Assembly: GCA_947458545.1 (NCBI GenBank)
Contig: CANGYH010000008.1
Span: 1-64,000 of the forward strand
From: Cytophagaceae bacterium
GTDB taxonomy: Bacteria; Bacteroidota; Bacteroidia; Cytophagales; Flexibacteraceae
Direction of reading: 5' to 3'
DNA: 64,000 nucleotides
In this document: in pieces, positions 1-64,000 of the stretch
Numbering within the stretch: the stretch's first letter is position 1
How the letters are laid out: every line of letters starts with the position of its first letter
The notes under the pieces: model-generated
The model's input: only the letters and a program-made list of their open reading frames with translations
Told to the model about the DNA's origin: nothing
Database searches by the model: none
Translations under genes and position numbers: made by a program

Positions 1-95
1 GCGCCCTAAACCCAAAAACCAAGGGCCGCCTGCGGAAGCGGAAGGAAAGTAAAAAGGTTGTGCATGAATTGTGCATGAACACGTACGCAACCAAC

Positions 96-124
96 AAAAA
101 AGCCCCTGGTTATCAGGGGCTTTT
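96..124 (-). terminator. Terminator of tRNA-Arg
   Basis: An inverted repeat, AGCCCCTG / CAGGGGCT, lies at 101-121. It is flanked by an A-run on the left (96-101), which reads as a T-run on the minus strand. It sits directly downstream of the minus-strand tRNA, so it is probably its intrinsic terminator. Confidence 0.75.
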
Positions 125-136
125 GCTTTCCAGTCG

Positions 137-210
137 TGCACTCGTAGGGAGTCGAACCCCAAACCTTCTGATCCGTAGTCAGATGCTCTATCCAATTGAG
201 CTACGAGTGC
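137..210 (-). tRNA. tRNA-Arg (anticodon ACG)
   Basis: Read on the minus strand, the segment folds into a full cloverleaf. The acceptor stem is GCACTCG paired with CGAGTGC, the D-stem is GCTC/GAGC, the anticodon stem is TCTGA/TCAGA with loop CTACGGA, and the T-arm contains GGTTCGA. The anticodon is ACG, so it reads the CGU family after A-to-I editing at the wobble base. The discriminator is A at 137. CCA is not encoded and must be added after transcription. A strong promoter lies at 260-291 and a terminator at 96-124, so this is a single-gene unit. Confidence 0.95.
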
Positions 211-603
211 GGGTCCCAAACCGGCGTTTAGGGCTTGCCATTTGTTCCGTTTGGGGCTGCAAATATAGCAATGGGGCAGGTTATCGCAAAAGCTTAGGGG
301 CCGTTTTGCAAGAAAAATCTACCCGCCTACCCTGGCCCAACGGTGTTGGCCCATGTAAATGGCACCAAATCTTACATAGCCCCGAAAAGCCCCGTTTTGA
401 GATAGGTGCCCCGGCAGCAGGCCTTGTAACATTGCAACAGCTAAACCAGGCAACAGGCCTAAGAGGCACGCACCCACCTACTTTATTAAGTAGATGCAGC
501 GCCAAACCAACGCCTGATACCTGGGGCCGCTATTGTACTGCAACGTTGCACAACCTCATTTCTGCAAGCGATAATCTGCACCTCTAAAAGCGCATTTTCT
601 ACC
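211..603. other. Intergenic region between tRNA-Arg and lipoprotein gene
   Basis: Apart from the tRNA promoter at 260-291 I see no gene here. One long open frame crosses the tRNA on the opposite strand and looks spurious. Near the right edge, 551-570 closely matches 59227-59247, a segment upstream of panD (see findings). Confidence 0.6.
260..291 (-). promoter_or_regulatory. Bacteroidota-type promoter of tRNA-Arg
   Basis: On the minus strand TTTTG (291-287) is followed by a 19-base spacer and then TATATTTG (267-260). This matches the known Bacteroidota housekeeping promoter pattern (TTTG, about 19, TAnnTTTG). The predicted transcript start near 253 leaves a leader of about 43 bases before the tRNA. 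It is the best promoter match found in the window. Confidence 0.75.
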
Positions 604-1455
604 ATGATTCGCTCCTATCTGCGCCCCGCTGCCGCTCTGGCTCTCGTTGGCCTAATGGCCTCTTGCTCTGGCTCTAAAACAGAGTCTGAAAACGGCACAG
701 CCGCCGACACCCTACCTGCTGCCACAGAGGCTGCCGTAGCAGAGCCTGCCGCAGACCCTGCGCAAGACTTCCTCCAGTCTCTACCATCGCCCATTCACGT
801 GGCGCGCATGTTCAACAAGGCTGGCCTAAAATATGCAGCCGGTGTAACCAACCCCACCAGCGAGGCCGACAAGTACCAGTCAGCATCGGCGCGCGCCCTC
901 AACCTGGGCGTTTACACCACTGACCTGGCCTACTCTACCTTCAACAACCAGAACCAGGCCGCGGTAGATTACTTCAAAGCCGTACAAAAACTGGGCGAAG
1001 GCCTCAACATGTCAAGCATGTTCGAAAGCACCAACCTGGTACCCCGCTTCGAGAAAAACCTCGGCAACAAAGACAGCCTCCTGTACCTGATGAGCCAACT
1101 CTCGCTAGAGAGCGACATGCTGCTCAAAGGAGCCAAGCGCATGGATGTGGTTGCTCTTTCCTTCGCCGGTGCCTGGACGGAGTCTTGCTACCTGGCCACC
1201 ACCCTGCTGGCCCAGAGCAAAAACACCGACCTCTACAACCGCCTGCTAGACCAGCAGACCACCCTGCCCAAGCTGATCGCCCTGCTGGAGTCTCAGACCG
1301 GCGACGAGTCTAAAGCCACCATCGAGGGCCTCAAAGACCTGCAAGCCAAGCTGGAGCGCCTCTCTGCCTCCAACGCCGCCGTCGGGTCAGAAGACTTCAA
1401 CGCCTTCCAGAAAGCCATCAACGACTTTCGTACCCAACTGGTCAAAAACGTCTAA
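604..1455 (+). CDS. Lipoprotein of unknown function
   Basis: This is a 283-residue protein. It starts with a basic and hydrophobic signal ending in the lipobox LMASC, so Cys21 would be lipidated and the protein anchored to a membrane. Residues 22-58 form a low-complexity Ala/Glu/Thr/Pro linker. The rest is predicted to be mostly helical, with the segment SPIHVARMFNKAG followed by LNLGVYTTDLAYS. I recall similar unnamed lipoproteins in other Bacteroidota but no established function. The ATG at 604 gives a complete signal peptide. The next gene begins 60 bases downstream on the same strand with no terminator between, so the two may be co-transcribed. Function is unknown. Confidence 0.85.
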   Translation: MIRSYLRPAAALALVGLMASCSGSKTESENGTAADTLPAATEAAVAEPAADPAQDFLQSLPSPIHVARMFNKAGLKYAAGVTNPTSEADKYQSASARALNLGVYTTDLAYSTFNNQNQAAVDYFKAVQKLGEGLNMSSMFESTNLVPRFEKNLGNKDSLLYLMSQLSLESDMLLKGAKRMDVVALSFAGAWTESCYLATTLLAQSKNTDLYNRLLDQQTTLPKLIALLESQTGDESKATIEGLKDLQAKLERLSASNAAVGSEDFNAFQKAINDFRTQLVKNV

Positions 1456-1515
1456 CCCCCGGCTTACTGACACAACCTCACTCCAACTCCAGACATCTAC
1501 TCCAGACAATACGCT

Positions 1516-1950
1516 ATGCGCACGCTCTACACGCTTGCTACGGCCCTGATGCTCACACTGGTTGGGTTTACGGCCCAGGCCCAATGCTCAGACAAGGTCA
1601 TCAAAAAAGCCACCAAAGACGGCCTGGGCACCTACATCTTCGAGTCGGCCGCCTTTAAGCCCCTCAGCAGCTTTACCAGCTCAAAAGGTATGGTAGAGGC
1701 CGCGTTCTCGGTTTACAGCCAAGAGAGCTACCGGGTCATCAACCTCTGCCAGAGCTTCTCTGAGCTGCCCGAGTTTATGATCTACGACACAGAAGGAAAC
1801 CTGCTCTTCTCTAGCAGCAAAGAGAAGGGTAAGACCAACTACGATTTTGTAGCCCAAAAAAGCGGCGACTACAAAATCCAGTTCAAAATCCCCTCTGCAG
1901 ACGCTAAAAATGGCGGGGCCTGCGTGGCCTTTGCCATCGGCTACAAATAG
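1516..1950 (+). CDS. Secreted protein of unknown function
   Basis: This is a 144-residue protein with a typical Sec signal peptide (MRTLYTLATALMLTLVG, cleavage probably after AQAQ near residue 23). The mature part is about 120 residues. It contains three cysteines (C24, one in INLCQSF, one in GGACVAF) and alternating hydrophobic residues that suggest a small beta-sandwich. The C-terminal region (GDYKIQFKIPSADAKNGGACVAFAIGY) resembles short pre-peptidase-like beta domains, but I cannot assign a family. It follows the lipoprotein gene on the same strand and ends at a strong terminator. Confidence 0.8.
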   Translation: MRTLYTLATALMLTLVGFTAQAQCSDKVIKKATKDGLGTYIFESAAFKPLSSFTSSKGMVEAAFSVYSQESYRVINLCQSFSELPEFMIYDTEGNLLFSSSKEKGKTNYDFVAQKSGDYKIQFKIPSADAKNGGACVAFAIGYK

Positions 1951-1979
1951 TTTGTTTTTTCATGGTTTAGCAAGATTGG

Positions 1980-2013
1980 GAAAGCCCCAGCCGCATTGGC
2001 TGGGGCTTTTTTC
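1980..2013 (+). terminator. Terminator after secreted protein gene
   Basis: AAAGCCCCAGCC (1981-1992) pairs with GGCTGGGGCTTT (1998-2009) across a five-base loop and is followed by a T-run. It separates the 604-1950 pair from nuoI. Confidence 0.85.
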
Positions 2014-2042
2014 TTGCCCCATCTGTAGCCAACAGGCAAACC

Positions 2043-2050
2043 TACCTTTG
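2043..2050 (+). promoter_or_regulatory. Candidate -7 box of nuoI
   Basis: TACCTTTG matches the Bacteroidota -7 consensus TAnnTTTG. It lies 23 bases before the nuoI ATG and just after a terminator. No TTTG box is found at the usual distance upstream, so the call rests on the -7 element and its context. Confidence 0.5.
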
Positions 2051-2073
2051 CAGGGCATTGTTGTAGAAGCGCC

Positions 2074-2781
2074 ATGCAAAACCAAGACGCAAGCCCCTCA
2101 GGATACTGGCAGACGCTGGGCCAAGGCCTGGCCACCGCCTACACCGGCCTGCGCGCCACGCTTGGCCATGCCCTGCGCGTTGGCAGAGGCAAAGCCGTGC
2201 AAGAGGTGCGCCAGGCAGGCTACTTTGCCAACGACGGAGCCGTTACCCTGCAATACCCCTACGAGCAGCTGCAAGTGCCACCCCTGGGCCGCTACAAGCT
2301 AGACTGCGAGATCGACGACTGCATCGTCTGCGACAAGTGCGCCCGCGTTTGCCCGGTAGATTGTATCGCCATAGAGACGGTAAAGTCTCCCAATGAGTGG
2401 GGCCAAACCTCTGACGGCACGGGCAAGCGCCTCTATGCCTCTAAGTTTGAGATAGACATGGCCAAATGCTGCTATTGCGGCCTTTGCACCACCGTCTGCC
2501 CCACAGAGTGCTTGGTGATGACGCCCGAGTACGACTTCTCGGCCTCAGAGCTAAGCGCCTTTACCTTCCAGTTTGCCACCCTGACACCGGAAGAGGCCGA
2601 CCAAAAACGCGCCGCCTACGAGCAGTTTCAGGCAGAGAAGGCAGCGGCCGCAGCCGCCAAAAAAGCAGCAGCCCCATCGGCAGAGGTGGCCCCTACCCCA
2701 CCCGCCGATGCGCCAGCCGAGGCACCCGCTGCACCCAAAAAGATCGTCTTTAAGCCCATCATCAAAAAGAAACCCGAGTAG
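2074..2781 (+). CDS. nuoI: NADH-quinone oxidoreductase subunit I (2x[4Fe-4S])
   Basis: This 235-residue ferredoxin-type subunit of respiratory complex I carries the two tetranuclear clusters N6a and N6b, which pass electrons towards quinone. Two complete CxxCxxCxxxCP motifs are visible: C83, C86, C89, C93 and C132, C135, C138, C142. The C-terminal 45 or so residues form an Ala/Pro/Lys-rich tail that ends in a run of lysines and is not part of the usual NuoI core. No other nuo gene is in the window. The gene has its own -7 box and is bounded by terminators on both sides, so it is a single-gene unit. In most genomes nuoI sits inside the nuo operon. Confidence 0.9.
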   Translation: MQNQDASPSGYWQTLGQGLATAYTGLRATLGHALRVGRGKAVQEVRQAGYFANDGAVTLQYPYEQLQVPPLGRYKLDCEIDDCIVCDKCARVCPVDCIAIETVKSPNEWGQTSDGTGKRLYASKFEIDMAKCCYCGLCTTVCPTECLVMTPEYDFSASELSAFTFQFATLTPEEADQKRAAYEQFQAEKAAAAAAKKAAAPSAEVAPTPPADAPAEAPAAPKKIVFKPIIKKKPE

Positions 2782-2820
2782 CACGCCCACAGGCCAGGCA
2801 AGCCACTGAGGTACCTACCC

Positions 2821-2852
2821 AAAAAAAGCCCGCTCACAGAGCGGGCTTTTTT
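2821..2852. terminator. Bidirectional terminator between nuoI and giant T9SS gene
   Basis: GCCCGCTC (2828-2835) pairs with GAGCGGGC (2839-2846). An A-run precedes it and a T-run follows it, so it can stop transcription from nuoI (+) and from the convergent giant gene (-). Confidence 0.85.
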
Positions 2853-2883
2853 ACGAGTCGTTTATCCTTACTATAAAGAGGCC

Positions 2884-5800
2884 TTAGCGTACCACGCGTA
2901 GCAGGGCCTGGCTACCGTCGTCGGAGGCCAGGTGCAGTTGATATACGCCGTGGGGCAGGCGACCGAAAACCTCGGTCAGGGTAGCAGATAGGGCCTCGAG
3001 GTTGCCCGTTGTGCGCATTACCTCTTTTCCGTCAGTACCTATCAGTTGCACTTTGATGGAAGCCATCTCAGAGCCGGGCCAGGTGAGCGTCAGCGTACCG
3101 GCGGCTGGCATGGGGCGCAGCTTGGGCGTGCCAAACCCACGCTCTTTGGCCAAGAGCACGGCTTGGGTAAGCGTTGCCTGGCCGTCGCGGTCAACCTGGC
3201 GGAGGCGGTAGTAGGCGCGGCTGTCAAAGCTTGCGTCTTTGTAGGTGTAGGTTGCACCCTGGCCTTGGGCGGCTTTGGGCTCCACAAAGGCGATCACATC
3301 ATAGCTGCGGCCATCACGAGAGCGTTGCACCTCGAAGCCGGCATTGTTTACCTCGGCAGCCGTGACCCAGGTCAGTTGTGCGGCACCGCCTTCAACAACG
3401 CCTTTGAAAGACTTCATCTCTACCGGCAGCGGCTGCGCCGACGAGCCAATCGTCCACCGGCTAAAGCCAGGCACATTGCGCACCATAATGAAGTTGCCTG
3501 CCGTATTCCGAGCCGACGCATTGAAGCGGCTCCAAGTAGCGCCATTATCCGTCGACCGGAAAGCCTCCGTCAGGCCCTCTACCACCGTACCCAGCTCGTT
3601 GTCGTAATACTGCATGGTGATGGTGGCGTTCAGGCCTGTGTTGGTCTCGGCCTTAATGTCGTAATAGCGGGCAATAGAGCCGTAGTTGCGGTAGCCAGCC
3701 TGGGCTGCGCCCGCACCAGTCCGCCGCGTTACCACGGTAAAGCCCGGCGAGGCGCCCATCGGCTGAATCTTCAGGCCCATGTTGCCAAAATCCGTCTCTG
3801 ACCCCACAGACACCGCGCTGCGGTACACCTTCAAGAAGCCCTGCACCATGCGGTCGGGCGCCTCGCCCACCAGCACACCGCCGTTGTCTAGCGTCACGGT
3901 ATCTGCCCCGGTGTTTAGCATCGTGGCAGAGGCAAAGCGCAGCTTGCGGCCAATCTTCAGCCCACCGGCGGTAGAGATCGGGCCAGACTCGCGGGCAATA
4001 ATCACTGTATCGGCCCCGGCGGGGATACCGTTGCCAAAGGTGGCATTAGCCTCAGCGCCAGCGGCAATGTAGGTGGCCTGGGTGGCAAAAGTGCGCCCAC
4101 CGGTTACGCGGATGTTACCATTGCTGCCCGCGGCATTAATGCCCTCAGCAGCCGTAAAGCGCAGGCCAGAGCCAGCAGCCATCAAGAAGCTGCCCGCCCC
4201 CGCCAGAGCCCCGGCAGGCGTAAAGCCTAGCACGGCAGGGCTTTGCAGCAAGAACTGCCCCGTGGCAATGTTGGCCTGCCCCTCTACCAAGATGTTGCCG
4301 TTGGGGTTGAAGGCAGAGGCTGATGCCACCACGTTGCTGTAAGCAATCTGGTTGCCCTGCCCATCATGCGTACGCAGGGTGGTTTGTTGGGTGTTGCTGG
4401 TGCCCCGCAGCTCTACAGACGTACCCGTCCCCAGGGTGTAGGCACCCGTAAGCTCTGGCAAAACGCGGCCAGCAGGCCCGTTCATCACATAGCGGGCAGA
4501 GCCGGTCATCGTCAACGAGCCTGGGCCCGAGATAGAAGAATTTACCTGCAGAACCTCGCCCGCGTTGATGGTCAGGTTGTTCTGCACAGTGATGTCGCCA
4601 TCAACGGTTTTGGGTGCAGAGACAGACGAGCTGCTGTTGAGCAAAACGTTCCAGTACGAGCGGTTGCCGCGCAGCGTTTGCCTGTTGCCGCCCGAGGTTA
4701 CGCCACTCAGTTGAATGGTGCCACCCGTAATGTTGTAGGCGCCCGACAAACGAGGCAAGGTTGGGTTGCCTGACACAGCATTAAAGGTGTAGGTGCCGCC
4801 CAGCATGTCGAGGCCGCCCGTGCCGCTCATGGTAAATCCGCCTACTGTTTCGGCAAAACCTCCCCGGCGTAGAATCGCCTTACCCGGCGCGTTGATGACC
4901 AGCGACTGCGCCAGGATAAACCCGCGCGAGTTATCGGCACATTCCACATCTAGCACGCCCGTTAGCGTTGCGGGCAAGGCGTTGCCGGCTTGCTGGTCTA
5001 GCGCGCTGGCAGAGCGATAGATGTAGTTGGCACCACCGTTAAAGCTGCGGGTATCAGTGCGCACAGCGCCTGTTGCGCCCGAGGTTGTAATTCCGTCGTT
5101 GTTAGAGAGCCAGAGTGTGCCACCTGTAGCCAGGGTAAACGACGTACCCGTAGCAGTACCCACCTCTGCGATGGCAGCACCGTTTAACAATTGCAGCACG
5201 CCTCCCGTCTGTACACTGATGCTTGCACTGCTACCCACAGGCCAGTTGGCAGCGGTGTGCGCAGTATCGGCACTGGTTATCGCCCAGGTAAGGTTGTTGT
5301 TGGGGCTGGTGCTAGAGGTAGCAAAAGTGATCTGATGGGCCCGGTCTCCGACCAGATTCACCGTGCCGGTGTTGTCGCCAGAGTACATCCGGGCAGAGCC
5401 CGTCACCAGCACATTGCCCGACAAGTTCAGGATGCCGGTATGGTTGGAATTGCCAAAGACATCCAGGTTGGTGTTGAAGCGAGCCGTACCAGACAGTTGC
5501 AGGTTGCCCAGCAGGTTGAGGCGTACCGTGCCCGAGCTGCTAAAGCCAGACACAATCTGCACCTCTTCTGCAGACGACACCAGGTTGCCGCCGATGGTGA
5601 TGGTAGCGGCACTGGCATAGTTCAGCGCTATGCCCTGGCCGTTCATGTTTTGCACCTCCAGGTTGTTTTGGCATAGCAAAACGGTGGGGTTGTTGGCCAC
5701 AAGCGTCATGGGCCAGCCAGCAGTGGGATAATTGACAACGATGCGGCCAAACTTGTACCCCGCTGCATTGTTGCTCACGGTGTAGCCACCCACGGGCGGC

Positions 5801-8800
5801 GTCTCGTCCACAATGGCGTAGGCATCTCCGCCGGCGGTGTTATTCCAGTTTTGGATCAGCAGCGTAGAGCCGCTTTTAAAGTTCTCCACACCCTGCCAAA
5901 TGGAGCTTTGGTTGGTGGCATTGTTGTTTACGGCCACCGTAGCGCCAGAGTCCACCGTCAGGAGGGCCGTAGATACGGCGGTGCTGCCTGCGGTATTGCG
6001 CAGTGCCAGGGGTCCGTTTAGCTGCAGGCGGCCTGCATAGAGGCGCAGCTCGCCCGTAGCACCCAGAATCTGCATGCCGTTGCCAGAGCCTACCGTCAAG
6101 GTAGTGCTGACTCCTTTTACAAATACGCGGTTGGCCGTCCAGGCGGCGTTGCTGCCTGTGTAGGCACCTACGTTAATAGAGCGCTCTACGTGCACCTCGG
6201 CAGAGGGCGCGTCTGGGGCAACGGTGGCCGTGGCCCAGGCAAAGCCGTTGGGCTGTAGCACCTCCCAATCAGCGGCGGTGCCCCAGTTGGTAGCGCCCGC
6301 ACGGGTGCGGAACGCACCGCTGCCATAGGCAACGGCACCTACCTCAAAGGCAGCCGTTTGGATGGCCGACGGGCCTGCTCCTGCAAAAGCGGGCGTGTAG
6401 GCTGCCTGCAGCACATAGTCGGTGCCGGGGGCGTTCAACGTCAGGTTGTTAGAGGCAAAAACGCCCGAGGCCATGGTGCCCGTAAGCGTACCGCCCAAAG
6501 TGCCGGGGCCGCTCACCTTGGTTATCGTTACCGTACCGGTAGATAGGTCCACGTCGGCATTGTCCAGGGTATCCAGGGCGCGCACACCCAGCTCAAACAG
6601 GTTGCCTAGGCCTACGGGGCCCGCGGGCGTGGCCGTAAAGCCTAGTTTAGAGGCCACCACCGCAATACGGTTGGCCGTCCCCGTGGTAGAGGCCACGCTA
6701 AAGGTGCCAAACTGAGACGTGGTAGCCGCAGCGCCAGCTGCAACCGTGGTATTGGCCAGGTCAAAGCTGAGTTGCTGGTTATCGGTAACCGCTGCCTCAA
6801 AGCTCACGCGCAGCGACAGCGTCGCCGTGCCATTGTCTGGGGCCGTAACGTTGGCGCCAGAAAGGCCCGTGAAGGCAATGGTTTGCGCGCCCTCGTCTAT
6901 TACAGGGCTATTGCTTACCAGGGTAGTGCCGTTAAACAGCGCCGCATTCCGAATGATGCCAATGCCTTGTACGCCCGTAAAGGTGACCCCCGTCAAGCTG
7001 GTGGCGGCATTGTCGGCATCCGCCGTGGTACCGCCGTCTCGCACGCGGAGCTGGAGCACCTCTACCCCTTGGCCAGAGCTGGCAATTGAAGCAGCCTGAA
7101 AGCGGTGATAGGCAATATTGTTGGGATATGTAAACGTGCCCGGCACAATGATATCAGACGTGGCCGATGGGGTTGTCGTCCCCGTCAGGTTGATGGTGTA
7201 CGTGCCAGACTGGTTGGCAGCGTCAGACACAACATCTAAAGTCCCAAAAGAAAGGCCCGGCGTAGTGGTAGAGTAACGCACCCGCACCGTGATAGCCCCT
7301 TGGGCAGGGATACTGGTAGCAGCCCCACCAGATATAATGCTGAAGCCAGTGCCCGTAGCTGCCAGACTGGTAATGCTCAAGGCCACGGCACCGGGGTTAC
7401 GCAGTTCTACATCTACATCCGTCGTGGCGCCTGGTGCCTGCGTACCAAACTGGTGCAGCGAGCCAGAGACCATCTCTGTACCACCGATAAAGCCCTGCAA
7501 ACCACGCGGAAACAAGAAGTTAAAGCCGTAGCTGTTACCCCCTACGCGCATAGACCAACCGTTGCCCTCTAAAGCATACACCCTGAAAAAGTACTGTGTA
7601 TTGCTGGTGAGGCCGTTTACCACCAGGGCCGTTGGCAGGCCATAGCCTAGGTAAAGCACCCTGCCCGTTCCGTCGGTGCCCGAGGTAGGCGTGGTGGCCG
7701 ACGTTTTTACGGCAGGATCGGTAGAGAGATTACTTGCGGCATCAGCCACACCCGCGTAGGGCGTAAAGCCGTTAGCGGGTAAGTTTGGTTCTGCACCTGC
7801 ATGTGCCACTACCATAAAACGCGTATTGCCAGGATCAACGGCCGTAAAGCCAGCGCCCGCCAGATTCAGCGTTACGCTGCTGGCCGTGCTGCCGCTACCC
7901 GCAAAGGTGCCACCCACGTAAGAGGACGAGCAGTTAAAGCCAATTGCCTTATCGCCAAATAAGGTTGCCAGGCTGTAGGTAGAATTTTGCCGTGCCCAGT
8001 TGGCTGTATTCAGGATACTGGTGGCAATGCCCCAACGGTCTCCGCCAACAGTGGCATTGTAATAACCGTTGTCAAAGTCGCCCATGTACAAGTCCGTACG
8101 AGAGCAGGTATTGTAGCTCGTATTGTTGGATGGTGTTCCACTCGTTAGCCATACGTCTGACCCTGCGCCCAAAATGCCTGCAATGGGTCTGGGCGCAGCA
8201 CTTGTACCTGCAAAAACGATACACTGATCACCACCCGTATTGAAGTCGAAACTGCCGGCACTACCGATGTTGATACCATTGCCAAAAAACTGGATAATTC
8301 CGTCAGAGGGGTCTGTGTCGTTGGTGCCAGTTTCTGCGGTTAGGCGCACTACCGTTCCGGCGGGCACATCTGCCAATCCGCCGCCGGCCGGTAGGGTATA
8401 GGTTCCTTCGGCGGTACCGATCTGGCCATTTTCCCGAACGGGGTTATCCGAAACTGAAAGGCCTACCAGGTTGAGCCTGCGGCCTGTGATAAATTCTACC
8501 GCATCAGGTGCATCAGACTGGAAAGCCAGCGGAATCAAATCGCCCGAGGCAGGCGTAAGGTCGTAGTTCGCCGTACCGTTGATGCGGATGTTGTCTATGG
8601 CCCAACGCTCGTTGCCGTTGTCGTTTTGCATCTCTACCCGCCAGCGGAACTGTGCCGTAGCAGGGATGTTGACAATCTGGATGTTAGAAAAGCCGTCGGC
8701 AACGCGCTGGGCGCTGTTCCTCGGAAAAAAGGTTGCCAGCCGGGTGCCGTCGTGGTAGCTGATGCCGGCAAGCCCCGTGGCAGAGTACTGCCACCACGCA

Positions 8801-9246
8801 TTGCTGTTAGATGTACCCCTAACCTCAACCTGCTGCTGCCAGGTGGTGCCTCCGTCTAGGCTTATGGAAACGCGGACAAAGTCGGATGTCTCCATGCCGT
8901 TGCTGGTGTTGCCAAAAGAGATGGCCATCAGGTTCAACGACATAGACAGATAGCTGTAGATGCTGCCATTGATGTTGGCAGACGACGTAAGCGTAGCCCT
9001 GCCGTTCGTTACCTGGAAAGCCGTGCCTCCATCGGAGCCCAAGGGCACGCTTTGGGGCCTGTCGCCGGTGGCTGTATTGCCAGAGACTGTTCCGTTGCTG
9101 CCCGCCGTATTAGATGTAGTATACGCGGAGACGGGCGCTCGTCCATCAAAGTTTTGCGCCCCGATCAGTACTTGTGCCTCTGCGCGGAAAACACACGCCA
9201 AAAAGCACAAAAAAAGGGTTACCCTAGCTGGTAAAGATGTAAACAT
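2884..9246 (-). CDS. Giant T9SS-secreted surface protein A
   Basis: This is a 2120-residue protein. Residues 1-25 are a Sec signal peptide (MFTSLPARVTLFLCFLACVF, cleavage after EAQ). Residues 26 to about 235 form a beta-sandwich that looks like a jelly-roll ligand-binding domain and ends in ERWAIDNIRING. About 235-460 is a second, unassigned beta domain. About 460-560 is fibronectin-III-like. About 590-700 is a HYDIN/choice-of-anchor-D-like domain (VELRNPGAVALSI). About 1040-1840 is a repetitive Asn/Gly/Ser/Thr-rich region suggestive of a parallel beta-helix. The last 190 residues hold a module starting LPVEMKSFKG and a C-terminal sorting domain that carries RPMPAAG where the consensus has YPNP. 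It is probably a cell-surface or secreted adhesin-like protein. The C-terminal 1530 residues are homologous to the next gene. Confidence 0.85.
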   Translation of the reverse strand: MFTSLPARVTLFLCFLACVFRAEAQVLIGAQNFDGRAPVSAYTTSNTAGSNGTVSGNTATGDRPQSVPLGSDGGTAFQVTNGRATLTSSANINGSIYSYLSMSLNLMAISFGNTSNGMETSDFVRVSISLDGGTTWQQQVEVRGTSNSNAWWQYSATGLAGISYHDGTRLATFFPRNSAQRVADGFSNIQIVNIPATAQFRWRVEMQNDNGNERWAIDNIRINGTANYDLTPASGDLIPLAFQSDAPDAVEFITGRRLNLVGLSVSDNPVRENGQIGTAEGTYTLPAGGGLADVPAGTVVRLTAETGTNDTDPSDGIIQFFGNGINIGSAGSFDFNTGGDQCIVFAGTSAAPRPIAGILGAGSDVWLTSGTPSNNTSYNTCSRTDLYMGDFDNGYYNATVGGDRWGIATSILNTANWARQNSTYSLATLFGDKAIGFNCSSSYVGGTFAGSGSTASSVTLNLAGAGFTAVDPGNTRFMVVAHAGAEPNLPANGFTPYAGVADAASNLSTDPAVKTSATTPTSGTDGTGRVLYLGYGLPTALVVNGLTSNTQYFFRVYALEGNGWSMRVGGNSYGFNFLFPRGLQGFIGGTEMVSGSLHQFGTQAPGATTDVDVELRNPGAVALSITSLAATGTGFSIISGGAATSIPAQGAITVRVRYSTTTPGLSFGTLDVVSDAANQSGTYTINLTGTTTPSATSDIIVPGTFTYPNNIAYHRFQAASIASSGQGVEVLQLRVRDGGTTADADNAATSLTGVTFTGVQGIGIIRNAALFNGTTLVSNSPVIDEGAQTIAFTGLSGANVTAPDNGTATLSLRVSFEAAVTDNQQLSFDLANTTVAAGAAATTSQFGTFSVASTTGTANRIAVVASKLGFTATPAGPVGLGNLFELGVRALDTLDNADVDLSTGTVTITKVSGPGTLGGTLTGTMASGVFASNNLTLNAPGTDYVLQAAYTPAFAGAGPSAIQTAAFEVGAVAYGSGAFRTRAGATNWGTAADWEVLQPNGFAWATATVAPDAPSAEVHVERSINVGAYTGSNAAWTANRVFVKGVSTTLTVGSGNGMQILGATGELRLYAGRLQLNGPLALRNTAGSTAVSTALLTVDSGATVAVNNNATNQSSIWQGVENFKSGSTLLIQNWNNTAGGDAYAIVDETPPVGGYTVSNNAAGYKFGRIVVNYPTAGWPMTLVANNPTVLLCQNNLEVQNMNGQGIALNYASAATITIGGNLVSSAEEVQIVSGFSSSGTVRLNLLGNLQLSGTARFNTNLDVFGNSNHTGILNLSGNVLVTGSARMYSGDNTGTVNLVGDRAHQITFATSSTSPNNNLTWAITSADTAHTAANWPVGSSASISVQTGGVLQLLNGAAIAEVGTATGTSFTLATGGTLWLSNNDGITTSGATGAVRTDTRSFNGGANYIYRSASALDQQAGNALPATLTGVLDVECADNSRGFILAQSLVINAPGKAILRRGGFAETVGGFTMSGTGGLDMLGGTYTFNAVSGNPTLPRLSGAYNITGGTIQLSGVTSGGNRQTLRGNRSYWNVLLNSSSSVSAPKTVDGDITVQNNLTINAGEVLQVNSSISGPGSLTMTGSARYVMNGPAGRVLPELTGAYTLGTGTSVELRGTSNTQQTTLRTHDGQGNQIAYSNVVASASAFNPNGNILVEGQANIATGQFLLQSPAVLGFTPAGALAGAGSFLMAAGSGLRFTAAEGINAAGSNGNIRVTGGRTFATQATYIAAGAEANATFGNGIPAGADTVIIARESGPISTAGGLKIGRKLRFASATMLNTGADTVTLDNGGVLVGEAPDRMVQGFLKVYRSAVSVGSETDFGNMGLKIQPMGASPGFTVVTRRTGAGAAQAGYRNYGSIARYYDIKAETNTGLNATITMQYYDNELGTVVEGLTEAFRSTDNGATWSRFNASARNTAGNFIMVRNVPGFSRWTIGSSAQPLPVEMKSFKGVVEGGAAQLTWVTAAEVNNAGFEVQRSRDGRSYDVIAFVEPKAAQGQGATYTYKDASFDSRAYYRLRQVDRDGQATLTQAVLLAKERGFGTPKLRPMPAAGTLTLTWPGSEMASIKVQLIGTDGKEVMRTTGNLEALSATLTEVFGRLPHGVYQLHLASDDGSQALLRVVR

Positions 9247-9735
9247 AGGTTTGAGGTAAGCAGCAGGCAGAACCCCAAACGCTATGGCACCGCAAAGAGC
9301 CGGGCAGCGTTTGGCACTGTCTGTGCCATGCGTGGATGGTAATTCAGAACTTCCATCCGCTCCTTTGGGGAAGGAGCCAGACTCGGCCTATCACATGCCT
9401 GGTATGAATCAGAAGATTTATGCCAGTAGTTCTATTAGACCAACAAACCCAACGAGTACGGATTCCTTCGGGTATGAAAGCGATTCAAAATTACCCAAAC
9501 CAAAATGCAATTCCAGCCCATGTAAGCCAAATCATCGGCGAGTGCCGTGTGTTTTTCGGCTAACATTGCTTATTCTTAGACAAGTGTCTAGTATTAGGAT
9601 ATTTTCCATTTTGTAACACTGCTCGCCCATGTAAGTTCTTAACCTTAGGAAAACATTGTTATGGGCATTTATAAAAAAAGCCATGCACATTGGCATGGCT
9701 TTTACATGGCAAAACCTCTTAAATGCAGGGCTGTG
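9247..9735. other. Intergenic region between giant genes A and B
   Basis: This 489-base region should hold the promoter of gene A. CAAAATTA at 9486-9493 reads as TAATTTTG on the minus strand and fits the -7 consensus, but no -33 box is at the right distance. TAGACA/TGTCTA (9577-9590) is a small palindrome that could be a protein site. The terminator of gene B lies at 9672-9704. I see no convincing gene. Confidence 0.5.
9672..9704 (-). terminator. Terminator of giant gene B
   Basis: AAAAGCCATGC and GCATGGCTTTT form an inverted repeat at 9676-9703, with an A-run to the left that is a T-run on the minus strand. It lies about 30 bases past the stop codon of giant gene B. Confidence 0.8.
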
Positions 9736-12700
9736 TTATTTAGTTACCTTCAGCACTGCCGTTTGTCCTTCTTCTGTCCGGAGGCGTATAACATAAGACC
9801 CCGGTTGCATTTTCTGGAAAGCATCCGTTAATTGAGCAGACAGGCGCTGCAAGTCTCCCGCTGCTTCCATAAGCATTTGGCCGGTTATGCTAAGCACCTC
9901 TACTTGCACCGTACTATTGCCCTTGCCAGGCCAGCTAAGCGTAAGGGTACCTGCGGCTGGCATTGGGTACAGCTTAGGTGCACCCGCCACTGCATCGGCC
10001 TGCAGCAAAATCGTCTGGCTGTAGGTGGTGGTGCCGTCCAGGTCTATTTGTTGCAGGCGGTAGTAGGCCTTGCCACTAAAGCCTCGGTCAATAAAGGCAT
10101 ACGTGCTGCCAAGACGGGCCTGGGCTTTTGATGCCACAAAACCAACTTTGGCAAAACTGCGCCCATCGGCCGAGCGCTCAACGGCAAAGCCGGCGCTGTT
10201 AACCTCAGCCGCCGTTTGCCACGTTAGCTCTGCCACGGCGCCTGCAACCTTACCCTCAAAGCTGGCCAGCGTCACGGGCAGCGGTGCAGATCCGTCGCCC
10301 ATCGTCCAGCGGCTAAAGCCTGGCACACCCTGGATGCGGATAAAGTTCTCTACCGGGTTGCGCGCAATGGCCCCGAAGCGGCTCCACGTGCTGCCCGCAT
10401 CCGTAGAGCGGAAGGCATCTAGCAGGCTCTCTGACGCACCTGCAAGCTCGGCATCAAAGTAGGCCAGCTCCAGGCGGGCGTTCAGGCCCGTGTTGTTGGT
10501 AGCGGTTACATCGTAGTAGCGGGCAATAGACTGGTTGGCCAAATACCCGCTTGATACCGCACCGCTGCCCGTCCGCCTTGTGGCCACGGTGTACCCTGGA
10601 GATGCGCCCTGGGGCGTCACCTTCAGGCCCATGCCGCCAAAGTCTGTTTCGCTGCCTACGGGCACGGCCGTGCGGTACACCTTCAGCAGGCCTTGCACAT
10701 AGCGGTCGGCCGCCTCACCAACCACAAAACCGCCGTTGTCTATGGCTACCGTATCCGCGCCTGTAGTGATGTTAGAGGCCGAGGCAAAGCGCAGCTTTTT
10801 GCCCACCTTCAGCCCACCTGCGGCCACGGCAATGTCTCCGCCCGTGCGGGCAATCACCACGGTATCTGCCCCGGCGGGGATGCCATTGCCAAAGGTGGCG
10901 TTGGCCTGGTTGCCCGCGGCTATGTAGGTGGCCTGTGCAGCCAACTGCCGCGTGCCCGCCACCCTGATGTGGCCCAGCACGCCCGCGCTGTTTATACCGT
11001 CAGCATTGGCAAAGCGCAGGCCCGTGCCCGCCGCCAGCACAACACTGCCTGCGCCTGCAATAAAGTCAGAGGCATCCAGGTTCAGCACGGCAGGTGCCTC
11101 TACGCGCAGCTCGGTGGCTACGTTGATGCTGGCCTGCAGATCTACGTTGCCCACGCCAAAATTGGCCGAGGTAGCATTAAAGAGCACCCTGCCATAGGTT
11201 ACCGTCTGGCTGGGGCTGCCAAAAGTGCCCCGCAAGCCCTGCTGGCCAGATACCGCCGTAGTGCCATAAAGCTCTACCAGACTGGTGCTGCTCAGGTTGT
11301 AGGTAGCACCGGGGGCTGTGGCCATAAGCTCTGGCAGGTTGCTGCCAATCCTGGAGAGGCGCAGATGGCCCAGGCCCTGTATGGTAAGGCCCCCAGGGCC
11401 GCTGAGGCCGTTGTTCTCTGCATCCAGCACCTCGCCATTGGTAATGGTCAGGCTGTTGTTGATGACGACGGCCGAGGTGATCCGCTTGGGCGCTCCCACA
11501 GACGAGATACCACCCAGCCCGACGTTCCAGTACGTGCGGCCGCCGCGGAGTTGCTGTATGTTACTGCCTGCCGTAGTGCCGTTCAGGTTGATGGTGCCGC
11601 CCGTCAGGGTATAGGCACCCGTCAGCCGCGGAAACACCAGCGTTGCGCCCACGCGGTTAAAGGTCAGCACTCCGCCAGACATCTCGAGGCTACCTGCCCC
11701 ATCCAGGATGGGCCCGGTGAGGTTCTCGCCCAGGCTGCCTGCCTTCAGCACAAACTTGCCCGTACCGGTGATGGTGGTAGATTGAGCCAGGAAAAAGCCT
11801 CGGCTGTCATCTACGCACTGCACCTCTAAAATACCGCTGAGGGTGGCGGGCAGCGCATTGCCAGCCTGCTGGTCTGCCCCCAGGGCAGAGCGGTACACAT
11901 AATTGGCACCGGCATCAAACGTGCGCACATCTGTCTGCACAGCACCGGTGGCGCCTGTGGTTACAAGGCCATTGTTGTCAGAAATCAGCAGTGTGCCACC
12001 CGCAGCCAGGTTAAAGGAGGTGTTGGCCGCCGTGGTGGGCAGTTCTACCACATCTAATCCGCTCAACAGCTCTAGCCGTCCGCCGCTCAGCACGGTTACG
12101 TTGCAGCTGTCGCCCATGGGCAGGTTGGTCAGCAGTTGTACGGTGTCTGCCGGGCCTACCTGCCAGTTTATTCTATTGGCAGGCGCCGTAGGCCCAACCT
12201 GCAAAAAGGTATGGCGCTTGCCGCCCGCAAAGCGGATATAGCTGCCAAAGGCATAGTCGGTAGAGCGCAACTGCCCGGCACCACTGCCACTATGCACCAG
12301 ATTGCCCTGCAGGTTGATGAACTGCCGCCCGCCACCGGCGGTGTTGCGGTTCATGTCCACCGTGGCCGTACCGTTGATCTCTAGGTTGCCGACGATGGTG
12401 CTTGTCTGGGCCGTGTTGGCCGTATGGGCATAAAAGGCAAAGCTGTTGCCCGTTTGCACCCGCAGCCCGCCGTAGGTAATGGTGGCATTGCCCACACTGC
12501 CATACACAAAGAAACCGTTGGCAGCCGTCACCGTCAGGTTGCCTTGGCAAAGCAGCGCCGTAGCCCCTGCAGGCACCAGCTTAAAGTGCTCTGCAAACGG
12601 GTTGCGGCTGCCGGCCGTGCTGTTGATGTTGATGTTGCCAAACAGATACCCGGCTGCGTTGGGGCTTATGGTGCGGGTGCCTGCGGGGTCTATCAGCTTG

Positions 12701-15700
12701 TCTGCTTCTCCGGCTGCGGCCGTGTTCCAGGATTGTACCTCCAGCGTAGAGCTGTTTTTGAAGTTCTCAACCCCGTTCCAGATCAGCGACTGGTTGCTTA
12801 CGTTGAAGTTTACGGCCAGCGTTCCCAGGCTATCTACCGTCAACTTGGCGGTAGAGGCGGTGGTGGCTGTCAACACATCGCGCATAAAGATGCCGCCCTC
12901 TGCTTGCACGCGCGCTCCGGCCAAAATACGCAGCTCACCGTCTGCCCCTACCACGTTCAGGCCCGGGTTGGTGCCTGGGTTGGTCGTCAGGGTAGTGCCT
13001 GCGTTTTTGACGAACATCTTGTTCACCGTCCAGAAGTTGTTGGGGCCGCTGTAGCTACCCATCGTCATAGACCGCTCTATGTGCACCTCCGTGGTGATAT
13101 CGTCTGGGGCGCTGGAGGCCGCCAGCCAGGTAGTGCCGTCGGCTTGCAGCACCTCCCAGTTTGCGGCATCGCTATAGCTTGCCGAGCCCGTGGCCGTGGT
13201 GCGGTAGCAGCCAATGGTATAGCCAACGCCACTCACCACAAAGGCTGTGGTGGTAATTACGCTGGGCCCAGGCGTTAGCGCCGGGCTGATGCTGGCCTGC
13301 AGTTGCACGCCGCTCTCAATCACATCCAGGCGCAGGTTCGTCGTCTGGAAGAACCCGGCCGCAATGCTACCCGTGGCGGTTCCGGTTAGCGTACCCGTAC
13401 CCGCCGTGCGGACGATGGTCACCGTGCCCGTATTCACGTCCAGGTCGCGGTTGCCGTTGGCATCCTGCACCTGCACAGAGAGCGTAAAGTTGCTGTTGAA
13501 CCCCACCGTGCCCCCACCTGGCGACGTAACAAAGCCGAGCTGCGTACCCGTTACAAGGGTACGGCTGGCCGTGCCGCTGCTGGCGGGTGCGGTATAGACC
13601 TTAAACGTAGAGCTGGTGGGCGGTGCCGCAGTAACGGCAGCGGTTAGCGTGGCCACCAGGGCTTGGTTATCAGTAACGGTGGTGGTAAAGCTCACCCGCA
13701 GCCAGATAGACAGCGTGCCATTATCAGCGACCGTAAAGCTGCCCGCCGGCAACCCACTGAAGGTGATGGTGCCCGCCCCGGCGTTGATGGCAGGGTCGGC
13801 CACGTTTAGCTTGGCATTGGCCGTAGAAAACAGCGCCGCCTGCCGGATGGCCGCCCCGTTGTTTACCATAAAGGTGAGGCCAGACACAATGGTGGGCAGG
13901 ATATCGTTGTCGGGCGTACCGCCCCCGTCGCGGATGTCAATCCGCATCAGGCCGTACGATCCGCCTGCACCTGTGGTAACATTGGTGATGCTGGCCGACT
14001 GGTAAAGGGTAAAATCTACCGTAGCCGCGCCGCTGGCCCCCAGCACAACGTCAGACTGGGCAGATGGCGTCCCCGTACCCGTCAGGTTGACGGTATAGGT
14101 ACCCGTAACGTTAGATGCATCAGAGACTATATCCAGCGTGCCTGCCTGCAACGTCAGGGCGCTGGCCGTGTAGCGCACCCGCACCGTGGCATTGTTGCCA
14201 GCAGGGATAGTCGTCGTGCCGCCGCCGCTGGTGATACTAAAGCCTGCACCCGTGGCCTGGATGCTGCTGATGTTGAGCACCTGCGAGCCGGGGTTGGCCA
14301 GCGTAAAGTCGCGCTCTATAAAAGTGCCCGTCTCTACGTTGCCAAAAGAGAAGCTAGAGCCGCTGGGCTGGGCGACCGTCTGGCTCACGGCCAGCAAAGG
14401 TGCCGTACCAAAGGTGCCATACACCTCGATGTTGTTTAGCCTGAAGTTGCCCGTGCTGCTGGCCCCATAGCCATATATGCGGAACGTTATCGGGCTTGCC
14501 GTAGTGCCCGGCAAACTGGTGAGGTTAAACGTCGTAAGGCCCGATGTGTTGGCGTTGCTGGCCCCGGTTAGCGCAGCTACGCCGGCCGTGGCAAAGCCAT
14601 CCAGGCTGTAGTAAACGTCTATCGTTTGAGGCCCGGCTGTGGTACGGCCTGCATCAAACTGCACGGCCGACAGGGTTACCGTGCCAACAGGCGTAACCGT
14701 AAACTCCCAGAATTTACCCGCCGCCGAAAAGGTAGGCGAGGTAGACCAGCTACCTGTGTTTACGTTGCTAGGCGACGCCTGATAGGTAATAGTAGAGGCC
14801 GGGCTAACGGTAAGGTTAGAGGCAGCGCTAAGGGCACTGCCATTTACCGTCGTAGCCGCCCAGGGCGATGCGGATACCGTAAAGCGCCAGGCAGCCATAG
14901 GCCCCGCACTGGTAGATACGGTAACCGTAGGCACCCCGGCCGTTTTGTAGTCTATACCCCCTACACCAGTGTTGACCAGCGGGTAAATGGCTGCCGTATA
15001 GCTCGTAGATGCCGTCAGGCCGGTAAAAGTTACCGTCTGCACACCGCGGGCAACGTACACGTTGGTAGCGTTGGCCGTAATCACCGTCCCGTCCACCGGG
15101 TCTGCCGGGGCGGTAGTGCCTATCCGCACCAAAAACGAGTCTGCCTGAGCGGCGCCGTTGTTGTCGGCCCAGGTAAAGGTGATAGAGGTAGTCGTTTGCG
15201 TGCTGCTAGCAAAGGTGGCTACATGGTTGGTAGGCTCCAGCTTGCGCGTGTTAAACCGGCCTGCCGTTGCGGCGTAGGTGGTGCCTGCGCTGTTGGTGGC
15301 ATACGTGCGGTAGTAGTAAGCCGTGCCGGGGCGCAGGCCCGTGGCGGCTACCGTCTTGGTGCCTGGAGCATTGTCGGCAAACGCAAAGACGGTGTCGGCC
15401 AGGGTTGGCAGGGCATGCAGCTTGCTCAGCACGATGCCTTGGCCCGTCAGCGTGCTGGGGCAGGTGGCCGCCGTAGTGGTGCCCCCGAGGGTAGCACCCG
15501 TAGCTGTACCGGCCGTAGCCATGTTGGCCGTAGGGGCAGGTGGGGCAACCAGCGCCGTACCCGTGCCAGAGATGGAGAAGGTCGGGTTGTTCTCGCCGTT
15601 TACGGTAAGCGTAGCCGTCTGCCCACCGGCAGCTGACGGGGTAAAGGTTACGGCAAACGTCTGGCTGCCGCCCACAGGCACCGTCGTGCCCGATAAGCCA

Positions 15701-17199
15701 CTGACCACAAACTGCGCATTGTCAGACGTTACCGAGGTAAGCGTACCGGCCAGCCCGCCTGTATTGTTGATAGTATAGGTGATAGTGCTTGCCGCTACCC
15801 CCACGCAGGCACTCCCATGCGACACCGTGCCCGAGATACCCAGATTGGCACCCGTCGGTATAGTGAAAGAGGCCATAGCCCCATAGGCATAGGTGCTGCC
15901 ATTAAAGACATAAGCCTTGTAGTAGTACGTCTGCCCCGCAACGAGGCCCGACAAACCAGCGCTGAAGCTGCCCGTGGCGGCCCCGCCTACCGACACGGCG
16001 GTAACGTCTGCCCCGCCCACCTCTGGGTTGTTGTTGGTGCCCGAGTAGGCAAACCCGCGCGCCGTGGTGGCCGGGCAAACGCCCAGGGTGGCCACGCTGC
16101 CGTTGAGCGTCGCCGCACCTGCACCCGTAATGCCAGAGGCCGCAGACGTACTTACAGAAGGCGTTACTGCCGCTACGCCCGTTCCGCTGAGGGCAATCGT
16201 GCCGTTGGTGCTGCCGGAGGTCGTGCTGCTGGCTGTGATGGTAGCCGTGCGTGCACCCGCCGTAGTGGGCGTAAACGTAACCTGAAACGTGGCCGTGCTC
16301 CCCGCGCCCGCCAGCGATGTGGTAGATAGGCTGCTGACGGCAAACTCCGTATTGTTGCTGCTTACCGCCAAACCCGCCGCCGCACCCGTGGTGCCGATGG
16401 TGTAGGTAACCGCCGTAGCGCCCGTACCCAGGCAACTGCTGCCGAGGTTGGTAGGCGTGCCAGTAATGTTTAGGGTGGGGCCCGATGCTGGTGCTGTAAT
16501 TGAAACGTCATCTACGCCGATGCCTTGCGCGCTGGTGTTGCCGGCCACGGTATAAGTCCAACGCAGATAGTAGCTGGCACCGTTGGCTATGCTCAGGCCC
16601 GTCAACGATACGGATTTGGCCGTCTGGCCAGGTGGGTTCGAGATGGTTGTATTGTTTGCATCGGCAGGGTAGGTCTGGTCTCCCGCGCTGGCACCCGTCC
16701 AAGTGGTGCCGTCACTGCCGTGAAAGAACGTCCAGACACATCCATTGGCATTGGAGCCAGACCGGTACTTCTCGTAGTTGAACCCTATGGTTAGGGCAGT
16801 AATCGTGGCGCCCGTGTTGTTGGTGAGTTGCACCATCAAAGAGCGTGGGCTAGTAAACCCGCCTGAAGTCAGAAAACCGATTGCCCTATCCGTTGAGCTT
16901 GCCGTTATGCCATTGGCAAAGTTGTAAACCCCTCCTGCAGACGAGCCCGTCAAAGCCCCGGTGCCCGTCGTACCGGCTGCCAATGTGGTTGCCGTCGTAC
17001 CGGCAGAGTAGGTCGTTCCGCCGCTCACCCTCCATCCTGTTGGCAAGGCAGCTGTGCCGCTGCTTCCGATACCATCAAAGTTCTGGATGAAAGGGGTGCC
17101 CGTGGCCGTAAGGCTCATCTGCGCCTGGGCTGTGCCCATTGCAAATAGCCATAAAAGGCATACCCAAAGGGAGCCACGCACATAGTTCAAAATCTTCAT
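9736..17199 (-). CDS. Giant T9SS-secreted surface protein B
   Basis: This 2487-residue protein is the largest in the window. Residues 1-26 are a signal peptide ending in TAQAQ. Residues 27-235 form a beta-sandwich domain (FIQNFDGIGSSGTAALPTGW to GIGVDDVSI) that closely resembles the N-terminus of giant protein C. Next come alternating choice-of-anchor-D-like and fibronectin-III-like domains (about 236-720), then another beta-sandwich (about 770-930). Residues 951-2487 align along their whole length with residues 594-2120 of protein A: a HYDIN-like domain, a long beta-helix-like region and a C-terminal sorting domain with YPMPAAG in place of YPNP. The gene has its own terminator, so it is probably transcribed separately from A. 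The role is unknown; surface adhesion or matrix formation is plausible. Confidence 0.85.
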   Translation of the reverse strand: MKILNYVRGSLWVCLLWLFAMGTAQAQMSLTATGTPFIQNFDGIGSSGTAALPTGWRVSGGTTYSAGTTATTLAAGTTGTGALTGSSAGGVYNFANGITASSTDRAIGFLTSGGFTSPRSLMVQLTNNTGATITALTIGFNYEKYRSGSNANGCVWTFFHGSDGTTWTGASAGDQTYPADANNTTISNPPGQTAKSVSLTGLSIANGASYYLRWTYTVAGNTSAQGIGVDDVSITAPASGPTLNITGTPTNLGSSCLGTGATAVTYTIGTTGAAAGLAVSSNNTEFAVSSLSTTSLAGAGSTATFQVTFTPTTAGARTATITASSTTSGSTNGTIALSGTGVAAVTPSVSTSAASGITGAGAATLNGSVATLGVCPATTARGFAYSGTNNNPEVGGADVTAVSVGGAATGSFSAGLSGLVAGQTYYYKAYVFNGSTYAYGAMASFTIPTGANLGISGTVSHGSACVGVAASTITYTINNTGGLAGTLTSVTSDNAQFVVSGLSGTTVPVGGSQTFAVTFTPSAAGGQTATLTVNGENNPTFSISGTGTALVAPPAPTANMATAGTATGATLGGTTTAATCPSTLTGQGIVLSKLHALPTLADTVFAFADNAPGTKTVAATGLRPGTAYYYRTYATNSAGTTYAATAGRFNTRKLEPTNHVATFASSTQTTTSITFTWADNNGAAQADSFLVRIGTTAPADPVDGTVITANATNVYVARGVQTVTFTGLTASTSYTAAIYPLVNTGVGGIDYKTAGVPTVTVSTSAGPMAAWRFTVSASPWAATTVNGSALSAASNLTVSPASTITYQASPSNVNTGSWSTSPTFSAAGKFWEFTVTPVGTVTLSAVQFDAGRTTAGPQTIDVYYSLDGFATAGVAALTGASNANTSGLTTFNLTSLPGTTASPITFRIYGYGASSTGNFRLNNIEVYGTFGTAPLLAVSQTVAQPSGSSFSFGNVETGTFIERDFTLANPGSQVLNISSIQATGAGFSITSGGGTTTIPAGNNATVRVRYTASALTLQAGTLDIVSDASNVTGTYTVNLTGTGTPSAQSDVVLGASGAATVDFTLYQSASITNVTTGAGGSYGLMRIDIRDGGGTPDNDILPTIVSGLTFMVNNGAAIRQAALFSTANAKLNVADPAINAGAGTITFSGLPAGSFTVADNGTLSIWLRVSFTTTVTDNQALVATLTAAVTAAPPTSSTFKVYTAPASSGTASRTLVTGTQLGFVTSPGGGTVGFNSNFTLSVQVQDANGNRDLDVNTGTVTIVRTAGTGTLTGTATGSIAAGFFQTTNLRLDVIESGVQLQASISPALTPGPSVITTTAFVVSGVGYTIGCYRTTATGSASYSDAANWEVLQADGTTWLAASSAPDDITTEVHIERSMTMGSYSGPNNFWTVNKMFVKNAGTTLTTNPGTNPGLNVVGADGELRILAGARVQAEGGIFMRDVLTATTASTAKLTVDSLGTLAVNFNVSNQSLIWNGVENFKNSSTLEVQSWNTAAAGEADKLIDPAGTRTISPNAAGYLFGNININSTAGSRNPFAEHFKLVPAGATALLCQGNLTVTAANGFFVYGSVGNATITYGGLRVQTGNSFAFYAHTANTAQTSTIVGNLEINGTATVDMNRNTAGGGRQFINLQGNLVHSGSGAGQLRSTDYAFGSYIRFAGGKRHTFLQVGPTAPANRINWQVGPADTVQLLTNLPMGDSCNVTVLSGGRLELLSGLDVVELPTTAANTSFNLAAGGTLLISDNNGLVTTGATGAVQTDVRTFDAGANYVYRSALGADQQAGNALPATLSGILEVQCVDDSRGFFLAQSTTITGTGKFVLKAGSLGENLTGPILDGAGSLEMSGGVLTFNRVGATLVFPRLTGAYTLTGGTINLNGTTAGSNIQQLRGGRTYWNVGLGGISSVGAPKRITSAVVINNSLTITNGEVLDAENNGLSGPGGLTIQGLGHLRLSRIGSNLPELMATAPGATYNLSSTSLVELYGTTAVSGQQGLRGTFGSPSQTVTYGRVLFNATSANFGVGNVDLQASINVATELRVEAPAVLNLDASDFIAGAGSVVLAAGTGLRFANADGINSAGVLGHIRVAGTRQLAAQATYIAAGNQANATFGNGIPAGADTVVIARTGGDIAVAAGGLKVGKKLRFASASNITTGADTVAIDNGGFVVGEAADRYVQGLLKVYRTAVPVGSETDFGGMGLKVTPQGASPGYTVATRRTGSGAVSSGYLANQSIARYYDVTATNNTGLNARLELAYFDAELAGASESLLDAFRSTDAGSTWSRFGAIARNPVENFIRIQGVPGFSRWTMGDGSAPLPVTLASFEGKVAGAVAELTWQTAAEVNSAGFAVERSADGRSFAKVGFVASKAQARLGSTYAFIDRGFSGKAYYRLQQIDLDGTTTYSQTILLQADAVAGAPKLYPMPAAGTLTLSWPGKGNSTVQVEVLSITGQMLMEAAGDLQRLSAQLTDAFQKMQPGSYVIRLRTEEGQTAVLKVTK

Positions 17200-17667
17200 A
17201 AAAATGTAAAAGCGTACGGAGATGGCTTCGAGATATCACCTCAGACATAGGCTTGCGGCCGTGGGAGGCAAAGGCTGCATTTGGCTTCTAAATGCCACAA
17301 ACAGCCTTGGTCTTTCGTACGCAGCATGAGCCTTGGGGCTAAGCCAACTATAAAAAATAGGGTAGGCCGAACCAACCGGGGCAGACGTAATATCTCACGT
17401 CAAAATTAAAGATAATAAAACCAGAAAAGATTACCAAACCATTACCATATGGTTCAGAATGTGGTTTTAACCGCGTATCCACTGTTAAGGTGCCGCCGAT
17501 AGCCATGTTAGATTTTAGCCAACGGCGCAGTATTTAGAAATTTTCTCAGAAAAGGGTATCCACCCGCTGCATACTTCCCGTACGAAGGCTTCAAGCCCGT
17601 TCCTACTCCCTTGGGAGCAGACCATCACTTCCCATCACTTCACTTTCCAAACCACTCAAAATCAGAC
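17200..17667. other. Divergent promoter region, giant gene B / ferritin-like gene
   Basis: This 468-base AT-richer region separates two divergent units. CAAAATTA (17401-17408) reads as a -7 box TAATTTTG on the minus strand for giant gene B; a TTTG lies 26 bases upstream, which is longer than usual. A perfect palindrome ACCATATGGT (17444-17453), nested in AACCAT..ATGGTT (17437-17454), could be an operator. I see no gene here. Confidence 0.5.
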
Positions 17668-18471
17668 ATGACCACCGCACCCAAACCCCCTGCCGGCGGC
17701 TTACCGCGCCGGCGCTTTTTAGCCTTTGCAGGCGCCGGCCTGCTGGCAACAGGCACCTTGGCCCAAGGCTGCAAAAAAGACGATGACGACGATGACGACG
17801 TCCCCACCCCAGGCCCCACCGGCAACAGCCTTACGCTGACCAACGACGATGTCGGCATCCTCAATTACGCCTATGCCCTAGAGCAACTGGAGGCCGACTT
17901 CTACGCCCGCGTGGTGGCGGCCAACAACTTCAGCACCAACTTCGCCATGGGCGAGGCCCAGTTGCTGCGAGACATTGCCGCCCACGAGCTGGCGCACAAA
18001 GAGTTTTTCCGCCGGGCCATCCCCGCCGATAAGCTGCTGCGCAACCTTACGCCCAAATACGGTACCCTAGACTTTACCAACCGCATGCAGGTACTGGCCA
18101 CGGCCCGCACCTTCGAAGACTTGGGCGTATCGGCCTACAACGGCGCAGGCCCGCTCATCGCCAGTGCAGACTACCTGGTATTGGCAGGCAAAATCGTATC
18201 GGTAGAGGCACGCCACGCCGCCTTCATCCGCGAGTTGAGCGGGGTCCGCTTTGCAGACTCCGACGTCCTCAATGTGGATTACAGCCGGATGCCCAGCCGT
18301 TTCCGCTCGCCCATTCCCAATGCCAACGGATCCGACAATCCATCTACGGCGGCAGAGCTAGGCTTTAACCCGGCCACCAACAACGCCATAGAGAAGAGCC
18401 GCCGCCCCAGCGAAGTGCTGGCCATGGCAGCGCCCTTCATCACCGAAACCCTTACCAGCCAACTCCCTTAG
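17668..18471 (+). CDS. Tat-exported ferritin-like lipoprotein
   Basis: This is a 267-residue protein. The ATG at 17668 is chosen over an upstream in-frame TTG because it starts a complete twin-arginine lipoprotein signal: PRRRFLAFAGAG followed by lipobox LAQGC with Cys35. An Asp-rich linker follows. The rest is a ferritin-like four-helix bundle of the Ferritin_2 / desiccation-related type. All diiron ligands are visible: a Glu in ALEQLEADFY, ExxH in HELAHKEFF, a Glu in ARTFEDLG and ExxH in SVEARHAAF. Export by Tat fits a protein that binds metal before transport. It is followed by a second ferritin-like gene 20 bases on and then by tatA, so an operon is likely. The activity (iron binding, oxidase or peroxide removal) is unproven. 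Confidence 0.85.
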   Translation: MTTAPKPPAGGLPRRRFLAFAGAGLLATGTLAQGCKKDDDDDDDVPTPGPTGNSLTLTNDDVGILNYAYALEQLEADFYARVVAANNFSTNFAMGEAQLLRDIAAHELAHKEFFRRAIPADKLLRNLTPKYGTLDFTNRMQVLATARTFEDLGVSAYNGAGPLIASADYLVLAGKIVSVEARHAAFIRELSGVRFADSDVLNVDYSRMPSRFRSPIPNANGSDNPSTAAELGFNPATNNAIEKSRRPSEVLAMAAPFITETLTSQLP

Positions 18472-18491
18472 CCCTCAACCGCCCAAAAACC

Positions 18492-19439
18492 ATGGACATC
18501 CTAAAACTGCTGAGCCACTTCGAGGGCTTTGACCCCGAAGTGTACGACCGCTTCGACACCCGGCGCAAAGCCATGCGCCAGTTTGCCGGGATCGGCAAAA
18601 AGCTCACCCTGGCTTCGTTGCCGCTGGCTGCCTCGGCCATGATCCAGAAGGCCTACGGCCAAACCAACACCGGCAACGTAGCCTATGCCCTCCAACTGGC
18701 CCTCAAGGCCGAGTATCTGGAGTCTCATTTCTACGTTACGGGCATCAACGCGGCCCAGGGCCTTGGCCTGCAGGGCGACACGCTCGGAAAGCTCAAGCGC
18801 ATCGGCTACGACGAGCTGCTACACGTAGAGGCCGTCCGCGCAACACTGGCCACCATAGAGCGACCCCAGGTGCCCTACGTGGGGCCCATGGCCGACAAGC
18901 CCGCCGGGGCAGACTATGGCATAGACATCACCGGAGGCGGCGGCAACGGCAACGGCCCCATGGCCCCCGCCCTCACCAACCTCGATGTCTTTTTGGCCGC
19001 CGCCCAAGCCTTTGAAGACAACGGCGTGCGCGCCTACAAAGGCCAGGCCACCAACGTAATGCCCAACAAGCCCGTGCTGGCTGCCGCGCTGGGTATCCAC
19101 TCGGTAGAGGCGCGCCATGCCGCAGCCCTGCGCAAAATCCGCGCAGACAGGGCAGGCGTACAAAACGGCTACATGCCCAAACCCTGGCCCACGGGCGCAG
19201 ACCCTGGCAACATCCCAGAACCCTATAATGCCAAGGTGGCACCACTCTACGGCCCGGGCATAGGTAATCCCAACATGTTTCCGTCAGAGAGCAACACCAT
19301 GCAGGCGGGCATCAACATTGCCCAGCTAGGCGTAACCAACGCCCAGGCCACCGAAAGCTTCGACGAGCCCCAGGAAGGCGATACGGTGGTGCGCTACCTC
19401 ACCGGCCAGGTACTGCCAGACGTTAAGTTTATCTATTAA
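18492..19439 (+). CDS. Ferritin-like protein with Tat-type signal
   Basis: This is a 315-residue protein, second of the ferritin-like pair. The N-terminal 30 residues come before a twin-arginine-like stretch ([25 protein letters not shown]) and a likely cleavage site near AYGQ. The bundle has the same set of metal ligands as its neighbour: Glu residues in [11 protein letters not shown], ExxH in YDELLHVEA, Glu in AQAFEDNGV, and ExxH in [10 protein letters not shown] glycine-rich loop (GGGGNGNGP) splits the bundle and a C-terminal extension of about 90 residues has no obvious relatives. It begins 20 bases after the first ferritin-like gene and ends 10 bases before tatA. Confidence 0.85.
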
Positions 19440-19449
19440 CCGCAGCACC

Positions 19450-19671
19450 ATGCTAACTGGAACCATTCTGGCATTCCTCGGCGGGCTGGGCGGCGGAGAG
19501 ATCGTGCTGGTGCTGGCGGTGCTGCTCCTCTTTTTTGGGGCGAAGAAGATCCCGGGCCTGGCCCGGGGTCTTGGCCAGGGGCTGTCAGAGTTCCGCCAAG
19601 CCAGCCAAAAGCTGACGGAGGAACTCCAAGCCCAACCACCGCCAGCCAAGACCTCCACACCTGAGGCCTAA
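19450..19671 (+). CDS. tatA: Twin-arginine translocase TatA/TatE-type subunit
   Basis: This is a 73-residue protein with the TatA layout: a short N-terminus, one membrane helix ([13 protein letters not shown]), the [14 protein letters not shown] hinge, an amphipathic helix ([15 protein letters not shown]) and a polar tail. TatA oligomers form the passage for folded proteins carrying twin-arginine signals. It starts 10 bases after a Tat-substrate gene and shares its terminator, so it is probably made together with the two ferritin-like substrates. No tatC is in the window, so the receptor must be encoded elsewhere. It could equally be called tatE or tatB; the short length favours TatA/E. Confidence 0.9.
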
Positions 19672-19677
19672 CCTCCC

Positions 19678-19706
19678 TAAGCCCTGCCCACTGGCAGGGC
19701 TTTTTT
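19678..19706 (+). terminator. Terminator of ferritin-like/tatA operon
   Basis: GCCCTGCC (19681-19688) pairs with GGCAGGGC (19693-19700) and is followed by six T residues. Confidence 0.85.
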
Positions 19707-19754
19707 GTGGGTTTAGGCGGCCCAAGGCTAAAGCCGAACACTTTCAGCCAAGTA

Positions 19755-19842
19755 TACTGTGCAATGGCTTTGCCCCATATTCTGTGCAATGGCTGTGCCA
19801 TTGCACAGAATATCAGGCAGGGCGGGCTAACAGCCCGCACTA
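19755..19842. repeat. Perfect long hairpin with partial direct copy
   Basis: A perfect 17-base-pair inverted repeat with a three-base loop spans 19777-19813 (arms begin ATATTCTGTGC and GCCATTGCAC). A further direct copy of its core, CTGTGCAATGGCT, lies 25 bases to the left (19757-19769). A second hairpin, GCGGGCT/AGCCCGC, follows near 19823-19839. It sits between convergent genes and has no T-run, so it looks more like a REP-type palindromic element than an ordinary terminator. Confidence 0.7.
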
Positions 19843-19871
19843 CAGCCGTAGCCAAGCTACCGTGCCTGTCC

Positions 19872-20312
19872 CTACCACAAAACCCTATGAAACAAAGTTT
19901 TATCCGCTGCCACCTGCTCGGGCAGCACCCAGGCGAGGGCCTCCAGCACCGGGGGTTGGTGGGTCGGCCATTCTGGGTCGGTACCGAGGGCCAAGGTGCC
20001 CCCAATGGCGCGTACCTCATAAAAAACCTCTATGGCATGCAAGGGGGGCTGCACAAACTCATGCACAGATACCAAATCACCTACCTCTACCTCCAGGCCA
20101 GTCTCTTCGACAAACTCGCGCACCAGGGTTTGCGCCAATGTCTCCCCAAACTCTACCCCTCCGCCTGGAGGCACCCAAAGCCGCCCCGTAGGGCCTACAC
20201 CCCGGTGCAGGGCACAAAGCACCGCCCCGTCTGCCCTTTTGAGCAGACCGCAAACCCGCACGCGCAGCTTTCCGCCGTAAATAGTCTCAACTTTGTGGCG
20301 ATCTTCTACCAT
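19872..20312 (-). CDS. Nudix hydrolase
   Basis: This 146-residue protein contains a complete Nudix box: G-x5-E-x7-REFVEETGL, starting at GGVEFGE. Nudix enzymes hydrolyse a nucleoside diphosphate linked to another group, with Mg2+ held by the REUxEE glutamates. The substrate cannot be read from the sequence; ADP-ribose and oxidised nucleotides are common ones. The ATG at 20312 (MVEDRHKVETIYGG) is chosen because the Nudix fold starts shortly after it; the frame stays open further upstream but would run into the opposite gene. The start codon overlaps the ATG of the divergent OstA-like gene in one CATG. Confidence 0.85.
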   Translation of the reverse strand: MVEDRHKVETIYGGKLRVRVCGLLKRADGAVLCALHRGVGPTGRLWVPPGGGVEFGETLAQTLVREFVEETGLEVEVGDLVSVHEFVQPPLHAIEVFYEVRAIGGTLALGTDPEWPTHQPPVLEALAWVLPEQVAADKTLFHRVLW

Positions 20313-21951
20313 GGGTGCAAACTTGAGGCTATGGCTACCAATCTGGACAATGTTGCTGGGGCTCGGCCTGGGCCCGGCGGCCTGGGCACAGCAAGAGGAG
20401 CTGCCGCTTAAAGAAGGTGAGATCCGCTTCCGCGCTGGCAATGCCTTAGAGCAGATTATCATCAACGGGCAGAAGGTCCGCCACTTCTCGGGCAGCGTCG
20501 TGGCCGAGCAGGTGGGGCAGACGCTCTACGCCAACGACGTCTATCAGTATGAAAACGGCCGCACCGTCATGGTCGGCGGCGTGCGCATAGACCAGGGCGA
20601 GGGCAAACAAATCACCGGAGACAGCCTCATCCTGGTAGGCAAAAACCGTGTGGCCCAGGTGCGCGGCAATGTCGTCTATACGGAGGGCACCCGCACCCTC
20701 ACCACGCAGGCGCTGGACTATGACCCTAAAACAGGCACAGCCATCTACACCACCGGCGGCACCATCAACGACAACGGCACCATCCTCACCAGCCGCCGAG
20801 GCCGCTACGAGCGCAGCACCGGCAAGATGTTCTTTTACGGAGACGTCAAGATGAACGGCCCCGAGTACAGCCTGGCCACAGACTCGCTGCACTACAACAC
20901 AGCCAGCAAGATGGCCGACTTCTTTGGCCCCACCACCATCACCAATCAAGACGGTACCGTCGTCTCTAACCGGGGCAGCTACAACACCGAGACGGGCGTA
21001 GGCAAGTTTGCTGGCCGGGCCGGCATAGAAAGCCCCGACTACCGGCTAGAAGGCGACATCGTCGATTTTAACCGCGCCACCGGCCTAGGCTATGCCCAGG
21101 GCAAGGTCCGCATGTTTGCCAAAAAAGACAGCGTGCAGCTCTTTGGCGATAAGGGCTGGTATGTGCGCAAGCGCGGCAAGGCCCGTATCCAGGGCAATGC
21201 CTTAATCAAAGCCCCCTCGGGCACGCGCGGAGACACGCTCTACATCCGTTCAGACTCGCTCAACGCCATCAACGACTCGGCCGCTGGGCAGCGCACCCTC
21301 ATCGCCAAGAGCCGCGTCAAAATCTACCAGCGCGACTTCCAGGGCATCTGCGACTCGCTCAGCTACGAGTCTGCCGACTCTACCATTCGGATGTACAAGG
21401 CCCCGGTGCTCTGGGCAGGCAAAAACCAAACCACCGCTGATACCATCTACGCCCGGCTAGAGAACAACCGGATGGACTCGCTCATCCTGATCCGCAACGC
21501 CTTCCTCATCTCTCAAGACACGCTCAAAAACTACAATCAGGTAAAAGGCCGCCGCATCTTGGCAGACTTTGCCAACAACAAGATCCAACGGGCCTACGTC
21601 CGGGGCAACGGCCAAAGCATCTACTTTGCCGTAGACGAAGAGAAGCTCACCCTTTCGGGTATGAACTACATTGTCTGCTCCAACATGGTCATCCGGTTTG
21701 ACAGTGCCAACAAGCTAGAGACCATCACCGCCTTGGTTAAGCCCGAGGCCAAGTTCATCCCACCCAAAGATATTGCCGAGCCCGAGCGCCGCCTCAAGGG
21801 TTTCAACTGGAACCTTTCGCGGCGCCCAACCCTCAAATCAGTCCTTCAGTCGCCACAAACGACCATTCAACCGAAAAAGTCTGGCAAAAGCCAAAAAAAA
21901 TCTACTACCTTTAAACCTGCAAAGGCTAAGGCCCGTCTTAGAACAAAGTAG
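20311..21951 (+). CDS. OstA-like (LptA/LptD N-domain) protein
   Basis: This is a 546-residue protein. The ATG at 20311 gives a signal peptide with an uncharged core (MLLGLGLGPAAW, cleavage near AQQ). The body is a run of OstA-type beta-jellyroll repeats, with recurring phrases such as YANDVYQYENGRTVMVGGV, GNVVYTEGTRTLTTQALDYD and YGDVKMNGPEYSLATDSLHY. In Proteobacteria such domains (LptA, LptC and the LptD N-domain) form the periplasmic bridge that carries LPS to the outer membrane. No LptD beta-barrel follows, so this is the bridge-type part only. The C-terminus is Lys/Ser/Thr-rich and probably disordered. It could serve LPS transport; the exact role in Bacteroidota is not settled to my knowledge. 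Confidence 0.85.
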   Translation: MGANLRLWLPIWTMLLGLGLGPAAWAQQEELPLKEGEIRFRAGNALEQIIINGQKVRHFSGSVVAEQVGQTLYANDVYQYENGRTVMVGGVRIDQGEGKQITGDSLILVGKNRVAQVRGNVVYTEGTRTLTTQALDYDPKTGTAIYTTGGTINDNGTILTSRRGRYERSTGKMFFYGDVKMNGPEYSLATDSLHYNTASKMADFFGPTTITNQDGTVVSNRGSYNTETGVGKFAGRAGIESPDYRLEGDIVDFNRATGLGYAQGKVRMFAKKDSVQLFGDKGWYVRKRGKARIQGNALIKAPSGTRGDTLYIRSDSLNAINDSAAGQRTLIAKSRVKIYQRDFQGICDSLSYESADSTIRMYKAPVLWAGKNQTTADTIYARLENNRMDSLILIRNAFLISQDTLKNYNQVKGRRILADFANNKIQRAYVRGNGQSIYFAVDEEKLTLSGMNYIVCSNMVIRFDSANKLETITALVKPEAKFIPPKDIAEPERRLKGFNWNLSRRPTLKSVLQSPQTTIQPKKSGKSQKKSTTFKPAKAKARLRTK

Positions 21952-21995
21952 TGGCATACTCTTTGTACACTAACCACTTAAAGCACACACGTGGC

Positions 21996-22394
21996 ATGAA
22001 AAAACTCCTACTCGCTATCTTTTTCGCAGGCTCGGCCATGGCCCATTTGGCCCAGGCTCAGTCTGCCGACGAGCGCCTGGGGTATGCCACCCGTGGCAGC
22101 CAAGCCCGCGAGGCCCTTGCATCGGCACAGCGCACCAGCACACCAGCCAATACCGTAGGCGAGATTTACCCCAACCCTGCCGCCGGCGAGGCAAGCATCA
22201 GCCTTAATCTGAACGCCGCGGGCAAGGTTACCTTTTACAACCTGCTTGGCACCCCCGTAGCCTCCCAAGAGTTTGGCAAAGACACCCGGACGCTGACTAT
22301 TGATTTTGCCCAGTTCCCCGAGGGGGTCTATTTCGGCATTATCTCCGCAGGCAACAAGACGGTAGCCACGCGCCGCATCTCTGTAAAACGCTAG
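21996..22394 (+). CDS. Minimal T9SS cargo: signal peptide plus sorting domain
   Basis: This is a 132-residue protein. A GTG at 21951 overlaps the previous stop codon, but the ATG at 21996 is preferred because it starts a clean signal peptide (MKKLLLAIFFAGSAMAHLAQAQ). About 35 residues of polar linker follow. The last 77 residues are a typical type-A T9SS sorting domain, from IYPNPAAGEASISL through FPEGVYFGII to the basic end RRISVKR. There is therefore almost no passenger domain. The protein might be a surface peptide, a processed precursor or a decoy for the T9SS sortase; none of these is shown. It follows the OstA-like gene by 44 bases. Confidence 0.8.
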   Translation: MKKLLLAIFFAGSAMAHLAQAQSADERLGYATRGSQAREALASAQRTSTPANTVGEIYPNPAAGEASISLNLNAAGKVTFYNLLGTPVASQEFGKDTRTLTIDFAQFPEGVYFGIISAGNKTVATRRISVKR

Positions 22395-22405
22395 CTAAGA
22401 GCAGC

Positions 22406-22633
22406 TTACGATAGGCCATTGGCCCGCAGCAGGCCCTTCTTAGTGCAGACCAGAACAGTCTCTGGGCCCAGGGGCTCCTCTGAAAAATCTTCTGCCCGGA
22501 TCAACCCTTCCGCTACCATTTGCTGCAATGTCGCCATGGCCTGGGGCCAGGCAATGTCTGCCTTTGCGGCGGCCTCCTGGGCTTGCACGGGAAAGTAGAG
22601 CTCGTCCAACAGCAGATCTATCAGGTCTTCCAT
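22406..22633 (-). CDS. Small protein of unknown function, winged-helix-like
   Basis: This is a 75-residue protein starting at the ATG at 22633 (MEDLIDLLLDELYFPV). The start overlaps the last 13 bases of the upstream glycosyltransferase gene, which suggests translational coupling. The pattern of helices followed by WPQAMATLQQMVAEGLIR and a TKKGLLRA end resembles a small winged-helix fold, but the resemblance is weak. I do not recognise the family. It ends 11 bases from the convergent T9SS-sorting-domain gene. Confidence 0.7.
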   Translation of the reverse strand: MEDLIDLLLDELYFPVQAQEAAAKADIAWPQAMATLQQMVAEGLIRAEDFSEEPLGPETVLVCTKKGLLRANGLS

Positions 22634-23688
22634 ACAGGTTTGCGCCCGGCAAAGGTCGGCAACAGCACGGCAATCAGGTAGGGCACGTACAGCACCTGCC
22701 AGGCCATAAATGCCCATAGCGGAAAGCGCAGGCCCGCCTTCTGCATCTGCCTGCCGATTAACAGTCCCTCTGCTGCCAATTTGGCTGCCATCAGGCCATA
22801 GGCAAACGGCTGCAACCCCAGCAGCCCACCCCAAAGGCACCACCCAAAAGCCAACTGCCCCACCACCGAGCCCAAGGCAACCAACTTCGGATAGGGGCTC
22901 GCATACCCCACACCTTTGCCGGCCCACCGACGCCGCTGCCGCAAAAAAGCACCCAGGCTCTGCGGGGCTGCCGTCTCTACCCAAAGGGCCGGGGCATCGG
23001 CATAAGCCACACGGTAGCCATGGGCCAGAGCATAGTCCAGCAGATACATATCATCACCGCCTTGGCCGGGCTGGCTTTGGAGATGGCGGGATGCCGCTAG
23101 CCACAAGCGCCTGGTATAGAGCAGGTTGGCCCCGTTGCACATCACCGGGTGGCCGGCGCGGGCCATGCCGCAGGTAACGGCCATCACAGAGGCAAACTCT
23201 ACGTTAACCAGCGCCAGGGCAGCCGAGGGCAAGCCTGTGAAGCGCAGTGGCATTATCACCAGGTCGGCACCGGTGGCAGTGGCTTGGGCAGCGGCTTGGC
23301 TGGCCCAAGCCTCCCCTACCCGGCAGTCGGCGTCGGTCTGCAAGATGTAATCCGTCTGGCAGGCGGCCACCCCGGCGGCAATGGCCTGGCGCTTGCCAAC
23401 GCCGCCCAGCACCAAGAGCTGGGTATCGGGCAAGGATTGGCCAGGGGTAGCACCATCGGTAGAGCCATCGTCTATGGCAATCCACCGCAGGGACGGGTGC
23501 GTTTGCCGGGCCAGGTCTAGAGCCAGGTGGGGCAGATGCGCAGCCTCGTTGCGGAAGGCCGTCAGCACCGTGAGGGGGGGCAGGCCGGCAGGTATGGGCA
23601 GGTCTGGGTCTTGCCGCTGTTGGTAGCCGTAGAGCAACAGCACCCAAAGGGCATAGCCTACCAAGCAGACCGCTACAACTGCCACCAT
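22621..23688 (-). CDS. Membrane glycosyltransferase, family 2
   Basis: This is a 355-residue protein starting at the ATG at 23688 (MVAVVAVCLVGYALWV), a membrane helix. The GT-A domain carries IAIDDGSTDG, the DxD motif QTDADCRV, the acceptor-site GGDDMYLLDYA and QRRRW. These are marks of GT2 enzymes that use a nucleotide-sugar donor. Three hydrophobic helices follow at the C-terminus. The start lies inside the end of the LPG-synthase-like gene (16-base overlap), so the two are probably translated together. Together with that gene it may make a membrane glycolipid. Donor and acceptor are unknown. Confidence 0.85.
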   Translation of the reverse strand: MVAVVAVCLVGYALWVLLLYGYQQRQDPDLPIPAGLPPLTVLTAFRNEAAHLPHLALDLARQTHPSLRWIAIDDGSTDGATPGQSLPDTQLLVLGGVGKRQAIAAGVAACQTDYILQTDADCRVGEAWASQAAAQATATGADLVIMPLRFTGLPSAALALVNVEFASVMAVTCGMARAGHPVMCNGANLLYTRRLWLAASRHLQSQPGQGGDDMYLLDYALAHGYRVAYADAPALWVETAAPQSLGAFLRQRRRWAGKGVGYASPYPKLVALGSVVGQLAFGWCLWGGLLGLQPFAYGLMAAKLAAEGLLIGRQMQKAGLRFPLWAFMAWQVLYVPYLIAVLLPTFAGRKPVWKT

Positions 23689-24590
23689 ACCTTTTGCCGG
23701 GGCCGGGCCAGCACTACCGTGCCCACCAAAGCAGGCCCCGCCACATTGATGATCCAAACCAGCAGCGAGGCTGCTACCACCCCAGCCTCGGCAAAGCCTA
23801 AGCTGCCCAGAACCGTTAGGGCCAGCAGCTCGCGCAGGCCCACCATGCCCCCTACAGAAAGAAAAGGCACCAGCGTCTTGATGCCCAGCGCCAGGGCCGT
23901 ACCAGCCAGGTAAATCTCCATGGGGGCATCGGGCATAAACAACTGCCCCACCAAGGCATACTGCCCCAAAATGACGCCATAACGCAAGAGGCTCAAGGCC
24001 AGCAGACCGGCTAGCCCGGGCCAGGGCACGTGCGCAGGCAGCCGGGCCGCCAACGGCAAACTTGTGCCCCGCACGGCCCTATATACCCTAGGAAGGCATA
24101 CATAGCCAAGCAATAGCAATCCTAAAAACAAGCCCAGCCCCTTGCCGAGCGGCAGCAGCTGCATGGGCAACAGCCCCTGGGCCGCCAGCAGCCAGACCCC
24201 AGCCATAGCCCCGGCAAACGAGGCCAGATACTGGGCAAAGCTGCTGGCCACCAGCAGGGGCGTGGCCTCTGCGGTTTGGTTGTGGGCCACGGCCAGTTTG
24301 CTGGTATAGTCGCCCACCAGGTGTGTTAGCGGTAGGCCTGCGGCTATACCCGCCACCACGGCGGCAAGATGCGTGCGCCAAGTGCGCACCTGCAAGCCTG
24401 CCAGGCAGTAGCGCCAGCGGGCAGCCTCAAGGCCCAGATTAACGGCAACCAGCGCCGATGCCGACACCAACAGGCCCACCTGCCCCCAGCCCGCCGCAGA
24501 GAGGGCCTGCAACAATTCCGCATAGCCGCTGCCCCACAAGCGCCACAGAATAAGCCCCAGGCATACCCCCGAAAGCATCCAACGGACCAT
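23673..24590 (-). CDS. LPG-synthase-like (UPF0104) membrane protein
   Basis: This is a 305-residue integral membrane protein with about eight hydrophobic helices, related to the transmembrane domain of lysylphosphatidylglycerol synthase/flippase (UPF0104 family). Conserved features are LEAARWRYCL, LPLTHLVGDYTSKLAV and LSVGGMVGLRELLA. The family is linked to lipid or glycolipid handling in the inner membrane. The start is uncertain: ATG at 24590 (MVRWMLSGVCLGL) leaves 67 bases before divergent ruvC; ATG at 24659 adds 23 residues and would overlap the ruvC start. It leads a three-gene overlapping set with the GT2 and the 75-residue protein. Confidence 0.8.
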   Translation of the reverse strand: MVRWMLSGVCLGLILWRLWGSGYAELLQALSAAGWGQVGLLVSASALVAVNLGLEAARWRYCLAGLQVRTWRTHLAAVVAGIAAGLPLTHLVGDYTSKLAVAHNQTAEATPLLVASSFAQYLASFAGAMAGVWLLAAQGLLPMQLLPLGKGLGLFLGLLLLGYVCLPRVYRAVRGTSLPLAARLPAHVPWPGLAGLLALSLLRYGVILGQYALVGQLFMPDAPMEIYLAGTALALGIKTLVPFLSVGGMVGLRELLALTVLGSLGFAEAGVVAASLLVWIINVAGPALVGTVVLARPRQKVWWQL

Positions 24591-24657
24591 GCCAACTACC
24601 CGCTTCTCTAAAAAAAAGCGGGCCAATGGCCGAGCGAAGTGGTTATTTTGTATTGCC

Positions 24658-25236
24658 ATGCTAACCCTAGCCCCCGAAAAGCCAGTTGCCGCGCGCGAGC
24701 GCGTGATCTTGGGTATAGACCCAGGCAGCAATATAATGGGCTATGCCGTGCTGGCCGTAAGCGGGCAAAAGGTATCCTTACGTGGCTATGGCGTTGAGCG
24801 CTTTACCGGCGAGGACGAGCACCTGCTCAAAATTCAGGGGGTTTTTCAGAAGACGCTGGCCCTCATAGAGCACTACCTGCCCGACGAGCTGGCCATCGAA
24901 GCGCCCTTTTTTGGCAAAAACATCCAGGCCATGCTCAAGCTGGGGCGGGCACAGGGAGCCTGCATCTCGGCAGCGCTGAGCAGGCAGATTCCAGTGGTGG
25001 AGTATGCCCCCAAGCGGGTGAAACAGTCCGTCACGGGTAAGGGCAACGCCACCAAAGAGCAGGTGGCCTACATGATGAAGGTTCTGCTCGGCGTAGCAGA
25101 CGACAACCTGCCCCTGGATGCTACCGACGCTTGCGCCATCGCCCTCTGCCACCATTACAGCCAAACCACCCTGCCGGGCCGGGCTTCCAAGTCTTGGGGA
25201 GCCTATCTGAAAGAGAACCCCGGCCGCCTGCGCTAA
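24658..25236 (+). CDS. ruvC: Holliday junction resolvase RuvC
   Basis: This 192-residue endonuclease cuts four-way DNA junctions at the end of recombination, together with RuvAB. The catalytic acidic residues are all present: D21 in GIDPGSN, E81 in AIEAPFFGKN, and D154 and D157 in LPLDATDAC. Compared with the usual family start, there are about 12 extra residues before the first strand; ATG at 24658 is the only ATG near the domain. The stop codon overlaps that of the convergent PBP2 gene by three bases. ruvA and ruvB are not in the window. Confidence 0.95.
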   Translation: MLTLAPEKPVAARERVILGIDPGSNIMGYAVLAVSGQKVSLRGYGVERFTGEDEHLLKIQGVFQKTLALIEHYLPDELAIEAPFFGKNIQAMLKLGRAQGACISAALSRQIPVVEYAPKRVKQSVTGKGNATKEQVAYMMKVLLGVADDNLPLDATDACAIALCHHYSQTTLPGRASKSWGAYLKENPGRLR

Positions 25237-27248
25237 CCCCGCTGCCGATTGCCAGCACCCGGCAGCACAGCCGCCGGCTGTGGCCTGGCCGCCGTTTTGC
25301 CCGAGTCTGCCGGCTTGGCCGGGCTGCCCGCAGGCACTATATGCACCGGGGCCGGCATACGGTTGCTATCCAGCCCCCGCACAGAGTCTTGTATCCGCTG
25401 CGCACGGCGCACGGCACGCTCTATGGGTGTAAGGTACTCCTTGTCGGTCATGAACTTCTTGAGGTTCTTGCGCACCACCCGGCCCTTCAGGTACTGCTCT
25501 ATCATGAGCGAGGCGATGGGCGCCGCCGCATAGCCCCCAAAGCCGGCGTTCTCTACAAAGCAGGCGATGGCAATCTTGGGGTTCTCTTTGGGGGCAAAGC
25601 CGATGAAGATGGAGTGGTCTTTGCCGCGGGCGTTCTGGCTGGTCCCCGTCTTGCCCGATATCGTGATGGAGTCTATCACCGTGCCCCGCTTCCAGACCGT
25701 TTTGCCTGCCAGCACCACCTGCTCCATGGCTCCGGCCATCCAGTCGAAGTGCTCGGGCGCTATACCCGTCTGGTGGCGCTGGGTAAACTTGGCGTCCAGC
25801 TTGCGGCCGTCACCGATGCCTGCCACAAAATGCGGCGTTATCCACCAGCCGCGGTTGGCTATGGCGCAGGCGAAGTTGGCCATCTGAATGGGGTTGACCG
25901 AATACTCGCCCTCGCCTATGGAGATGGAGTAGATGGTCGAGAACTTCCAGCGATTCTCACCATAAATCTTGTCGTACATGCCGATGGTCGGCACGCGGCC
26001 CCGCTTCTCGTTGGGAATGTCCACCCCGAGCTTGTCTCCGAAGCCGAAGCGCTTCACGTAGGCGTCCCACTTGTCCATACCCACGCGTATGTCGCGGAAG
26101 GGCGAGCTGCTCCACCCCCGGTTGACGATGCGCTTAAAGACGTGGAAGAAGTACGAGTTGCAGCTGTAAATGATGCCACCCGTCAGTTGCTGAGGGCTGG
26201 GGTGCGGGTGGCAGTGCATGGGGCTGGTGTGGCAACTAATCACCGTCTCTGGCGTCAGGGTGCCCTCTTGCATACCTATCAGCGCATGGGCAATCTTAAA
26301 CGTAGAGCCCGGCCGGTACATACTCTGCGAGGCCCGGTTAAAGAGGGGCTTGCTCACGTCTAGCGCCAGCTTTTGGTAGTTCTTGCCAAACTCGCGGCCC
26401 GTCAGCAGGTTGGGGTCGTAGCTAGGGGCAGATACCATAGCCAAGATCTGGCCTGTGCTTGGCTCTATGGCCACGATGGAGCCGGTCTTGTTTTGCAGCA
26501 GCGTATCGCCCAGCTTCTGCAGCTCAAGGTCTAGGCCGGTGTAGAGGTTTTCGCCTCGCACGGCCGTCGTATCAAAGGCACCTTCTTTGAAAGCACCCTT
26601 CTGCACGCCGTGTACATCTACCAGCATGTATTTGACGCCGCGCTTGCCGCGCAGCTCCTTCTCGTACTTCAGCTCTAGCCCGCTGATGCCGATGTAGTCA
26701 CCAGACTTGTAGAAGTTATCGCCGCTATCGCGCAGCGTCTTGAGCTTCTCTGAGCTTATCTCGCCGATGTAGCCCAGCGCGTTGGCCGAGCTGGTGTGGG
26801 GGTAGGCCCGCACCGTCCGCGGGTTTACAAAGAAGCCCGGAAAGTCCACCAGCCGGTCTTGTATGCGCGCAAAGTCGGCCTGGCTGAGCTGCTTTAAGAA
26901 GGCCGATGGTTTCACCCTGCTGTAACTCCGCGCCTCGCGGAGCTTCTCTCTGCAGTAGGCCAGATCTACCCCTACGCTAGCGGCCAGCAGGCTGGTGTCC
27001 ATTTGCTTATCAAGCTCGCGGGGCACCACCATGATGTCGTACACCGGCACGTTATAGACCATGATCTTACCCTTGCGGTCGTAGATCACCCCGCGGTACG
27101 GATAATCAACCACGCGCTGTAAGGAGTTGGCGGCCGCCAGCTCTTTGTAGGACGTGTCTATGATTTGCAGGTAAAAGAGCTTACCAATAAAGACAATGGC
27201 CACCAATAAGATTACAACCTGTATGGCGGTCTTGCGTCCTTCGCCCAT
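25233..27248 (-). CDS. mrdA: Penicillin-binding protein 2
   Basis: This 671-residue class B transpeptidase cross-links peptidoglycan during cell elongation. One membrane anchor (residues 9-28) is followed by the dimerisation domain (RGVIYDRKGKI) and a transpeptidase domain with SxxK (GSTFK, near 315), SxN (SCN, near 363) and KTG (SGKTGTSQN, near 532). The C-terminal 60 residues are Pro/Ala/Arg-rich and probably disordered. The order of mreC/mreD/mrdA/rodA seen in many genomes is not present here; the gene stands alone between ruvC and a response regulator. Confidence 0.93.
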   Translation of the reverse strand: MGEGRKTAIQVVILLVAIVFIGKLFYLQIIDTSYKELAAANSLQRVVDYPYRGVIYDRKGKIMVYNVPVYDIMVVPRELDKQMDTSLLAASVGVDLAYCREKLREARSYSRVKPSAFLKQLSQADFARIQDRLVDFPGFFVNPRTVRAYPHTSSANALGYIGEISSEKLKTLRDSGDNFYKSGDYIGISGLELKYEKELRGKRGVKYMLVDVHGVQKGAFKEGAFDTTAVRGENLYTGLDLELQKLGDTLLQNKTGSIVAIEPSTGQILAMVSAPSYDPNLLTGREFGKNYQKLALDVSKPLFNRASQSMYRPGSTFKIAHALIGMQEGTLTPETVISCHTSPMHCHPHPSPQQLTGGIIYSCNSYFFHVFKRIVNRGWSSSPFRDIRVGMDKWDAYVKRFGFGDKLGVDIPNEKRGRVPTIGMYDKIYGENRWKFSTIYSISIGEGEYSVNPIQMANFACAIANRGWWITPHFVAGIGDGRKLDAKFTQRHQTGIAPEHFDWMAGAMEQVVLAGKTVWKRGTVIDSITISGKTGTSQNARGKDHSIFIGFAPKENPKIAIACFVENAGFGGYAAAPIASLMIEQYLKGRVVRKNLKKFMTDKEYLTPIERAVRRAQRIQDSVRGLDSNRMPAPVHIVPAGSPAKPADSGKTAARPQPAAVLPGAGNRQRG

Positions 27249-27571
27249 GGCAACGGAAAGTTCGGCAGGTAAGCTACTGAAAGGTAAGCCTTTGCAGCAC
27301 CGGCCAAGCCGGCAACCTGCAAACGCATGGCTAAAGATACGGCCCGGCCATCGCTCTTGGGGCCTAGCATTCTACCCCCGATTAACGCAATGTGAAGCCA
27401 AAACTTACATGCAATACGATAGTGCTTAAGTTACAGCAGCGCCTAGGTAGGTGGGCTTATAGATTTGACGTTTCAGCCCAAGGTGTGTTTTTTGCCTGAC
27501 AGGCATTACCTCCAAACCACCCGGCATTACACTTAAGCCAAGGCCCACAGCCAAAACCAGCTATCCCTTCT
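27249..27571. other. Divergent promoter region, PBP2 / response regulator
   Basis: This 323-base region has no convincing gene. TAGATTTG at 27460-27467 fits the -7 consensus for the plus strand, 105 bases before the response-regulator ATG, but there is no -33 box at the usual distance. Confidence 0.45.
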
Positions 27572-27970
27572 ATGACAGACGTCAAACCACGCGTATTACT
27601 TGTTGACGATAACGATACCGACAACCTTATTAGCAGGCGCGTTATCGAGTTAAGTGGTTACGCCTCGGCCATAGATGTCTGCAACAGCGGCAAAGGAGCC
27701 CTAGAGCTCATCGAAGAGCGGCTGCCCACGCCAGACCTGCTGCCTGACGTTATCTTCCTCGACATCAACATGCCCATCGTAGATGGGTTCGTCTTCTTGT
27801 ACGAGTTCGAGATTCTGGCCCAGCGCATTACCAAGAAGGTAGATGTGATTGTACTCTCCAGCTCAGACTCTCGGCAAGACATTGAGCGGATGCAGCTGCA
27901 TCCGCGGGTCGTTACCTTCATCACCAAGCCGCTTTCTGCCTCTGTGCTGCGGTCTCTGCAAGCCCGTTAG
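27572..27970 (+). CDS. Single-domain response regulator
   Basis: This 132-residue protein consists of a receiver domain only. It has the acidic pair D12/D13 (LLVDDNDTDN), the phospho-acceptor D64 in IFLDINMPIVDG, the conserved hydroxyl residue in VLSSSDS and K119 in ITKPL. There is no output domain, so it must act through protein-protein contact, like CheY-type or phosphorelay proteins. The sequence around VDDNDTDNLISRRVIE is typical of the small receivers found with hybrid kinases in Bacteroidota. No kinase is nearby. A terminator follows directly. Confidence 0.92.
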   Translation: MTDVKPRVLLVDDNDTDNLISRRVIELSGYASAIDVCNSGKGALELIEERLPTPDLLPDVIFLDINMPIVDGFVFLYEFEILAQRITKKVDVIVLSSSDSRQDIERMQLHPRVVTFITKPLSASVLRSLQAR

Positions 27971-27993
27971 GCCCACGCCGATTTACAACCTTA

Positions 27994-28025
27994 CCTACCC
28001 GCTCAGGCTTGGGCGGGTATTTTTG
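27994..28025 (+). terminator. Terminator of response-regulator gene
   Basis: TACCCGC (27996-28002) pairs with GCGGGTA (28013-28019) and is followed by a run of T. The next gene starts only about eight bases after the T-run, so that gene needs a promoter inside or before the hairpin, or read-through. Confidence 0.75.
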
Positions 28026-28032
28026 TAGGCAG

Positions 28033-29601
28033 ATGGCCATCCAGGCATCCGTTCGGCGGCAAATACTGCGCAACACCCTGTCAGGCTGGGGGTACAAGAT
28101 TCTGAAGGTGGCCCTGGCCATCTTCAGCAACCCGCTGCTGATTGCCGGCCTCGGCAAAGAGGGCTATGCCCTGCTGGCCCTGCTGGCCACACTGATCGGC
28201 TTCTCTGAACTGACGGATCTGGGCGTGCGCCCCGCCCTGGGCCGAGAGCTGGCCCAAGCCCGCGCTGAAGGCAACGCCGCTGCCTTCAACCGATTGGTGA
28301 GCTCTGCCCTGGCTGTGTATATGGGCCTTTTTGCATTACTTGGCACGGCCCTGGTGTTGGCTACCCCCACCCTGGCCCGCCTTATGGCAGGCCCGGGCAG
28401 CCCGCTTACGGCCGAGGCCTTGTTGCTGCTGCGTACCTATGGCCTGTTTGCGCTGGCGGTGGCCTTCGTCAGGCCTGCCTTCTCGGCAGTGCTGGCGGCG
28501 GCCAACAGGTTCGACAGGCGCAACCAGGCCGAGAGCCTCTTTACCCTATTGCAAGGCCTGGGCATCATCGCTACACTTTCTCTTACAGACTGGGGGCTGG
28601 CAGGCTGGGTGGGCGTTACGGTGGTGGCCCAATTGATTAACCTGGGGCAGATTCTATACTATGCCTTCCGCAGCCAGCCGGGCCTCCGGGTAGGTTGGGC
28701 CTGGGTTGGTATGGCAGAAATCAGGCAGTTGTATGCCTTTGGGTCTCTGCTGTTTGTAAGCCAATGGGCCCGCAAGATCAAGTTCGATGCTGACCCGTTG
28801 GTGATTGCCCGGTACTTAGGGCCGGCACAGGTGGCGCTCTACAAGCCCCCGCACTCGCTTATGGCCAACGTACGGCCCTTGCTCACCACGTTTGCCGGGC
28901 AGCTGTACCCTGTTACCACACAACTTTATGCCCAGGGCAGCCTGGCCCAGGCCCAGGCACTTTTTTTGGCTGCAAGCCGCTATACGCTGCTGCTGGCCCT
29001 GCCGGTGGCAGCCTTTTTTGGCGGCTACGGGCCAGAGATTATGCACCTTTGGCTGGGCCGTGTGCTAACGCCTGCCGAGGTAGCCCTGGCTGGCCAGGTG
29101 CTGGCCGGCTGGGCCTTCATAGAGCTGGCCGTTGCCCTAGAGGGCTCCGCGTGGTCGGTGCTGTTTGGGCAAAAGAAGGTCCGCTTCGTTATCTGGGTAG
29201 AGGTCGTGGCCGCCTTGCTCAACATCGGCGCAAGTGTATGGCTGGTGCAGGTAACTGAGCTGGGCCTGCTGGCCGTAGTGCTGCCCAGCATCGCACTCGA
29301 GGCCATCATCCGGCCGCTGTATGCCTTGCGCGCCGCCCAGGCCAACCAGATGCCGCTTGGCTCGGCCCTGCGTGGATTGTATGCCCGACCGTTGGCGGTA
29401 GGCCTGGGCCTCGCGGCCCTGGTGATAGCACTGCGCTGGGCTCTACCTACCTATGGCTGGCTTTGGCTGGCTGCCCACGGCAGTGTGCTGGGGCTGGCCT
29501 TTGCCGGCCTGGTATGGGCCATCGGTATGCCCCCTGCCGAAAGGGCAACCATAAAGCAACTTATACAAAGGCGTTTGCCCAAACACCTCCCAGCAAAATA
29601 G
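28033..29601 (+). CDS. Polysaccharide flippase (MOP superfamily)
   Basis: This is a 522-residue integral membrane protein with about 12-14 hydrophobic helices, like Wzx/RfbX-type exporters that move lipid-linked sugars across the inner membrane. Characteristic parts are NTLSGWGYKILKVALAIF at the N-terminus, DLGVRPALGREL in the early loop and KFDADPLVIARYLGP in the middle. The ATG at 28033 is preferred over an upstream TTG that lies within the preceding terminator. No glycosyltransferase or polymerase gene is adjacent, so its substrate cannot be inferred. Confidence 0.85.
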   Translation: MAIQASVRRQILRNTLSGWGYKILKVALAIFSNPLLIAGLGKEGYALLALLATLIGFSELTDLGVRPALGRELAQARAEGNAAAFNRLVSSALAVYMGLFALLGTALVLATPTLARLMAGPGSPLTAEALLLLRTYGLFALAVAFVRPAFSAVLAAANRFDRRNQAESLFTLLQGLGIIATLSLTDWGLAGWVGVTVVAQLINLGQILYYAFRSQPGLRVGWAWVGMAEIRQLYAFGSLLFVSQWARKIKFDADPLVIARYLGPAQVALYKPPHSLMANVRPLLTTFAGQLYPVTTQLYAQGSLAQAQALFLAASRYTLLLALPVAAFFGGYGPEIMHLWLGRVLTPAEVALAGQVLAGWAFIELAVALEGSAWSVLFGQKKVRFVIWVEVVAALLNIGASVWLVQVTELGLLAVVLPSIALEAIIRPLYALRAAQANQMPLGSALRGLYARPLAVGLGLAALVIALRWALPTYGWLWLAAHGSVLGLAFAGLVWAIGMPPAERATIKQLIQRRLPKHLPAK

Positions 29602-29623
29602 CCCGGCCAAAAGGCCGGGCTAT
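29598..29623. terminator. Hairpin at end of flippase gene
   Basis: ATAGCCCGGCC (29598-29608) pairs perfectly with GGCCGGGCTAT (29613-29623) across AAAA and includes the flippase stop codon. There is no T-run, so it may act as a weak bidirectional terminator or mRNA stabiliser between the flippase and the convergent HIT gene. Confidence 0.6.
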
Positions 29624-29651
29624 GCTTACATCTGGCAAACCAGGCTTGCCC

Positions 29652-30044
29652 TTACATCTTAGCCTTGATGGCCGCTGCCAGGCCCTGCATCTCCTCGGGG
29701 GCAAAACTGAGGCGGGGCTTGGTGAAAGTGGCGTCGTCTATGGAGTTGAGCGGCAGCAGGTGCACGTGCGTATGGGGCACCTCTAGCCCGATGACAGCCA
29801 CCCCCACGCGCTTGCAGTCTATGGCCGCACCTACGGCTTTGGCTACCTTTTGGGCAAAGGCCCAAAGCGCAGCATAAGCGGCAGGCTCAAGGTCGAAGAG
29901 GTAGTCAACCTCGGCTTTGGGCACCACCAGCGTATGGCCCTTGGCAACGGGTTGCACGTCCAGAAAGGCAATGTGGTGCTCGTCCTCGGCTACGATATAG
30001 GCCGGAATCTCGCGGGCGACGATGCGGGAGAATATCGAGGGCAT
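29652..30044 (-). CDS. HIT-family nucleotide hydrolase
   Basis: This is a 130-residue histidine-triad protein. The motif HTHVHLLPL puts the triad at H91, H93 and H95, with H95 expected to form the nucleotidyl intermediate. N-terminal IFSRIVAREIPAYIV and GHTLVVPK are typical of the HINT/Hit branch, which cleaves adenosine phosphoramidates or dinucleoside polyphosphates. It lies 14 bases downstream of greA on the same strand, a pairing I recall from other Bacteroidota, so the two are probably one operon. Confidence 0.92.
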   Translation of the reverse strand: MPSIFSRIVAREIPAYIVAEDEHHIAFLDVQPVAKGHTLVVPKAEVDYLFDLEPAAYAALWAFAQKVAKAVGAAIDCKRVGVAVIGLEVPHTHVHLLPLNSIDDATFTKPRLSFAPEEMQGLAAAIKAKM

Positions 30045-30058
30045 AGCGGGGCGCGGGC

Positions 30059-30535
30059 TTAGTCTAGCAAACCAATCTCGAGCACCTCGAGCTCTACCGT
30101 GCCCGCAGGCACCTTAATCTCGACCTTGTCGCCAACGCGCTTGCCCAGCAGGCCCGAGCCAATGGGAGACTTTACGCTGATCTTCTGCGTCTTCAGGTCG
30201 GCCTCTTCTTCGCTTACGAGGCTGTAGGTGATACTGGCGTTGTTCTTGAGGTTTTTGAGCTTAACCTTAGTCATGATAGACACCTTGCTCAGGTCTAGCG
30301 ACGACTCGTCGAGCAGCCGGGCGTTGCCCAGCAGCTCTTCCATTTTGGCAATCTTCATCTCCAGCAAGCCTTGTGCGTCTTTGGCGGCATCGTACTCGGC
30401 ATTTTCAGAGAGGTCTCCCTTGTCGCGGGCTTCGGCAATCTGGCGGGCAATGTCCGCACGGCCCCGGCTTTTGAGTTCGGTCAGTTCTTCTTTGAGTTTG
30501 CGCAGGCCTTCTTCGGTGTAATATGTGACAGCCAT
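30059..30535 (-). CDS. greA: Transcription elongation factor GreA
   Basis: This 158-residue factor restarts backtracked RNA polymerase by stimulating transcript cleavage. The N-terminal coiled coil contains the signature DLSENAEYDAAK, with the acidic tip that reaches into the polymerase channel. The C-terminal FKBP-like domain shows SPIGSGLLGKRVGD. Length and both domains are normal. First gene of a two-gene unit with the HIT protein. Confidence 0.95.
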   Translation of the reverse strand: MAVTYYTEEGLRKLKEELTELKSRGRADIARQIAEARDKGDLSENAEYDAAKDAQGLLEMKIAKMEELLGNARLLDESSLDLSKVSIMTKVKLKNLKNNASITYSLVSEEEADLKTQKISVKSPIGSGLLGKRVGDKVEIKVPAGTVELEVLEIGLLD

Positions 30536-30620
30536 AACAGGTCAGGGTTGATTTTGGCACAACCCGCCCCCCTTTGCGACGGGGGCTGGGCGTTGGCCAC
30601 TTTGGGTTGAGGAGGAGATA

Positions 30621-30660
30621 AAAAAAGTGAACGACCCCCTAGTGGCAGGGGGCCGTTCAC
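30621..30660 (-). terminator. Terminator of PorV/PorQ-like gene
   Basis: GTGAACG-CCCCCT (30627-30640) pairs with AGGGGG-CGTTCAC (30647-30660) with one unpaired base on each side. The A-run at 30620-30626 is a T-run on the minus strand. It ends the receptor/surface-protein/PorV-like unit. Confidence 0.85.
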
Positions 30661-30694
30661 GGCTAAACTAGCCTACAAAGATAAAAATGCCGAT

Positions 30695-31822
30695 TTAGAA
30701 CTTCACTACAAAGCCCAGGCCGTGCGTCCCAGAGAAGGGATTGGTGGGGCGGTAGCTGTAGTCTATACCGACGGTGATGTCAGATTTCTTCTTGGCAGGG
30801 GCGCCATCGGCGGAGGCACCGTCGCTCAGAGAGGTACCGGTGATCTCGGCAGCACCCTTGGCACCAAACATCTCTGCGAGGGGCAGCTCTATGGTGGCAC
30901 CGGCGGCCAGGCCTGTGTACACGTCTGTACGGGCAGCAGCCTCGGGCACAGAGAACGTCTGGCGGAACATGTACGAAGCCCGCAGCATGAACATCTCGCG
31001 GAAGGCCAGCTCTACCCCGGGGACGAGGTTGTCGTTGGTGTACGAGTTAGATGTAAAGTTGAAGGCCGGCGTCAGGCGAAGCTCCTGCTCTTTAAAGTTG
31101 AAGTCGTAGCTGGCACCGATGTTAAGCATGGCGGGCATCTCGAAAGGTGCCACGCGGCTGCCCAGTGTCAGGCCGATCTGGTCGCGCTGGCCACGGAAAG
31201 AGAGTCCCTCGCCGCTGTATTGCAGCTTGGGGCCTACGTTGCGCAAGGCCACGCCGAACTTGAACTCGTTGTTGGGCCCGCTCTGGTACTGTATGCCTGC
31301 ATCAAAAGCTACACCAAACGCCTGCGCGTTTGATATGCCCTGGTAGATGCCCCGCACCAGCAGACCACCTGTGATGCGGCTGCTGAAGGTTTTGGCATAG
31401 CTCAGGCCAAAATTGAAGAACGACGGCGAGAAGGTGTTGTTCGTACCCTCTGGCAGCGCGTAGGTCGTCTGGATAAAGTCTCCCAGCGATAGGCTGGTAA
31501 ACGTCATACCCAGCACGCCCGTGGGGCTCAGCCGCTGGCCAAAACCCAGCGAGAGTATGTTGATGCCCGAGCCAGAAAGGTAGCGCTGGTTGGCGATGAT
31601 CAGGTCTGTGTTCTTCACATAGGCCAAACCTGCGATGTTGAGCGACATAGACTCAATACCGCGGACGGAGCCTGAATTGGCGCCGTTCCAGCCCGTGCTA
31701 CGTGCCCAGGGGTTGATCAGCAGCTCGGTGGCACCGGCCTGGCCCCGCTTGGTATCGTTGCCGGCCGTGGCTACCTGGGCAGCCATACCCAGCACCAAGG
31801 CGATTGCATAGAGTTTTTTCAT
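30695..31822 (-). CDS. PorV/PorQ-family outer-membrane protein
   Basis: This is a 375-residue predicted beta-barrel. A signal peptide (MKKLYAIALVLGMAAQVATA) is followed by GQAGATELLINPWARSTGW and SMSLNIAGLAY, the marks of the UPF0164 / PorV-PorQ family. The protein ends in GFVVKF with a terminal Phe, as usual for outer-membrane barrels. In the T9SS, PorV takes cargo from the translocon and PorQ helps anchor it; which of these, if either, this protein does is not clear. A non-conserved loop near residue 335 is Ala/Asp/Lys-rich. It is the last gene of a three-gene set with a large surface protein and a TonB-dependent receptor. Confidence 0.82.
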   Translation of the reverse strand: MKKLYAIALVLGMAAQVATAGNDTKRGQAGATELLINPWARSTGWNGANSGSVRGIESMSLNIAGLAYVKNTDLIIANQRYLSGSGINILSLGFGQRLSPTGVLGMTFTSLSLGDFIQTTYALPEGTNNTFSPSFFNFGLSYAKTFSSRITGGLLVRGIYQGISNAQAFGVAFDAGIQYQSGPNNEFKFGVALRNVGPKLQYSGEGLSFRGQRDQIGLTLGSRVAPFEMPAMLNIGASYDFNFKEQELRLTPAFNFTSNSYTNDNLVPGVELAFREMFMLRASYMFRQTFSVPEAAARTDVYTGLAAGATIELPLAEMFGAKGAAEITGTSLSDGASADGAPAKKKSDITVGIDYSYRPTNPFSGTHGLGFVVKF

Positions 31823-31835
31823 GTATGAGAGCTTT

Positions 31836-31883
31836 CGGGTAGTGGCCTGGCGCCAGCGTAGAGTTGTAGCGCCAGGCTACCCG
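31836..31883 (-). promoter_or_regulatory. Intra-operon hairpin before PorV-like gene
   Basis: CGGGTA (31836-31841) plus GCCTGGCGC (31845-31853) pair with GCGCCAGGC (31869-31877) plus TACCCG (31878-31883), giving a 15-pair stem with a three-base bulge. It lies between the 1423-residue protein gene and the PorV-like gene and has no T-run. It might attenuate transcription or set an mRNA processing end. Confidence 0.55.
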
Positions 31884-31910
31884 GTTAGAATAGGTGCAGT
31901 TGGTAACGAC

Positions 31911-34900
31911 TTAGTTAGATACAGCGTCCAGATCGGTAGGGCGCATGATACCGAACCATTTCACGGTTTTCTCGCCCAGGTTGTAGGCGTTGATGTGAAT
32001 GATGTAAACACCCGAGGCAATCGGCAGCCCTGTCTGAGTTTTCAAATCCCAATCCAAGAAGGTAGTGCTGTTGATGTCCAGGTTACGCTGCGTCTCGGCC
32101 TCGATACCGGCCTCCGTAGAGCGGTCTACCGTAAAGCGACGCACCAGCGAGCCCGACAGGTTGAAGATCGAAATCTGGCAACGGGTGGGTAGGTTGGTAA
32201 GGCGCACGCGGTTGTCTATCTGGCTCTGCTCGTAGGTGCTGTAGGCATAGTACGGGTTGGGCACTACGCGAATCAGATCTAGGGCACGCTGAGCCACGGC
32301 CGTTACGTTGGTAGAAGCCTCCAACCCTTTGGTAGAGAAGCCGTAGGTAGGCGTACCGTTGGGGCCGCCAGAGTCTGGGTAGGCACGGTAGGCTTTGTCT
32401 ATCCGCAGGCGTACACGTGTCTGCGTACCCAAGAAGGGCGCAGCCTGTGGCACGGCTACGCGGCCGATCCACATCATGTTACGCCATACCAGGCGCGTTA
32501 GCAGGTTGTTTTTGAAGGTCGTCTCGCCTGGGATGCGTGCCTGCACGCTGTCTAGCAGTCGCTCGGCATTACGGCCCTGGTCGTACTGGGTAGACATGAC
32601 ATAGACGTAGTTCTTACCTCCAAACGGTCCGCCCGTCGGGCGCCATTGCAGGTCTGCCCCGCCGGTTGGGTCAGAGATACGGCTCTCTAAGAAAGCCATG
32701 TTCAGGCGTACGCCACGGTCTAGGTCTATGGCATAGCCGGGGAACCAGCTCATGCCACGGCTAGGGATGACACTATCGCGCTGGAAGGTGCTGCTGGCAC
32801 CCGTGGGCGCAAACGTCTTGCCGACGGAGGGAATGCGCGACTTCCGGAACAAGCCTACCCGGATGGGTTGCCCGTTGGCATCCAGCTCCTCGCCGCGGAT
32901 AACGAATACACGCGTCCACTTGCTGGTGTCAGGCGTCATCACGATGTCCACGTTTTGCAGGCGCTGCATCATACCATAGATGGTAGAGTCCACAAACTTG
33001 ACGGGTGCCCCGCCAGATTGATCATTCCCTGCTGTGTAGGCATCCACGTATGGGGTAGGGGCAAAGCTGCCGCTCAGGATGCGGCGCAGAGCACCGGCAA
33101 CCTCTACGCGGTTGGGGCGATCCAGGCCGTTGGCGTAGAAGATTGAGGCCGCATCGCGGCGCCACCAGTTGGCCGGAGACTCCTCGTCGAAGGGAGGTGC
33201 CTCGATCGGCACTACCCAGCGGCGGGTAGCATTGGCCGATACGATGCTGCCCTCTTGCAGGCCGTTGGCAGGGTTCACAAAGATTCGGGTACCTGGGTCT
33301 ATCACATTGCGGATGGATACCAGCAGTCCGTACTTGGTAGAAAGCTGCTCGTTCAAGAAACTAACCGGGCGGCCGGCGCTATCTACGGCATTGCCGGTAG
33401 AGTCGTACAAGCGCCAGAAGTCGTAAGGCTGGTACTCGTCGCAGGTTACCAGGTCGCCGGGGTTGCTCTCTTTAAAGAATGGCCGTGGTAAGAAGTCGTA
33501 CTCAGAGAACTGGTTACGGCTGGGGTCAATCCGGTTTACGAGTTGGGTAAAGCGGCCACCACGGCGGTTGTTCAGCACCTCTACCACCAGGTCAACCAGG
33601 TTCGGGTCAGCCCCGACGCGGCGGCGCTTGCCTACTACGATGCCCACGCCTTCGTCTTGCGGGGCGGTCAGGTCTCGCACGAGGGCAGGATCCGTCAGCG
33701 TCGGCCAGGGGGCAGAGATGATGCGGTCTCCGATAGAGAACTTGTTAAAGTCTCCACGATAGCTGACGCGGCTGTAGAGGCGGATCTGCAGGTCTGCGCT
33801 CTTAACGTTCTTGGGGTTGTAAATGCGCACCTGCACCGGCGACTTGCCGTTGGTGTAGCGGATGGCCTGCTTGGCACCGTCGCGCAGGATGTCTGCCTCG
33901 TCTTGCGTGTTGAGGCTGTCGAAGTTGGTGCCGCCGTTGCCGACGCCCTGCAGGCGGGTAACATCCAGCGACTGGTTGAAGGATGCGTTCAGCACCGTGC
34001 CACCGTTAGATGGGTCCACCTTGTGGGGGATGGCCGTGAACTTGTTACGGTTCTGGCGGCCAAGGATGTACTTGATCTGCTGAGACGAGTCGCCGTTGTA
34101 ACCATAGGCCAGCACCGTGAAGTAGTACCGGTTGAAGTTGACCAGCTTGCCACCACCGGGCGAGAAAGCGTCTTCTTTGATAGAGAAGGTACGGGTCAGG
34201 CCACGGTCGGCCCCGCGTACTTTAACGCGCTGCTGGAAGGCGCCCACCGTCTCGTCAAACTCCTCGTTGATGATGGTACCTACGCCATTGCGCACGTCAG
34301 ACGACACATTGGCCAACAGGCGGGCCTTGTCGGGGTTGTCCAGATCGCCGAAGCCCACAGAGGCATCAAAAAGCTGGTACACCAGGTAACCTTCAAAACG
34401 GTAGAAGGGGTCGCGCAGGCGGCTGTTGAAGTCCCGCTCCTGGTAGGTCTCTGTGTTAACAAGGTTTCCGGTAGCGTCGCGGCGCTCGTGGGGGATAACC
34501 GTAAAGAGCAGCTCACGATCCAGCTCGGTGATTTCAACATCTGGCGCGTCGGGGCCGTCCAGGATTTTGAAGTCGTTGTCGAACAGTTTCTGGGCAGCGT
34601 CGTCGGCAGCCAGCAGCTTGTTTAAGGAGCCCAAAGCACCACCTGTTGAGGCACGTGCCCAAACGACACCTACCGTAAGCTCGTTAACTGCACCGGGGCG
34701 CAGGGTAAACGGGCCTGCGTTGGTCAACATCCGGCGGTCGCCAGGAGGGTTGCCGGCAGATACTTCGTCCCAAAGCAGGGTACGCTGCGGGTTCTGGCAG
34801 GTACCACCGATAGACCACCCGGGCGAAATGTCAGACTCGCCGGGGAAGATGAAGTTGGACTTCGGCGCGGGGCCGATGCCCGGTACGTTGGTGCCGATGG

Positions 34901-36182
34901 CCTGGGTACCGTCGCGCAGGTCGTAGGTCATCACGGCGCTGTTGCGCCAGATAGACCGCTGGAAGTTGAAATAGTCTTGCGCTACGGTTGGGTTACCGTT
35001 GATGGAGCTGCTCGTGTTGTTGTAGTACACGAAGTTGGAGGCGATGATCAACTCACCGGGCTCGTCAACCACGCAGTTTTTGTTGTTGTCTATACCGTCG
35101 CCTGGGTCGGCCACGGGGCCTTTAAAGAAGTCCACAGCCACCGTAGGCGGGTTAGCGCCGTAGCCGTTCACGCCGTCGTCAAAGTCGTCGCCGTTGTAGC
35201 AGATGGCCAGACCACGCGGAACGTTGAAAGCCACATAGTCGTCAGAGGCAAAGCCAAGGTCTGGGTCAGACCAGTGGCCGAAGTAGCAGTCGTCCAGGAT
35301 GGTGGTGCCTTTGTTTACCAGCTTGTTGCGGTAGAACGTCATGTCGTTCACGTAGTCGGCCGTGGCATAGCCAAAAGCCTCAGACTGAATCTCCATGCCG
35401 ATGGGGCGGTTGTTGAGCGAGGTGCCAGAGAACACCTTACGGCCACCGACGTCGTTCATCACCCAGAACAGCACCTGGTCTGCACCAGAGCTTTGGCCCT
35501 CGCGGCCCGGCAGACGGGGCGAGTCTCCGGCCAGCGGATCATAGATGCCGTCGCCGTCGCGGTCAATAAAGCGAGCCGTCTCAAAGCTCATGTCAATACC
35601 CTCGAAGCCGCGCTCTGCAGGCAGGTAAGGGTTGCCCTTGCCAGGCCAGCGCAGGATGCTTTGGGGCACATCGTCTTTGGTACGCACCAGGCCAGAGGCA
35701 AAGCGGGCCTCAAAATCGAGTACGTCTTGGCGGTTTACCTTAAACATCTTGTCCCACTGGCGGCAGCGCGTGGGCGAGGTGATGCTCGTCAGGTTATCGA
35801 TAGGCCCAGGCCAGAAAGACTGGTTGTTGGTAGATCGGTAGGTCTGGGCCATTACGTAGATGTTGTTGGTACCTTGCTCGCGGCCTGATACCCATATGGA
35901 GGCCGCAAACATGGAGTGGCGCTTTATGGCGCCGGGGTCGTCCACCTTAGGGATCTCGTAGCGGGGGCAGCATGAGAGCTCCCACCACATATCGCCACCG
36001 TTGTGGATCATGGCCCGCACGTTGTTGATGTCCAGGTCTGCCCGGGCGCTGGGCGTCAGGCAGCCGTAGTTGGTAGGCTCTGGCAAGCCGCCGTTGGGGT
36101 CAAATCCGGGAGGCGCTCCGGCCTGTGCCGACAGGGCCCAGCCAAGAAGAGCGACGATCGATAAAAAGCGTGTCTTTCTCAT
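31911..36182 (-). CDS. Large secreted surface protein with T9SS-type C-terminus
   Basis: This is a 1423-residue protein. The ATG at 36182 is chosen because it begins a signal peptide (MRKTRFLSIVALLGWALSAQA). The first third contains short acidic loops, such as RDGDGIYDP near residue 207 and DPGDGIDNNKN near 365, that resemble calcium-binding loops of thrombospondin-3 type. No enzyme domain is recognised. The last 120 residues (from VVPNPYYAYSTYEQ to SGVYIIHINAYN and KWFGIMRP) look like a T9SS sorting domain, of a variant with PNPYYA in place of YPNP. It is the middle gene between a TonB-dependent receptor and a PorV-like protein, with gaps of 31 and 88 bases, so the three products probably work together at the outer membrane. 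Confidence 0.8.
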   Translation of the reverse strand: MRKTRFLSIVALLGWALSAQAGAPPGFDPNGGLPEPTNYGCLTPSARADLDINNVRAMIHNGGDMWWELSCCPRYEIPKVDDPGAIKRHSMFAASIWVSGREQGTNNIYVMAQTYRSTNNQSFWPGPIDNLTSITSPTRCRQWDKMFKVNRQDVLDFEARFASGLVRTKDDVPQSILRWPGKGNPYLPAERGFEGIDMSFETARFIDRDGDGIYDPLAGDSPRLPGREGQSSGADQVLFWVMNDVGGRKVFSGTSLNNRPIGMEIQSEAFGYATADYVNDMTFYRNKLVNKGTTILDDCYFGHWSDPDLGFASDDYVAFNVPRGLAICYNGDDFDDGVNGYGANPPTVAVDFFKGPVADPGDGIDNNKNCVVDEPGELIIASNFVYYNNTSSSINGNPTVAQDYFNFQRSIWRNSAVMTYDLRDGTQAIGTNVPGIGPAPKSNFIFPGESDISPGWSIGGTCQNPQRTLLWDEVSAGNPPGDRRMLTNAGPFTLRPGAVNELTVGVVWARASTGGALGSLNKLLAADDAAQKLFDNDFKILDGPDAPDVEITELDRELLFTVIPHERRDATGNLVNTETYQERDFNSRLRDPFYRFEGYLVYQLFDASVGFGDLDNPDKARLLANVSSDVRNGVGTIINEEFDETVGAFQQRVKVRGADRGLTRTFSIKEDAFSPGGGKLVNFNRYYFTVLAYGYNGDSSQQIKYILGRQNRNKFTAIPHKVDPSNGGTVLNASFNQSLDVTRLQGVGNGGTNFDSLNTQDEADILRDGAKQAIRYTNGKSPVQVRIYNPKNVKSADLQIRLYSRVSYRGDFNKFSIGDRIISAPWPTLTDPALVRDLTAPQDEGVGIVVGKRRRVGADPNLVDLVVEVLNNRRGGRFTQLVNRIDPSRNQFSEYDFLPRPFFKESNPGDLVTCDEYQPYDFWRLYDSTGNAVDSAGRPVSFLNEQLSTKYGLLVSIRNVIDPGTRIFVNPANGLQEGSIVSANATRRWVVPIEAPPFDEESPANWWRRDAASIFYANGLDRPNRVEVAGALRRILSGSFAPTPYVDAYTAGNDQSGGAPVKFVDSTIYGMMQRLQNVDIVMTPDTSKWTRVFVIRGEELDANGQPIRVGLFRKSRIPSVGKTFAPTGASSTFQRDSVIPSRGMSWFPGYAIDLDRGVRLNMAFLESRISDPTGGADLQWRPTGGPFGGKNYVYVMSTQYDQGRNAERLLDSVQARIPGETTFKNNLLTRLVWRNMMWIGRVAVPQAAPFLGTQTRVRLRIDKAYRAYPDSGGPNGTPTYGFSTKGLEASTNVTAVAQRALDLIRVVPNPYYAYSTYEQSQIDNRVRLTNLPTRCQISIFNLSGSLVRRFTVDRSTEAGIEAETQRNLDINSTTFLDWDLKTQTGLPIASGVYIIHINAYNLGEKTVKWFGIMRPTDLDAVSN

Positions 36183-36213
36183 AGGTATGTTTAGAGCTGG
36201 CGTCAACAAAGGA

Positions 36214-39200
36214 TTAGAAGCTGTAAGAAACACCGATGCGGAAACGGCGGGGCAGGGTTACAAAATCTGGGTTCAGCATCAACTGCTGGTAGTAGAAAAT
36301 GTAGGTCTCTTGCGAGAAGGGGGCGATGTTACCCTGAGACAGTTGGTTCTGGCCAAACTGGCTGACCAAGAAACCGTTGTCGTCTGGGCGGCCGGTGCGG
36401 CGGTACACTTCTAATGTGTTGACCTGATTAAAGAGGTTCTGCACATAGAAGTAGACATTGAGCGATGACTCTTCGCTTGAAGTCAGCCCCTTGAAATAGA
36501 AAGTTTTGTCGATACGCAGGCCGGTACGGTTGTTCCAGGGCAGGCGCGCACCGTTGATGCTGCCTTGTATCTGGCTGCGGCCACCCCAGAAAGAACCATC
36601 CACCGTGTATGGGTTGCCCGAGCCGAGGAAGGTGGTGGTGTTGATACCCGCATTGGCAAAGGGGTAGAACCCGCCGATGGAGGGGCCCTCTTTGTCGCCG
36701 GTGCGGTAGTCCAGGTTCAGCTTGATGGCGTGGCGCTGATCCCAGTTTTGTGGGGTGATGTTACGCAGGTTGGGCGTGTTGGTGTTGAGCAGCGCCGTGG
36801 CAAAGTCTGAGGCAGAGCCCTCGGTAAACTGCAGCGTGTAGCTGGCGTTCATGCCGAAGCCCAGGCCTCCGCGCTTGCGGTAGTCGAAGCTGGCCGTCAT
36901 GCCCTTCATCACACCAAAGTCGATGTTGTCGTTGGTGCGGAAGCTGGGGTTGGGGTAACCGCCGATGATGTTGACCACCTGGATCAGGTCTTTAACCTCT
37001 GAGTAGAAGGCAGAAAGCTTCAGGGCCGTGTTCTGGCTCAGGCGCTGTTGGAAACCGAGCTGATAGTCGATCTTCCGCTGAGGGCGCAGGTTCGGGTTGG
37101 TCAAGAAGGGGTTGTTGTTGTTGTCGCGCAGGTTGTAGTACTGCAGCGGGCTGCCGAAGTTGCTGCCCGTATTGGGGCCAGAGCGGCCGTTGCCCGTTAC
37201 AGATACGGGGCGCTGCGTGAGCACGTCGTAGTGGGCAAAGAAGAGGGCGTCTTCAGATATCGGGAACGAGAACGCCAGACGTGGCATTACGTTGGTCTGC
37301 GGGCGGAAGTCCGTAAAGGCATCCAGGGTGATGCCGCGGTCGCGCTGCAGGTTGCGCTCAAACGTGTTGAGGCGGGTAATGTCGTAGAGTGGGAAGAAGT
37401 TGCCGTTCTGCGCTATCTGCACGGGGTTGCTTATCTCGCCTCCGTTGGCATCGTAGAAGGTACGACCGTTGCGGAAGCCAACTACTCGGAACTCGTTTTC
37501 GTTCGTGCCCGGTACCAGCTCGTCGGCCGACTTGTCCAGGTACACGGCATAGTCAGAGCCAATGTTACCGGGCGTGCGGAAGGCCTCGCCCGCTGCATTG
37601 CGGAAACGGCCCAGGTTGGCCTCGCCGACGGTAGTCAGGCGCGTCAGGCTGTAGTTGTCGCGCAGCACCTGCTGGTTGATGTCGAACTGATCTACCCGCA
37701 CACCGGCACGGATGATGAGGTCGTTGATCTCGAACTTGTCTTCGATGTAACCCGCCAGGTAAATGGGGCGGAACGCATCGATGGGCCGGTTGATCGTATC
37801 GGTAAAGAAGTCGTTAAAGCTGGGGCGTGCCGTGTAGCGATCACCGTATGCATTCACGCCGCGGTAGCTGGCCACCGGGTTTTGCCCGTCGCCGAAGAGC
37901 TCGCCTGGGGTAAAGTTGCGCAGGCTCAGCAGGCTGGGGTCAAGCTCCTCGGGGTTGATGAGGCGGTTGTTGGGCAGGCCCAGGATCTGACGGATGCGGC
38001 GGTCGTAGGCAGACTGGTTGACGATGTTGCCCTCGCCGTTGGTCAGCACGGCCAGGTCTGGGTCTATGGTGATGACCCGGTTGCCGTTAGGCAGGTAGCT
38101 CGTCGTAAAGCTGGAGTTAGACGTGCCGCGCAGTGGGCTGTTTACAATATGGTTGTTGAGCAGGCGGCGAGCGGCACCCCAAGGAGTACGCAGGCTATTG
38201 CTCTCGTCGCCGGCACCGTACAGGCGCTGCACGCGCTGCTCGTACTCAAAACCGAGCTTGATGCTGTGCTTGCCGATGTCACCAGCCACCTGGCCGGTAA
38301 AGCGGTACTGCTCGTCAGAGTTCCAGCCATAGTTCTGCAACAACTGGCCAGGGTAAGAGAACGGAGAGACCGTCTGGGTGGGGTCGTCAATGTTCAGGCC
38401 GGGGAAGAAGTTGTAGGCCCAGTCTACGTTGTTGCGGGCATCACCGTTGATGAGGCCCCCAAAGGCCGGCAGCAATTGGTAAATGTTGTTGGGGCCAAAG
38501 GGCGCTCCGCGGAACTCGTCCAGAATCTGCAGGTTCCGGTTAACGGCAGGGCCAGCACCGCTGAAGGGCTCAAAATCATAGCCGCCCAGCAAGCCCTGGC
38601 TAATGGTATTGCCCACGATGCGGTAGCGGGTGCTGGGGTCAGACAGCAGCGGGATGCTGTCCACAATCGTAGAGGTACCTGGCTGGTAAACGTAGAAGAA
38701 AGGTGCAGCACCCGGGCCCAGCAGCGAGTCTGCCCCGAAGGCCACACGGCGCTCGCGGAACTTGCCAAAGTAGTTGTACAGCTCCACATTCTCGCGGAAG
38801 CGGCTGTCCTCGCTGATGCCAAAGTTGCGGCTGTAGTCAGCCTGTACCTGGTAGTAGAAGTTTTTAAGCCCGAAGCCGCTTTCTGTATTGCCCAGGTTGG
38901 GGAACGTCTGGCGGAAGCGGATAAAGCCGTTGTAGTCGTGCCGGCTGAAGATGGGGTTGAGCCCGTAGTTAAACAGGTTGAAGTTGCTGCTCTGCTGGCG
39001 GTGGCCGTAGTTGTAGTTGCCACCTACGCTGATGATGATATTCTCCTTGGGCTGATAGTCCAGCGTGAGGTTAAACTGGTTCTGCCCGGCAGCGGCATTG
39101 GGGCGGGCTTGCACACGCTCAAAATCGCCGGGCTGTAGGAAGTCTGCCGCAGAGCGATAAACGCTGGATCCGTCGGCCAGGGGCACCAGGCGGAAGGGCC

Positions 39201-40137
39201 GCTGCTCAAGCTCGCGGAGCACCTCTGGCTTGGCTACGAGATAGTTATAGGCAGAGGGGCTGGGGTCGCGGTTGTACTCGTAGGTATAGGCGGCGTACAC
39301 ACCCAGGATGGTCCGCGTAGAGGTCTTGTTGGTGGTGGGGTCCGTGGTGGTTTTGCGCAACAGCGGGCCGCTGAAGTTGCCGCCTACCAGATTGTAGTTC
39401 CACCTGTCGAAGATGCGGCTCGTCTCGTACTGGATACCGGCACGGTAGTTGCTGGCTGCACCCTTGGTTGTTACAGATATGATACCACCGAGCGCATCTC
39501 CATACTGGGCGGGCACGCCGCCCGTAATCACAGAGATTTCAGCGATCGTCTCTACGGGAGGATACTGCGTACCGAACTGGCGCACACCGTTCACAAACAC
39601 GATGTTGTCTCCGCCGCGGTTGCCGCGCACGTTCAGCGCGCCGCCGTCGTCGTTAGAGAAAACGCCGGCCGTGGTGGTCAGCACGGTGTTGATGTTACGG
39701 CTCGGCAGCTTTTCGATGTCCTTACCCGTCAGCTTGGTACCCGTAGAGGTGTTGTCCTTGTCTATCAAAGGCACGCGGTACGTCTCTACCACTACCTCAT
39801 TGAGCTCTTTGGCCTCGTTGGGCAGCGAGAGGTTCAGGCGTGTGGTCGTCTCGAAGTTGATGCGTACCTCATTGACCACGATCTTACGGAAGCCCAGGGC
39901 GCTGGCCTCTACCTGGTATGTACCCGGTGTAAGCGGCGATACGACGTACTGGCCGTTCTCGTCGGCCACGCCGCCCCCTTTGAGCTGCCCGCCCGAGAGC
40001 ACCCGGACGGCGGCAAAGGGTACGGGCTCCTTGGTATCTCGGTCTAACACCGTGCCCGAAAGCTTGCCGTTCTGCGCCAGCACAGCCAGGGGGAGGGCCA
40101 AGAATAGATAAAGTAGAACAGGTAGCTTTTTAATCAT
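36214..40137 (-). CDS. TonB-dependent receptor with carboxypeptidase-like domain
   Basis: This is a 1307-residue outer-membrane protein. The ATG at 40137 gives a signal peptide (MIKKLPVLLYLFLALPLAVLAQ). Residues 23-100 form a carboxypeptidase-regulatory-like beta domain (LSGTVLDRDTKEPVPFAAV). A plug domain follows (DIEKLPSRNINTVLTTTAGV, NVRGNRGGDNIVFVNGV, ALGGIISVTTKG), then a long barrel ending FRIGVSYSF. Such receptors take up substrates with TonB energy. There is no adjacent SusD partner, so it is not a standard SusCD pair. It leads the three-gene unit with a large surface protein and a PorV-like protein. The ligand is unknown. Confidence 0.9.
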   Translation of the reverse strand: MIKKLPVLLYLFLALPLAVLAQNGKLSGTVLDRDTKEPVPFAAVRVLSGGQLKGGGVADENGQYVVSPLTPGTYQVEASALGFRKIVVNEVRINFETTTRLNLSLPNEAKELNEVVVETYRVPLIDKDNTSTGTKLTGKDIEKLPSRNINTVLTTTAGVFSNDDGGALNVRGNRGGDNIVFVNGVRQFGTQYPPVETIAEISVITGGVPAQYGDALGGIISVTTKGAASNYRAGIQYETSRIFDRWNYNLVGGNFSGPLLRKTTTDPTTNKTSTRTILGVYAAYTYEYNRDPSPSAYNYLVAKPEVLRELEQRPFRLVPLADGSSVYRSAADFLQPGDFERVQARPNAAAGQNQFNLTLDYQPKENIIISVGGNYNYGHRQQSSNFNLFNYGLNPIFSRHDYNGFIRFRQTFPNLGNTESGFGLKNFYYQVQADYSRNFGISEDSRFRENVELYNYFGKFRERRVAFGADSLLGPGAAPFFYVYQPGTSTIVDSIPLLSDPSTRYRIVGNTISQGLLGGYDFEPFSGAGPAVNRNLQILDEFRGAPFGPNNIYQLLPAFGGLINGDARNNVDWAYNFFPGLNIDDPTQTVSPFSYPGQLLQNYGWNSDEQYRFTGQVAGDIGKHSIKLGFEYEQRVQRLYGAGDESNSLRTPWGAARRLLNNHIVNSPLRGTSNSSFTTSYLPNGNRVITIDPDLAVLTNGEGNIVNQSAYDRRIRQILGLPNNRLINPEELDPSLLSLRNFTPGELFGDGQNPVASYRGVNAYGDRYTARPSFNDFFTDTINRPIDAFRPIYLAGYIEDKFEINDLIIRAGVRVDQFDINQQVLRDNYSLTRLTTVGEANLGRFRNAAGEAFRTPGNIGSDYAVYLDKSADELVPGTNENEFRVVGFRNGRTFYDANGGEISNPVQIAQNGNFFPLYDITRLNTFERNLQRDRGITLDAFTDFRPQTNVMPRLAFSFPISEDALFFAHYDVLTQRPVSVTGNGRSGPNTGSNFGSPLQYYNLRDNNNNPFLTNPNLRPQRKIDYQLGFQQRLSQNTALKLSAFYSEVKDLIQVVNIIGGYPNPSFRTNDNIDFGVMKGMTASFDYRKRGGLGFGMNASYTLQFTEGSASDFATALLNTNTPNLRNITPQNWDQRHAIKLNLDYRTGDKEGPSIGGFYPFANAGINTTTFLGSGNPYTVDGSFWGGRSQIQGSINGARLPWNNRTGLRIDKTFYFKGLTSSEESSLNVYFYVQNLFNQVNTLEVYRRTGRPDDNGFLVSQFGQNQLSQGNIAPFSQETYIFYYQQLMLNPDFVTLPRRFRIGVSYSF

Positions 40138-40185
40138 CCGTAAGTTTTCCGCAACTGTGTGTCTCTGCGATGGGAAAAAGGCCCG

Positions 40186-40219
40186 TAAATATAGGTTTGC
40201 CCAAGGGGCAACCGCAAAA
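40186..40219 (-). promoter_or_regulatory. Candidate promoter of receptor/PorV-like unit
   Basis: On the minus strand TTTTG (40219-40215) is followed by 21 bases and TATATTTA (40193-40186), one mismatch from TAnnTTTG. It is 48 bases before the receptor ATG. Confidence 0.45.
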
Positions 40220-40420
40220 CCAAAAAGCCTAATTGGCGTATAACCGCCAAAATTTCTTTGGCACCCCAGACACAAGGGCCAACAATCTTTGGAAAACACC
40301 TAACCATCTAAGCGTAAGCCTGTTACTCTTGCGCCCCTAGGCCAATATGCAATAGATGAATAGCGGCGTTATGCACCACACGCAAGCCATCGGACTGATT
40401 GTCAAGCCCTAGAGGTTGCC

Positions 40421-41359
40421 CTACCCTTGTTGCACCAGTTGCAAGATTTTTTCTAGCAACACCTCCGAAATCCGCCTGTAAGATTCTACCGTCCACCCCG
40501 CCACATGCGGAGAGAAGATGACCTTTTGCGACTCCTGCAAGCTTTTAAGCACCTCGTTTTGGTGCGCTGTGGTGCGGGTAAAGTCTTCTTCTTCCAGCAC
40601 ATCCAGCGCGGCGCCGCGCACCTTGCCCTCTTGCAAGGCAAGGTGCAGGCCTTGCAGGGGCAGCACCTCGCCCCTAGAGGTGTTTATCACCCAGACCGGC
40701 CTTACGAAGCGCTGGTAGAAGTCATGATTCACCATGTGGCGGGTTTCTTCCGTCAGTGGCACATGCAGAGATAGAATATCAGCCACTGCCCAGATTTCTT
40801 CCAGACTCGAGCGCTCTGCTTTGCCATCAGGCCAGTCCGTCAGGTACTTGTCATAGGCCAGCACGCGGCAGCCAAACGCCGCCAGCCGCCTGGCAAAAGC
40901 CCGGCCCATATTGCCGTAGCCGATCAGGCCGACGGTTTTGCCTAGCAGCTCGTGGCCGCGGTTGGCCTCGCGCTGCCAGAGGCCTTGGCGCACCTCGGCA
41001 TCGGCTTGCGGAATGTGGTTCAGCAGGGCCAGCAGCAGCCCCATACAGTGCTCGGCCACGGCATCGCGGTTGCCTTCGGGCGCATTCAGCAGGGTTATGC
41101 CACGCCGGGCAGCCTCGACGGTGTCTATGTTGTCGGTGCCCGCCCCAGCCCTGGCTACCCAGCGCAAGGCAGTGGCCGCCGCAAAAAAAGCAGAATCAAG
41201 CTTCAGTTTGCTGCGCACTACAATGCCCGCATAAGCCCCTATGTTGGCCAGTACCTCGGCCCGGCCTGCCTGGGGGGCATAGGTATAGCCAATGCCAGCC
41301 GCATCCAGCCCTTGCATCAGGGCGGGGTGCATCTCATCTACGATATAGCATCTGGGCAT
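40421..41359 (-). CDS. D-isomer-specific 2-hydroxyacid dehydrogenase
   Basis: This 312-residue NAD-dependent oxidoreductase resembles 3-phosphoglycerate dehydrogenase (SerA) and its relatives. The Rossmann motif is GLIGYGNMG (144-152). The catalytic set is R229 (INTSRGEV), E256 (ALDVLEEE) and H285 (FSPHVAGWT). The ATG at 41359 (MPRCYIVDEMHP) begins the catalytic domain cleanly, 19 bases after rsmA. There is no C-terminal ACT domain, so it is the short type; SerA, glyoxylate reductase and related activities all remain possible. Confidence 0.88.
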   Translation of the reverse strand: MPRCYIVDEMHPALMQGLDAAGIGYTYAPQAGRAEVLANIGAYAGIVVRSKLKLDSAFFAAATALRWVARAGAGTDNIDTVEAARRGITLLNAPEGNRDAVAEHCMGLLLALLNHIPQADAEVRQGLWQREANRGHELLGKTVGLIGYGNMGRAFARRLAAFGCRVLAYDKYLTDWPDGKAERSSLEEIWAVADILSLHVPLTEETRHMVNHDFYQRFVRPVWVINTSRGEVLPLQGLHLALQEGKVRGAALDVLEEEDFTRTTAHQNEVLKSLQESQKVIFSPHVAGWTVESYRRISEVLLEKILQLVQQG

Positions 41360-41378
41360 GGGCAGGCAGTCTGGCGGG

Positions 41379-42215
41379 CTAGAGCAGGTCAGTATCCTCA
41401 GGCGCGATAGGCGGCAGTGCTGCCCCGGCCGTGCGGCGGGCATACAAGGCCACGGCCAAGTCTATAAACGCGGCCACAGACAATTGTTCTGCCCGGCTGT
41501 CCAAATGGGGCACGCCGTCGTCTAGGGCAATGCCCAGGCTGCCGAGGGCGTTGCGCAGCATCTTGCGCCGCTGGTTGAAGGCCGCCTTCACCACGTGCTG
41601 GAAGAACGCATGCGGCACCGGCAGATCTGCCGACTGCCGGCCATTGCGCGTTAGCACAATAACGCCGCTATCTACCTTCGGCGGCGGCAGAAAAGAGCCC
41701 GGCTTTACTGTAAAGGCATATTTAATGTCGTACCAAAGCTGCAGCAGCACAGAGAGGATACCATACTCTTTGTTGCCTGGCCCGCTGGCAATGCGCCGGG
41801 CCACCTCGCGCTGCACCATGCACACCACCGTCGGTATCCGGTCGTAGTCGGCCAACACCTTAAAGAAGATCTGGCTGCTGATGTTGTAGGGAAAGTTGCC
41901 TGCCACCACCACCGGGCCATTGCCCGTTTGGGCCAGATCGGCCTGCAAAAAGTCAGCTAACTGTACATGGTAAGGCTCGGCCGCATATCGCTGCTGCAGC
42001 ACGGCTACAGACTCGGCGTCCACGTCCATCAAATAGAGGCCGCGGTAGCCTGCGGTGGGCAGGTGCTCCGTCAGGGCACCCTCGCCGGGGCCCACCTCAA
42101 CCAAGGCAGCGCCGTTGCCCTCAGCAGGCACCAGCGCGCCAATACGTGCGCAGATGCTCTTGTCTGTCAGAAAATGCTGCCCCAGCCATTTCTTAGCCTT
42201 GATGTGTTTCGCCAT
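41379..42215 (-). CDS. rsmA: 16S rRNA dimethyladenosine transferase
   Basis: This 278-residue enzyme (KsgA) dimethylates two adjacent adenines near the 3' end of 16S rRNA with S-adenosylmethionine. It shows KKWLGQHFLTD at the start, the SAM-binding VEVGPGEGALTE (40-50) and catalytic NFPY at 107-110. The C-terminal domain includes FNQRRKMLRNAL. A normal length and motif order. The 2-hydroxyacid dehydrogenase gene follows 19 bases downstream and is probably co-transcribed. Confidence 0.95.
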   Translation of the reverse strand: MAKHIKAKKWLGQHFLTDKSICARIGALVPAEGNGAALVEVGPGEGALTEHLPTAGYRGLYLMDVDAESVAVLQQRYAAEPYHVQLADFLQADLAQTGNGPVVVAGNFPYNISSQIFFKVLADYDRIPTVVCMVQREVARRIASGPGNKEYGILSVLLQLWYDIKYAFTVKPGSFLPPPKVDSGVIVLTRNGRQSADLPVPHAFFQHVVKAAFNQRRKMLRNALGSLGIALDDGVPHLDSRAEQLSVAAFIDLAVALYARRTAGAALPPIAPEDTDLL

Positions 42216-42406
42216 GCGCTCGCCTCAAAAAGGCCCCGCAAAGTTGCGCCCCGCCATGCGTAACAACCCGCACCCCCTCCAAATCTTACGCTGCCCCTCA
42301 GCGGCGGGCTGCAGCTGCTGGCCCTACATAGCGCTTTGGCTTACCATAATTGTGTGTGCGTAGGCCCTCACCAGCTAGCCTGGCATAACCTAAATCACAA
42401 AAAACC

Positions 42407-43156
42407 ATGGCACGTCCGGCTTTTTCTAGACGATCTTTCTTGCACAAGGGGTTGTTGGCATCGGCTGCTGCCCTTGCGGCACCCGGCTTAACCCAAGCCC
42501 TGGCTGCTGGCCCAAGCGTACAGGCCCCAACACCTACCCAGCCACCAGAGGCAGACGATGGAGCCAAGTTGCCAGTCGTCTTTCTGATAGGCACACTGCA
42601 CAGCACCGCCGTCCACCAACAGGTAGAGCGCCTGCTGAAGGGCAAGGCCAGCGTCATCTCGCCTGCCACCAATTGCGGCAACTCGCTAGACGTGCTCAAA
42701 AACATCCCCGGCTGGATCAAGCAATACAATCCAGATCTGGTACATATCTCCACCGGGTTCGAGGACGTCCGCTCCATCTACTACGGCAGCGACGACCGCA
42801 TGGTGCCACGGTCCTTTTATAAACGGAACCTCTTTCAGATCATAGACCTCATCTACGGCGTGTCTGACAAGGCTGTGCCGATGTGGGCCACCATCACACC
42901 CATAGACGACGACCGCCTGGTAGAAGCCAAGGCCAAGCAGCGAGACTGGACCGCCTTCAACGACGATGTGTTGCTCTACAACCGCGAGGCAGCCAAAATA
43001 TGCCGCCGGATGAAAGCCAGGGTGAACGACCTCTACGGCACCGTGCTAGACAATGGCGCCCAGGCCCTGCTGGCCCCCAATGGCTACGACCTCAACGGCA
43101 AGGGCGTTACCGTTGTAGCCCAACAGGTGGCTACGTCAATAGAGAGCTACCTCTAG
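42407..43156 (+). CDS. Tat-exported SGNH-hydrolase-like protein without catalytic residues
   Basis: This is a 249-residue protein with a twin-arginine signal (SRRSFLHKGLLASAAALAA, cleavage near residue 34) and a Pro-rich linker. The rest follows the SGNH/GDSL hydrolase fold order: VVFLIGTLHS, NCGNSLDVLKN, DLVHISTGFED, MWATITPIDDDR, YNREAAKICR and LLAPNGYDLNGKG. However, block I reads GTL (62-64) where the family has GDS with the nucleophile. The C-terminal DxxH is replaced by N225-x-x-D228. It therefore seems to be a pseudoenzyme, perhaps a sugar-binding or scaffold protein of the envelope. Assignment is from motif order recalled from the family. Confidence 0.7.
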   Translation: MARPAFSRRSFLHKGLLASAAALAAPGLTQALAAGPSVQAPTPTQPPEADDGAKLPVVFLIGTLHSTAVHQQVERLLKGKASVISPATNCGNSLDVLKNIPGWIKQYNPDLVHISTGFEDVRSIYYGSDDRMVPRSFYKRNLFQIIDLIYGVSDKAVPMWATITPIDDDRLVEAKAKQRDWTAFNDDVLLYNREAAKICRRMKARVNDLYGTVLDNGAQALLAPNGYDLNGKGVTVVAQQVATSIESYL

Positions 43157-43219
43157 GCAATAGCTGCAGCCTTAGGGCCGCCTCCCTCCCTTTTATTGGC
43201 TAACTTGCGGCTGCAAAAT

Positions 43220-43258
43220 GCAAAGCCCGGCAACCTGTCCGCAGGGGCCGGGCTTTGT
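43220..43258 (+). terminator. Terminator between SGNH-like gene and pyruvate kinase
   Basis: CAAAGCCCGGC (43221-43231) pairs with GCCGGGCTTTG (43247-43257) across a 15-base loop. It has only a short T-run and lies upstream of pyk. Confidence 0.65.
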
Positions 43259-43306
43259 GGCCTACCCTACTCTCTCTCTCCTCCTACTCTAGGCGCGCAT
43301 CACAAA

Positions 43307-44737
43307 ATGTCTATCTCCTTCAACCGTACCAAGATCGTCGCAACCGTAGGCCCGGCCTGCAATACCAAAGAGGGCCTGCGGGCGCTCATCCAGGCCGGGG
43401 CCGATGTGTTCAGGCTCAACTTCTCGCACGGCAACCACGAGGGCCATGCCAACGTCATCCGCCTGGTGCGAGAGCTTAATGCCGAGCTGGGCACCAACGT
43501 AGCCCTGCTGCAAGACCTCCAAGGCCCCAAAATCCGCGTAGAAGAGGTAGAAAACAACGGGGTAGAGATTACAGCCGGCAGCAAACTCATCATCACCACA
43601 GAGCGCGTCCTAGGCAGTGCCGAGCGCGTATCTACCAGCTACCAGGCCCTGGTAGAAGACGTCGAGATCGGCGACGCCATCTTGATAGACGACGGCAAGC
43701 TAGAGCTGCGCGTAGTAGAGAAAGCCTCCAAAGAGGTAACCTGCGTGGTGATTTATGGCGGCATGCTCAAAAGCCGCAAAGGCATAAACCTGCCCAACAC
43801 CAACGTAAGCGCCCCAAGCCTGACCGAAAAAGACCTAGAAGACCTGCTCTTCGGCCTCGAGCACGAGGTAGATTGGGTGGCCCTCTCGTTCGTACGCACG
43901 GCCGACGATCTGCGCCACATCAAGTCTATCATAGACGGCAAAGGCAAACGCACCCTGGTGGTGGCCAAAATAGAAAAGCCCCAGGCCGTAGCCAACATAG
44001 ACGAAATCATTGAAGTAACCGACGGCCTGATGGTGGCCCGCGGAGACCTGGGCGTAGAAATGCCCATGGAAGACGTGCCCAACATCCAGCGTATGCTGCT
44101 GCAGAAGTGCAACGCCGCGGCCAAGCCCGTCATCGTAGCCACGCAGATGCTGGAGTCTATGATAGAGAACCCCCGCCCCACCCGCGCCGAGACCAACGAC
44201 GTGGCCACGGCCGTATCCAGCGGGGCAGATGCCGTCATGCTCTCGGCCGAGACAGCCTCTGGGGCCTACCCCAGCCTGGCCGTCGCCGCCATGAGCCGCA
44301 TCATCGGCGCCACCGAGGCCGGCTCCAAATCAGTGTACCACAAAGGTTACGAGCTAGATAAGGATACCGACACCTACCTCTCAGACTCGGTCATCAGCTC
44401 GGCCTGCATCCTGGCGCAAAACACGGGGGCCAAGGCCATCTGCGCCCTCACCAGCTCTGGCTACTCGGCCCTGCGCGCCAGCCACCACCGCCCAGAGTGC
44501 CCGGTGTACATCTTTACCCGCCGCCCGCACCTGCTCACCCAGCTAAGCCTGCTCTGGGGCGTTAAGACCCAATACTACGAGCGCAGCAAACCCACCGACG
44601 AGACGGTGGACGAGCTCAAGCACATCCTGAAGGCCCAGCATGGCCTGGTTGCAGGAGACAGCTTTATCCTCATCGCCTCTATCCCCCTCAACGAGCGGGG
44701 CCGGGCCAACATGATCAAACTTACCTTGGTCGACTAA
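43307..44737 (+). CDS. pyk: Pyruvate kinase
   Basis: This 476-residue glycolytic enzyme transfers phosphate from phosphoenolpyruvate to ADP. The ATG at 43307 (MSISFNRTKIVATVGPAC) fits the usual start; an upstream frame extension crosses the preceding terminator. Visible signatures are DVFRLNFSHGNHE, LLQDLQGPKIRVE, the active-site VAKIEKPQAVANIDEI, MVARGDLGVEMP and TQMLESMIENPRPTRAE. The C-terminal allosteric domain is complete. A terminator follows. Confidence 0.96.
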   Translation: MSISFNRTKIVATVGPACNTKEGLRALIQAGADVFRLNFSHGNHEGHANVIRLVRELNAELGTNVALLQDLQGPKIRVEEVENNGVEITAGSKLIITTERVLGSAERVSTSYQALVEDVEIGDAILIDDGKLELRVVEKASKEVTCVVIYGGMLKSRKGINLPNTNVSAPSLTEKDLEDLLFGLEHEVDWVALSFVRTADDLRHIKSIIDGKGKRTLVVAKIEKPQAVANIDEIIEVTDGLMVARGDLGVEMPMEDVPNIQRMLLQKCNAAAKPVIVATQMLESMIENPRPTRAETNDVATAVSSGADAVMLSAETASGAYPSLAVAAMSRIIGATEAGSKSVYHKGYELDKDTDTYLSDSVISSACILAQNTGAKAICALTSSGYSALRASHHRPECPVYIFTRRPHLLTQLSLLWGVKTQYYERSKPTDETVDELKHILKAQHGLVAGDSFILIASIPLNERGRANMIKLTLVD

Positions 44738-44764
44738 GACCCAGCCAGGTCCGCACCTGGCAGT

Positions 44765-44793
44765 ACGGCGCTCTGCAAGGGCGCCGTTTTTAT
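44765..44793. terminator. Terminator of pyruvate kinase gene
   Basis: ACGGCGC (44765-44771) pairs with GCGCCGT (44781-44787), followed by a T-run that overlaps the end of the convergent DUF2147 gene. Confidence 0.8.
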
Positions 44794-45236
44794 TTGCCCC
44801 TCACCCGCTGCCAGACCTCGGTGCGGCCAATCCAGGTAAAGCCTATGTAGCCGCGCACGCTCAAGGTGCCATCGGGCCGGACACTCATCATGCAGCGGTA
44901 TGTCTTGCCAGACTCAGGGTCGTAAATCATCCCGTGGGTGTAAACGCCCTCGGCCTTGTCGTACCGAAAGCCCGTCAGGTTCACCATCCCAATCAGCGGC
45001 CGGCTTTGCAGCGCAACGGATGGGTTGTGCACATCCAACTTAGGGCGGCCCTCCTCATTAAAAGGAGCCCGCAGCCAGACGATGCGGCCCTGGTAGAGCC
45101 CATGCTGCCGGTAAATCTCGATGTGGGCTTTGCCCGTACCGGTGAGCCATTGGCCCAAAATGGCATCGGCGTTTTGCGCCCGGGCCGATAATACAGCCGA
45201 AAGCAACCAGGCAACTGTCAGAAAACACCTAACCAT
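44790..45236 (-). CDS. DUF2147 family secreted protein
   Basis: This is a 148-residue protein starting at the ATG at 45236 with a signal peptide (MVRCFLTVAWLLSAVLSARAQ). The mature part matches DUF2147: ILGQWLTGTGKAHIEIYRQ, GMVNLTGFRYDKA, YDPESGKTYRCMM and YIGFTWIGRTEVWQRV. The family is a small lipocalin-like beta-barrel found in the periplasm of many bacteria; its ligand is not known. Confidence 0.88.
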   Translation of the reverse strand: MVRCFLTVAWLLSAVLSARAQNADAILGQWLTGTGKAHIEIYRQHGLYQGRIVWLRAPFNEEGRPKLDVHNPSVALQSRPLIGMVNLTGFRYDKAEGVYTHGMIYDPESGKTYRCMMSVRPDGTLSVRGYIGFTWIGRTEVWQRVRGK

Positions 45237-45276
45237 ATCCGCGGGCTTTGGCATGCAAGGTAGGCCAACGTACGGG

Positions 45277-45309
45277 CATAAAAAAACCCCGCCCAAAAGG
45301 GCAGGGTTC
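45277..45309 (-). terminator. Terminator of PID-CTERM-like gene
   Basis: AACCC-GCCC (45285-45294) pairs with GGGC-GGGTT (45299-45308), with an A-run at 45279-45285 that is a T-run on the minus strand. Confidence 0.75.
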
Positions 45310-45337
45310 TCATATTGAAATCCTTGTGAGCCGTGGC

Positions 45338-45532
45338 TTACTTGGTGGCTTTCTTTTTGGAGGCACGCAGGCGCTTCACGCCATAGCCTACACCCGCAGC
45401 AGCCAGCAGCGAGACGCCGCCATCTACCGGAATTGGATCGGGGCTGCCACCGATGGGTGGGGGATCATCAGCCAAACAAACGGAGACAGTCAGAGCTGAA
45501 ACCGCCAAAAAAGAGAAGAGAAGCTTTTTCAT
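45338..45532 (-). CDS. Small PID-CTERM-like sorting-signal protein
   Basis: This is a 64-residue protein starting at the ATG at 45532 with a signal peptide (MKKLLFSFLAVSALTVSVCLA). A short Pro-rich segment (DDPPPIGGSPDPI) leads to PVDGG, a hydrophobic helix (VSLLAAAGVGYGV) and a basic tail (KRLRASKKKATK). This tripartite end resembles the PID-CTERM signal of Bacteroidota, which is thought to be processed by an exosortase-like enzyme. The mature protein would be only about a dozen residues. Its promoter overlaps the terminator of the giant gene C. Confidence 0.75.
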   Translation of the reverse strand: MKKLLFSFLAVSALTVSVCLADDPPPIGGSPDPIPVDGGVSLLAAAGVGYGVKRLRASKKKATK

Positions 45533-45551
45533 GTAGCAGGTGTTCGCGATG

Positions 45552-45584
45552 CGAATATATGAATAAAAAGGGATATACGCCAAA
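45552..45584 (-). promoter_or_regulatory. Candidate promoter of PID-CTERM-like gene
   Basis: On the minus strand TTTG (45584-45581) is followed by 21 bases and TATATTCG (45559-45552), one mismatch from TAnnTTTG. The -33 box is in the loop of the neighbouring terminator hairpin (45570-45604). Confidence 0.5.
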
Positions 45585-45606
45585 CGCATGGTCAGCGTAT
45601 ATCCCT
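45564..45606 (-). terminator. Terminator of giant gene C
   Basis: GGGATATACGC (45570-45580) pairs perfectly with GCGTATATCCC (45594-45604) over a 13-base loop. The A-run on the left gives a T-run on the minus strand. Confidence 0.85.
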
Positions 45607-45615
45607 ATTCGTAAA

Positions 45616-48600
45616 TTATTCTACAACAAGTTTCTGGGTGAGTGTCTGGCCGGCAGAAACCATGCGCACGGTGTAAACTCCGGCAGCAAGTTGGGTTTGC
45701 ACGGGCAGCTCGGCGCGGCCCTGGCTGTTTACGTTGAAGCTGCTGTTGTACACCATGCGGCCGTCGGCAGCTATTACCGTTACTTGCGCCTGGCTACCCT
45801 TGAGGCCACTGGCCGTCAGGTAGAAGGCACCCGCCGTAGGGTTGGGGTAAACAGACAGGTTAGAGCTTACGCCGGCAGCAACAGACGTTACAGAGGCAGG
45901 GCCCGTCACCAGCTCGAAGCGGCCACGCTCGGTAGCGGGGTTGCTCGTTACGGCAAAGGTGTACACAGGGCGCTGGCTAAGGTCTGTCAGCGTACCCAAG
46001 AAGTTATCGCGCAGGTACACTACCAGGCCTGCATCCAGGCTCTCGATGTTGCGGAAGCTCAAGGTGAAGGTACCCGTACCCGTTACCGAAGTACGAACCG
46101 GAATCACCTGCGTAGCCGTCAGCTCAGGCATAAAGTTGGCCGCCAGGCTCAGGCCCGTGGCAGGCACGGTGCTCAGGTTTACGCCGTTGCCCGTCAGCTT
46201 GTAAGCGTCCAGGGCATTGTCGTAACCGAGCGTAGCATCAGAGCGGAAGCCGATCATGGCATTGTCTGTTGCGCCGTTGCCGGTCAGGGTCATGTAGATG
46301 CGGTTGGCCTCAGAGCCCGTACGCAGGAAGCTGCCGCGGTTGGCTCCGCTGGCCACCGTCTTGTGCGACTCCAGGAAGCTTACAGACTGTGCTGCAGTAA
46401 CCTTCGCAAAGAAGGCCTGGCCGCTGTAGATAAACCGGCCGCCGCCGTTCAGCGCCGTTTGCGTGGTGCTGTTGTAGGTAGCGTACTGGCCCAGGGCTGG
46501 GTTCCAGATATAGACGGTAGAAGACAGCGATGCAGCGTTGTTGGTCGCACGGAAGGCGTTCCAGTCAATCTCGCTGGGGTATGGGTTGGCAATCAGGTTC
46601 CAGCCGCCGCCGTTCCAGCCGCCAGCAGGCGTAAAGGTCAGGCTGCGCGATACCGTGCCTACGAAAGGAGCACCCGTCACGCTCAGGCGCTGGCCGGTTT
46701 GCGTGTAGAGGCGGTAGCCGGTGATGGCGTTGGCAGGGTTGATGGCGTCGCTGGTGGCGTTCACCGTTTTCCAACCGGCAACCTCTGTCAGGGCACCGTT
46801 CACCACCAGGCGGGTGGTGTCGTTCTCTGTGTAGCCAAACAGGTTGGCGTTGTTGCGCGGTGTCAGGCGGATGTTAGCGCCACCCAGGTCGGCAAAGGTC
46901 TTGCCTTGTACCGGAGCGGTGATGAAGTGCCAGCCCGTAGAAGGCATGGCGCGCTCAAAGACGATGTCGCCCACCGTCTGACCTACGCCCAGCGCGGCCA
47001 GGCGAGCCGTGCGGCCACCTACGCTGAGCAGTTGCAGGCCAGCGGCCAGGTTGCCGTTTACCAGTTGCATGTGGCGGCGCACCTGGAACTTACCACCAGC
47101 GGCGATGGTAACCAGGGCAGGCGCCGTAGAGTTCTGAATGATGATGGCAGAGTCAACCGACAGCGTACCCGTTGCGCCGATGTTGATAGGCGTGGTAAAG
47201 CTGGCCGTTGTGTTGTTGTTGAAGCCGTACAAGATCTGGCCGGCGTTCAGCGTACCGTTTACGGTGATGGCACCGCCACGGTCTCCGCTGCCTGCACCAT
47301 CTACACCATCCATAGACACTGAGCTGTTGGCACCCAGGTTGGTAACCACAGCACCAGCGGCCACCGTAATGTTGAGGCGGCTGTTGATGATGTTGTTGAA
47401 GATGGTCGTCCCGTTGAAGAGCATGCGGACGTTGCCGGTAATCGTCAGGTTAGACGTAGCAACAGAAGGAGCAGAGGTGCTGTTCTTGCGGATACGGGCC
47501 AGGGTCAGGTTGCCGTTCAGCGTAAGGTTGGCACCTTCTGCGTTGATACCGATGAAAGAGGTATCGGCTGGGGCGAAGCTACCGTTGTTGGTAATGGCCG
47601 AGTACAGGTTGATGTACTGAGGCGTGTTGGCCGTCGTGCCCTGTGCAGACCAGATACCACCGCTGTTGACGGTGAGCGTGCGCAGGTTCAGGTTGCTGGC
47701 TGTCATCCTTACGTGGTGTCCGCTCTGGACAACCACATTGACGTTAGAGCTAAAGCCACCCAAAGCCGTTGCCGTCTGAGGTGTGCCGGTTGGCGTCAGT
47801 GCCCAGATGGCATCTGTAACCCGGCCGCTGGCCTGGCTGTAATACACCGTGTTCTGCGCCTGGGCGCTTGTCTCTACACCGGCATTGTAAACGCCGTTGT
47901 ACTTCACAAAAACTTTTACAAAGTAGGTCTGGCCTACCGTCAGCCCGTTCAGCGTAAAGTTGTCGCCGGTGCCTTGGTAAACCACGCGGCCCGTGGTGCC
48001 AATGAGGCTGCCGCCGCCGGTGCCGTAGTTGGCGTTGGCCGTGTAGGTGGTGGCAGGGTTAGGCGTGGCGGTGATAGGTGCCACGTCTGCAACTACCAGC
48101 ACGTCGGTAAAGCAGGTGGGGTTGTCCCAGGTTACGGGCAAAAACTGCGCCCCCGTCTGGATGGCCAGGTTTGTAACGTTGCTAGGCGTGCCTGCCACAA
48201 CGCTGAAAGTGTTGCTGGCAGCCGTGGTGCCGGCAAGGTTGGCCGAGAAGAACTCCAGGTTCACCAGCGGGAAGTCTTGCGTGTTGATCAGGCGGCCAAG
48301 GGCCACACAGCCGTCAATTTTGGCCGTCAGGAAGAGGTAGCTCGTGCCGACAGGAATGTTCTGCGCCGCATCGAAAACCAACGTCTCAGGAGCAGACGCG
48401 CTAGGTACCGTAGCAAATACCACATCGCCAGCGTCGAGGGTCGCATCTGCTGAGTAGCGCAGCTCCCACTCTTCAATGTCAGAGCCTACGTAGTTGCCGC
48501 CCGTGGTGATGGTAAAGCGAGACAGCACGGCAGAGCTACCGGCCACATCAAGCTGCATGCGCAATACACCGTTCAGCGAGCCAGCCGCCACCGTAGAGCC

Positions 48601-51108
48601 GGTAGAGGTCGTGGTCAAGGTAACGTCAGGCGTAGTAACGTTGAGGGGCGTCAGAGCTACACCGCGCAGCGTTGCAGAGCCGGTTGCCGTGTAGATAGGC
48701 GTGAGGCTGGTGATGGCCGTGCTGGCGCCTGGGATGTTGTCGGTCTGCGCACCATTATCTGTCACCAGGTAAAGGGCGTTGCCTGCCGTGAAGTACACGT
48801 TCACCTGGCTGCCTACGGTCTCGGCATACACGCCTTGGGCAGCACCCGTCAGGCGGCCGCGCAGCGTCCAGTTCGTACCATCGAAGCTAAACTTCGAGAG
48901 GCCATCGGTCAGGTCGGCCACATACATTACGTCGTTGCCGGGGATGGTGGCGTTGCGGTCAGCAAAGCTGAAGGCAATCGGGCTGTTGGCACCAGAGCCA
49001 GCAGAAGTACCGTTGATGACACGCGTGGTAGTAGCGGCAGCTTCTGGCAAGCCAGTACCGACACGGTTGATGCCTTGCACACTACCTGAGGTAGAACCTG
49101 TGCTCATCCACAACTGAGAGTTGGCGATGTTCACATAGCGGTGGTTACCCGTCAGGATAGACGTAGTGGCGTTGGCCGGGATGGTGGCATTGCCAAAATC
49201 TACGAAACGCATACCGCCGTTGCCGTTGGTCCAGATCTTGGTACCGTTGGTGGTAATGGCAGAGCGGATGTCCTGACCCAAATAGGCGTCGCTGATCAAG
49301 GTGCTCGTGTTCGCAGCACCAGAGAAATCTACCCGAGCTACCACTTTGTTGAAAGTAGCCGAGTTTGCCGTAGCAGAAGGCGTGTTGATAACACCCGTGT
49401 TGCCAGCCAACGTAGCAAAGCGGCGATCGGGCGACAGGTTAAGCGATACGGAAGTCGTAGAAGCGCCAGAGGCCGCAAAGCGGTTGGCACCAGCACCAGC
49501 CGTGTTAGGCAGGGCGATGGTCTGTACAGGGCTGCCGCCTGCCTTGGGAATCTCTACCAAAAAGACAGGTGCGGCGCGGCCAGACTGCACAAAAGAAGAG
49601 TCTCCCACTTGCACCAGCAGCAGGTTGTTAGCATTGAAAGCCGAGCCTGCCGTAGGCGTAGAGTTACCCTTCAGGTTGATGAGGATGCTGTTGGCAGACG
49701 AAGAGGTAACCGTCAGATTACCATAAAAGCGGCCGGCAGGGTTTGCCTTGGCGCGTACCCAGATGCGGGTTTGGCCTACGGTGCCAGATACAGGGATAAC
49801 TGATACGGTGTTGTTCCAAGGGCCGGTAGAAGATGTAGCAAGCTCGAAGAGGTTGCCGGCATCTACGGTAACGGTAAGGTTTCCGGCCAGGTTGCTACCG
49901 CTCACACGGATAGAAGAAGTATCAGACGGCAGCGTAGGCGTAGCCTGGAAGGTATTGAGCCAACTGCTAACGGCCACAACTGTAGGGGCAATCGTCGTAA
50001 AGGTCTGGTTGCCGCTGTAAGAGGTACCGTTGTCATTAATGGCATAAGCGCGGAAGGTGTAGTTGGCACCCGTCGTCAGACCAGTAAGCACGTTGTTGAA
50101 GGCGCCCGTAGCCAGCGTACCGGTTGCGTTCACTACGTCGGTTACGCCCGTACCGCCGATGGTAGGGTTGGCGTTGGTGGCCGTCAAAGCATAGACAAAG
50201 CCTTTTACGTTAGAGGCAGACGTCGGGCTGCCGACAGCTGTAACATTGCCGTTCAGGGTAGCGCCCGTAGGGGTCAGCGCCGTAGCGGGAGAGGCCGTCA
50301 CGGAGGGGCTTGCAGCACCGGCGGCTGCTGTAGCCGTAATGCTGACATCGTCAATACCGATGGCTTGAGCGCTGCCTGTTGTTGTGCCTGATGTAACAGA
50401 ATACTGCCAGGCGAAATACATCGAACCACCCGCGGCAAGTGCCGAGGGTAGCGTTAACGTTTGGCTAGTGATACCGATGGTTTGGGCAGGTACCGTTGGC
50501 AACCCGTTGTTGTCGGCATTGGCAGTAAACACGGCATTGAAGTTGGAGCCTGCCAACGTCCAGGTAGTACCGTCTGTGCTGTAATACAGCAGTATAGAGA
50601 AGCCAGCCGCGTTAGAACCATTGCGGTAACGCTCAGCATTGTAAGAGATGGTATAAGAGGCAATTGACGATCCACCCGAGTTCTGGGTGTGCAGCATCAT
50701 GTTGACAGACTGAGAGGCGCTGGCAGAAGACAGGCCACCGATGGCACGGTCTGTAGTGGTGGTGCTGTTGCCAAAATTGTAGCGGCCGTTACCCGCAGTA
50801 GAAGACATGGAGGCAGAACCAACCTGGTTGGTAGCCGTCAGGCCCGAACTCCAGGATATGGCAGCATTCCTGGCACCGGTTACGTTGGTCATCCTCCAGT
50901 TGCTGGGCAGCGTGGCGGTTGAGGTGCTGCCTATTCCGTTAAAGTCCTCGGAATAGCTTCCCGAACCAGGCAATGAGGCCTGCCCAAAGCTGACCTTGGC
51001 GGCCAACAAGGCTACAAGCAGCAAGAAGGCTGCCTTAAAGCTCAAAGAGCTACCCGGACGTAAATATCCAGGCTTATCAGTACCCGTAGTAGGTAAAGTA
51101 GTTAACAT
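45616..51108 (-). CDS. Giant T9SS-secreted surface protein C
   Basis: This is an 1830-residue protein with a long n-region and signal peptide (core AAFLLLVALLAAKVSFG, residues 26-42). Residues 44 to about 255 form a beta-sandwich domain very like the N-terminus of giant protein B (SEDFNGIGSTSTATLPSNWR to AIGIDDVSITA). A fibronectin-III-like domain follows (FVYALTATNANPTIGG and YTFRAYAINDNG). The middle includes a long region on meters of repeated Thr/Asn/Gly-rich strands, and a second beta-helix-like part near 1150-1400. The last 80 residues are a canonical type-A sorting domain starting VYPNPTAGAFYL and ending TQKLVVE. It is predicted to be exported by T9SS and held on the surface. The function is unknown. 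Confidence 0.85.
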   Translation of the reverse strand: MLTTLPTTGTDKPGYLRPGSSLSFKAAFLLLVALLAAKVSFGQASLPGSGSYSEDFNGIGSTSTATLPSNWRMTNVTGARNAAISWSSGLTATNQVGSASMSSTAGNGRYNFGNSTTTTDRAIGGLSSASASQSVNMMLHTQNSGGSSIASYTISYNAERYRNGSNAAGFSILLYYSTDGTTWTLAGSNFNAVFTANADNNGLPTVPAQTIGITSQTLTLPSALAAGGSMYFAWQYSVTSGTTTGSAQAIGIDDVSITATAAAGAASPSVTASPATALTPTGATLNGNVTAVGSPTSASNVKGFVYALTATNANPTIGGTGVTDVVNATGTLATGAFNNVLTGLTTGANYTFRAYAINDNGTSYSGNQTFTTIAPTVVAVSSWLNTFQATPTLPSDTSSIRVSGSNLAGNLTVTVDAGNLFELATSSTGPWNNTVSVIPVSGTVGQTRIWVRAKANPAGRFYGNLTVTSSSANSILINLKGNSTPTAGSAFNANNLLLVQVGDSSFVQSGRAAPVFLVEIPKAGGSPVQTIALPNTAGAGANRFAASGASTTSVSLNLSPDRRFATLAGNTGVINTPSATANSATFNKVVARVDFSGAANTSTLISDAYLGQDIRSAITTNGTKIWTNGNGGMRFVDFGNATIPANATTSILTGNHRYVNIANSQLWMSTGSTSGSVQGINRVGTGLPEAAATTTRVINGTSAGSGANSPIAFSFADRNATIPGNDVMYVADLTDGLSKFSFDGTNWTLRGRLTGAAQGVYAETVGSQVNVYFTAGNALYLVTDNGAQTDNIPGASTAITSLTPIYTATGSATLRGVALTPLNVTTPDVTLTTTSTGSTVAAGSLNGVLRMQLDVAGSSAVLSRFTITTGGNYVGSDIEEWELRYSADATLDAGDVVFATVPSASAPETLVFDAAQNIPVGTSYLFLTAKIDGCVALGRLINTQDFPLVNLEFFSANLAGTTAASNTFSVVAGTPSNVTNLAIQTGAQFLPVTWDNPTCFTDVLVVADVAPITATPNPATTYTANANYGTGGGSLIGTTGRVVYQGTGDNFTLNGLTVGQTYFVKVFVKYNGVYNAGVETSAQAQNTVYYSQASGRVTDAIWALTPTGTPQTATALGGFSSNVNVVVQSGHHVRMTASNLNLRTLTVNSGGIWSAQGTTANTPQYINLYSAITNNGSFAPADTSFIGINAEGANLTLNGNLTLARIRKNSTSAPSVATSNLTITGNVRMLFNGTTIFNNIINSRLNITVAAGAVVTNLGANSSVSMDGVDGAGSGDRGGAITVNGTLNAGQILYGFNNNTTASFTTPINIGATGTLSVDSAIIIQNSTAPALVTIAAGGKFQVRRHMQLVNGNLAAGLQLLSVGGRTARLAALGVGQTVGDIVFERAMPSTGWHFITAPVQGKTFADLGGANIRLTPRNNANLFGYTENDTTRLVVNGALTEVAGWKTVNATSDAINPANAITGYRLYTQTGQRLSVTGAPFVGTVSRSLTFTPAGGWNGGGWNLIANPYPSEIDWNAFRATNNAASLSSTVYIWNPALGQYATYNSTTQTALNGGGRFIYSGQAFFAKVTAAQSVSFLESHKTVASGANRGSFLRTGSEANRIYMTLTGNGATDNAMIGFRSDATLGYDNALDAYKLTGNGVNLSTVPATGLSLAANFMPELTATQVIPVRTSVTGTGTFTLSFRNIESLDAGLVVYLRDNFLGTLTDLSQRPVYTFAVTSNPATERGRFELVTGPASVTSVAAGVSSNLSVYPNPTAGAFYLTASGLKGSQAQVTVIAADGRMVYNSSFNVNSQGRAELPVQTQLAAGVYTVRMVSAGQTLTQKLVVE

Positions 51109-51159
51109 AAGATTTTAAGTTGACCAAATGAGGACCGTTAGGCACACTCCAAGGCATGG

Positions 51160-51167
51160 CAAATCTA
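51160..51167 (-). promoter_or_regulatory. Candidate -7 box of giant gene C
   Basis: CAAATCTA on the plus strand reads TAGATTTG on the minus strand and fits TAnnTTTG. It lies about 50 bases before the gene C start. No TTTG is found at the normal -33 distance. Confidence 0.45.
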
Positions 51168-51327
51168 CGGCTGCCAACGCTATGGAAATGAAAACCTTAC
51201 ATTACGGCAACGTTAACAATGCCTCTCCGCATCACCTCGTATAGAATTAAAATACAATAAAAAGTGCAAAAGTGATACAGTCAGATAAGGTAAACTTACC
51301 TCGGCCAGAGATTGCCCTTTTACGCTG

Positions 51328-51357
51328 TTTGCCCCTTTGCCCCGGCGGCCATCTTTG
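51328..51357 (+). promoter_or_regulatory. Candidate promoter of DinB-like gene
   Basis: TTTG (51328-51331), an 18-base spacer and CATCTTTG (51350-51357, one mismatch from TAnnTTTG) lie 25 bases before the ATG at 51383. Confidence 0.5.
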
Positions 51358-51382
51358 GGCACAATCTGTATTACTACCACCT

Positions 51383-51853
51383 ATGGTTGACTTTACCCGC
51401 GGCATCTGGGATCAGCACAAGCTCTTTCTGGGCATGACGCTCCAACAGCTCGACGACGAAAACCGCCACCACCGCCTTACGGCCGACAGCTCATCGGCCG
51501 GGTTCTGGCTGCAGCACGTATCAGAGTCTAAGCTGGCCCTGATGCAGCTTTTCTGGGGCATAGAGCCACCTGTACCCATCCCCACCTGCAACGGCGCACA
51601 CGACACCGGCCAAGCCGGCACCGCCGACGAAATCCGTGCCCTCAACGACCGCATCAACAAGATCGTAGAGGCGCACATGGATACCTTCTCGGCCGAGGCC
51701 ATGGGCGAAACGCACGATACCTTCCTGGGCCAGATGACGGTCTCTCAGATGTTTGGCGTGATGATCTACCACACCTACTATCACATGGGGCAGGCCTCTC
51801 TGGCGCTCAAAAAAGGCAAGCAACCCAGCGCGCTGGCCATGGCCTCAGCTTAG
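51383..51853 (+). CDS. DinB-family protein
   Basis: This 156-residue helical protein starts at the ATG at 51383 ([17 protein letters not shown]). The fold is the DinB/YfiT four-helix bundle, with histidines at H45 (WLQHVSESK), H130 and H134 ([10 protein letters not shown]) placed to bind one metal ion. The family includes thiol-transferases and many proteins of unknown role. Its last nine bases overlap the end of the convergent thioredoxin-domain gene. Confidence 0.85.
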
Positions 51854-53797
51854 GTGTAACACCTCTAGCAAAGCCTGCAGGCTAAAAACGGGGGGCAAGC
51901 AGCTGCCTTGGGTACACACCCAGGCAGCCGTTTGCCCCTCTTGCGTTTGCTTGCCTGCCCAAATACCCACGGCTTGCGCCTGGGCACTCGCTACCACCAC
52001 CATAGGCCTGCCCGGCTGCCGGTTGATTTGCGCCGCCCATGCCTGTGCCTCAGGGCCCAGAATAGCCACCTCGGGCCGGCCATAAAGGTGGTCTAGCGCC
52101 AAGGAGCCCCAGGCAAAGCCGTATCGCAGGCCCCGCTGTAGCCAGGGCACCTGCGCTTGCAGCATAGCCGTAGCCCGCGCCCGGTAGGCATCGTGCTCCA
52201 ACAGCGCCCCCAGGGTAGCCAGGCCCTGGGCCAGCAGCGCATTGCTGCTAGGGATCACCGAGTCTGTCGTCTCTTTTTTTCGGGCCAGCAGCTCCTCGGC
52301 GTCGGCGGCAGTGTAGTAGCATAGCGCACTGCCCGCATCGCCAAAGGCAGCCAACGCCCGCTGCGCCAACACATCGGCCAGGTGCAGCCACTGGGCATCT
52401 GCCGTGGCTTGGTAGAGCTCGGCCAGGGCCAGCACCCAGGCCGCGTAATCGTCCAGATAACCCTCGTGCGGCAGGTCGGGCTGGTGCAGCAGCCTGCCAC
52501 CTTGCCAAAGTTTGGTTTCCATATAGCGTGCGTTGCCTAGGGCCAGGGCCAGGGCATCCTCCATACCGGCAAAGCGATAGGCCTGGGCCAGGCCCAGGGT
52601 CATCAGACCGTTCCACCCGGCCAGCACCTTTTGGTCCAGCACGGGCCGTACCCGCCCTTCCCGGTGTGCAAACAAGGCCTGCCGCAGGCCCGGCCAGTCG
52701 TCAGGCAGCGCCGCACCCTGGGCCATGGCCAAAATATTGCGCCCATGCTCCCAGTTGCCGGCCTCGGCTAGGGCAAAGGCCGCCTGCAACGGCGCAAACG
52801 CCTCCCCGGCCACGGCCTGCACCTCGGCCGCAGGCCAGGTGTAGAACTTGCCCTCCTCCCCTTCTGAGTCCGCATCGATGCTGCCGTAAAAGGCCCCCTG
52901 GGGGCTGGTCATCTCGCGGCGCAGCCATTCCAAGGTTTCTTGCAGTACATGGGCAATCAGCGGCTCGCCGGTGGCCTTGTAGGCCAGGGCATAGCAACCC
53001 ACCAGTTGGGCATTGTCGTAGAGCATCTTCTCGAAGTGCGGCGCAAACCACTCGGCATCTGTGCTGTAGCGAAAGAATCCTCCACCCAGCACGTCGTAGA
53101 GCCCGCTTTGGGCCATGCGCCGCAGCGTGAGCAAGGCCAGCTCGGGCGCCTTGGGATTCAGGCGCTCGGCCTGCAGCAAGAAGGCATACAGCCCCGGCAG
53201 CGGAAACTTAGGCGCGCCCCCTACCCCGCCCTGTTGCCAATCGGCATCGGCCAAAATGCCCCGCAGGCCGGTTTTTAGATGCTCTTGTAGCGCAGCTAGG
53301 TCTGCCGCCGGGCGCTCGGCCTGCTCCTGCAGCGTGGCCCGAAACTCGGCCGCCGTCTGGCGCAGCTCCCCTTCGTGGGCTTGCCAGGCGCGGCCAATCT
53401 CGCGCACCACCTGCGCCCAGTTGGCGGGCGGAAAGTAAGTCCCCCCATAAAACGGCTCGCCCTCCGGCGTGCAAAACACGTTGAGCGGCCAGCCGCCGCC
53501 CAGGCCCATGCGCTGCACGGCCTCCATGTAGATCATATCCACATCGGGCCGCTCCTCCCGGTCAACCTTGATACAGACCAGGCCCTGGTTCATGGTATGG
53601 GCCAGAGCCTCGTTCTCAAACACCTCGCGCTCCATCACGTGGCACCAGTGGCAACTGCTGTACCCGATCGAGATCAGCACCGGCACGTTGCGCTCTTGGG
53701 CCTCGGCCCAGGCGGCCGCGCCCCAGGGCTGCCAGTGTACGGGGTTGTGCGCGTGCTGGCGCAAATAAAGGCTGGGTTCCGAGGCGAGGCGGTTCAT
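51845..53797 (-). CDS. Thioredoxin-domain protein (DUF255/YyaL family)
   Basis: This 650-residue protein has an N-terminal thioredoxin-like DUF255 domain ([12 protein letters not shown], then SSCHWCHVM with C49 and C52). A six-hairpin glycosidase-like alpha/alpha toroid follows, including [15 protein letters not shown] and [12 protein letters not shown]. The family is widespread (human SPATA20, Bacillus YyaL) and its biochemical role is still unclear. It begins two bases after the CBM9-like gene and was probably translated with it. Confidence 0.9.
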
Positions 53798-53799
53798 GG

Positions 53800-54558
53800 T
53801 TAGCGGCGGGGTTTAGAGGTGGTTTTCGGTACAGGTACGGCTTTCAGCGTCAGCCGGGTAAAGAGGCCGGCGTCTATCCAGGCGCGGTTTTTATCAGGCC
53901 CGTCTATGGGCATCGAGCCCAGAAAGGTCTCGCGCTCAAGGCTGTGGTCGTTGTCGCAGTAGGCCAGGGCAAAGCCGAGCGTCAGGCCCGGGGCCAGCAT
54001 CATCGGCACCTGCCCGGCGCGGCGCTGCTCAAAAGTGCTGTCGTACAGGCTCACCCGGCACTCCCATACGGAGGTGCGGCCCTGTGTAACCCGCTTAAAC
54101 TGCACATGGCTTGGCAGACTGATGGGCCGCTCGTCGGTGCCCAGGTCCATCACCTCGCCGGCCAGGCCCAGGTGGTAGGCAAAAGCCTGGTGGTTGTACT
54201 GGTGCCCCCCGCCCGAGGCGTCGGGGTCCACAAAAATCTCCAGGCAGTCATCGTCCCAGTAGCGGTCGGATGGGCTGGCGTGGGTATCGGCCAGCGTATC
54301 GTCGGTCACCTCTGCCAACACATAGAGCGCATCCCTGGCCGCCACCACCTTATACCGGGCCGACAAATCGCTCTCTGCCGCAGGCACCCCCGCCCACAGA
54401 TGCGCCAAAGGCTGCCAAGTCGCTGCCGCCCAGGCAGCATCCGTCCCCTTACCATCCACCCGCGGCGCCGTCTGCACAAACGGCACAAACTCCACCGGCT
54501 GGGCAAAGCCCAACTGGCCAACCAGAACAGCCACTACAAAACCAAATAAACACTTCAT
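53800..54558 (-). CDS. CBM9-like carbohydrate-binding secreted protein
   Basis: This is a 252-residue protein with a signal peptide ([20 protein letters not shown]) and one carbohydrate-binding family 9-like beta-sandwich. Typical parts are [29 protein letters not shown] and [14 protein letters not shown]. No catalytic domain is attached, so it may bind sugars or cell-surface glycans in the periplasm. The end is basic and Pro-rich. The thioredoxin-domain gene starts two bases after its stop. Confidence 0.85.
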
Positions 54559-54590
54559 TTACAAAAGCTTAATAAGTGAAAGGTAGCAAG

Positions 54591-54670
54591 CTCCCCCTCT
54601 CCCCGAAAGGGGGAGAGGGGGCTGGGGGGTGAGGGGGTGCGCCCCACGCACAGGCGCCAATGGCTAAGGC
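54591..54670. repeat. G-rich dispersed repeat, copy A (short type)
   Basis: CTCCCCCTCTCCCC is followed by a short palindrome (GAAAGGGGGAGAGGGGG), CTGGGGGGTGAGGG, and a tail GCGCCCCACGCAC..GGCGCC. The C-rich and G-rich halves can pair. Related copies are at 54671-54779, 59168-59225 and 59690-59790. Confidence 0.75.
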
Positions 54671-54779
54671 ACTCCCCCTCTCCTCTGGAGAGATTCTGCG
54701 CATTGAGCAGAGAAGGGGGCCGGGGGGTGAGGGTGCGCGCCCCACGCACGGGCGCCAATGGTTAAGGTACTCCCCCCCT
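54671..54779. repeat. G-rich dispersed repeat, copy B (long type)
   Basis: It follows copy A directly and shares the C-rich head, the GGGGGGTGAGGG core and the GCGCCCCACGCAC tail. It carries an extra insert (ATTCTGCGC, GAGCAGAGAA) also found in copy D. Confidence 0.75.
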
Positions 54780-54780
54780 C

Positions 54781-55398
54781 CTAAGGCAGATTGATCGTAA
54801 AGTACGTCTTCACCAGCTTGATGCTCAGCGCCAGTAGAATAATGCCAAACACCCGCCGCAGAATGTCAGACCCCGCCCGGCCCAGGCGCTGCTCCAGCCA
54901 GGCCGACGATTTGAGCACCACAAACACAAACACCAGGTTCAGCACGATGCCCACCAGGATGTCAGGCACCTTATACGTTGCCCGCAAAGACAGGATAGTC
55001 GTCAGCGTACCAGCCCCGGCAATGAGCGGAAAAGCCAGCGGCACAATACTCTGCACCGATGCACCGGCCTTGTCTAAGGCCTGCCCCTCTGCCGCATGGC
55101 TGCTGCGGAAGATGTTTCGGTCCAGAATCATCTCCAGCCCCATCAAGAAGATTACCAGCGCCCCAGCCAGAGCAAAGCTGTCCACGTCCACGCCAAAGAG
55201 CTTCAGGATGCCGTCGCCCACAAACAGAAACGCCACCATGATGGCCCCGGCCACCAGCGTAGCCTTCCGCGCATGGATGTGGCCCGTTCGCTGTCGGATC
55301 TGGATCACCACCGGCAGCGCGCCCAAAATGTCTATGATGGCAAAAAGCGTGAGCGTGACCGAAAAAATGGCCTTGGGATTAAATTCTAAGGGGAACAT
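54781..55398 (-). CDS. MarC-family integral membrane protein
   Basis: This is a 205-residue protein with six predicted membrane helices. The ATG at 55398 (MFPLEFNPKAIFSVTLTLFA) gives the normal family length; the frame extends further upstream but that part is not membrane-like. Family features include FAIIDILGALPVVIQI, ALVIFLMGLEMI and PLAFPLIAGAGTLTTIL. MarC proteins were once thought to affect multiple drug resistance but their role is unknown. The stop codon abuts copy B of the repeat. Confidence 0.9.
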   Translation of the reverse strand: MFPLEFNPKAIFSVTLTLFAIIDILGALPVVIQIRQRTGHIHARKATLVAGAIMVAFLFVGDGILKLFGVDVDSFALAGALVIFLMGLEMILDRNIFRSSHAAEGQALDKAGASVQSIVPLAFPLIAGAGTLTTILSLRATYKVPDILVGIVLNLVFVFVVLKSSAWLEQRLGRAGSDILRRVFGIILLALSIKLVKTYFTINLP

Positions 55399-55467
55399 TG
55401 CGCCCTGCACCACCGTTTTGCCCGGGGGAGCCAGCCACAATAGCCAGCCCCCTCGGCGGAAGCGCCG

Positions 55468-55475
55468 TAAAATTG
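55468..55475 (+). promoter_or_regulatory. Candidate -7 box of mutS2
   Basis: TAAAATTG is one mismatch from TAnnTTTG and lies 19 bases before the mutS2 ATG. No -33 box was identified. Confidence 0.35.
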
Positions 55476-55494
55476 CGCCCGCAATCGCCAACGC

Positions 55495-57945
55495 ATGCAG
55501 TTGATCTACCCCGATACGTTCGAACAAAAAACCGGTTTCGACACCCTGCGCCAGCGCCTGGCCGCCGAGTGCATGGGCCAGGCCGGCCGAGACTACTGCC
55601 TGCAAAGCCGCATAAGCACCAAGCCCGGCGTGGTAAACACCTGGCTAGAGCAGGTGGCCGAGTACCAACAACTGCTGGCCAACGGGCAAGACCTGCTCCA
55701 GGGCAACTATCCAGACATGAGCCTGCTGGCCCTGCGGCTCGACATCGAGGGCAGCTTTCTGCTCGAAGCTGAATTACACGACATCCGCCGCCTACTCGTC
55801 ACCCTAGAGAGTATCTATAAATTCAGCCGACAGCGCGCGCCAGAGGCCTACCCCCAACTCGGCCGCATCACGGCCAACATCCAGAGCCTGGGCACGCCCC
55901 TGGCCCGCCTCAACCAAGCCCTAGACGACAGCGGCCGCCTGCGAGACACGGCCAGCACAGAGCTGCAACGCATCCGCCGCGCGATCCTTGAAGAACAGCG
56001 CGCCCTGCGCCGAAAGCTAGAGCAAATCCTCCGCCAGGCCCTGGCAGACGGCCACGCGCCAGACGGTGCCGAGATCACCATCCGCGGCGGCCGACTGGTA
56101 ATCCCCATCGTGGCAGAGGCCAAGCGCCGCATCCGAGGCTTCGTGCACGACGAGTCGGCCACCGGCCAGACCGTCTTCTTGGAGCCAGCCGACGTACTGG
56201 ATGGCAACAACCGCGTCCGCGAGCTGGAGTACGAGCAACGCCGCGAGGTGCAGCGCATCCTGCTCCAACTCACCGACGCCCTCCGAGCCGAGCGCGAGGG
56301 CCTAGATACCGGCTACGAGACCGTCAGCCTGCTAGACTTTATCCGCGCCAAGGCTCGATTCGCCTACAACATCCGCGCCGTACGCCCAGCCCTCAACCGC
56401 GATGGCATCCTGCACCTGCACCAGGCCCGCAACCCCGTGCTAGAGGATGTGCTGCAACGTGCAGGCCGCAGCATCGTGCCGCTCTCTTTACAGCTAGACC
56501 GTAACAGCCGCATCCTGGTCGTATCGGGCCCTAACGCCGGGGGCAAGTCGGCCAGCCTCAAGACGGTGGCCCTCATGCAGTACATGGCCCAGTTCGGCCT
56601 GCCCATCCCTGCCAGCGAGGACTCTACCCTGCCCGTCTTCGAGCGGTTTTTCATAGACATCGGAGACGACCAGTCGCTAGAAAACGACCTGTCCACCTAC
56701 TCCAGCCACCTGGCCCACATGCGCCGCTTTTTAGAGCAGGCCAACGAGCGCAGCCTGGTGCTGATAGACGAGTTTGGCACTGGCACAGACCCTGCCTACG
56801 GCGGCCCCATAGCCGCCGCCGTGCTCGAGGAGCTCAACCGCCGCCAGTGCTACGGCTTTGTCACCACGCACTACAGCAGCCTCAAAGACATGGCCGCCGG
56901 CACCCCCGGCCTGCAAAACGGCTCCATGCGGTTTGACGTGGCCGGCCTCAAACCCCTCTACGAGCTGCTGCCCGGCAAGCCAGGCTCCAGCTTTGCGCTA
57001 GAGATTGCCGAAAAAACCGGCCTGCCCGCCAAGGTGCTGGCCAGCGCCCGCCGGCGTGTAGGCAAAGCCCAGACAGACCTAGACAAACTGATTGTAGAGG
57101 TAGAAGCTGAGCGCACGGAGGTAGACCGCCTAAAACGCCAACTGGCAGAGCAAAAAAAGGTAACAGACAAGCTCCGCACCGAGTACGAGCAGATCACCGG
57201 CTACCTCTCTGAAAACCGCGCCGGGCTCATGCGCCAGGCCAAAGAAGAAGCCAAGCGCCTGGTGCAAGAGGCCAACCGCCGCATCGAGCAGACAATCCGC
57301 GACATCCGCGAGGCCGAAGCCGACAAAGAGCTAACCCGAGACCTGCGCAAAGACCTGCAAGCCTTTGACCAGGAGCTGGCCCTGACGGCCGAAGAGGCCG
57401 CCGCACCTGCCCAACCCACCCCCACCGGCAAAAAAGCCCAGCGCGAGGCCCAAAAGAAGGCCGAGGCAGGCCCCCTCGTCATAGAAGGCCCCATCGCCGA
57501 GGGCGACGCCGTCCGCATGAAGGGCACCGAGGTGCCCGGCACGGTGCTCTCGGTAAAAGGCAACCAGGCCCGCGTGCAGACGGGGCAGTTTACCAGCACC
57601 GTCAAAGTGTCTATGCTAGAGAAGCTAGACAAAAAAAGCGTAGCCAAGCCCCTGGAAACCACCGTCCGCGGCGTAGACATGAACCAGCGCCTGGCTGGCT
57701 TCCGCCACGAGCTAGACGTGCGTGGCCTCTACCCCGGCGACGCCATCGGCCAGGTAGATGAGTACATGGACAACGCCCTGCTGCTGGGCGTTGGCGAGGT
57801 GCGCATCTTGCACGGCAAAGGCAACGGCGTGCTCAAAACCCAGATACGCAACCACCTGCGCACCAACTACCCCCAGGTGGCCCACCTGGCCTACGACCAT
57901 GCCGACCGCGGCGGCGAGGGCATCACCATCGTAACGCTGGCATAG
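55495..57945 (+). CDS. mutS2: Endonuclease MutS2
   Basis: This 816-residue protein has the MutS2 layout: core and lever helices, an ATPase domain with Walker A GPNAGGKSAS (near 344) and Walker B LVLIDEFGTGTDP, a coiled coil rich in Glu/Lys/Arg (about 520-640), and a C-terminal Smr nuclease domain (LDVRGLYPGDA, RILHGKGNGVLK, near 738-816). MutS2 suppresses homologous recombination and acts on branched DNA or stalled ribosomes in different species. A basic, Ala/Lys-rich linker near 640-665 is of low complexity. The mscS-type gene follows 33 bases downstream. Confidence 0.95.
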   Translation: MQLIYPDTFEQKTGFDTLRQRLAAECMGQAGRDYCLQSRISTKPGVVNTWLEQVAEYQQLLANGQDLLQGNYPDMSLLALRLDIEGSFLLEAELHDIRRLLVTLESIYKFSRQRAPEAYPQLGRITANIQSLGTPLARLNQALDDSGRLRDTASTELQRIRRAILEEQRALRRKLEQILRQALADGHAPDGAEITIRGGRLVIPIVAEAKRRIRGFVHDESATGQTVFLEPADVLDGNNRVRELEYEQRREVQRILLQLTDALRAEREGLDTGYETVSLLDFIRAKARFAYNIRAVRPALNRDGILHLHQARNPVLEDVLQRAGRSIVPLSLQLDRNSRILVVSGPNAGGKSASLKTVALMQYMAQFGLPIPASEDSTLPVFERFFIDIGDDQSLENDLSTYSSHLAHMRRFLEQANERSLVLIDEFGTGTDPAYGGPIAAAVLEELNRRQCYGFVTTHYSSLKDMAAGTPGLQNGSMRFDVAGLKPLYELLPGKPGSSFALEIAEKTGLPAKVLASARRRVGKAQTDLDKLIVEVEAERTEVDRLKRQLAEQKKVTDKLRTEYEQITGYLSENRAGLMRQAKEEAKRLVQEANRRIEQTIRDIREAEADKELTRDLRKDLQAFDQELALTAEEAAAPAQPTPTGKKAQREAQKKAEAGPLVIEGPIAEGDAVRMKGTEVPGTVLSVKGNQARVQTGQFTSTVKVSMLEKLDKKSVAKPLETTVRGVDMNQRLAGFRHELDVRGLYPGDAIGQVDEYMDNALLLGVGEVRILHGKGNGVLKTQIRNHLRTNYPQVAHLAYDHADRGGEGITIVTLA

Positions 57946-57978
57946 CCAAACCCACCCCAGGCCCCAACTTTGCACGCA

Positions 57979-59103
57979 GTGACAGAGCAAATACAAGACC
58001 TGCTACGCCGCTGGAACTGGCTCTACTTTGCCGAGCAGAACCCCATCCTGGCCACGGCGCTGGCCGTTACGGCGGTGCTGGCCCTCAGCTACCTGATTTA
58101 TCAGGGGCTGGTGCTGGTGTTGCGCAGCCGCATGCAGCGCCGCAGCTTCCAGCTTTTCGACCTGCTGCGCCAGCAATGCTACCGCCCCGGGCTCTACACG
58201 GTTTTGGCGTTCGGGCTGATGCTGCTGGGCCCGCTGCTCCCCCTCAATGCCGACGGGCGCGGGGTTTTCAACCATGCCGTCACGCTGGTGCAGATTTTTT
58301 GCGCGGCATGGCTGGCCATCAGGGTGGTGGGCTCCTTTCAGGCCTATGCCCTGCGCCGCTACACAGAGGCCGCCGGCGCGGCCAACGTGCAGGTGCGCAA
58401 AACGTACACCCAATACAAAATCTTCGAGCGGCTGCTGGTCATCACCATCGTGCTGCTGGCGGGCATCACCGCCCTTATGACGTTCGACGCCTTTCGGCAG
58501 GCGGGGCTTACCATCTTCGCCTCGGCCGGGGTGGCGGGTATCGTAGTGGGTTTTGCGGCCCAGCGCACGCTGGGAGGCATCCTGGCCGGTATTCAGATTG
58601 CCATCTCTCAGCCCATCCGTATTGACGACGCCATCATGGTAGAAGGCGATTTTGGCCGTGTAGAAGAGATTACCCTCACCTACGTCGTTATCCGCCTCTG
58701 GGACGACCGCCGCCTGGTCGTGCCAATCACCTACTTCATAGAGAAGCCCTTCCACAACTGGACCCGCAACAGCAGCCAGTTGCTCGGTGCCGTCGTGCTG
58801 CAGGTTGACCTTAATGCCGACGTTGCCCCCTTGCGGGCCCACTTTCTGGCCTGGATCGCCAATCAGCCCTTATGGGATGGCCGCCTGGCGCAGATGCAGG
58901 TGATAGATGCCAAAGACCGCCAGCAAGACGTCCGCTTCCTCTGCTCGGCCAAAGATGCCGACCACCTCTTCGACCTCCGCTGCCTGGTGCGAGAGCACAT
59001 GCTCCAATACATATCCGCCAACTACCCCGAGGCCCTACCCCGCGCCCGGGTAGAAAACTACGCCGCCCCAGACCCCCTCACCCAAACGGGCGACAACGAC
59101 TAG
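57979..59103 (+). CDS. Mechanosensitive channel, MscS family
   Basis: This is a 374-residue membrane protein. Four or so hydrophobic helices are followed by the pore-lining TM3 (ASAGVAGIVVGFAAQRTLGG) and a beta domain with PIRIDDAIMVEGDFGRVEEI and RLWDDRRLVVPITYFIEKP. These are the marks of MscS channels, which open under membrane tension to release osmolytes. GTG at 57979 is the preferred start; a TTG at 57970 adds three residues. CAACTTTG just before it resembles a -7 box, which would leave a very short leader. No ATG lies near the N-terminus. Confidence 0.88.
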   Translation: MTEQIQDLLRRWNWLYFAEQNPILATALAVTAVLALSYLIYQGLVLVLRSRMQRRSFQLFDLLRQQCYRPGLYTVLAFGLMLLGPLLPLNADGRGVFNHAVTLVQIFCAAWLAIRVVGSFQAYALRRYTEAAGAANVQVRKTYTQYKIFERLLVITIVLLAGITALMTFDAFRQAGLTIFASAGVAGIVVGFAAQRTLGGILAGIQIAISQPIRIDDAIMVEGDFGRVEEITLTYVVIRLWDDRRLVVPITYFIEKPFHNWTRNSSQLLGAVVLQVDLNADVAPLRAHFLAWIANQPLWDGRLAQMQVIDAKDRQQDVRFLCSAKDADHLFDLRCLVREHMLQYISANYPEALPRARVENYAAPDPLTQTGDND

Positions 59104-59167
59104 CTACCAACCCGCACACACCCACAGGTTAGTTTATATGATCAGATAAGAGAGGCCTTATTGGGTT

Positions 59168-59225
59168 CTCTCCCCCTCTCCCCTGAAGGGAGAGAGGGGG
59201 CCGGGGGGTGAGGGGGTGCCTCCCC
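59168..59225. repeat. G-rich dispersed repeat, copy C (short type)
   Basis: CTCTCCCCCTCTCCCCTGAAG is followed by GGGAGAGAGGGGGCC and GGGGGGTGAGGGGG. It is of the short type of copy A and lies between mscS and panD. Confidence 0.75.
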
Positions 59226-59289
59226 GCAACCTCATTATCTGCAAGCGCAAAGCCCATTTGCCCCACACTGTGCCAAATTCGCACCCACA

Positions 59290-59637
59290 ATGCTCATTGA
59301 GGTCTTAAAGTCCAAGATTCACCGCGCCCGGGTTACCCAGGCCGAGCTACACTATGTAGGCTCCATCACCCTAGACGAAGACCTGATGGACGCCGCAGGC
59401 CTGCGCGAAAACGAGAAGGTGCAGGTCGTAAACGTCAACAACGGCGAGCGGCTAGAGACCTACGTCATCCGCGGAGACCGTGGCAGCGGCATCGTATGCC
59501 TCAACGGCCCGGCCGCCCGCAAAGCCGCCGTCGGCGACATCGTCATCGTCATAGGCTACGCCCTCATGACACCCGACGAAGCCGCCACCCACGTCCCCCA
59601 GATCATCTTCCCAGACGCCGACAACAAGGTCATCTAA
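59290..59637 (+). CDS. panD: Aspartate 1-decarboxylase
   Basis: This 115-residue enzyme makes beta-alanine from aspartate for pantothenate and coenzyme A. It is made as a pro-enzyme that cuts itself between G24 and S25 ([10 protein letters not shown]), leaving a pyruvoyl group. [19 protein letters not shown] and [13 protein letters not shown] are typical. No other pan gene is close by. A dispersed repeat lies on each side. Confidence 0.95.
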
Positions 59638-59689
59638 CCAAGGCCAAAGTAGCTGTGTCAGTCCGTCATGCCATTAAGTGCACTAATGG

Positions 59690-59790
59690 CTCCCCCTCTC
59701 CCCTGAAGGGATTCTGCGCTTTGAGCAGAGAAGGGGGCTGGGGGGTGATGAGGGGGCCTCTCCCCACGCGCAGGCACCAAAGGGTTAGCG
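59690..59790. repeat. G-rich dispersed repeat, copy D (long type)
   Basis: CTCCCCCTCTCCCCTGAAGG is followed by ATTCTGCGCTTTGAGCAGAG, AAGGGGGCTGGGGGGTGA and a tail with CCCCACGCGCAGGCACC. It has the same insert as copy B. It lies between panD and the PBP1A gene. Confidence 0.75.
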
Positions 59791-59841
59791 GGCCCCAAAG
59801 CCCGTCCCGACAAATAGTCCCCCCGCATCTTTACATTCCCA

Positions 59842-62292
59842 ATGGCCTACCCTCCTACCCGCACTTCCGCTAACCAACTGGGCCCCGGCCCAGACCGCTG
59901 GCAGCGCCGGGTACGCAAGCTATGGCTCTACAGCTGGGGCGGTTTCGGCGGGGTGCTGCTGCTCTTTACGCTGGTCAACATCAACCTCTTCGGCCTCTTC
60001 GGCTCCTCTCCCACGCTAGAGGGCCTGCAGGGGCCCCAACTGGCCCTACCTTCCGAGGTCTATTCGGCAGATTCCGTCCTGCTCGGCAAGTACTTCCGCG
60101 AGAACCGCACCCCGGTCGAAACCAAGGAGATTTCGCCCTACCTCTTCCATGCCCTGCTCGCTACCGAAGACATCCGCTTCGAGCAGCACAGCGGCATAGA
60201 CCCCGCTGCTACCCTGGCCATCTTCTACTCCCTGGCCAAAGGCGACGGCAGGGGCGGCTCTACCATAACCCAGCAGTTGGCCAAAAACCTTTTCAAAACC
60301 CGGCGCGGTGCCTCTACGCAAGGCCTGCTGGCCCGCATCCCAGGCCTCTCTACCCTTATTGCCAAAATCAAGGAGTGGAACACGGCCATCAAGCTAGAGA
60401 AGAGCTACACCAAAGAGGAGATCATCACCTACTACTTCAACACCGTTGACTTTGGCCGCAACAGCTACGGCATCAAAGCCGCCGCCAAGACCTTCTTCAG
60501 CAAGAACCCGTCTGAGCTAAACCGAGAAGAGTGCGCCCTGCTGGTGGGCATGCTCAAGGCCACCAGCAGCTACAACCCCTTCCGCAACTACGACCGTGCC
60601 CTGGCCCGCCGCAACACCGTGCTGGCGCAGATGCAGAAGTACGACTTCATCGCCAAAGCACAGTACGATAGCCTCTCCAAGCTGCCCATCCGCCTGCAAG
60701 AGAGCAAAGAAGAGCACAGCGACGGCCCCCTAGACTACTACAACACCAGCCTGACCCAGCAACTGGAGACCTGGTGCGACCAAAACAACCGCGACCTCTA
60801 CGCCGACGGCCTCAAAATCTACCTGAGCATAGACACCCGCTACCAGCAATATGCCCAAGAGGCCGTGTGGGAGCATATGAGCGCCCTGCAGCGCCGTTTC
60901 AAAGGGCACTGGGGCAAACAAGCCCCCTGGCGCGACGAAGCCGGCAACGAAATCCCCGGCTTTCTGGACTACCACATCCAGAAGACCGAGCACTGGAAAC
61001 TGGCCATGCGCCGATACAACGGCAACATAGACTCCGTCCGCGCCTACCTGAACCGCCCCAAAAAGATGATGGTATTCCGCTGGGAGCAAGGCGAGCCCGG
61101 CTACGAAGAGCGCGAGATGAGCCCCATGGACTCGCTGGCCTACTACAAGAGCCTGCTCCACGCCGGGTTCATGGTCATGAACCCCTTCAACGGGCACATC
61201 AAGGCCTGGGTCGGCGGGTTAGACTTTAAGCACTTCAAATACGACCACGTCCGGCAGATGAAGCGGCAGCCAGGCTCCACCTTCAAGGGCTTTGTCTATG
61301 CCGCCGCCATCGAAAACGGCAAAGGCCCCTGCGACCGCCTGCAAGACCGCTACTTCCGCGTCGAGTACGAAGAGGAAGAAAAAGGCCTCACCGTCAAGCG
61401 TGAGTGGAGCCCCTCCAATGCCACGGGCTACTTCAGCGGCATTAACATGACGCTGCGCTACGGCATGGGCCGCTCCATCAACTCCATTGCTGCCCAGCTT
61501 ACCGAGTACCTCGGCCAGCGCCTGTCGCCCGAAGAGAAAGAGGCCCGCCGCCCCCGCCTAGAGAAAGAGGGTTTCCGCGGCAACCTGCCCGACATCCTCT
61601 ACGGCGCGCTCGAGGTGGCAGACTTTGCCCACAAGCTCGGCATCAAGAGCCCCCTCAAGCCGGTGCCCTCCATCGGCCTGGGTGCCAACGACGTCTCCCT
61701 CTACGAGATGCTGGCGGCCTACTCCACCTTCCAGAACCAGGGCTTTGCCGGAGACCCGCTCCTCATCACCCGCATAGACGACAAGAACGGCAAAGAGCTG
61801 CGCCGCTTCACGGCCGCGCAAAAGCCGGTCATGTCTCCCGAAGCGGCCTGGCTGATGGTGCACATGCTCAAGGGCACCCTGCAAGAGCCCGGCGGCACGG
61901 CCCAGGCCCTCTTCAGCTACGACATCTTCCGCGGCAACGAGATGGGCGGCAAAACCGGCACCAGCCAAAACCAGAGCGACGGCTGGTTCATCGGCCTGAC
62001 CAAAGACCTCATCGGCGGGGCCTGGGCCGGTGCCGAGGAGCGCTCGGTGCACTTCCGCACCCTGCGCGCCGGGGAGGGCAGCAAAACGGCCCTACCCATG
62101 ATGGGCCTCTTTATGGAGAAGGTGTACCGAGACCGCAGCCTAGGCGTCAAGATGGGGTACTTCCCCAAGCCCAAGGTCAAAATCCGTAAGTCGTACTATT
62201 GCAGCACCTACGTGCCCCGGCCCAAAGCGGCCACCGACAGCACCACCACCGACGGTGCCCCCAGCCCTACGGACACGTTGCCCAGCTTGTAA
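59842..62292 (+). CDS. Penicillin-binding protein 1A
   Basis: This 816-residue class A enzyme polymerises and cross-links peptidoglycan. A membrane anchor (about 27-53) is followed by a GT51 glycosyltransferase domain with catalytic Glu in LLATEDIRFEQHSGID (near 109) and GGSTITQQLAKNLF, then a transpeptidase domain with SxxK (GSTFK, near 479), SxN (RSINSIA) and KTG (GGKTGTSQN, near 703). The C-terminal tail is Thr/Pro/Asp-rich. It begins a plus-strand run with the GH3-family gene and dxr. Confidence 0.93.
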   Translation: MAYPPTRTSANQLGPGPDRWQRRVRKLWLYSWGGFGGVLLLFTLVNINLFGLFGSSPTLEGLQGPQLALPSEVYSADSVLLGKYFRENRTPVETKEISPYLFHALLATEDIRFEQHSGIDPAATLAIFYSLAKGDGRGGSTITQQLAKNLFKTRRGASTQGLLARIPGLSTLIAKIKEWNTAIKLEKSYTKEEIITYYFNTVDFGRNSYGIKAAAKTFFSKNPSELNREECALLVGMLKATSSYNPFRNYDRALARRNTVLAQMQKYDFIAKAQYDSLSKLPIRLQESKEEHSDGPLDYYNTSLTQQLETWCDQNNRDLYADGLKIYLSIDTRYQQYAQEAVWEHMSALQRRFKGHWGKQAPWRDEAGNEIPGFLDYHIQKTEHWKLAMRRYNGNIDSVRAYLNRPKKMMVFRWEQGEPGYEEREMSPMDSLAYYKSLLHAGFMVMNPFNGHIKAWVGGLDFKHFKYDHVRQMKRQPGSTFKGFVYAAAIENGKGPCDRLQDRYFRVEYEEEEKGLTVKREWSPSNATGYFSGINMTLRYGMGRSINSIAAQLTEYLGQRLSPEEKEARRPRLEKEGFRGNLPDILYGALEVADFAHKLGIKSPLKPVPSIGLGANDVSLYEMLAAYSTFQNQGFAGDPLLITRIDDKNGKELRRFTAAQKPVMSPEAAWLMVHMLKGTLQEPGGTAQALFSYDIFRGNEMGGKTGTSQNQSDGWFIGLTKDLIGGAWAGAEERSVHFRTLRAGEGSKTALPMMGLFMEKVYRDRSLGVKMGYFPKPKVKIRKSYYCSTYVPRPKAATDSTTTDGAPSPTDTLPSL

Positions 62293-62337
62293 CTTACCTA
62301 AGCCGCCCCTAGCCCGCCTCTCCTCATTCAGCCGCGT

Positions 62338-63837
62338 ATGGGTATCCGCTCCCTCCTTGCCCGCCCTTTTGCTGCCTACGTCGTCAGCCGCTACAAAGCC
62401 GCCGAGCGCGACCCCGTCGGCACGCAGCTGCGGGTGCTGCGCCAACTGGTGCAGCGGGCCCGGCACACCGTCTTCGGCACAGAGCATGGCTTTGGGCAAA
62501 TAACCACCCCCGAGCAGTTTGCCGAGGCCGTCCCCTTACGAGACTATGAGGGCCTCCGCCCCTGGATAGACCGCCTCACGGCCGGCGAGCCCGACGTGCT
62601 CTGGCCCGGCAAACCGGCTTACCTGGCCAAGACGAGCGGCACCACCAGCGGCGTCAAATACATCCCCCTCTCGGCCGAGAGCGTGCCCCACCACATCAGC
62701 GGCGCGCGCGACGCGCTGCTGTTTTACGTCCATGCCACGGGCAAGGGCCAGTTTTTAGACAAGAACCTAATCTTCCTCTCCGGCTCGCCCGAGCTGCAAG
62801 ACAAGCACGGCCTCAAAGTGGGCCGCCTCTCGGGCATCGTCAACCACCACGTGCCGGCCTACCTGCGCCGCAACCAACTGCCCAGCGACGCCACCAACCG
62901 TATAGACGACTGGGAGCAAAAGCTAGACCGCATCGTGGACGAGACGCTGGGCCGCCCCATGTCGCTCATCTCGGGCATACCGCCCTGGGTGCAGATGTAC
63001 TTCGACCGTATCAAAGCTCGTACCGGCAAGCTGGCAGGCGAGGTCTTTCCAGACTTTCAGCTCTTTGTCTATGGCGGGGTCAACTTCGAGCCCTACCGCC
63101 GCCAGCTCGAGGCCAGCATCGGCCGCCCGGTTGACAGCATCGAGCTCTTCCCGGCCTCAGAGGGCTTCTTTGCCTTTCAAGACCGCCCCGGCAAGCCCGG
63201 CATGCGCCTGCGCCTGGATGCAGGCATGTACTACGAATTCGTCCCCCAAGAGGACATCGGCCAAGAGCGCCCCCGCCGCCTGCACATAGGCCAGGTAGAG
63301 AAGGGCAAAACCTACAGCCTCATCATCAACAACAACGCCGGCCTCTGGGGCTACGAGATTGGCGACCTGGTGCAGTTTACCAGCCTCAAGCCGCACCGTG
63401 TCATCGTGGCCGGGCGCGTAAGCCACTATATCTCGGCCTTTGGCGAGCACGTCATCGGTACAGAGGTAGAGCAGGCCATGCAGCATGCCCTCGCGCTCTT
63501 CCCCCAAGTGCGTGTGGCCGAGTTTACGGTGGCCCCGGTCGTCGTCCATCCAGACGGCCTGCCCCACCACCAATGGCTGGTAGAGTTTACGGCCCCGCCC
63601 CACAACCTGCCCGCCTTTGCCCGCGCGCTAGACGAGCGCATGGTGAGGCTCAACATCTACTACAAAGACCTCATCACCGGCTCCATCCTGGAGCCGCTGC
63701 AGGTAGTGCCCCTGCCTGCCGGGGCATTTGCCCAATACATGCGCAGCCAGGGCAAACTGGGCGGCCAAAACAAAGTACCCCGCCTAGCCAACGACCGTAA
63801 ACTGGCCGACGCCCTGCTGGCCCAAACCACCGCCTGA
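62338..63837 (+). CDS. GH3 superfamily protein
   Basis: This 499-residue protein belongs to the GH3 acyl-adenylating family first known from plants, where it joins jasmonate or auxin to amino acids. The ATP-binding motif KTSGTTSGVKYIPLS is intact, and SLIINNNAGLWGYEIGDLV and RVSHYISAFGEHV match the second and third motifs. Bacterial members are common in Bacteroidota but their substrate is unknown. It begins 45 bases after the PBP1A stop, with dxr following about 50 bases later. Confidence 0.9.
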   Translation: MGIRSLLARPFAAYVVSRYKAAERDPVGTQLRVLRQLVQRARHTVFGTEHGFGQITTPEQFAEAVPLRDYEGLRPWIDRLTAGEPDVLWPGKPAYLAKTSGTTSGVKYIPLSAESVPHHISGARDALLFYVHATGKGQFLDKNLIFLSGSPELQDKHGLKVGRLSGIVNHHVPAYLRRNQLPSDATNRIDDWEQKLDRIVDETLGRPMSLISGIPPWVQMYFDRIKARTGKLAGEVFPDFQLFVYGGVNFEPYRRQLEASIGRPVDSIELFPASEGFFAFQDRPGKPGMRLRLDAGMYYEFVPQEDIGQERPRRLHIGQVEKGKTYSLIINNNAGLWGYEIGDLVQFTSLKPHRVIVAGRVSHYISAFGEHVIGTEVEQAMQHALALFPQVRVAEFTVAPVVVHPDGLPHHQWLVEFTAPPHNLPAFARALDERMVRLNIYYKDLITGSILEPLQVVPLPAGAFAQYMRSQGKLGGQNKVPRLANDRKLADALLAQTTA

Positions 63838-63887
63838 GACCTGCCCAAAGTTCCTCTTCCCTCCTAACCTAGTTCCCCCACATCAGC

Positions 63888-64000
63888 TTGCAAAAGGGTA
63901 TCGCCATTCTGGGCTCCACGGGCTCCATCGGCCGCCAGGCGCTAGACGTCATCGCCCTGCACCCAGACCGTTTCCGTGTCGAGGTGCTCACGGCCCAGCG
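63888..64000 (+). CDS. dxr: 1-deoxy-D-xylulose 5-phosphate reductoisomerase, N-terminal part
   Basis: The window ends inside this gene. The visible 37 codons begin with a TTG and read [20 protein letters not shown], which includes the NADPH-binding GSTGSIG of DXR. The enzyme makes methylerythritol 4-phosphate in the non-mevalonate isoprenoid pathway. No ATG lies upstream in frame close enough to be the start. Confidence 0.88.

Follow-up and report, generated by a model that had tools for sequence, protein, structure and literature searches.

A widespread Bacteroidota gene trio encoding a TonB-dependent receptor, a large surface protein and a PorV/PorQ-family barrel

BtuB:BtuG comprises a TonB receptor and a surface capture partner encoded adjacent to it. 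SusCD is likewise described as a TonB receptor whose gene neighbours that of a capture partner exposed on the cell surface (PMC6987092). For the T9SS, several reports describe PorU and PorZ as secreted products which retain their C-terminal domain (CTD) and which PorV and PorQ keep attached to the cell surface (PMC5562754, PMC11285876, PMC10202324). The barrels described for T9SS cargo in the literature consulted are PorV for type A and SprF-like proteins for type B (PMC12618676). Type B cargo is carried and held by these SprF-like barrels, the genes often adjoin, and the shuttle decides the final place of the cargo (PMC12618676, PMC9143113).

The window analysed here is a stretch of 64,000 nucleotides from a Cytophagaceae bacterium. 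The initial annotation had described a receptor, a large surface protein and a PorV-like protein encoded in a row at positions 30695-40137, with one likely promoter and one terminator. All three ORFs were found intact at these positions, head to tail on the minus strand with gaps of 31 and 88 bp.

36214..40137, minus strand: TonB-dependent receptor, 1307 aa, with signal peptide (by eye), carboxypeptidase-regulatory-like domain, plug and barrel
31911..36182, minus strand: large surface protein (BIG), 1423 aa, with signal peptide (by eye) and no Pfam family
30695..31822, minus strand: PorV/PorQ-family outer-membrane barrel, 375 aa, grouping apart from the PorV and PorQ of this genome
30627..30660, minus strand: intrinsic terminator with 15 pairs, 9 GC and a T-run
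40186..40218, minus strand: possible promoter TTTG-N21-TATATTTA, read by eye

The terminator (30660-30627) starts 34 bp beyond the stop codon of the PorV-like gene and precedes greA; it is strong and bears out the terminator first proposed. A sigma-70 scan of the minus strand from 40138 to 40420 gave no site, and the candidate promoter is the one read by eye at 40218-40186, which fits the Bacteroidota consensus.

The trio resembles PorZ:PorQ and PorU:PorV, as described in PMC5562754 and PMC11285876, in having a surface protein, a CTD that in BIG is presumably uncleaved and a PorV/PorQ-family barrel, and the CTD of BIG is nearest to those of PorZ and PorU. Unlike these pairs, the trio unites the barrel and cargo genes with that of a TonB receptor in a single run, and BIG has a longer C-terminal tail, no similarity to PorZ or PorU found outside the CTD and no known sortase or A-LPS role. 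SprB:SprF and PG1035:PorP (PMC12618676, PMC9143113) share with the trio a cargo gene placed beside its own FadL-family shuttle. Compared with SprB:SprF, however, the BIG CTD is type A/PorZ-like, the barrel belongs to the PorV/PorQ family (108.6 bits) in preference to PorP/SprF (27.7 bits, Pfam), and a receptor is added. The resemblance to SusCD lies in the TonB receptor and the surface-exposed partner encoded with it (PMC6987092), whereas, unlike in SusCD and BtuBG, BIG is not SusD and shows no lipoprotein signal by eye, the receptor has no SusC/RagA match and a PorV-family barrel gene comes third. We give about an even chance to the idea that the trio works like SusCD or BtuBG with an outer partner that is not a lipoprotein but is delivered through the T9SS and retained by a barrel of the FadL type.

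The initial annotation knew of no described system of this make-up. This stands in so far as no study devoted to a receptor-cargo-PorV trio was found among titles, abstract starts and passages of the open-access literature, but in PMC9530828 the Rhodothermus marinus alginate locus tonB-hypA-hypB is annotated, without comment there, with the gene order of the trio: a receptor first, then a T9SS type A protein, then a PorV/PorQ protein. The R. marinus hypA gene has 2181 nt (PMC9530828), about half the length of BIG, and is nearer in size to the CTD protein of a second cluster in the genome studied here (L036: receptor, PorV-family barrel and 721-aa CTD protein). The alginate-locus protein is probably of another subfamily than BIG. 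A barrel-held CTD protein and a receptor with a capture partner are both known, and what appears new, in that it is not described in the open-access literature searched, is their union in an ancient operon with its own C-terminal tail.

The trio is an old unit found widely in the Bacteroidota phylum and is far more general than the initial annotation could know. Receptor and PorV-like neighbours were labelled with our own profiles at E <= 1e-5 and within a 700-base limit. The scan of named genomes used a 17-row profile, and the best 80 of at least 581 relatives were taken as loci; by title they come from Bacteroidales, Flavobacteriales, Chitinophagales, Cytophagales and others, nearly all of them metagenome-assembled or uncultured. 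These gave 84 BIG hits, comprising 65 trios with the receptor 5' and the PorV-like gene 3' of BIG, 7 partnerless copies and 12 hits cut short on one side by the end of the contig or locus, i.e. 65 trios among the 72 hits readable on both sides. A wider-phylum set of 40 loci from 40 genomes, chosen by hand among the positives for the narrow profile A1 (33 outside the class, 7 from the same class), gave 42 hits: 36 trios, 2 at a contig end, 3 with neither neighbour and 1 unreadable on one side, or 36/39 of those readable on both sides. The joint occurrence of the three families, which the initial annotation had made its main test, is therefore strongly above chance, and the arrangement is not accidental because the same gene order recurs across the phylum. 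Median intergenic gaps within trios are 26 and 28 bp, and one locus, L206, carries two trios in tandem.

Among the genomes searched as relatives BIG was present in 17/59, the genome of the window included. The 25 hits of this set count two genes twice, as loci L050 and L051 overlap, and four of the named loci (L060, L061, L063 and L065) share genomes with it. The trio was present in 10 of the 17 readable hits, with the same order in G001, G003, G004, G005, G006, G007, G010, G016, G018 and G020; five of the seven misses are extra copies in G018 and G020. Partnerless copies are seen, for example, in G018, with four in a row. Prevalence across the phylum depends on the profile: 92/392 genomes were positive with A1 and 158/392, in 98/179 genera, with the broad profile A6. 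Setting aside 43 weak A6 positives (best E above 1e-60) leaves 115/392 genomes with BIG clearly present (best E below 1e-60). In the same class (Bacteroidia) BIG was found in 7 of the 90 genomes sampled, and it was clear in 107 of the 287 sampled from other classes. Many of the latter have BIG at two or more places, and these copy numbers are lower bounds, because the large profile searches scored no more than two candidates in each genome.

The receptor accompanies BIG as constantly as the barrel does, so the simplest reading is a single complex, with BIG offering a substrate to the receptor. We regard it as an evenly balanced proposition that the three products form one outer-membrane import complex, with BIG as a T9SS-exported capture partner anchored by its own PorV-family barrel. 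BIG would be made with a signal peptide and would cross the outer membrane via the T9SS through its CTD. It would then be taken up by its own PorV-family barrel, not by PorV, and would stay bound to this barrel with its CTD uncleaved, the conserved C-terminal tail being part of the docking signal. Placed beside or over the TonB-dependent receptor on the surface, BIG would catch the substrate and the receptor would import it with TonB energy. The data show the order of the genes and its conservation, the families they belong to, the tail, a CTD fold by prediction and, in the sample, a restriction to genomes with sprA. The secretion route in vivo, the non-cleavage, the anchoring, the receptor contact, the uptake, the complex and the ligand are what we infer; no interaction, localisation or uptake results for any trio member were found in the open-access literature searched. 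The least certain point is the substrate, where the predicted fold of the N-terminal domain hints at carbohydrate.

A link between the large protein and the T9SS is indicated by the distribution of the translocon gene sprA, which is present in 92/92 genomes positive for BIG by the narrow profile, compared with 319/392 overall (hypergeometric p 3e-10, kinship ignored). The genome studied here has sprA, a PorU-PorV pair (L039), PorQ (L037) and 84 type A tails above the curated cut-off. Two elements at the end of BIG are relevant.

31959..32306, minus strand: T9SS C-terminal domain, residues 1293-1408, closest to PorZ and PorU, with Lys1408 invariant
31914..31958, minus strand: C-terminal tail, 15 residues beyond Lys1408, with the family consensus K-W-F-G-x-x-R-P-x-D-L-D/N-x-F

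The T9SS tail model TIGR04183 scored BIG at 13.5 bits, below its curated cut-off of 23, and the C-terminus of PorZ was a better weak match. By this cut-off BIG falls outside type A cargo, so the 'T9SS-like end' of the initial annotation is right as a description but not as a curated hit. In a wide sense BIG does belong with T9SS cargo, by its predicted CTD fold, its invariant Lys1408 and the sprA of its genome; type A cargo is described in PMC10994853 as having a lysine near the C-terminal end, and Lys1408 is its equivalent. Within the BIG family the CTD was recognised by sequence at E <= 0.1 with PorZ in 15/17 members, with TIGR04183 in 12/17 and with PorU in 5/17, and a search of solved structures with the C-terminal profile gave weak PorU and PorZ matches only. 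The predicted fold of residues 1293-1414 matches PorZ with Z 9.7 (90 residues, rmsd 2.5) and PorU with Z 8.5 (94 residues, rmsd 3.4). Foldseek also placed PorZ first (E 3.4e-5) and returned the translocon-bound RemZ CTD, 8gl8_D, with probability 1.00 and E 0.04.

The tail beyond the lysine is nearly fixed in length, being exactly 13 residues in 70/72 named relatives, and the strict pattern K-[WF]-x-[GA]-x-x-R-P-x-[DE]-...-[FY] is found at 68/72 named loci. The window protein itself ends in AVSN in place of F or Y, and the named relatives at L060 and L061 likewise end in N. Outside the class the letters of the tail differ and the extension is kept, with F or Y at 33 of the 34 ends listed. As a control, the best 30 of 90 T9SS tails in the same genome overshoot the end of the domain model by 0-4 residues and the last Lys or Arg by 0-7, the two measures of tail length not being identical, as BIG has 15 residues after Lys1408 but 9 after a further Arg in the tail. 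In P. gingivalis the extra residues number three for PorU and one for PorZ (PMC11285876). As a conserved extension longer than the tails compared, the BIG tail is a good candidate for a docking signal.

The barrel belongs to the PorV/PorQ family, scoring 108.6 bits against a cut-off of 90 with NCBIfam PorV_fam (NF033709); 14/14 family members match this model at E <= 0.001. It falls well short of the equivalog models for PorV (NF033710, 43.9 against 250) and PorQ (NF033711, 70.8 against 220), PorQ giving its highest score after PorV_fam. The match to PorP/SprF (PF11751, 27.7 over 22.3) is far weaker than that to PorV_fam, and no type B tail model was among the matches listed for the cargo. In the tree a branch with support 91/94 separates 34 trio barrels from the PorV, PorQ and L036 barrel of this genome, whose own place is unsure because their branches are long. 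The trio barrels themselves split into a Bacteroidia group (93/91) and a group of other classes (81/82), which is as expected if inheritance has been old and vertical. Assignment of the barrel as a PorV or PorQ orthologue was rejected on the equivalog cut-offs, the separate copies of both in the genome and the tree; with PorU-PorV and PorQ already encoded, the trio barrel is an extra one. The dedicated PorV-family shuttle or anchor suggested initially fits the known pairs PorU:PorV, PorZ:PorQ and SprB:SprF (PMC5562754, PMC12618676), and we infer the interaction, the anchoring and the receptor's role. Overall, the reading given in the initial annotation is borne out in part.

A specialised shuttle could also serve an ordinary T9SS cargo. 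The barrel would then only carry BIG from the translocon, PorU would cleave the CTD, BIG would be released or linked to lipopolysaccharide, and the receptor would be co-regulated without contact. Such cleavage would discard the conserved tail, and the CTD of BIG, below the type A cut-off, is nearest to the uncleaved PorZ/PorU type. PorV is said, in PMC12618676 and PMC10994853, to recognise all type A CTDs, and the presence of PorU, PorV, PorQ and 84 type A tails in this genome favours this route; however, the receptor gene is linked to BIG as tightly as the PorV-like gene, and we consider this explanation unlikely.

If BIG is instead a barrel-held capture partner of the receptor, its N-terminal domain gives a hint at the ligand. 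Pfam gave nothing for BIG at E <= 1, and AlphaFold models were made of residues 30-800 (pTM 0.86) and 705-1423 (pTM 0.83) from alignments of 69 sequences each.

34566..36062, minus strand: N-terminal domain, residues 41-539, a predicted beta-sandwich resembling the N-part of GH94/GH15/GH116-type enzymes (model pTM 0.86)
35049..35105, minus strand: conserved acidic loop in which D362, D365 and E377 do not vary among 17 sequences; it resembles calcium-type loops in appearance only

The predicted structure of residues 41-539 resembles the N-terminal portion of several enzymes: the best match is dextran dextrinase (Z 18.7 over 254 residues at rmsd 3.2), followed by cellodextrin phosphorylase at Z 18.4 and, further down, by GH116 enzymes at Z 16-17. 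The matched part is presumably the super-beta-sandwich domain of these enzymes, and the model predicts that this domain of BIG folds like part of the carbohydrate phosphorylases. The helical catalytic barrel of the matched enzymes seems to be missing from BIG, since few helices are predicted in the secondary structure of the rest of the N-terminal half. A shared fold shows no function, and the predicted likeness hints at sugar binding without proving it. A sequence search of solved structures with the N-terminal profile gave no match. For the middle of the protein, residues about 710-1290, no clear match was found among the listed rows of the fold search, which fall mainly on the CTD.

The receptor is a TonB-dependent receptor by its Pfam Plug domain (44.3 bits over a cut-off of 23.9), with CarboxypepD_reg also above cut-off. 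It was said to be without a SusD partner and this is confirmed: TIGR04056 (SusC/RagA) is absent among its matches at E <= 1, BIG has no Pfam match, and the three SusD places (PF07980) of the genome are all on contigs other than that of the trio. Membership of the SusCD family was rejected on the first two of these grounds.

The flanks of the trio are largely housekeeping. Counting presence anywhere in the fetched locus, as was also done for a dehydrogenase, greA was found in 63 and HIT in 61 of 67 named Bacteroidia loci with a BIG-PorV pair. In other classes a flank scan covered 108 of 120 proteins, at most four per locus, the 12 from L185, L202 and L204 being dropped as these loci have no trio; no sugar-enzyme family was among the 25 listed of the 101 Pfam families found in these 108 proteins. 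Housekeeping flanks and the lack of sugar enzymes speak against a sugar-specific locus, and a sugar utilisation locus was rejected for the BIG family as the flanks seen do not support it. A lipoprotein with seven CXXCH motifs (by eye) is among the nearest genes in 10/28 loci of other classes, and in 8 of these it follows the PorV-like gene at a distance of no more than about 110 bp, both genes being on one strand; TPR repeats were found in the three such lipoproteins that were scanned by name. Such a neighbour fits a redox or metal role as well.

It could therefore be argued that the trio is a metal, haem or electron-transfer system in which the receptor imports a metal complex or BIG serves redox partners, particularly as the receptor profile matches the colicin I and enterobactin receptors in the PDB. 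What these matches cover, however, is plug and regulatory sequence of a kind shared by many receptors, a scan of eight window genes surrounding the trio showed no haem protein, and the predicted N-domain fold is of a sugar-enzyme type, so this explanation seems quite improbable. Very improbable is an outer-membrane biogenesis or maintenance complex serving a housekeeping need, with a FadL-type barrel and outer canopy like BamG/BamH of the Bacteroidota BAM plus a receptor-like barrel: BamG is a FadL-family barrel carrying extracellular subunits (PMC12611786) and greA and HIT lend housekeeping synteny, but BIG was found in only 7/90 sampled same-class genomes, many genomes elsewhere have two or more BIG places, and the receptor retains its plug and regulatory domain.

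Returning to the import complex with a barrel-held BIG, the alginate-locus trio and the L036 cluster make the frame seem reusable with different capture proteins. We tentatively suggest, with somewhat less than even confidence, that it represents an ancient further TonB import design in Bacteroidota, in which a T9SS-exported capture protein takes the place of a lipoprotein lid and is permanently held by a dedicated PorV-family barrel via its uncleaved CTD and a docking tail of near-fixed length; the capture proteins would be swappable, those of the alginate locus and L036 being examples. If true, this would give T9SS cargo a third kind of barrel and would tie the secretion of proteins to the uptake of nutrients. 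The trio also gives a testable function for many proteins named only 'PorV/PorQ family' or 'hypothetical'.

Within Bacteroidia SusD was present in 90/90 sampled genomes, as read from the order of the result list, and BIG in 7. In other classes SusD (PF07980) was found in 33/107 genomes with BIG compared with 83/180 without, a weak difference (p 0.013, uncorrected). The other 74 of these 107 genomes have no match to PF07980, the one SusD family searched, and so import in them may rest partly on the trio.

In the 3.2-Mb genome to which the window belongs, 84 T9SS tails scored above the curated cut-off whereas SusD was found at only three places. Nine PorP/SprF-family genes were also present, not counting the PorV-like barrel of the trio (TonB-dependent receptor, 1423-aa large protein and barrel). 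The window also encodes a further T9SS protein:

45616-51108: T9SS protein of 1830 aa whose type A tail is of the ordinary kind (Pfam score 38.8, cut-off 27)

With this tail it contrasts usefully with the trio's large protein.

The same genome carries a second cluster in which a TonB receptor, a PorV-family barrel and a protein with a T9SS C-terminal domain (CTD) occur together, at L036:8563-19800 (C1:769562-780799). Its members are:

TonB receptor, 954 aa
barrel of the PorV family, scoring 160.8 bits against a cut-off of 90
CTD protein, 721 aa
protein that matches ExeM/NucH nuclease below the cut-off
protein with a sub-cut-off NHL-type match

Additional copies of the large protein without a receptor or barrel gene were observed in two relatives, in loci L050 and L051 of genome G018 and as a second copy in L053 of G020. 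In G018 four such copies follow one another, and the conserved extension beyond the CTD is closely kept in two of them and degenerate in the other two. In F. johnsoniae three orphan type B cargos use one barrel in common and, by analogy, the partnerless copies of the large protein may likewise have a single barrel in common.

The trio is flanked in the window by the following genes:

29652-30535: immediately downstream of the trio, greA and a gene of the HIT family
40421-41443, minus strand, as the trio: 2-hydroxyacid dehydrogenase gene, upstream

Both greA and the HIT gene were found within the locus in all 13 relatives. Among the 67 loci with a large protein-PorV pair, taken from the best 80 of at least 581 relatives in named genomes, greA was within the locus in 63 and HIT in 61. 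A 2-hydroxyacid dehydrogenase homologue was within the locus in 14 of the 35 phylum loci, and 10 of the 108 flanking proteins scanned from loci outside Bacteroidia were of the phosphoglycerate dehydrogenase type.

Other genes near the trio were also seen. A GWxTD-domain protein is encoded as a neighbour of the PorV-like gene in L173, L200 and L208. In 10 of the 28 loci of other classes, a protein of about 630-745 aa with seven CXXCH haem motifs, judged by eye to be a lipoprotein, is encoded among the genes nearest the trio, for example:

L170:3489-5726: seven-CXXCH protein

The further loci are L171, L174, L176, L177, L184, L186, L187, L197 and L198. In eight of the ten, the coordinates put the start of this gene no more than about 110 bp past the end of the PorV-like gene, with both on one strand, and the proteins of L170, L174 and L184 also contain TPR repeats.
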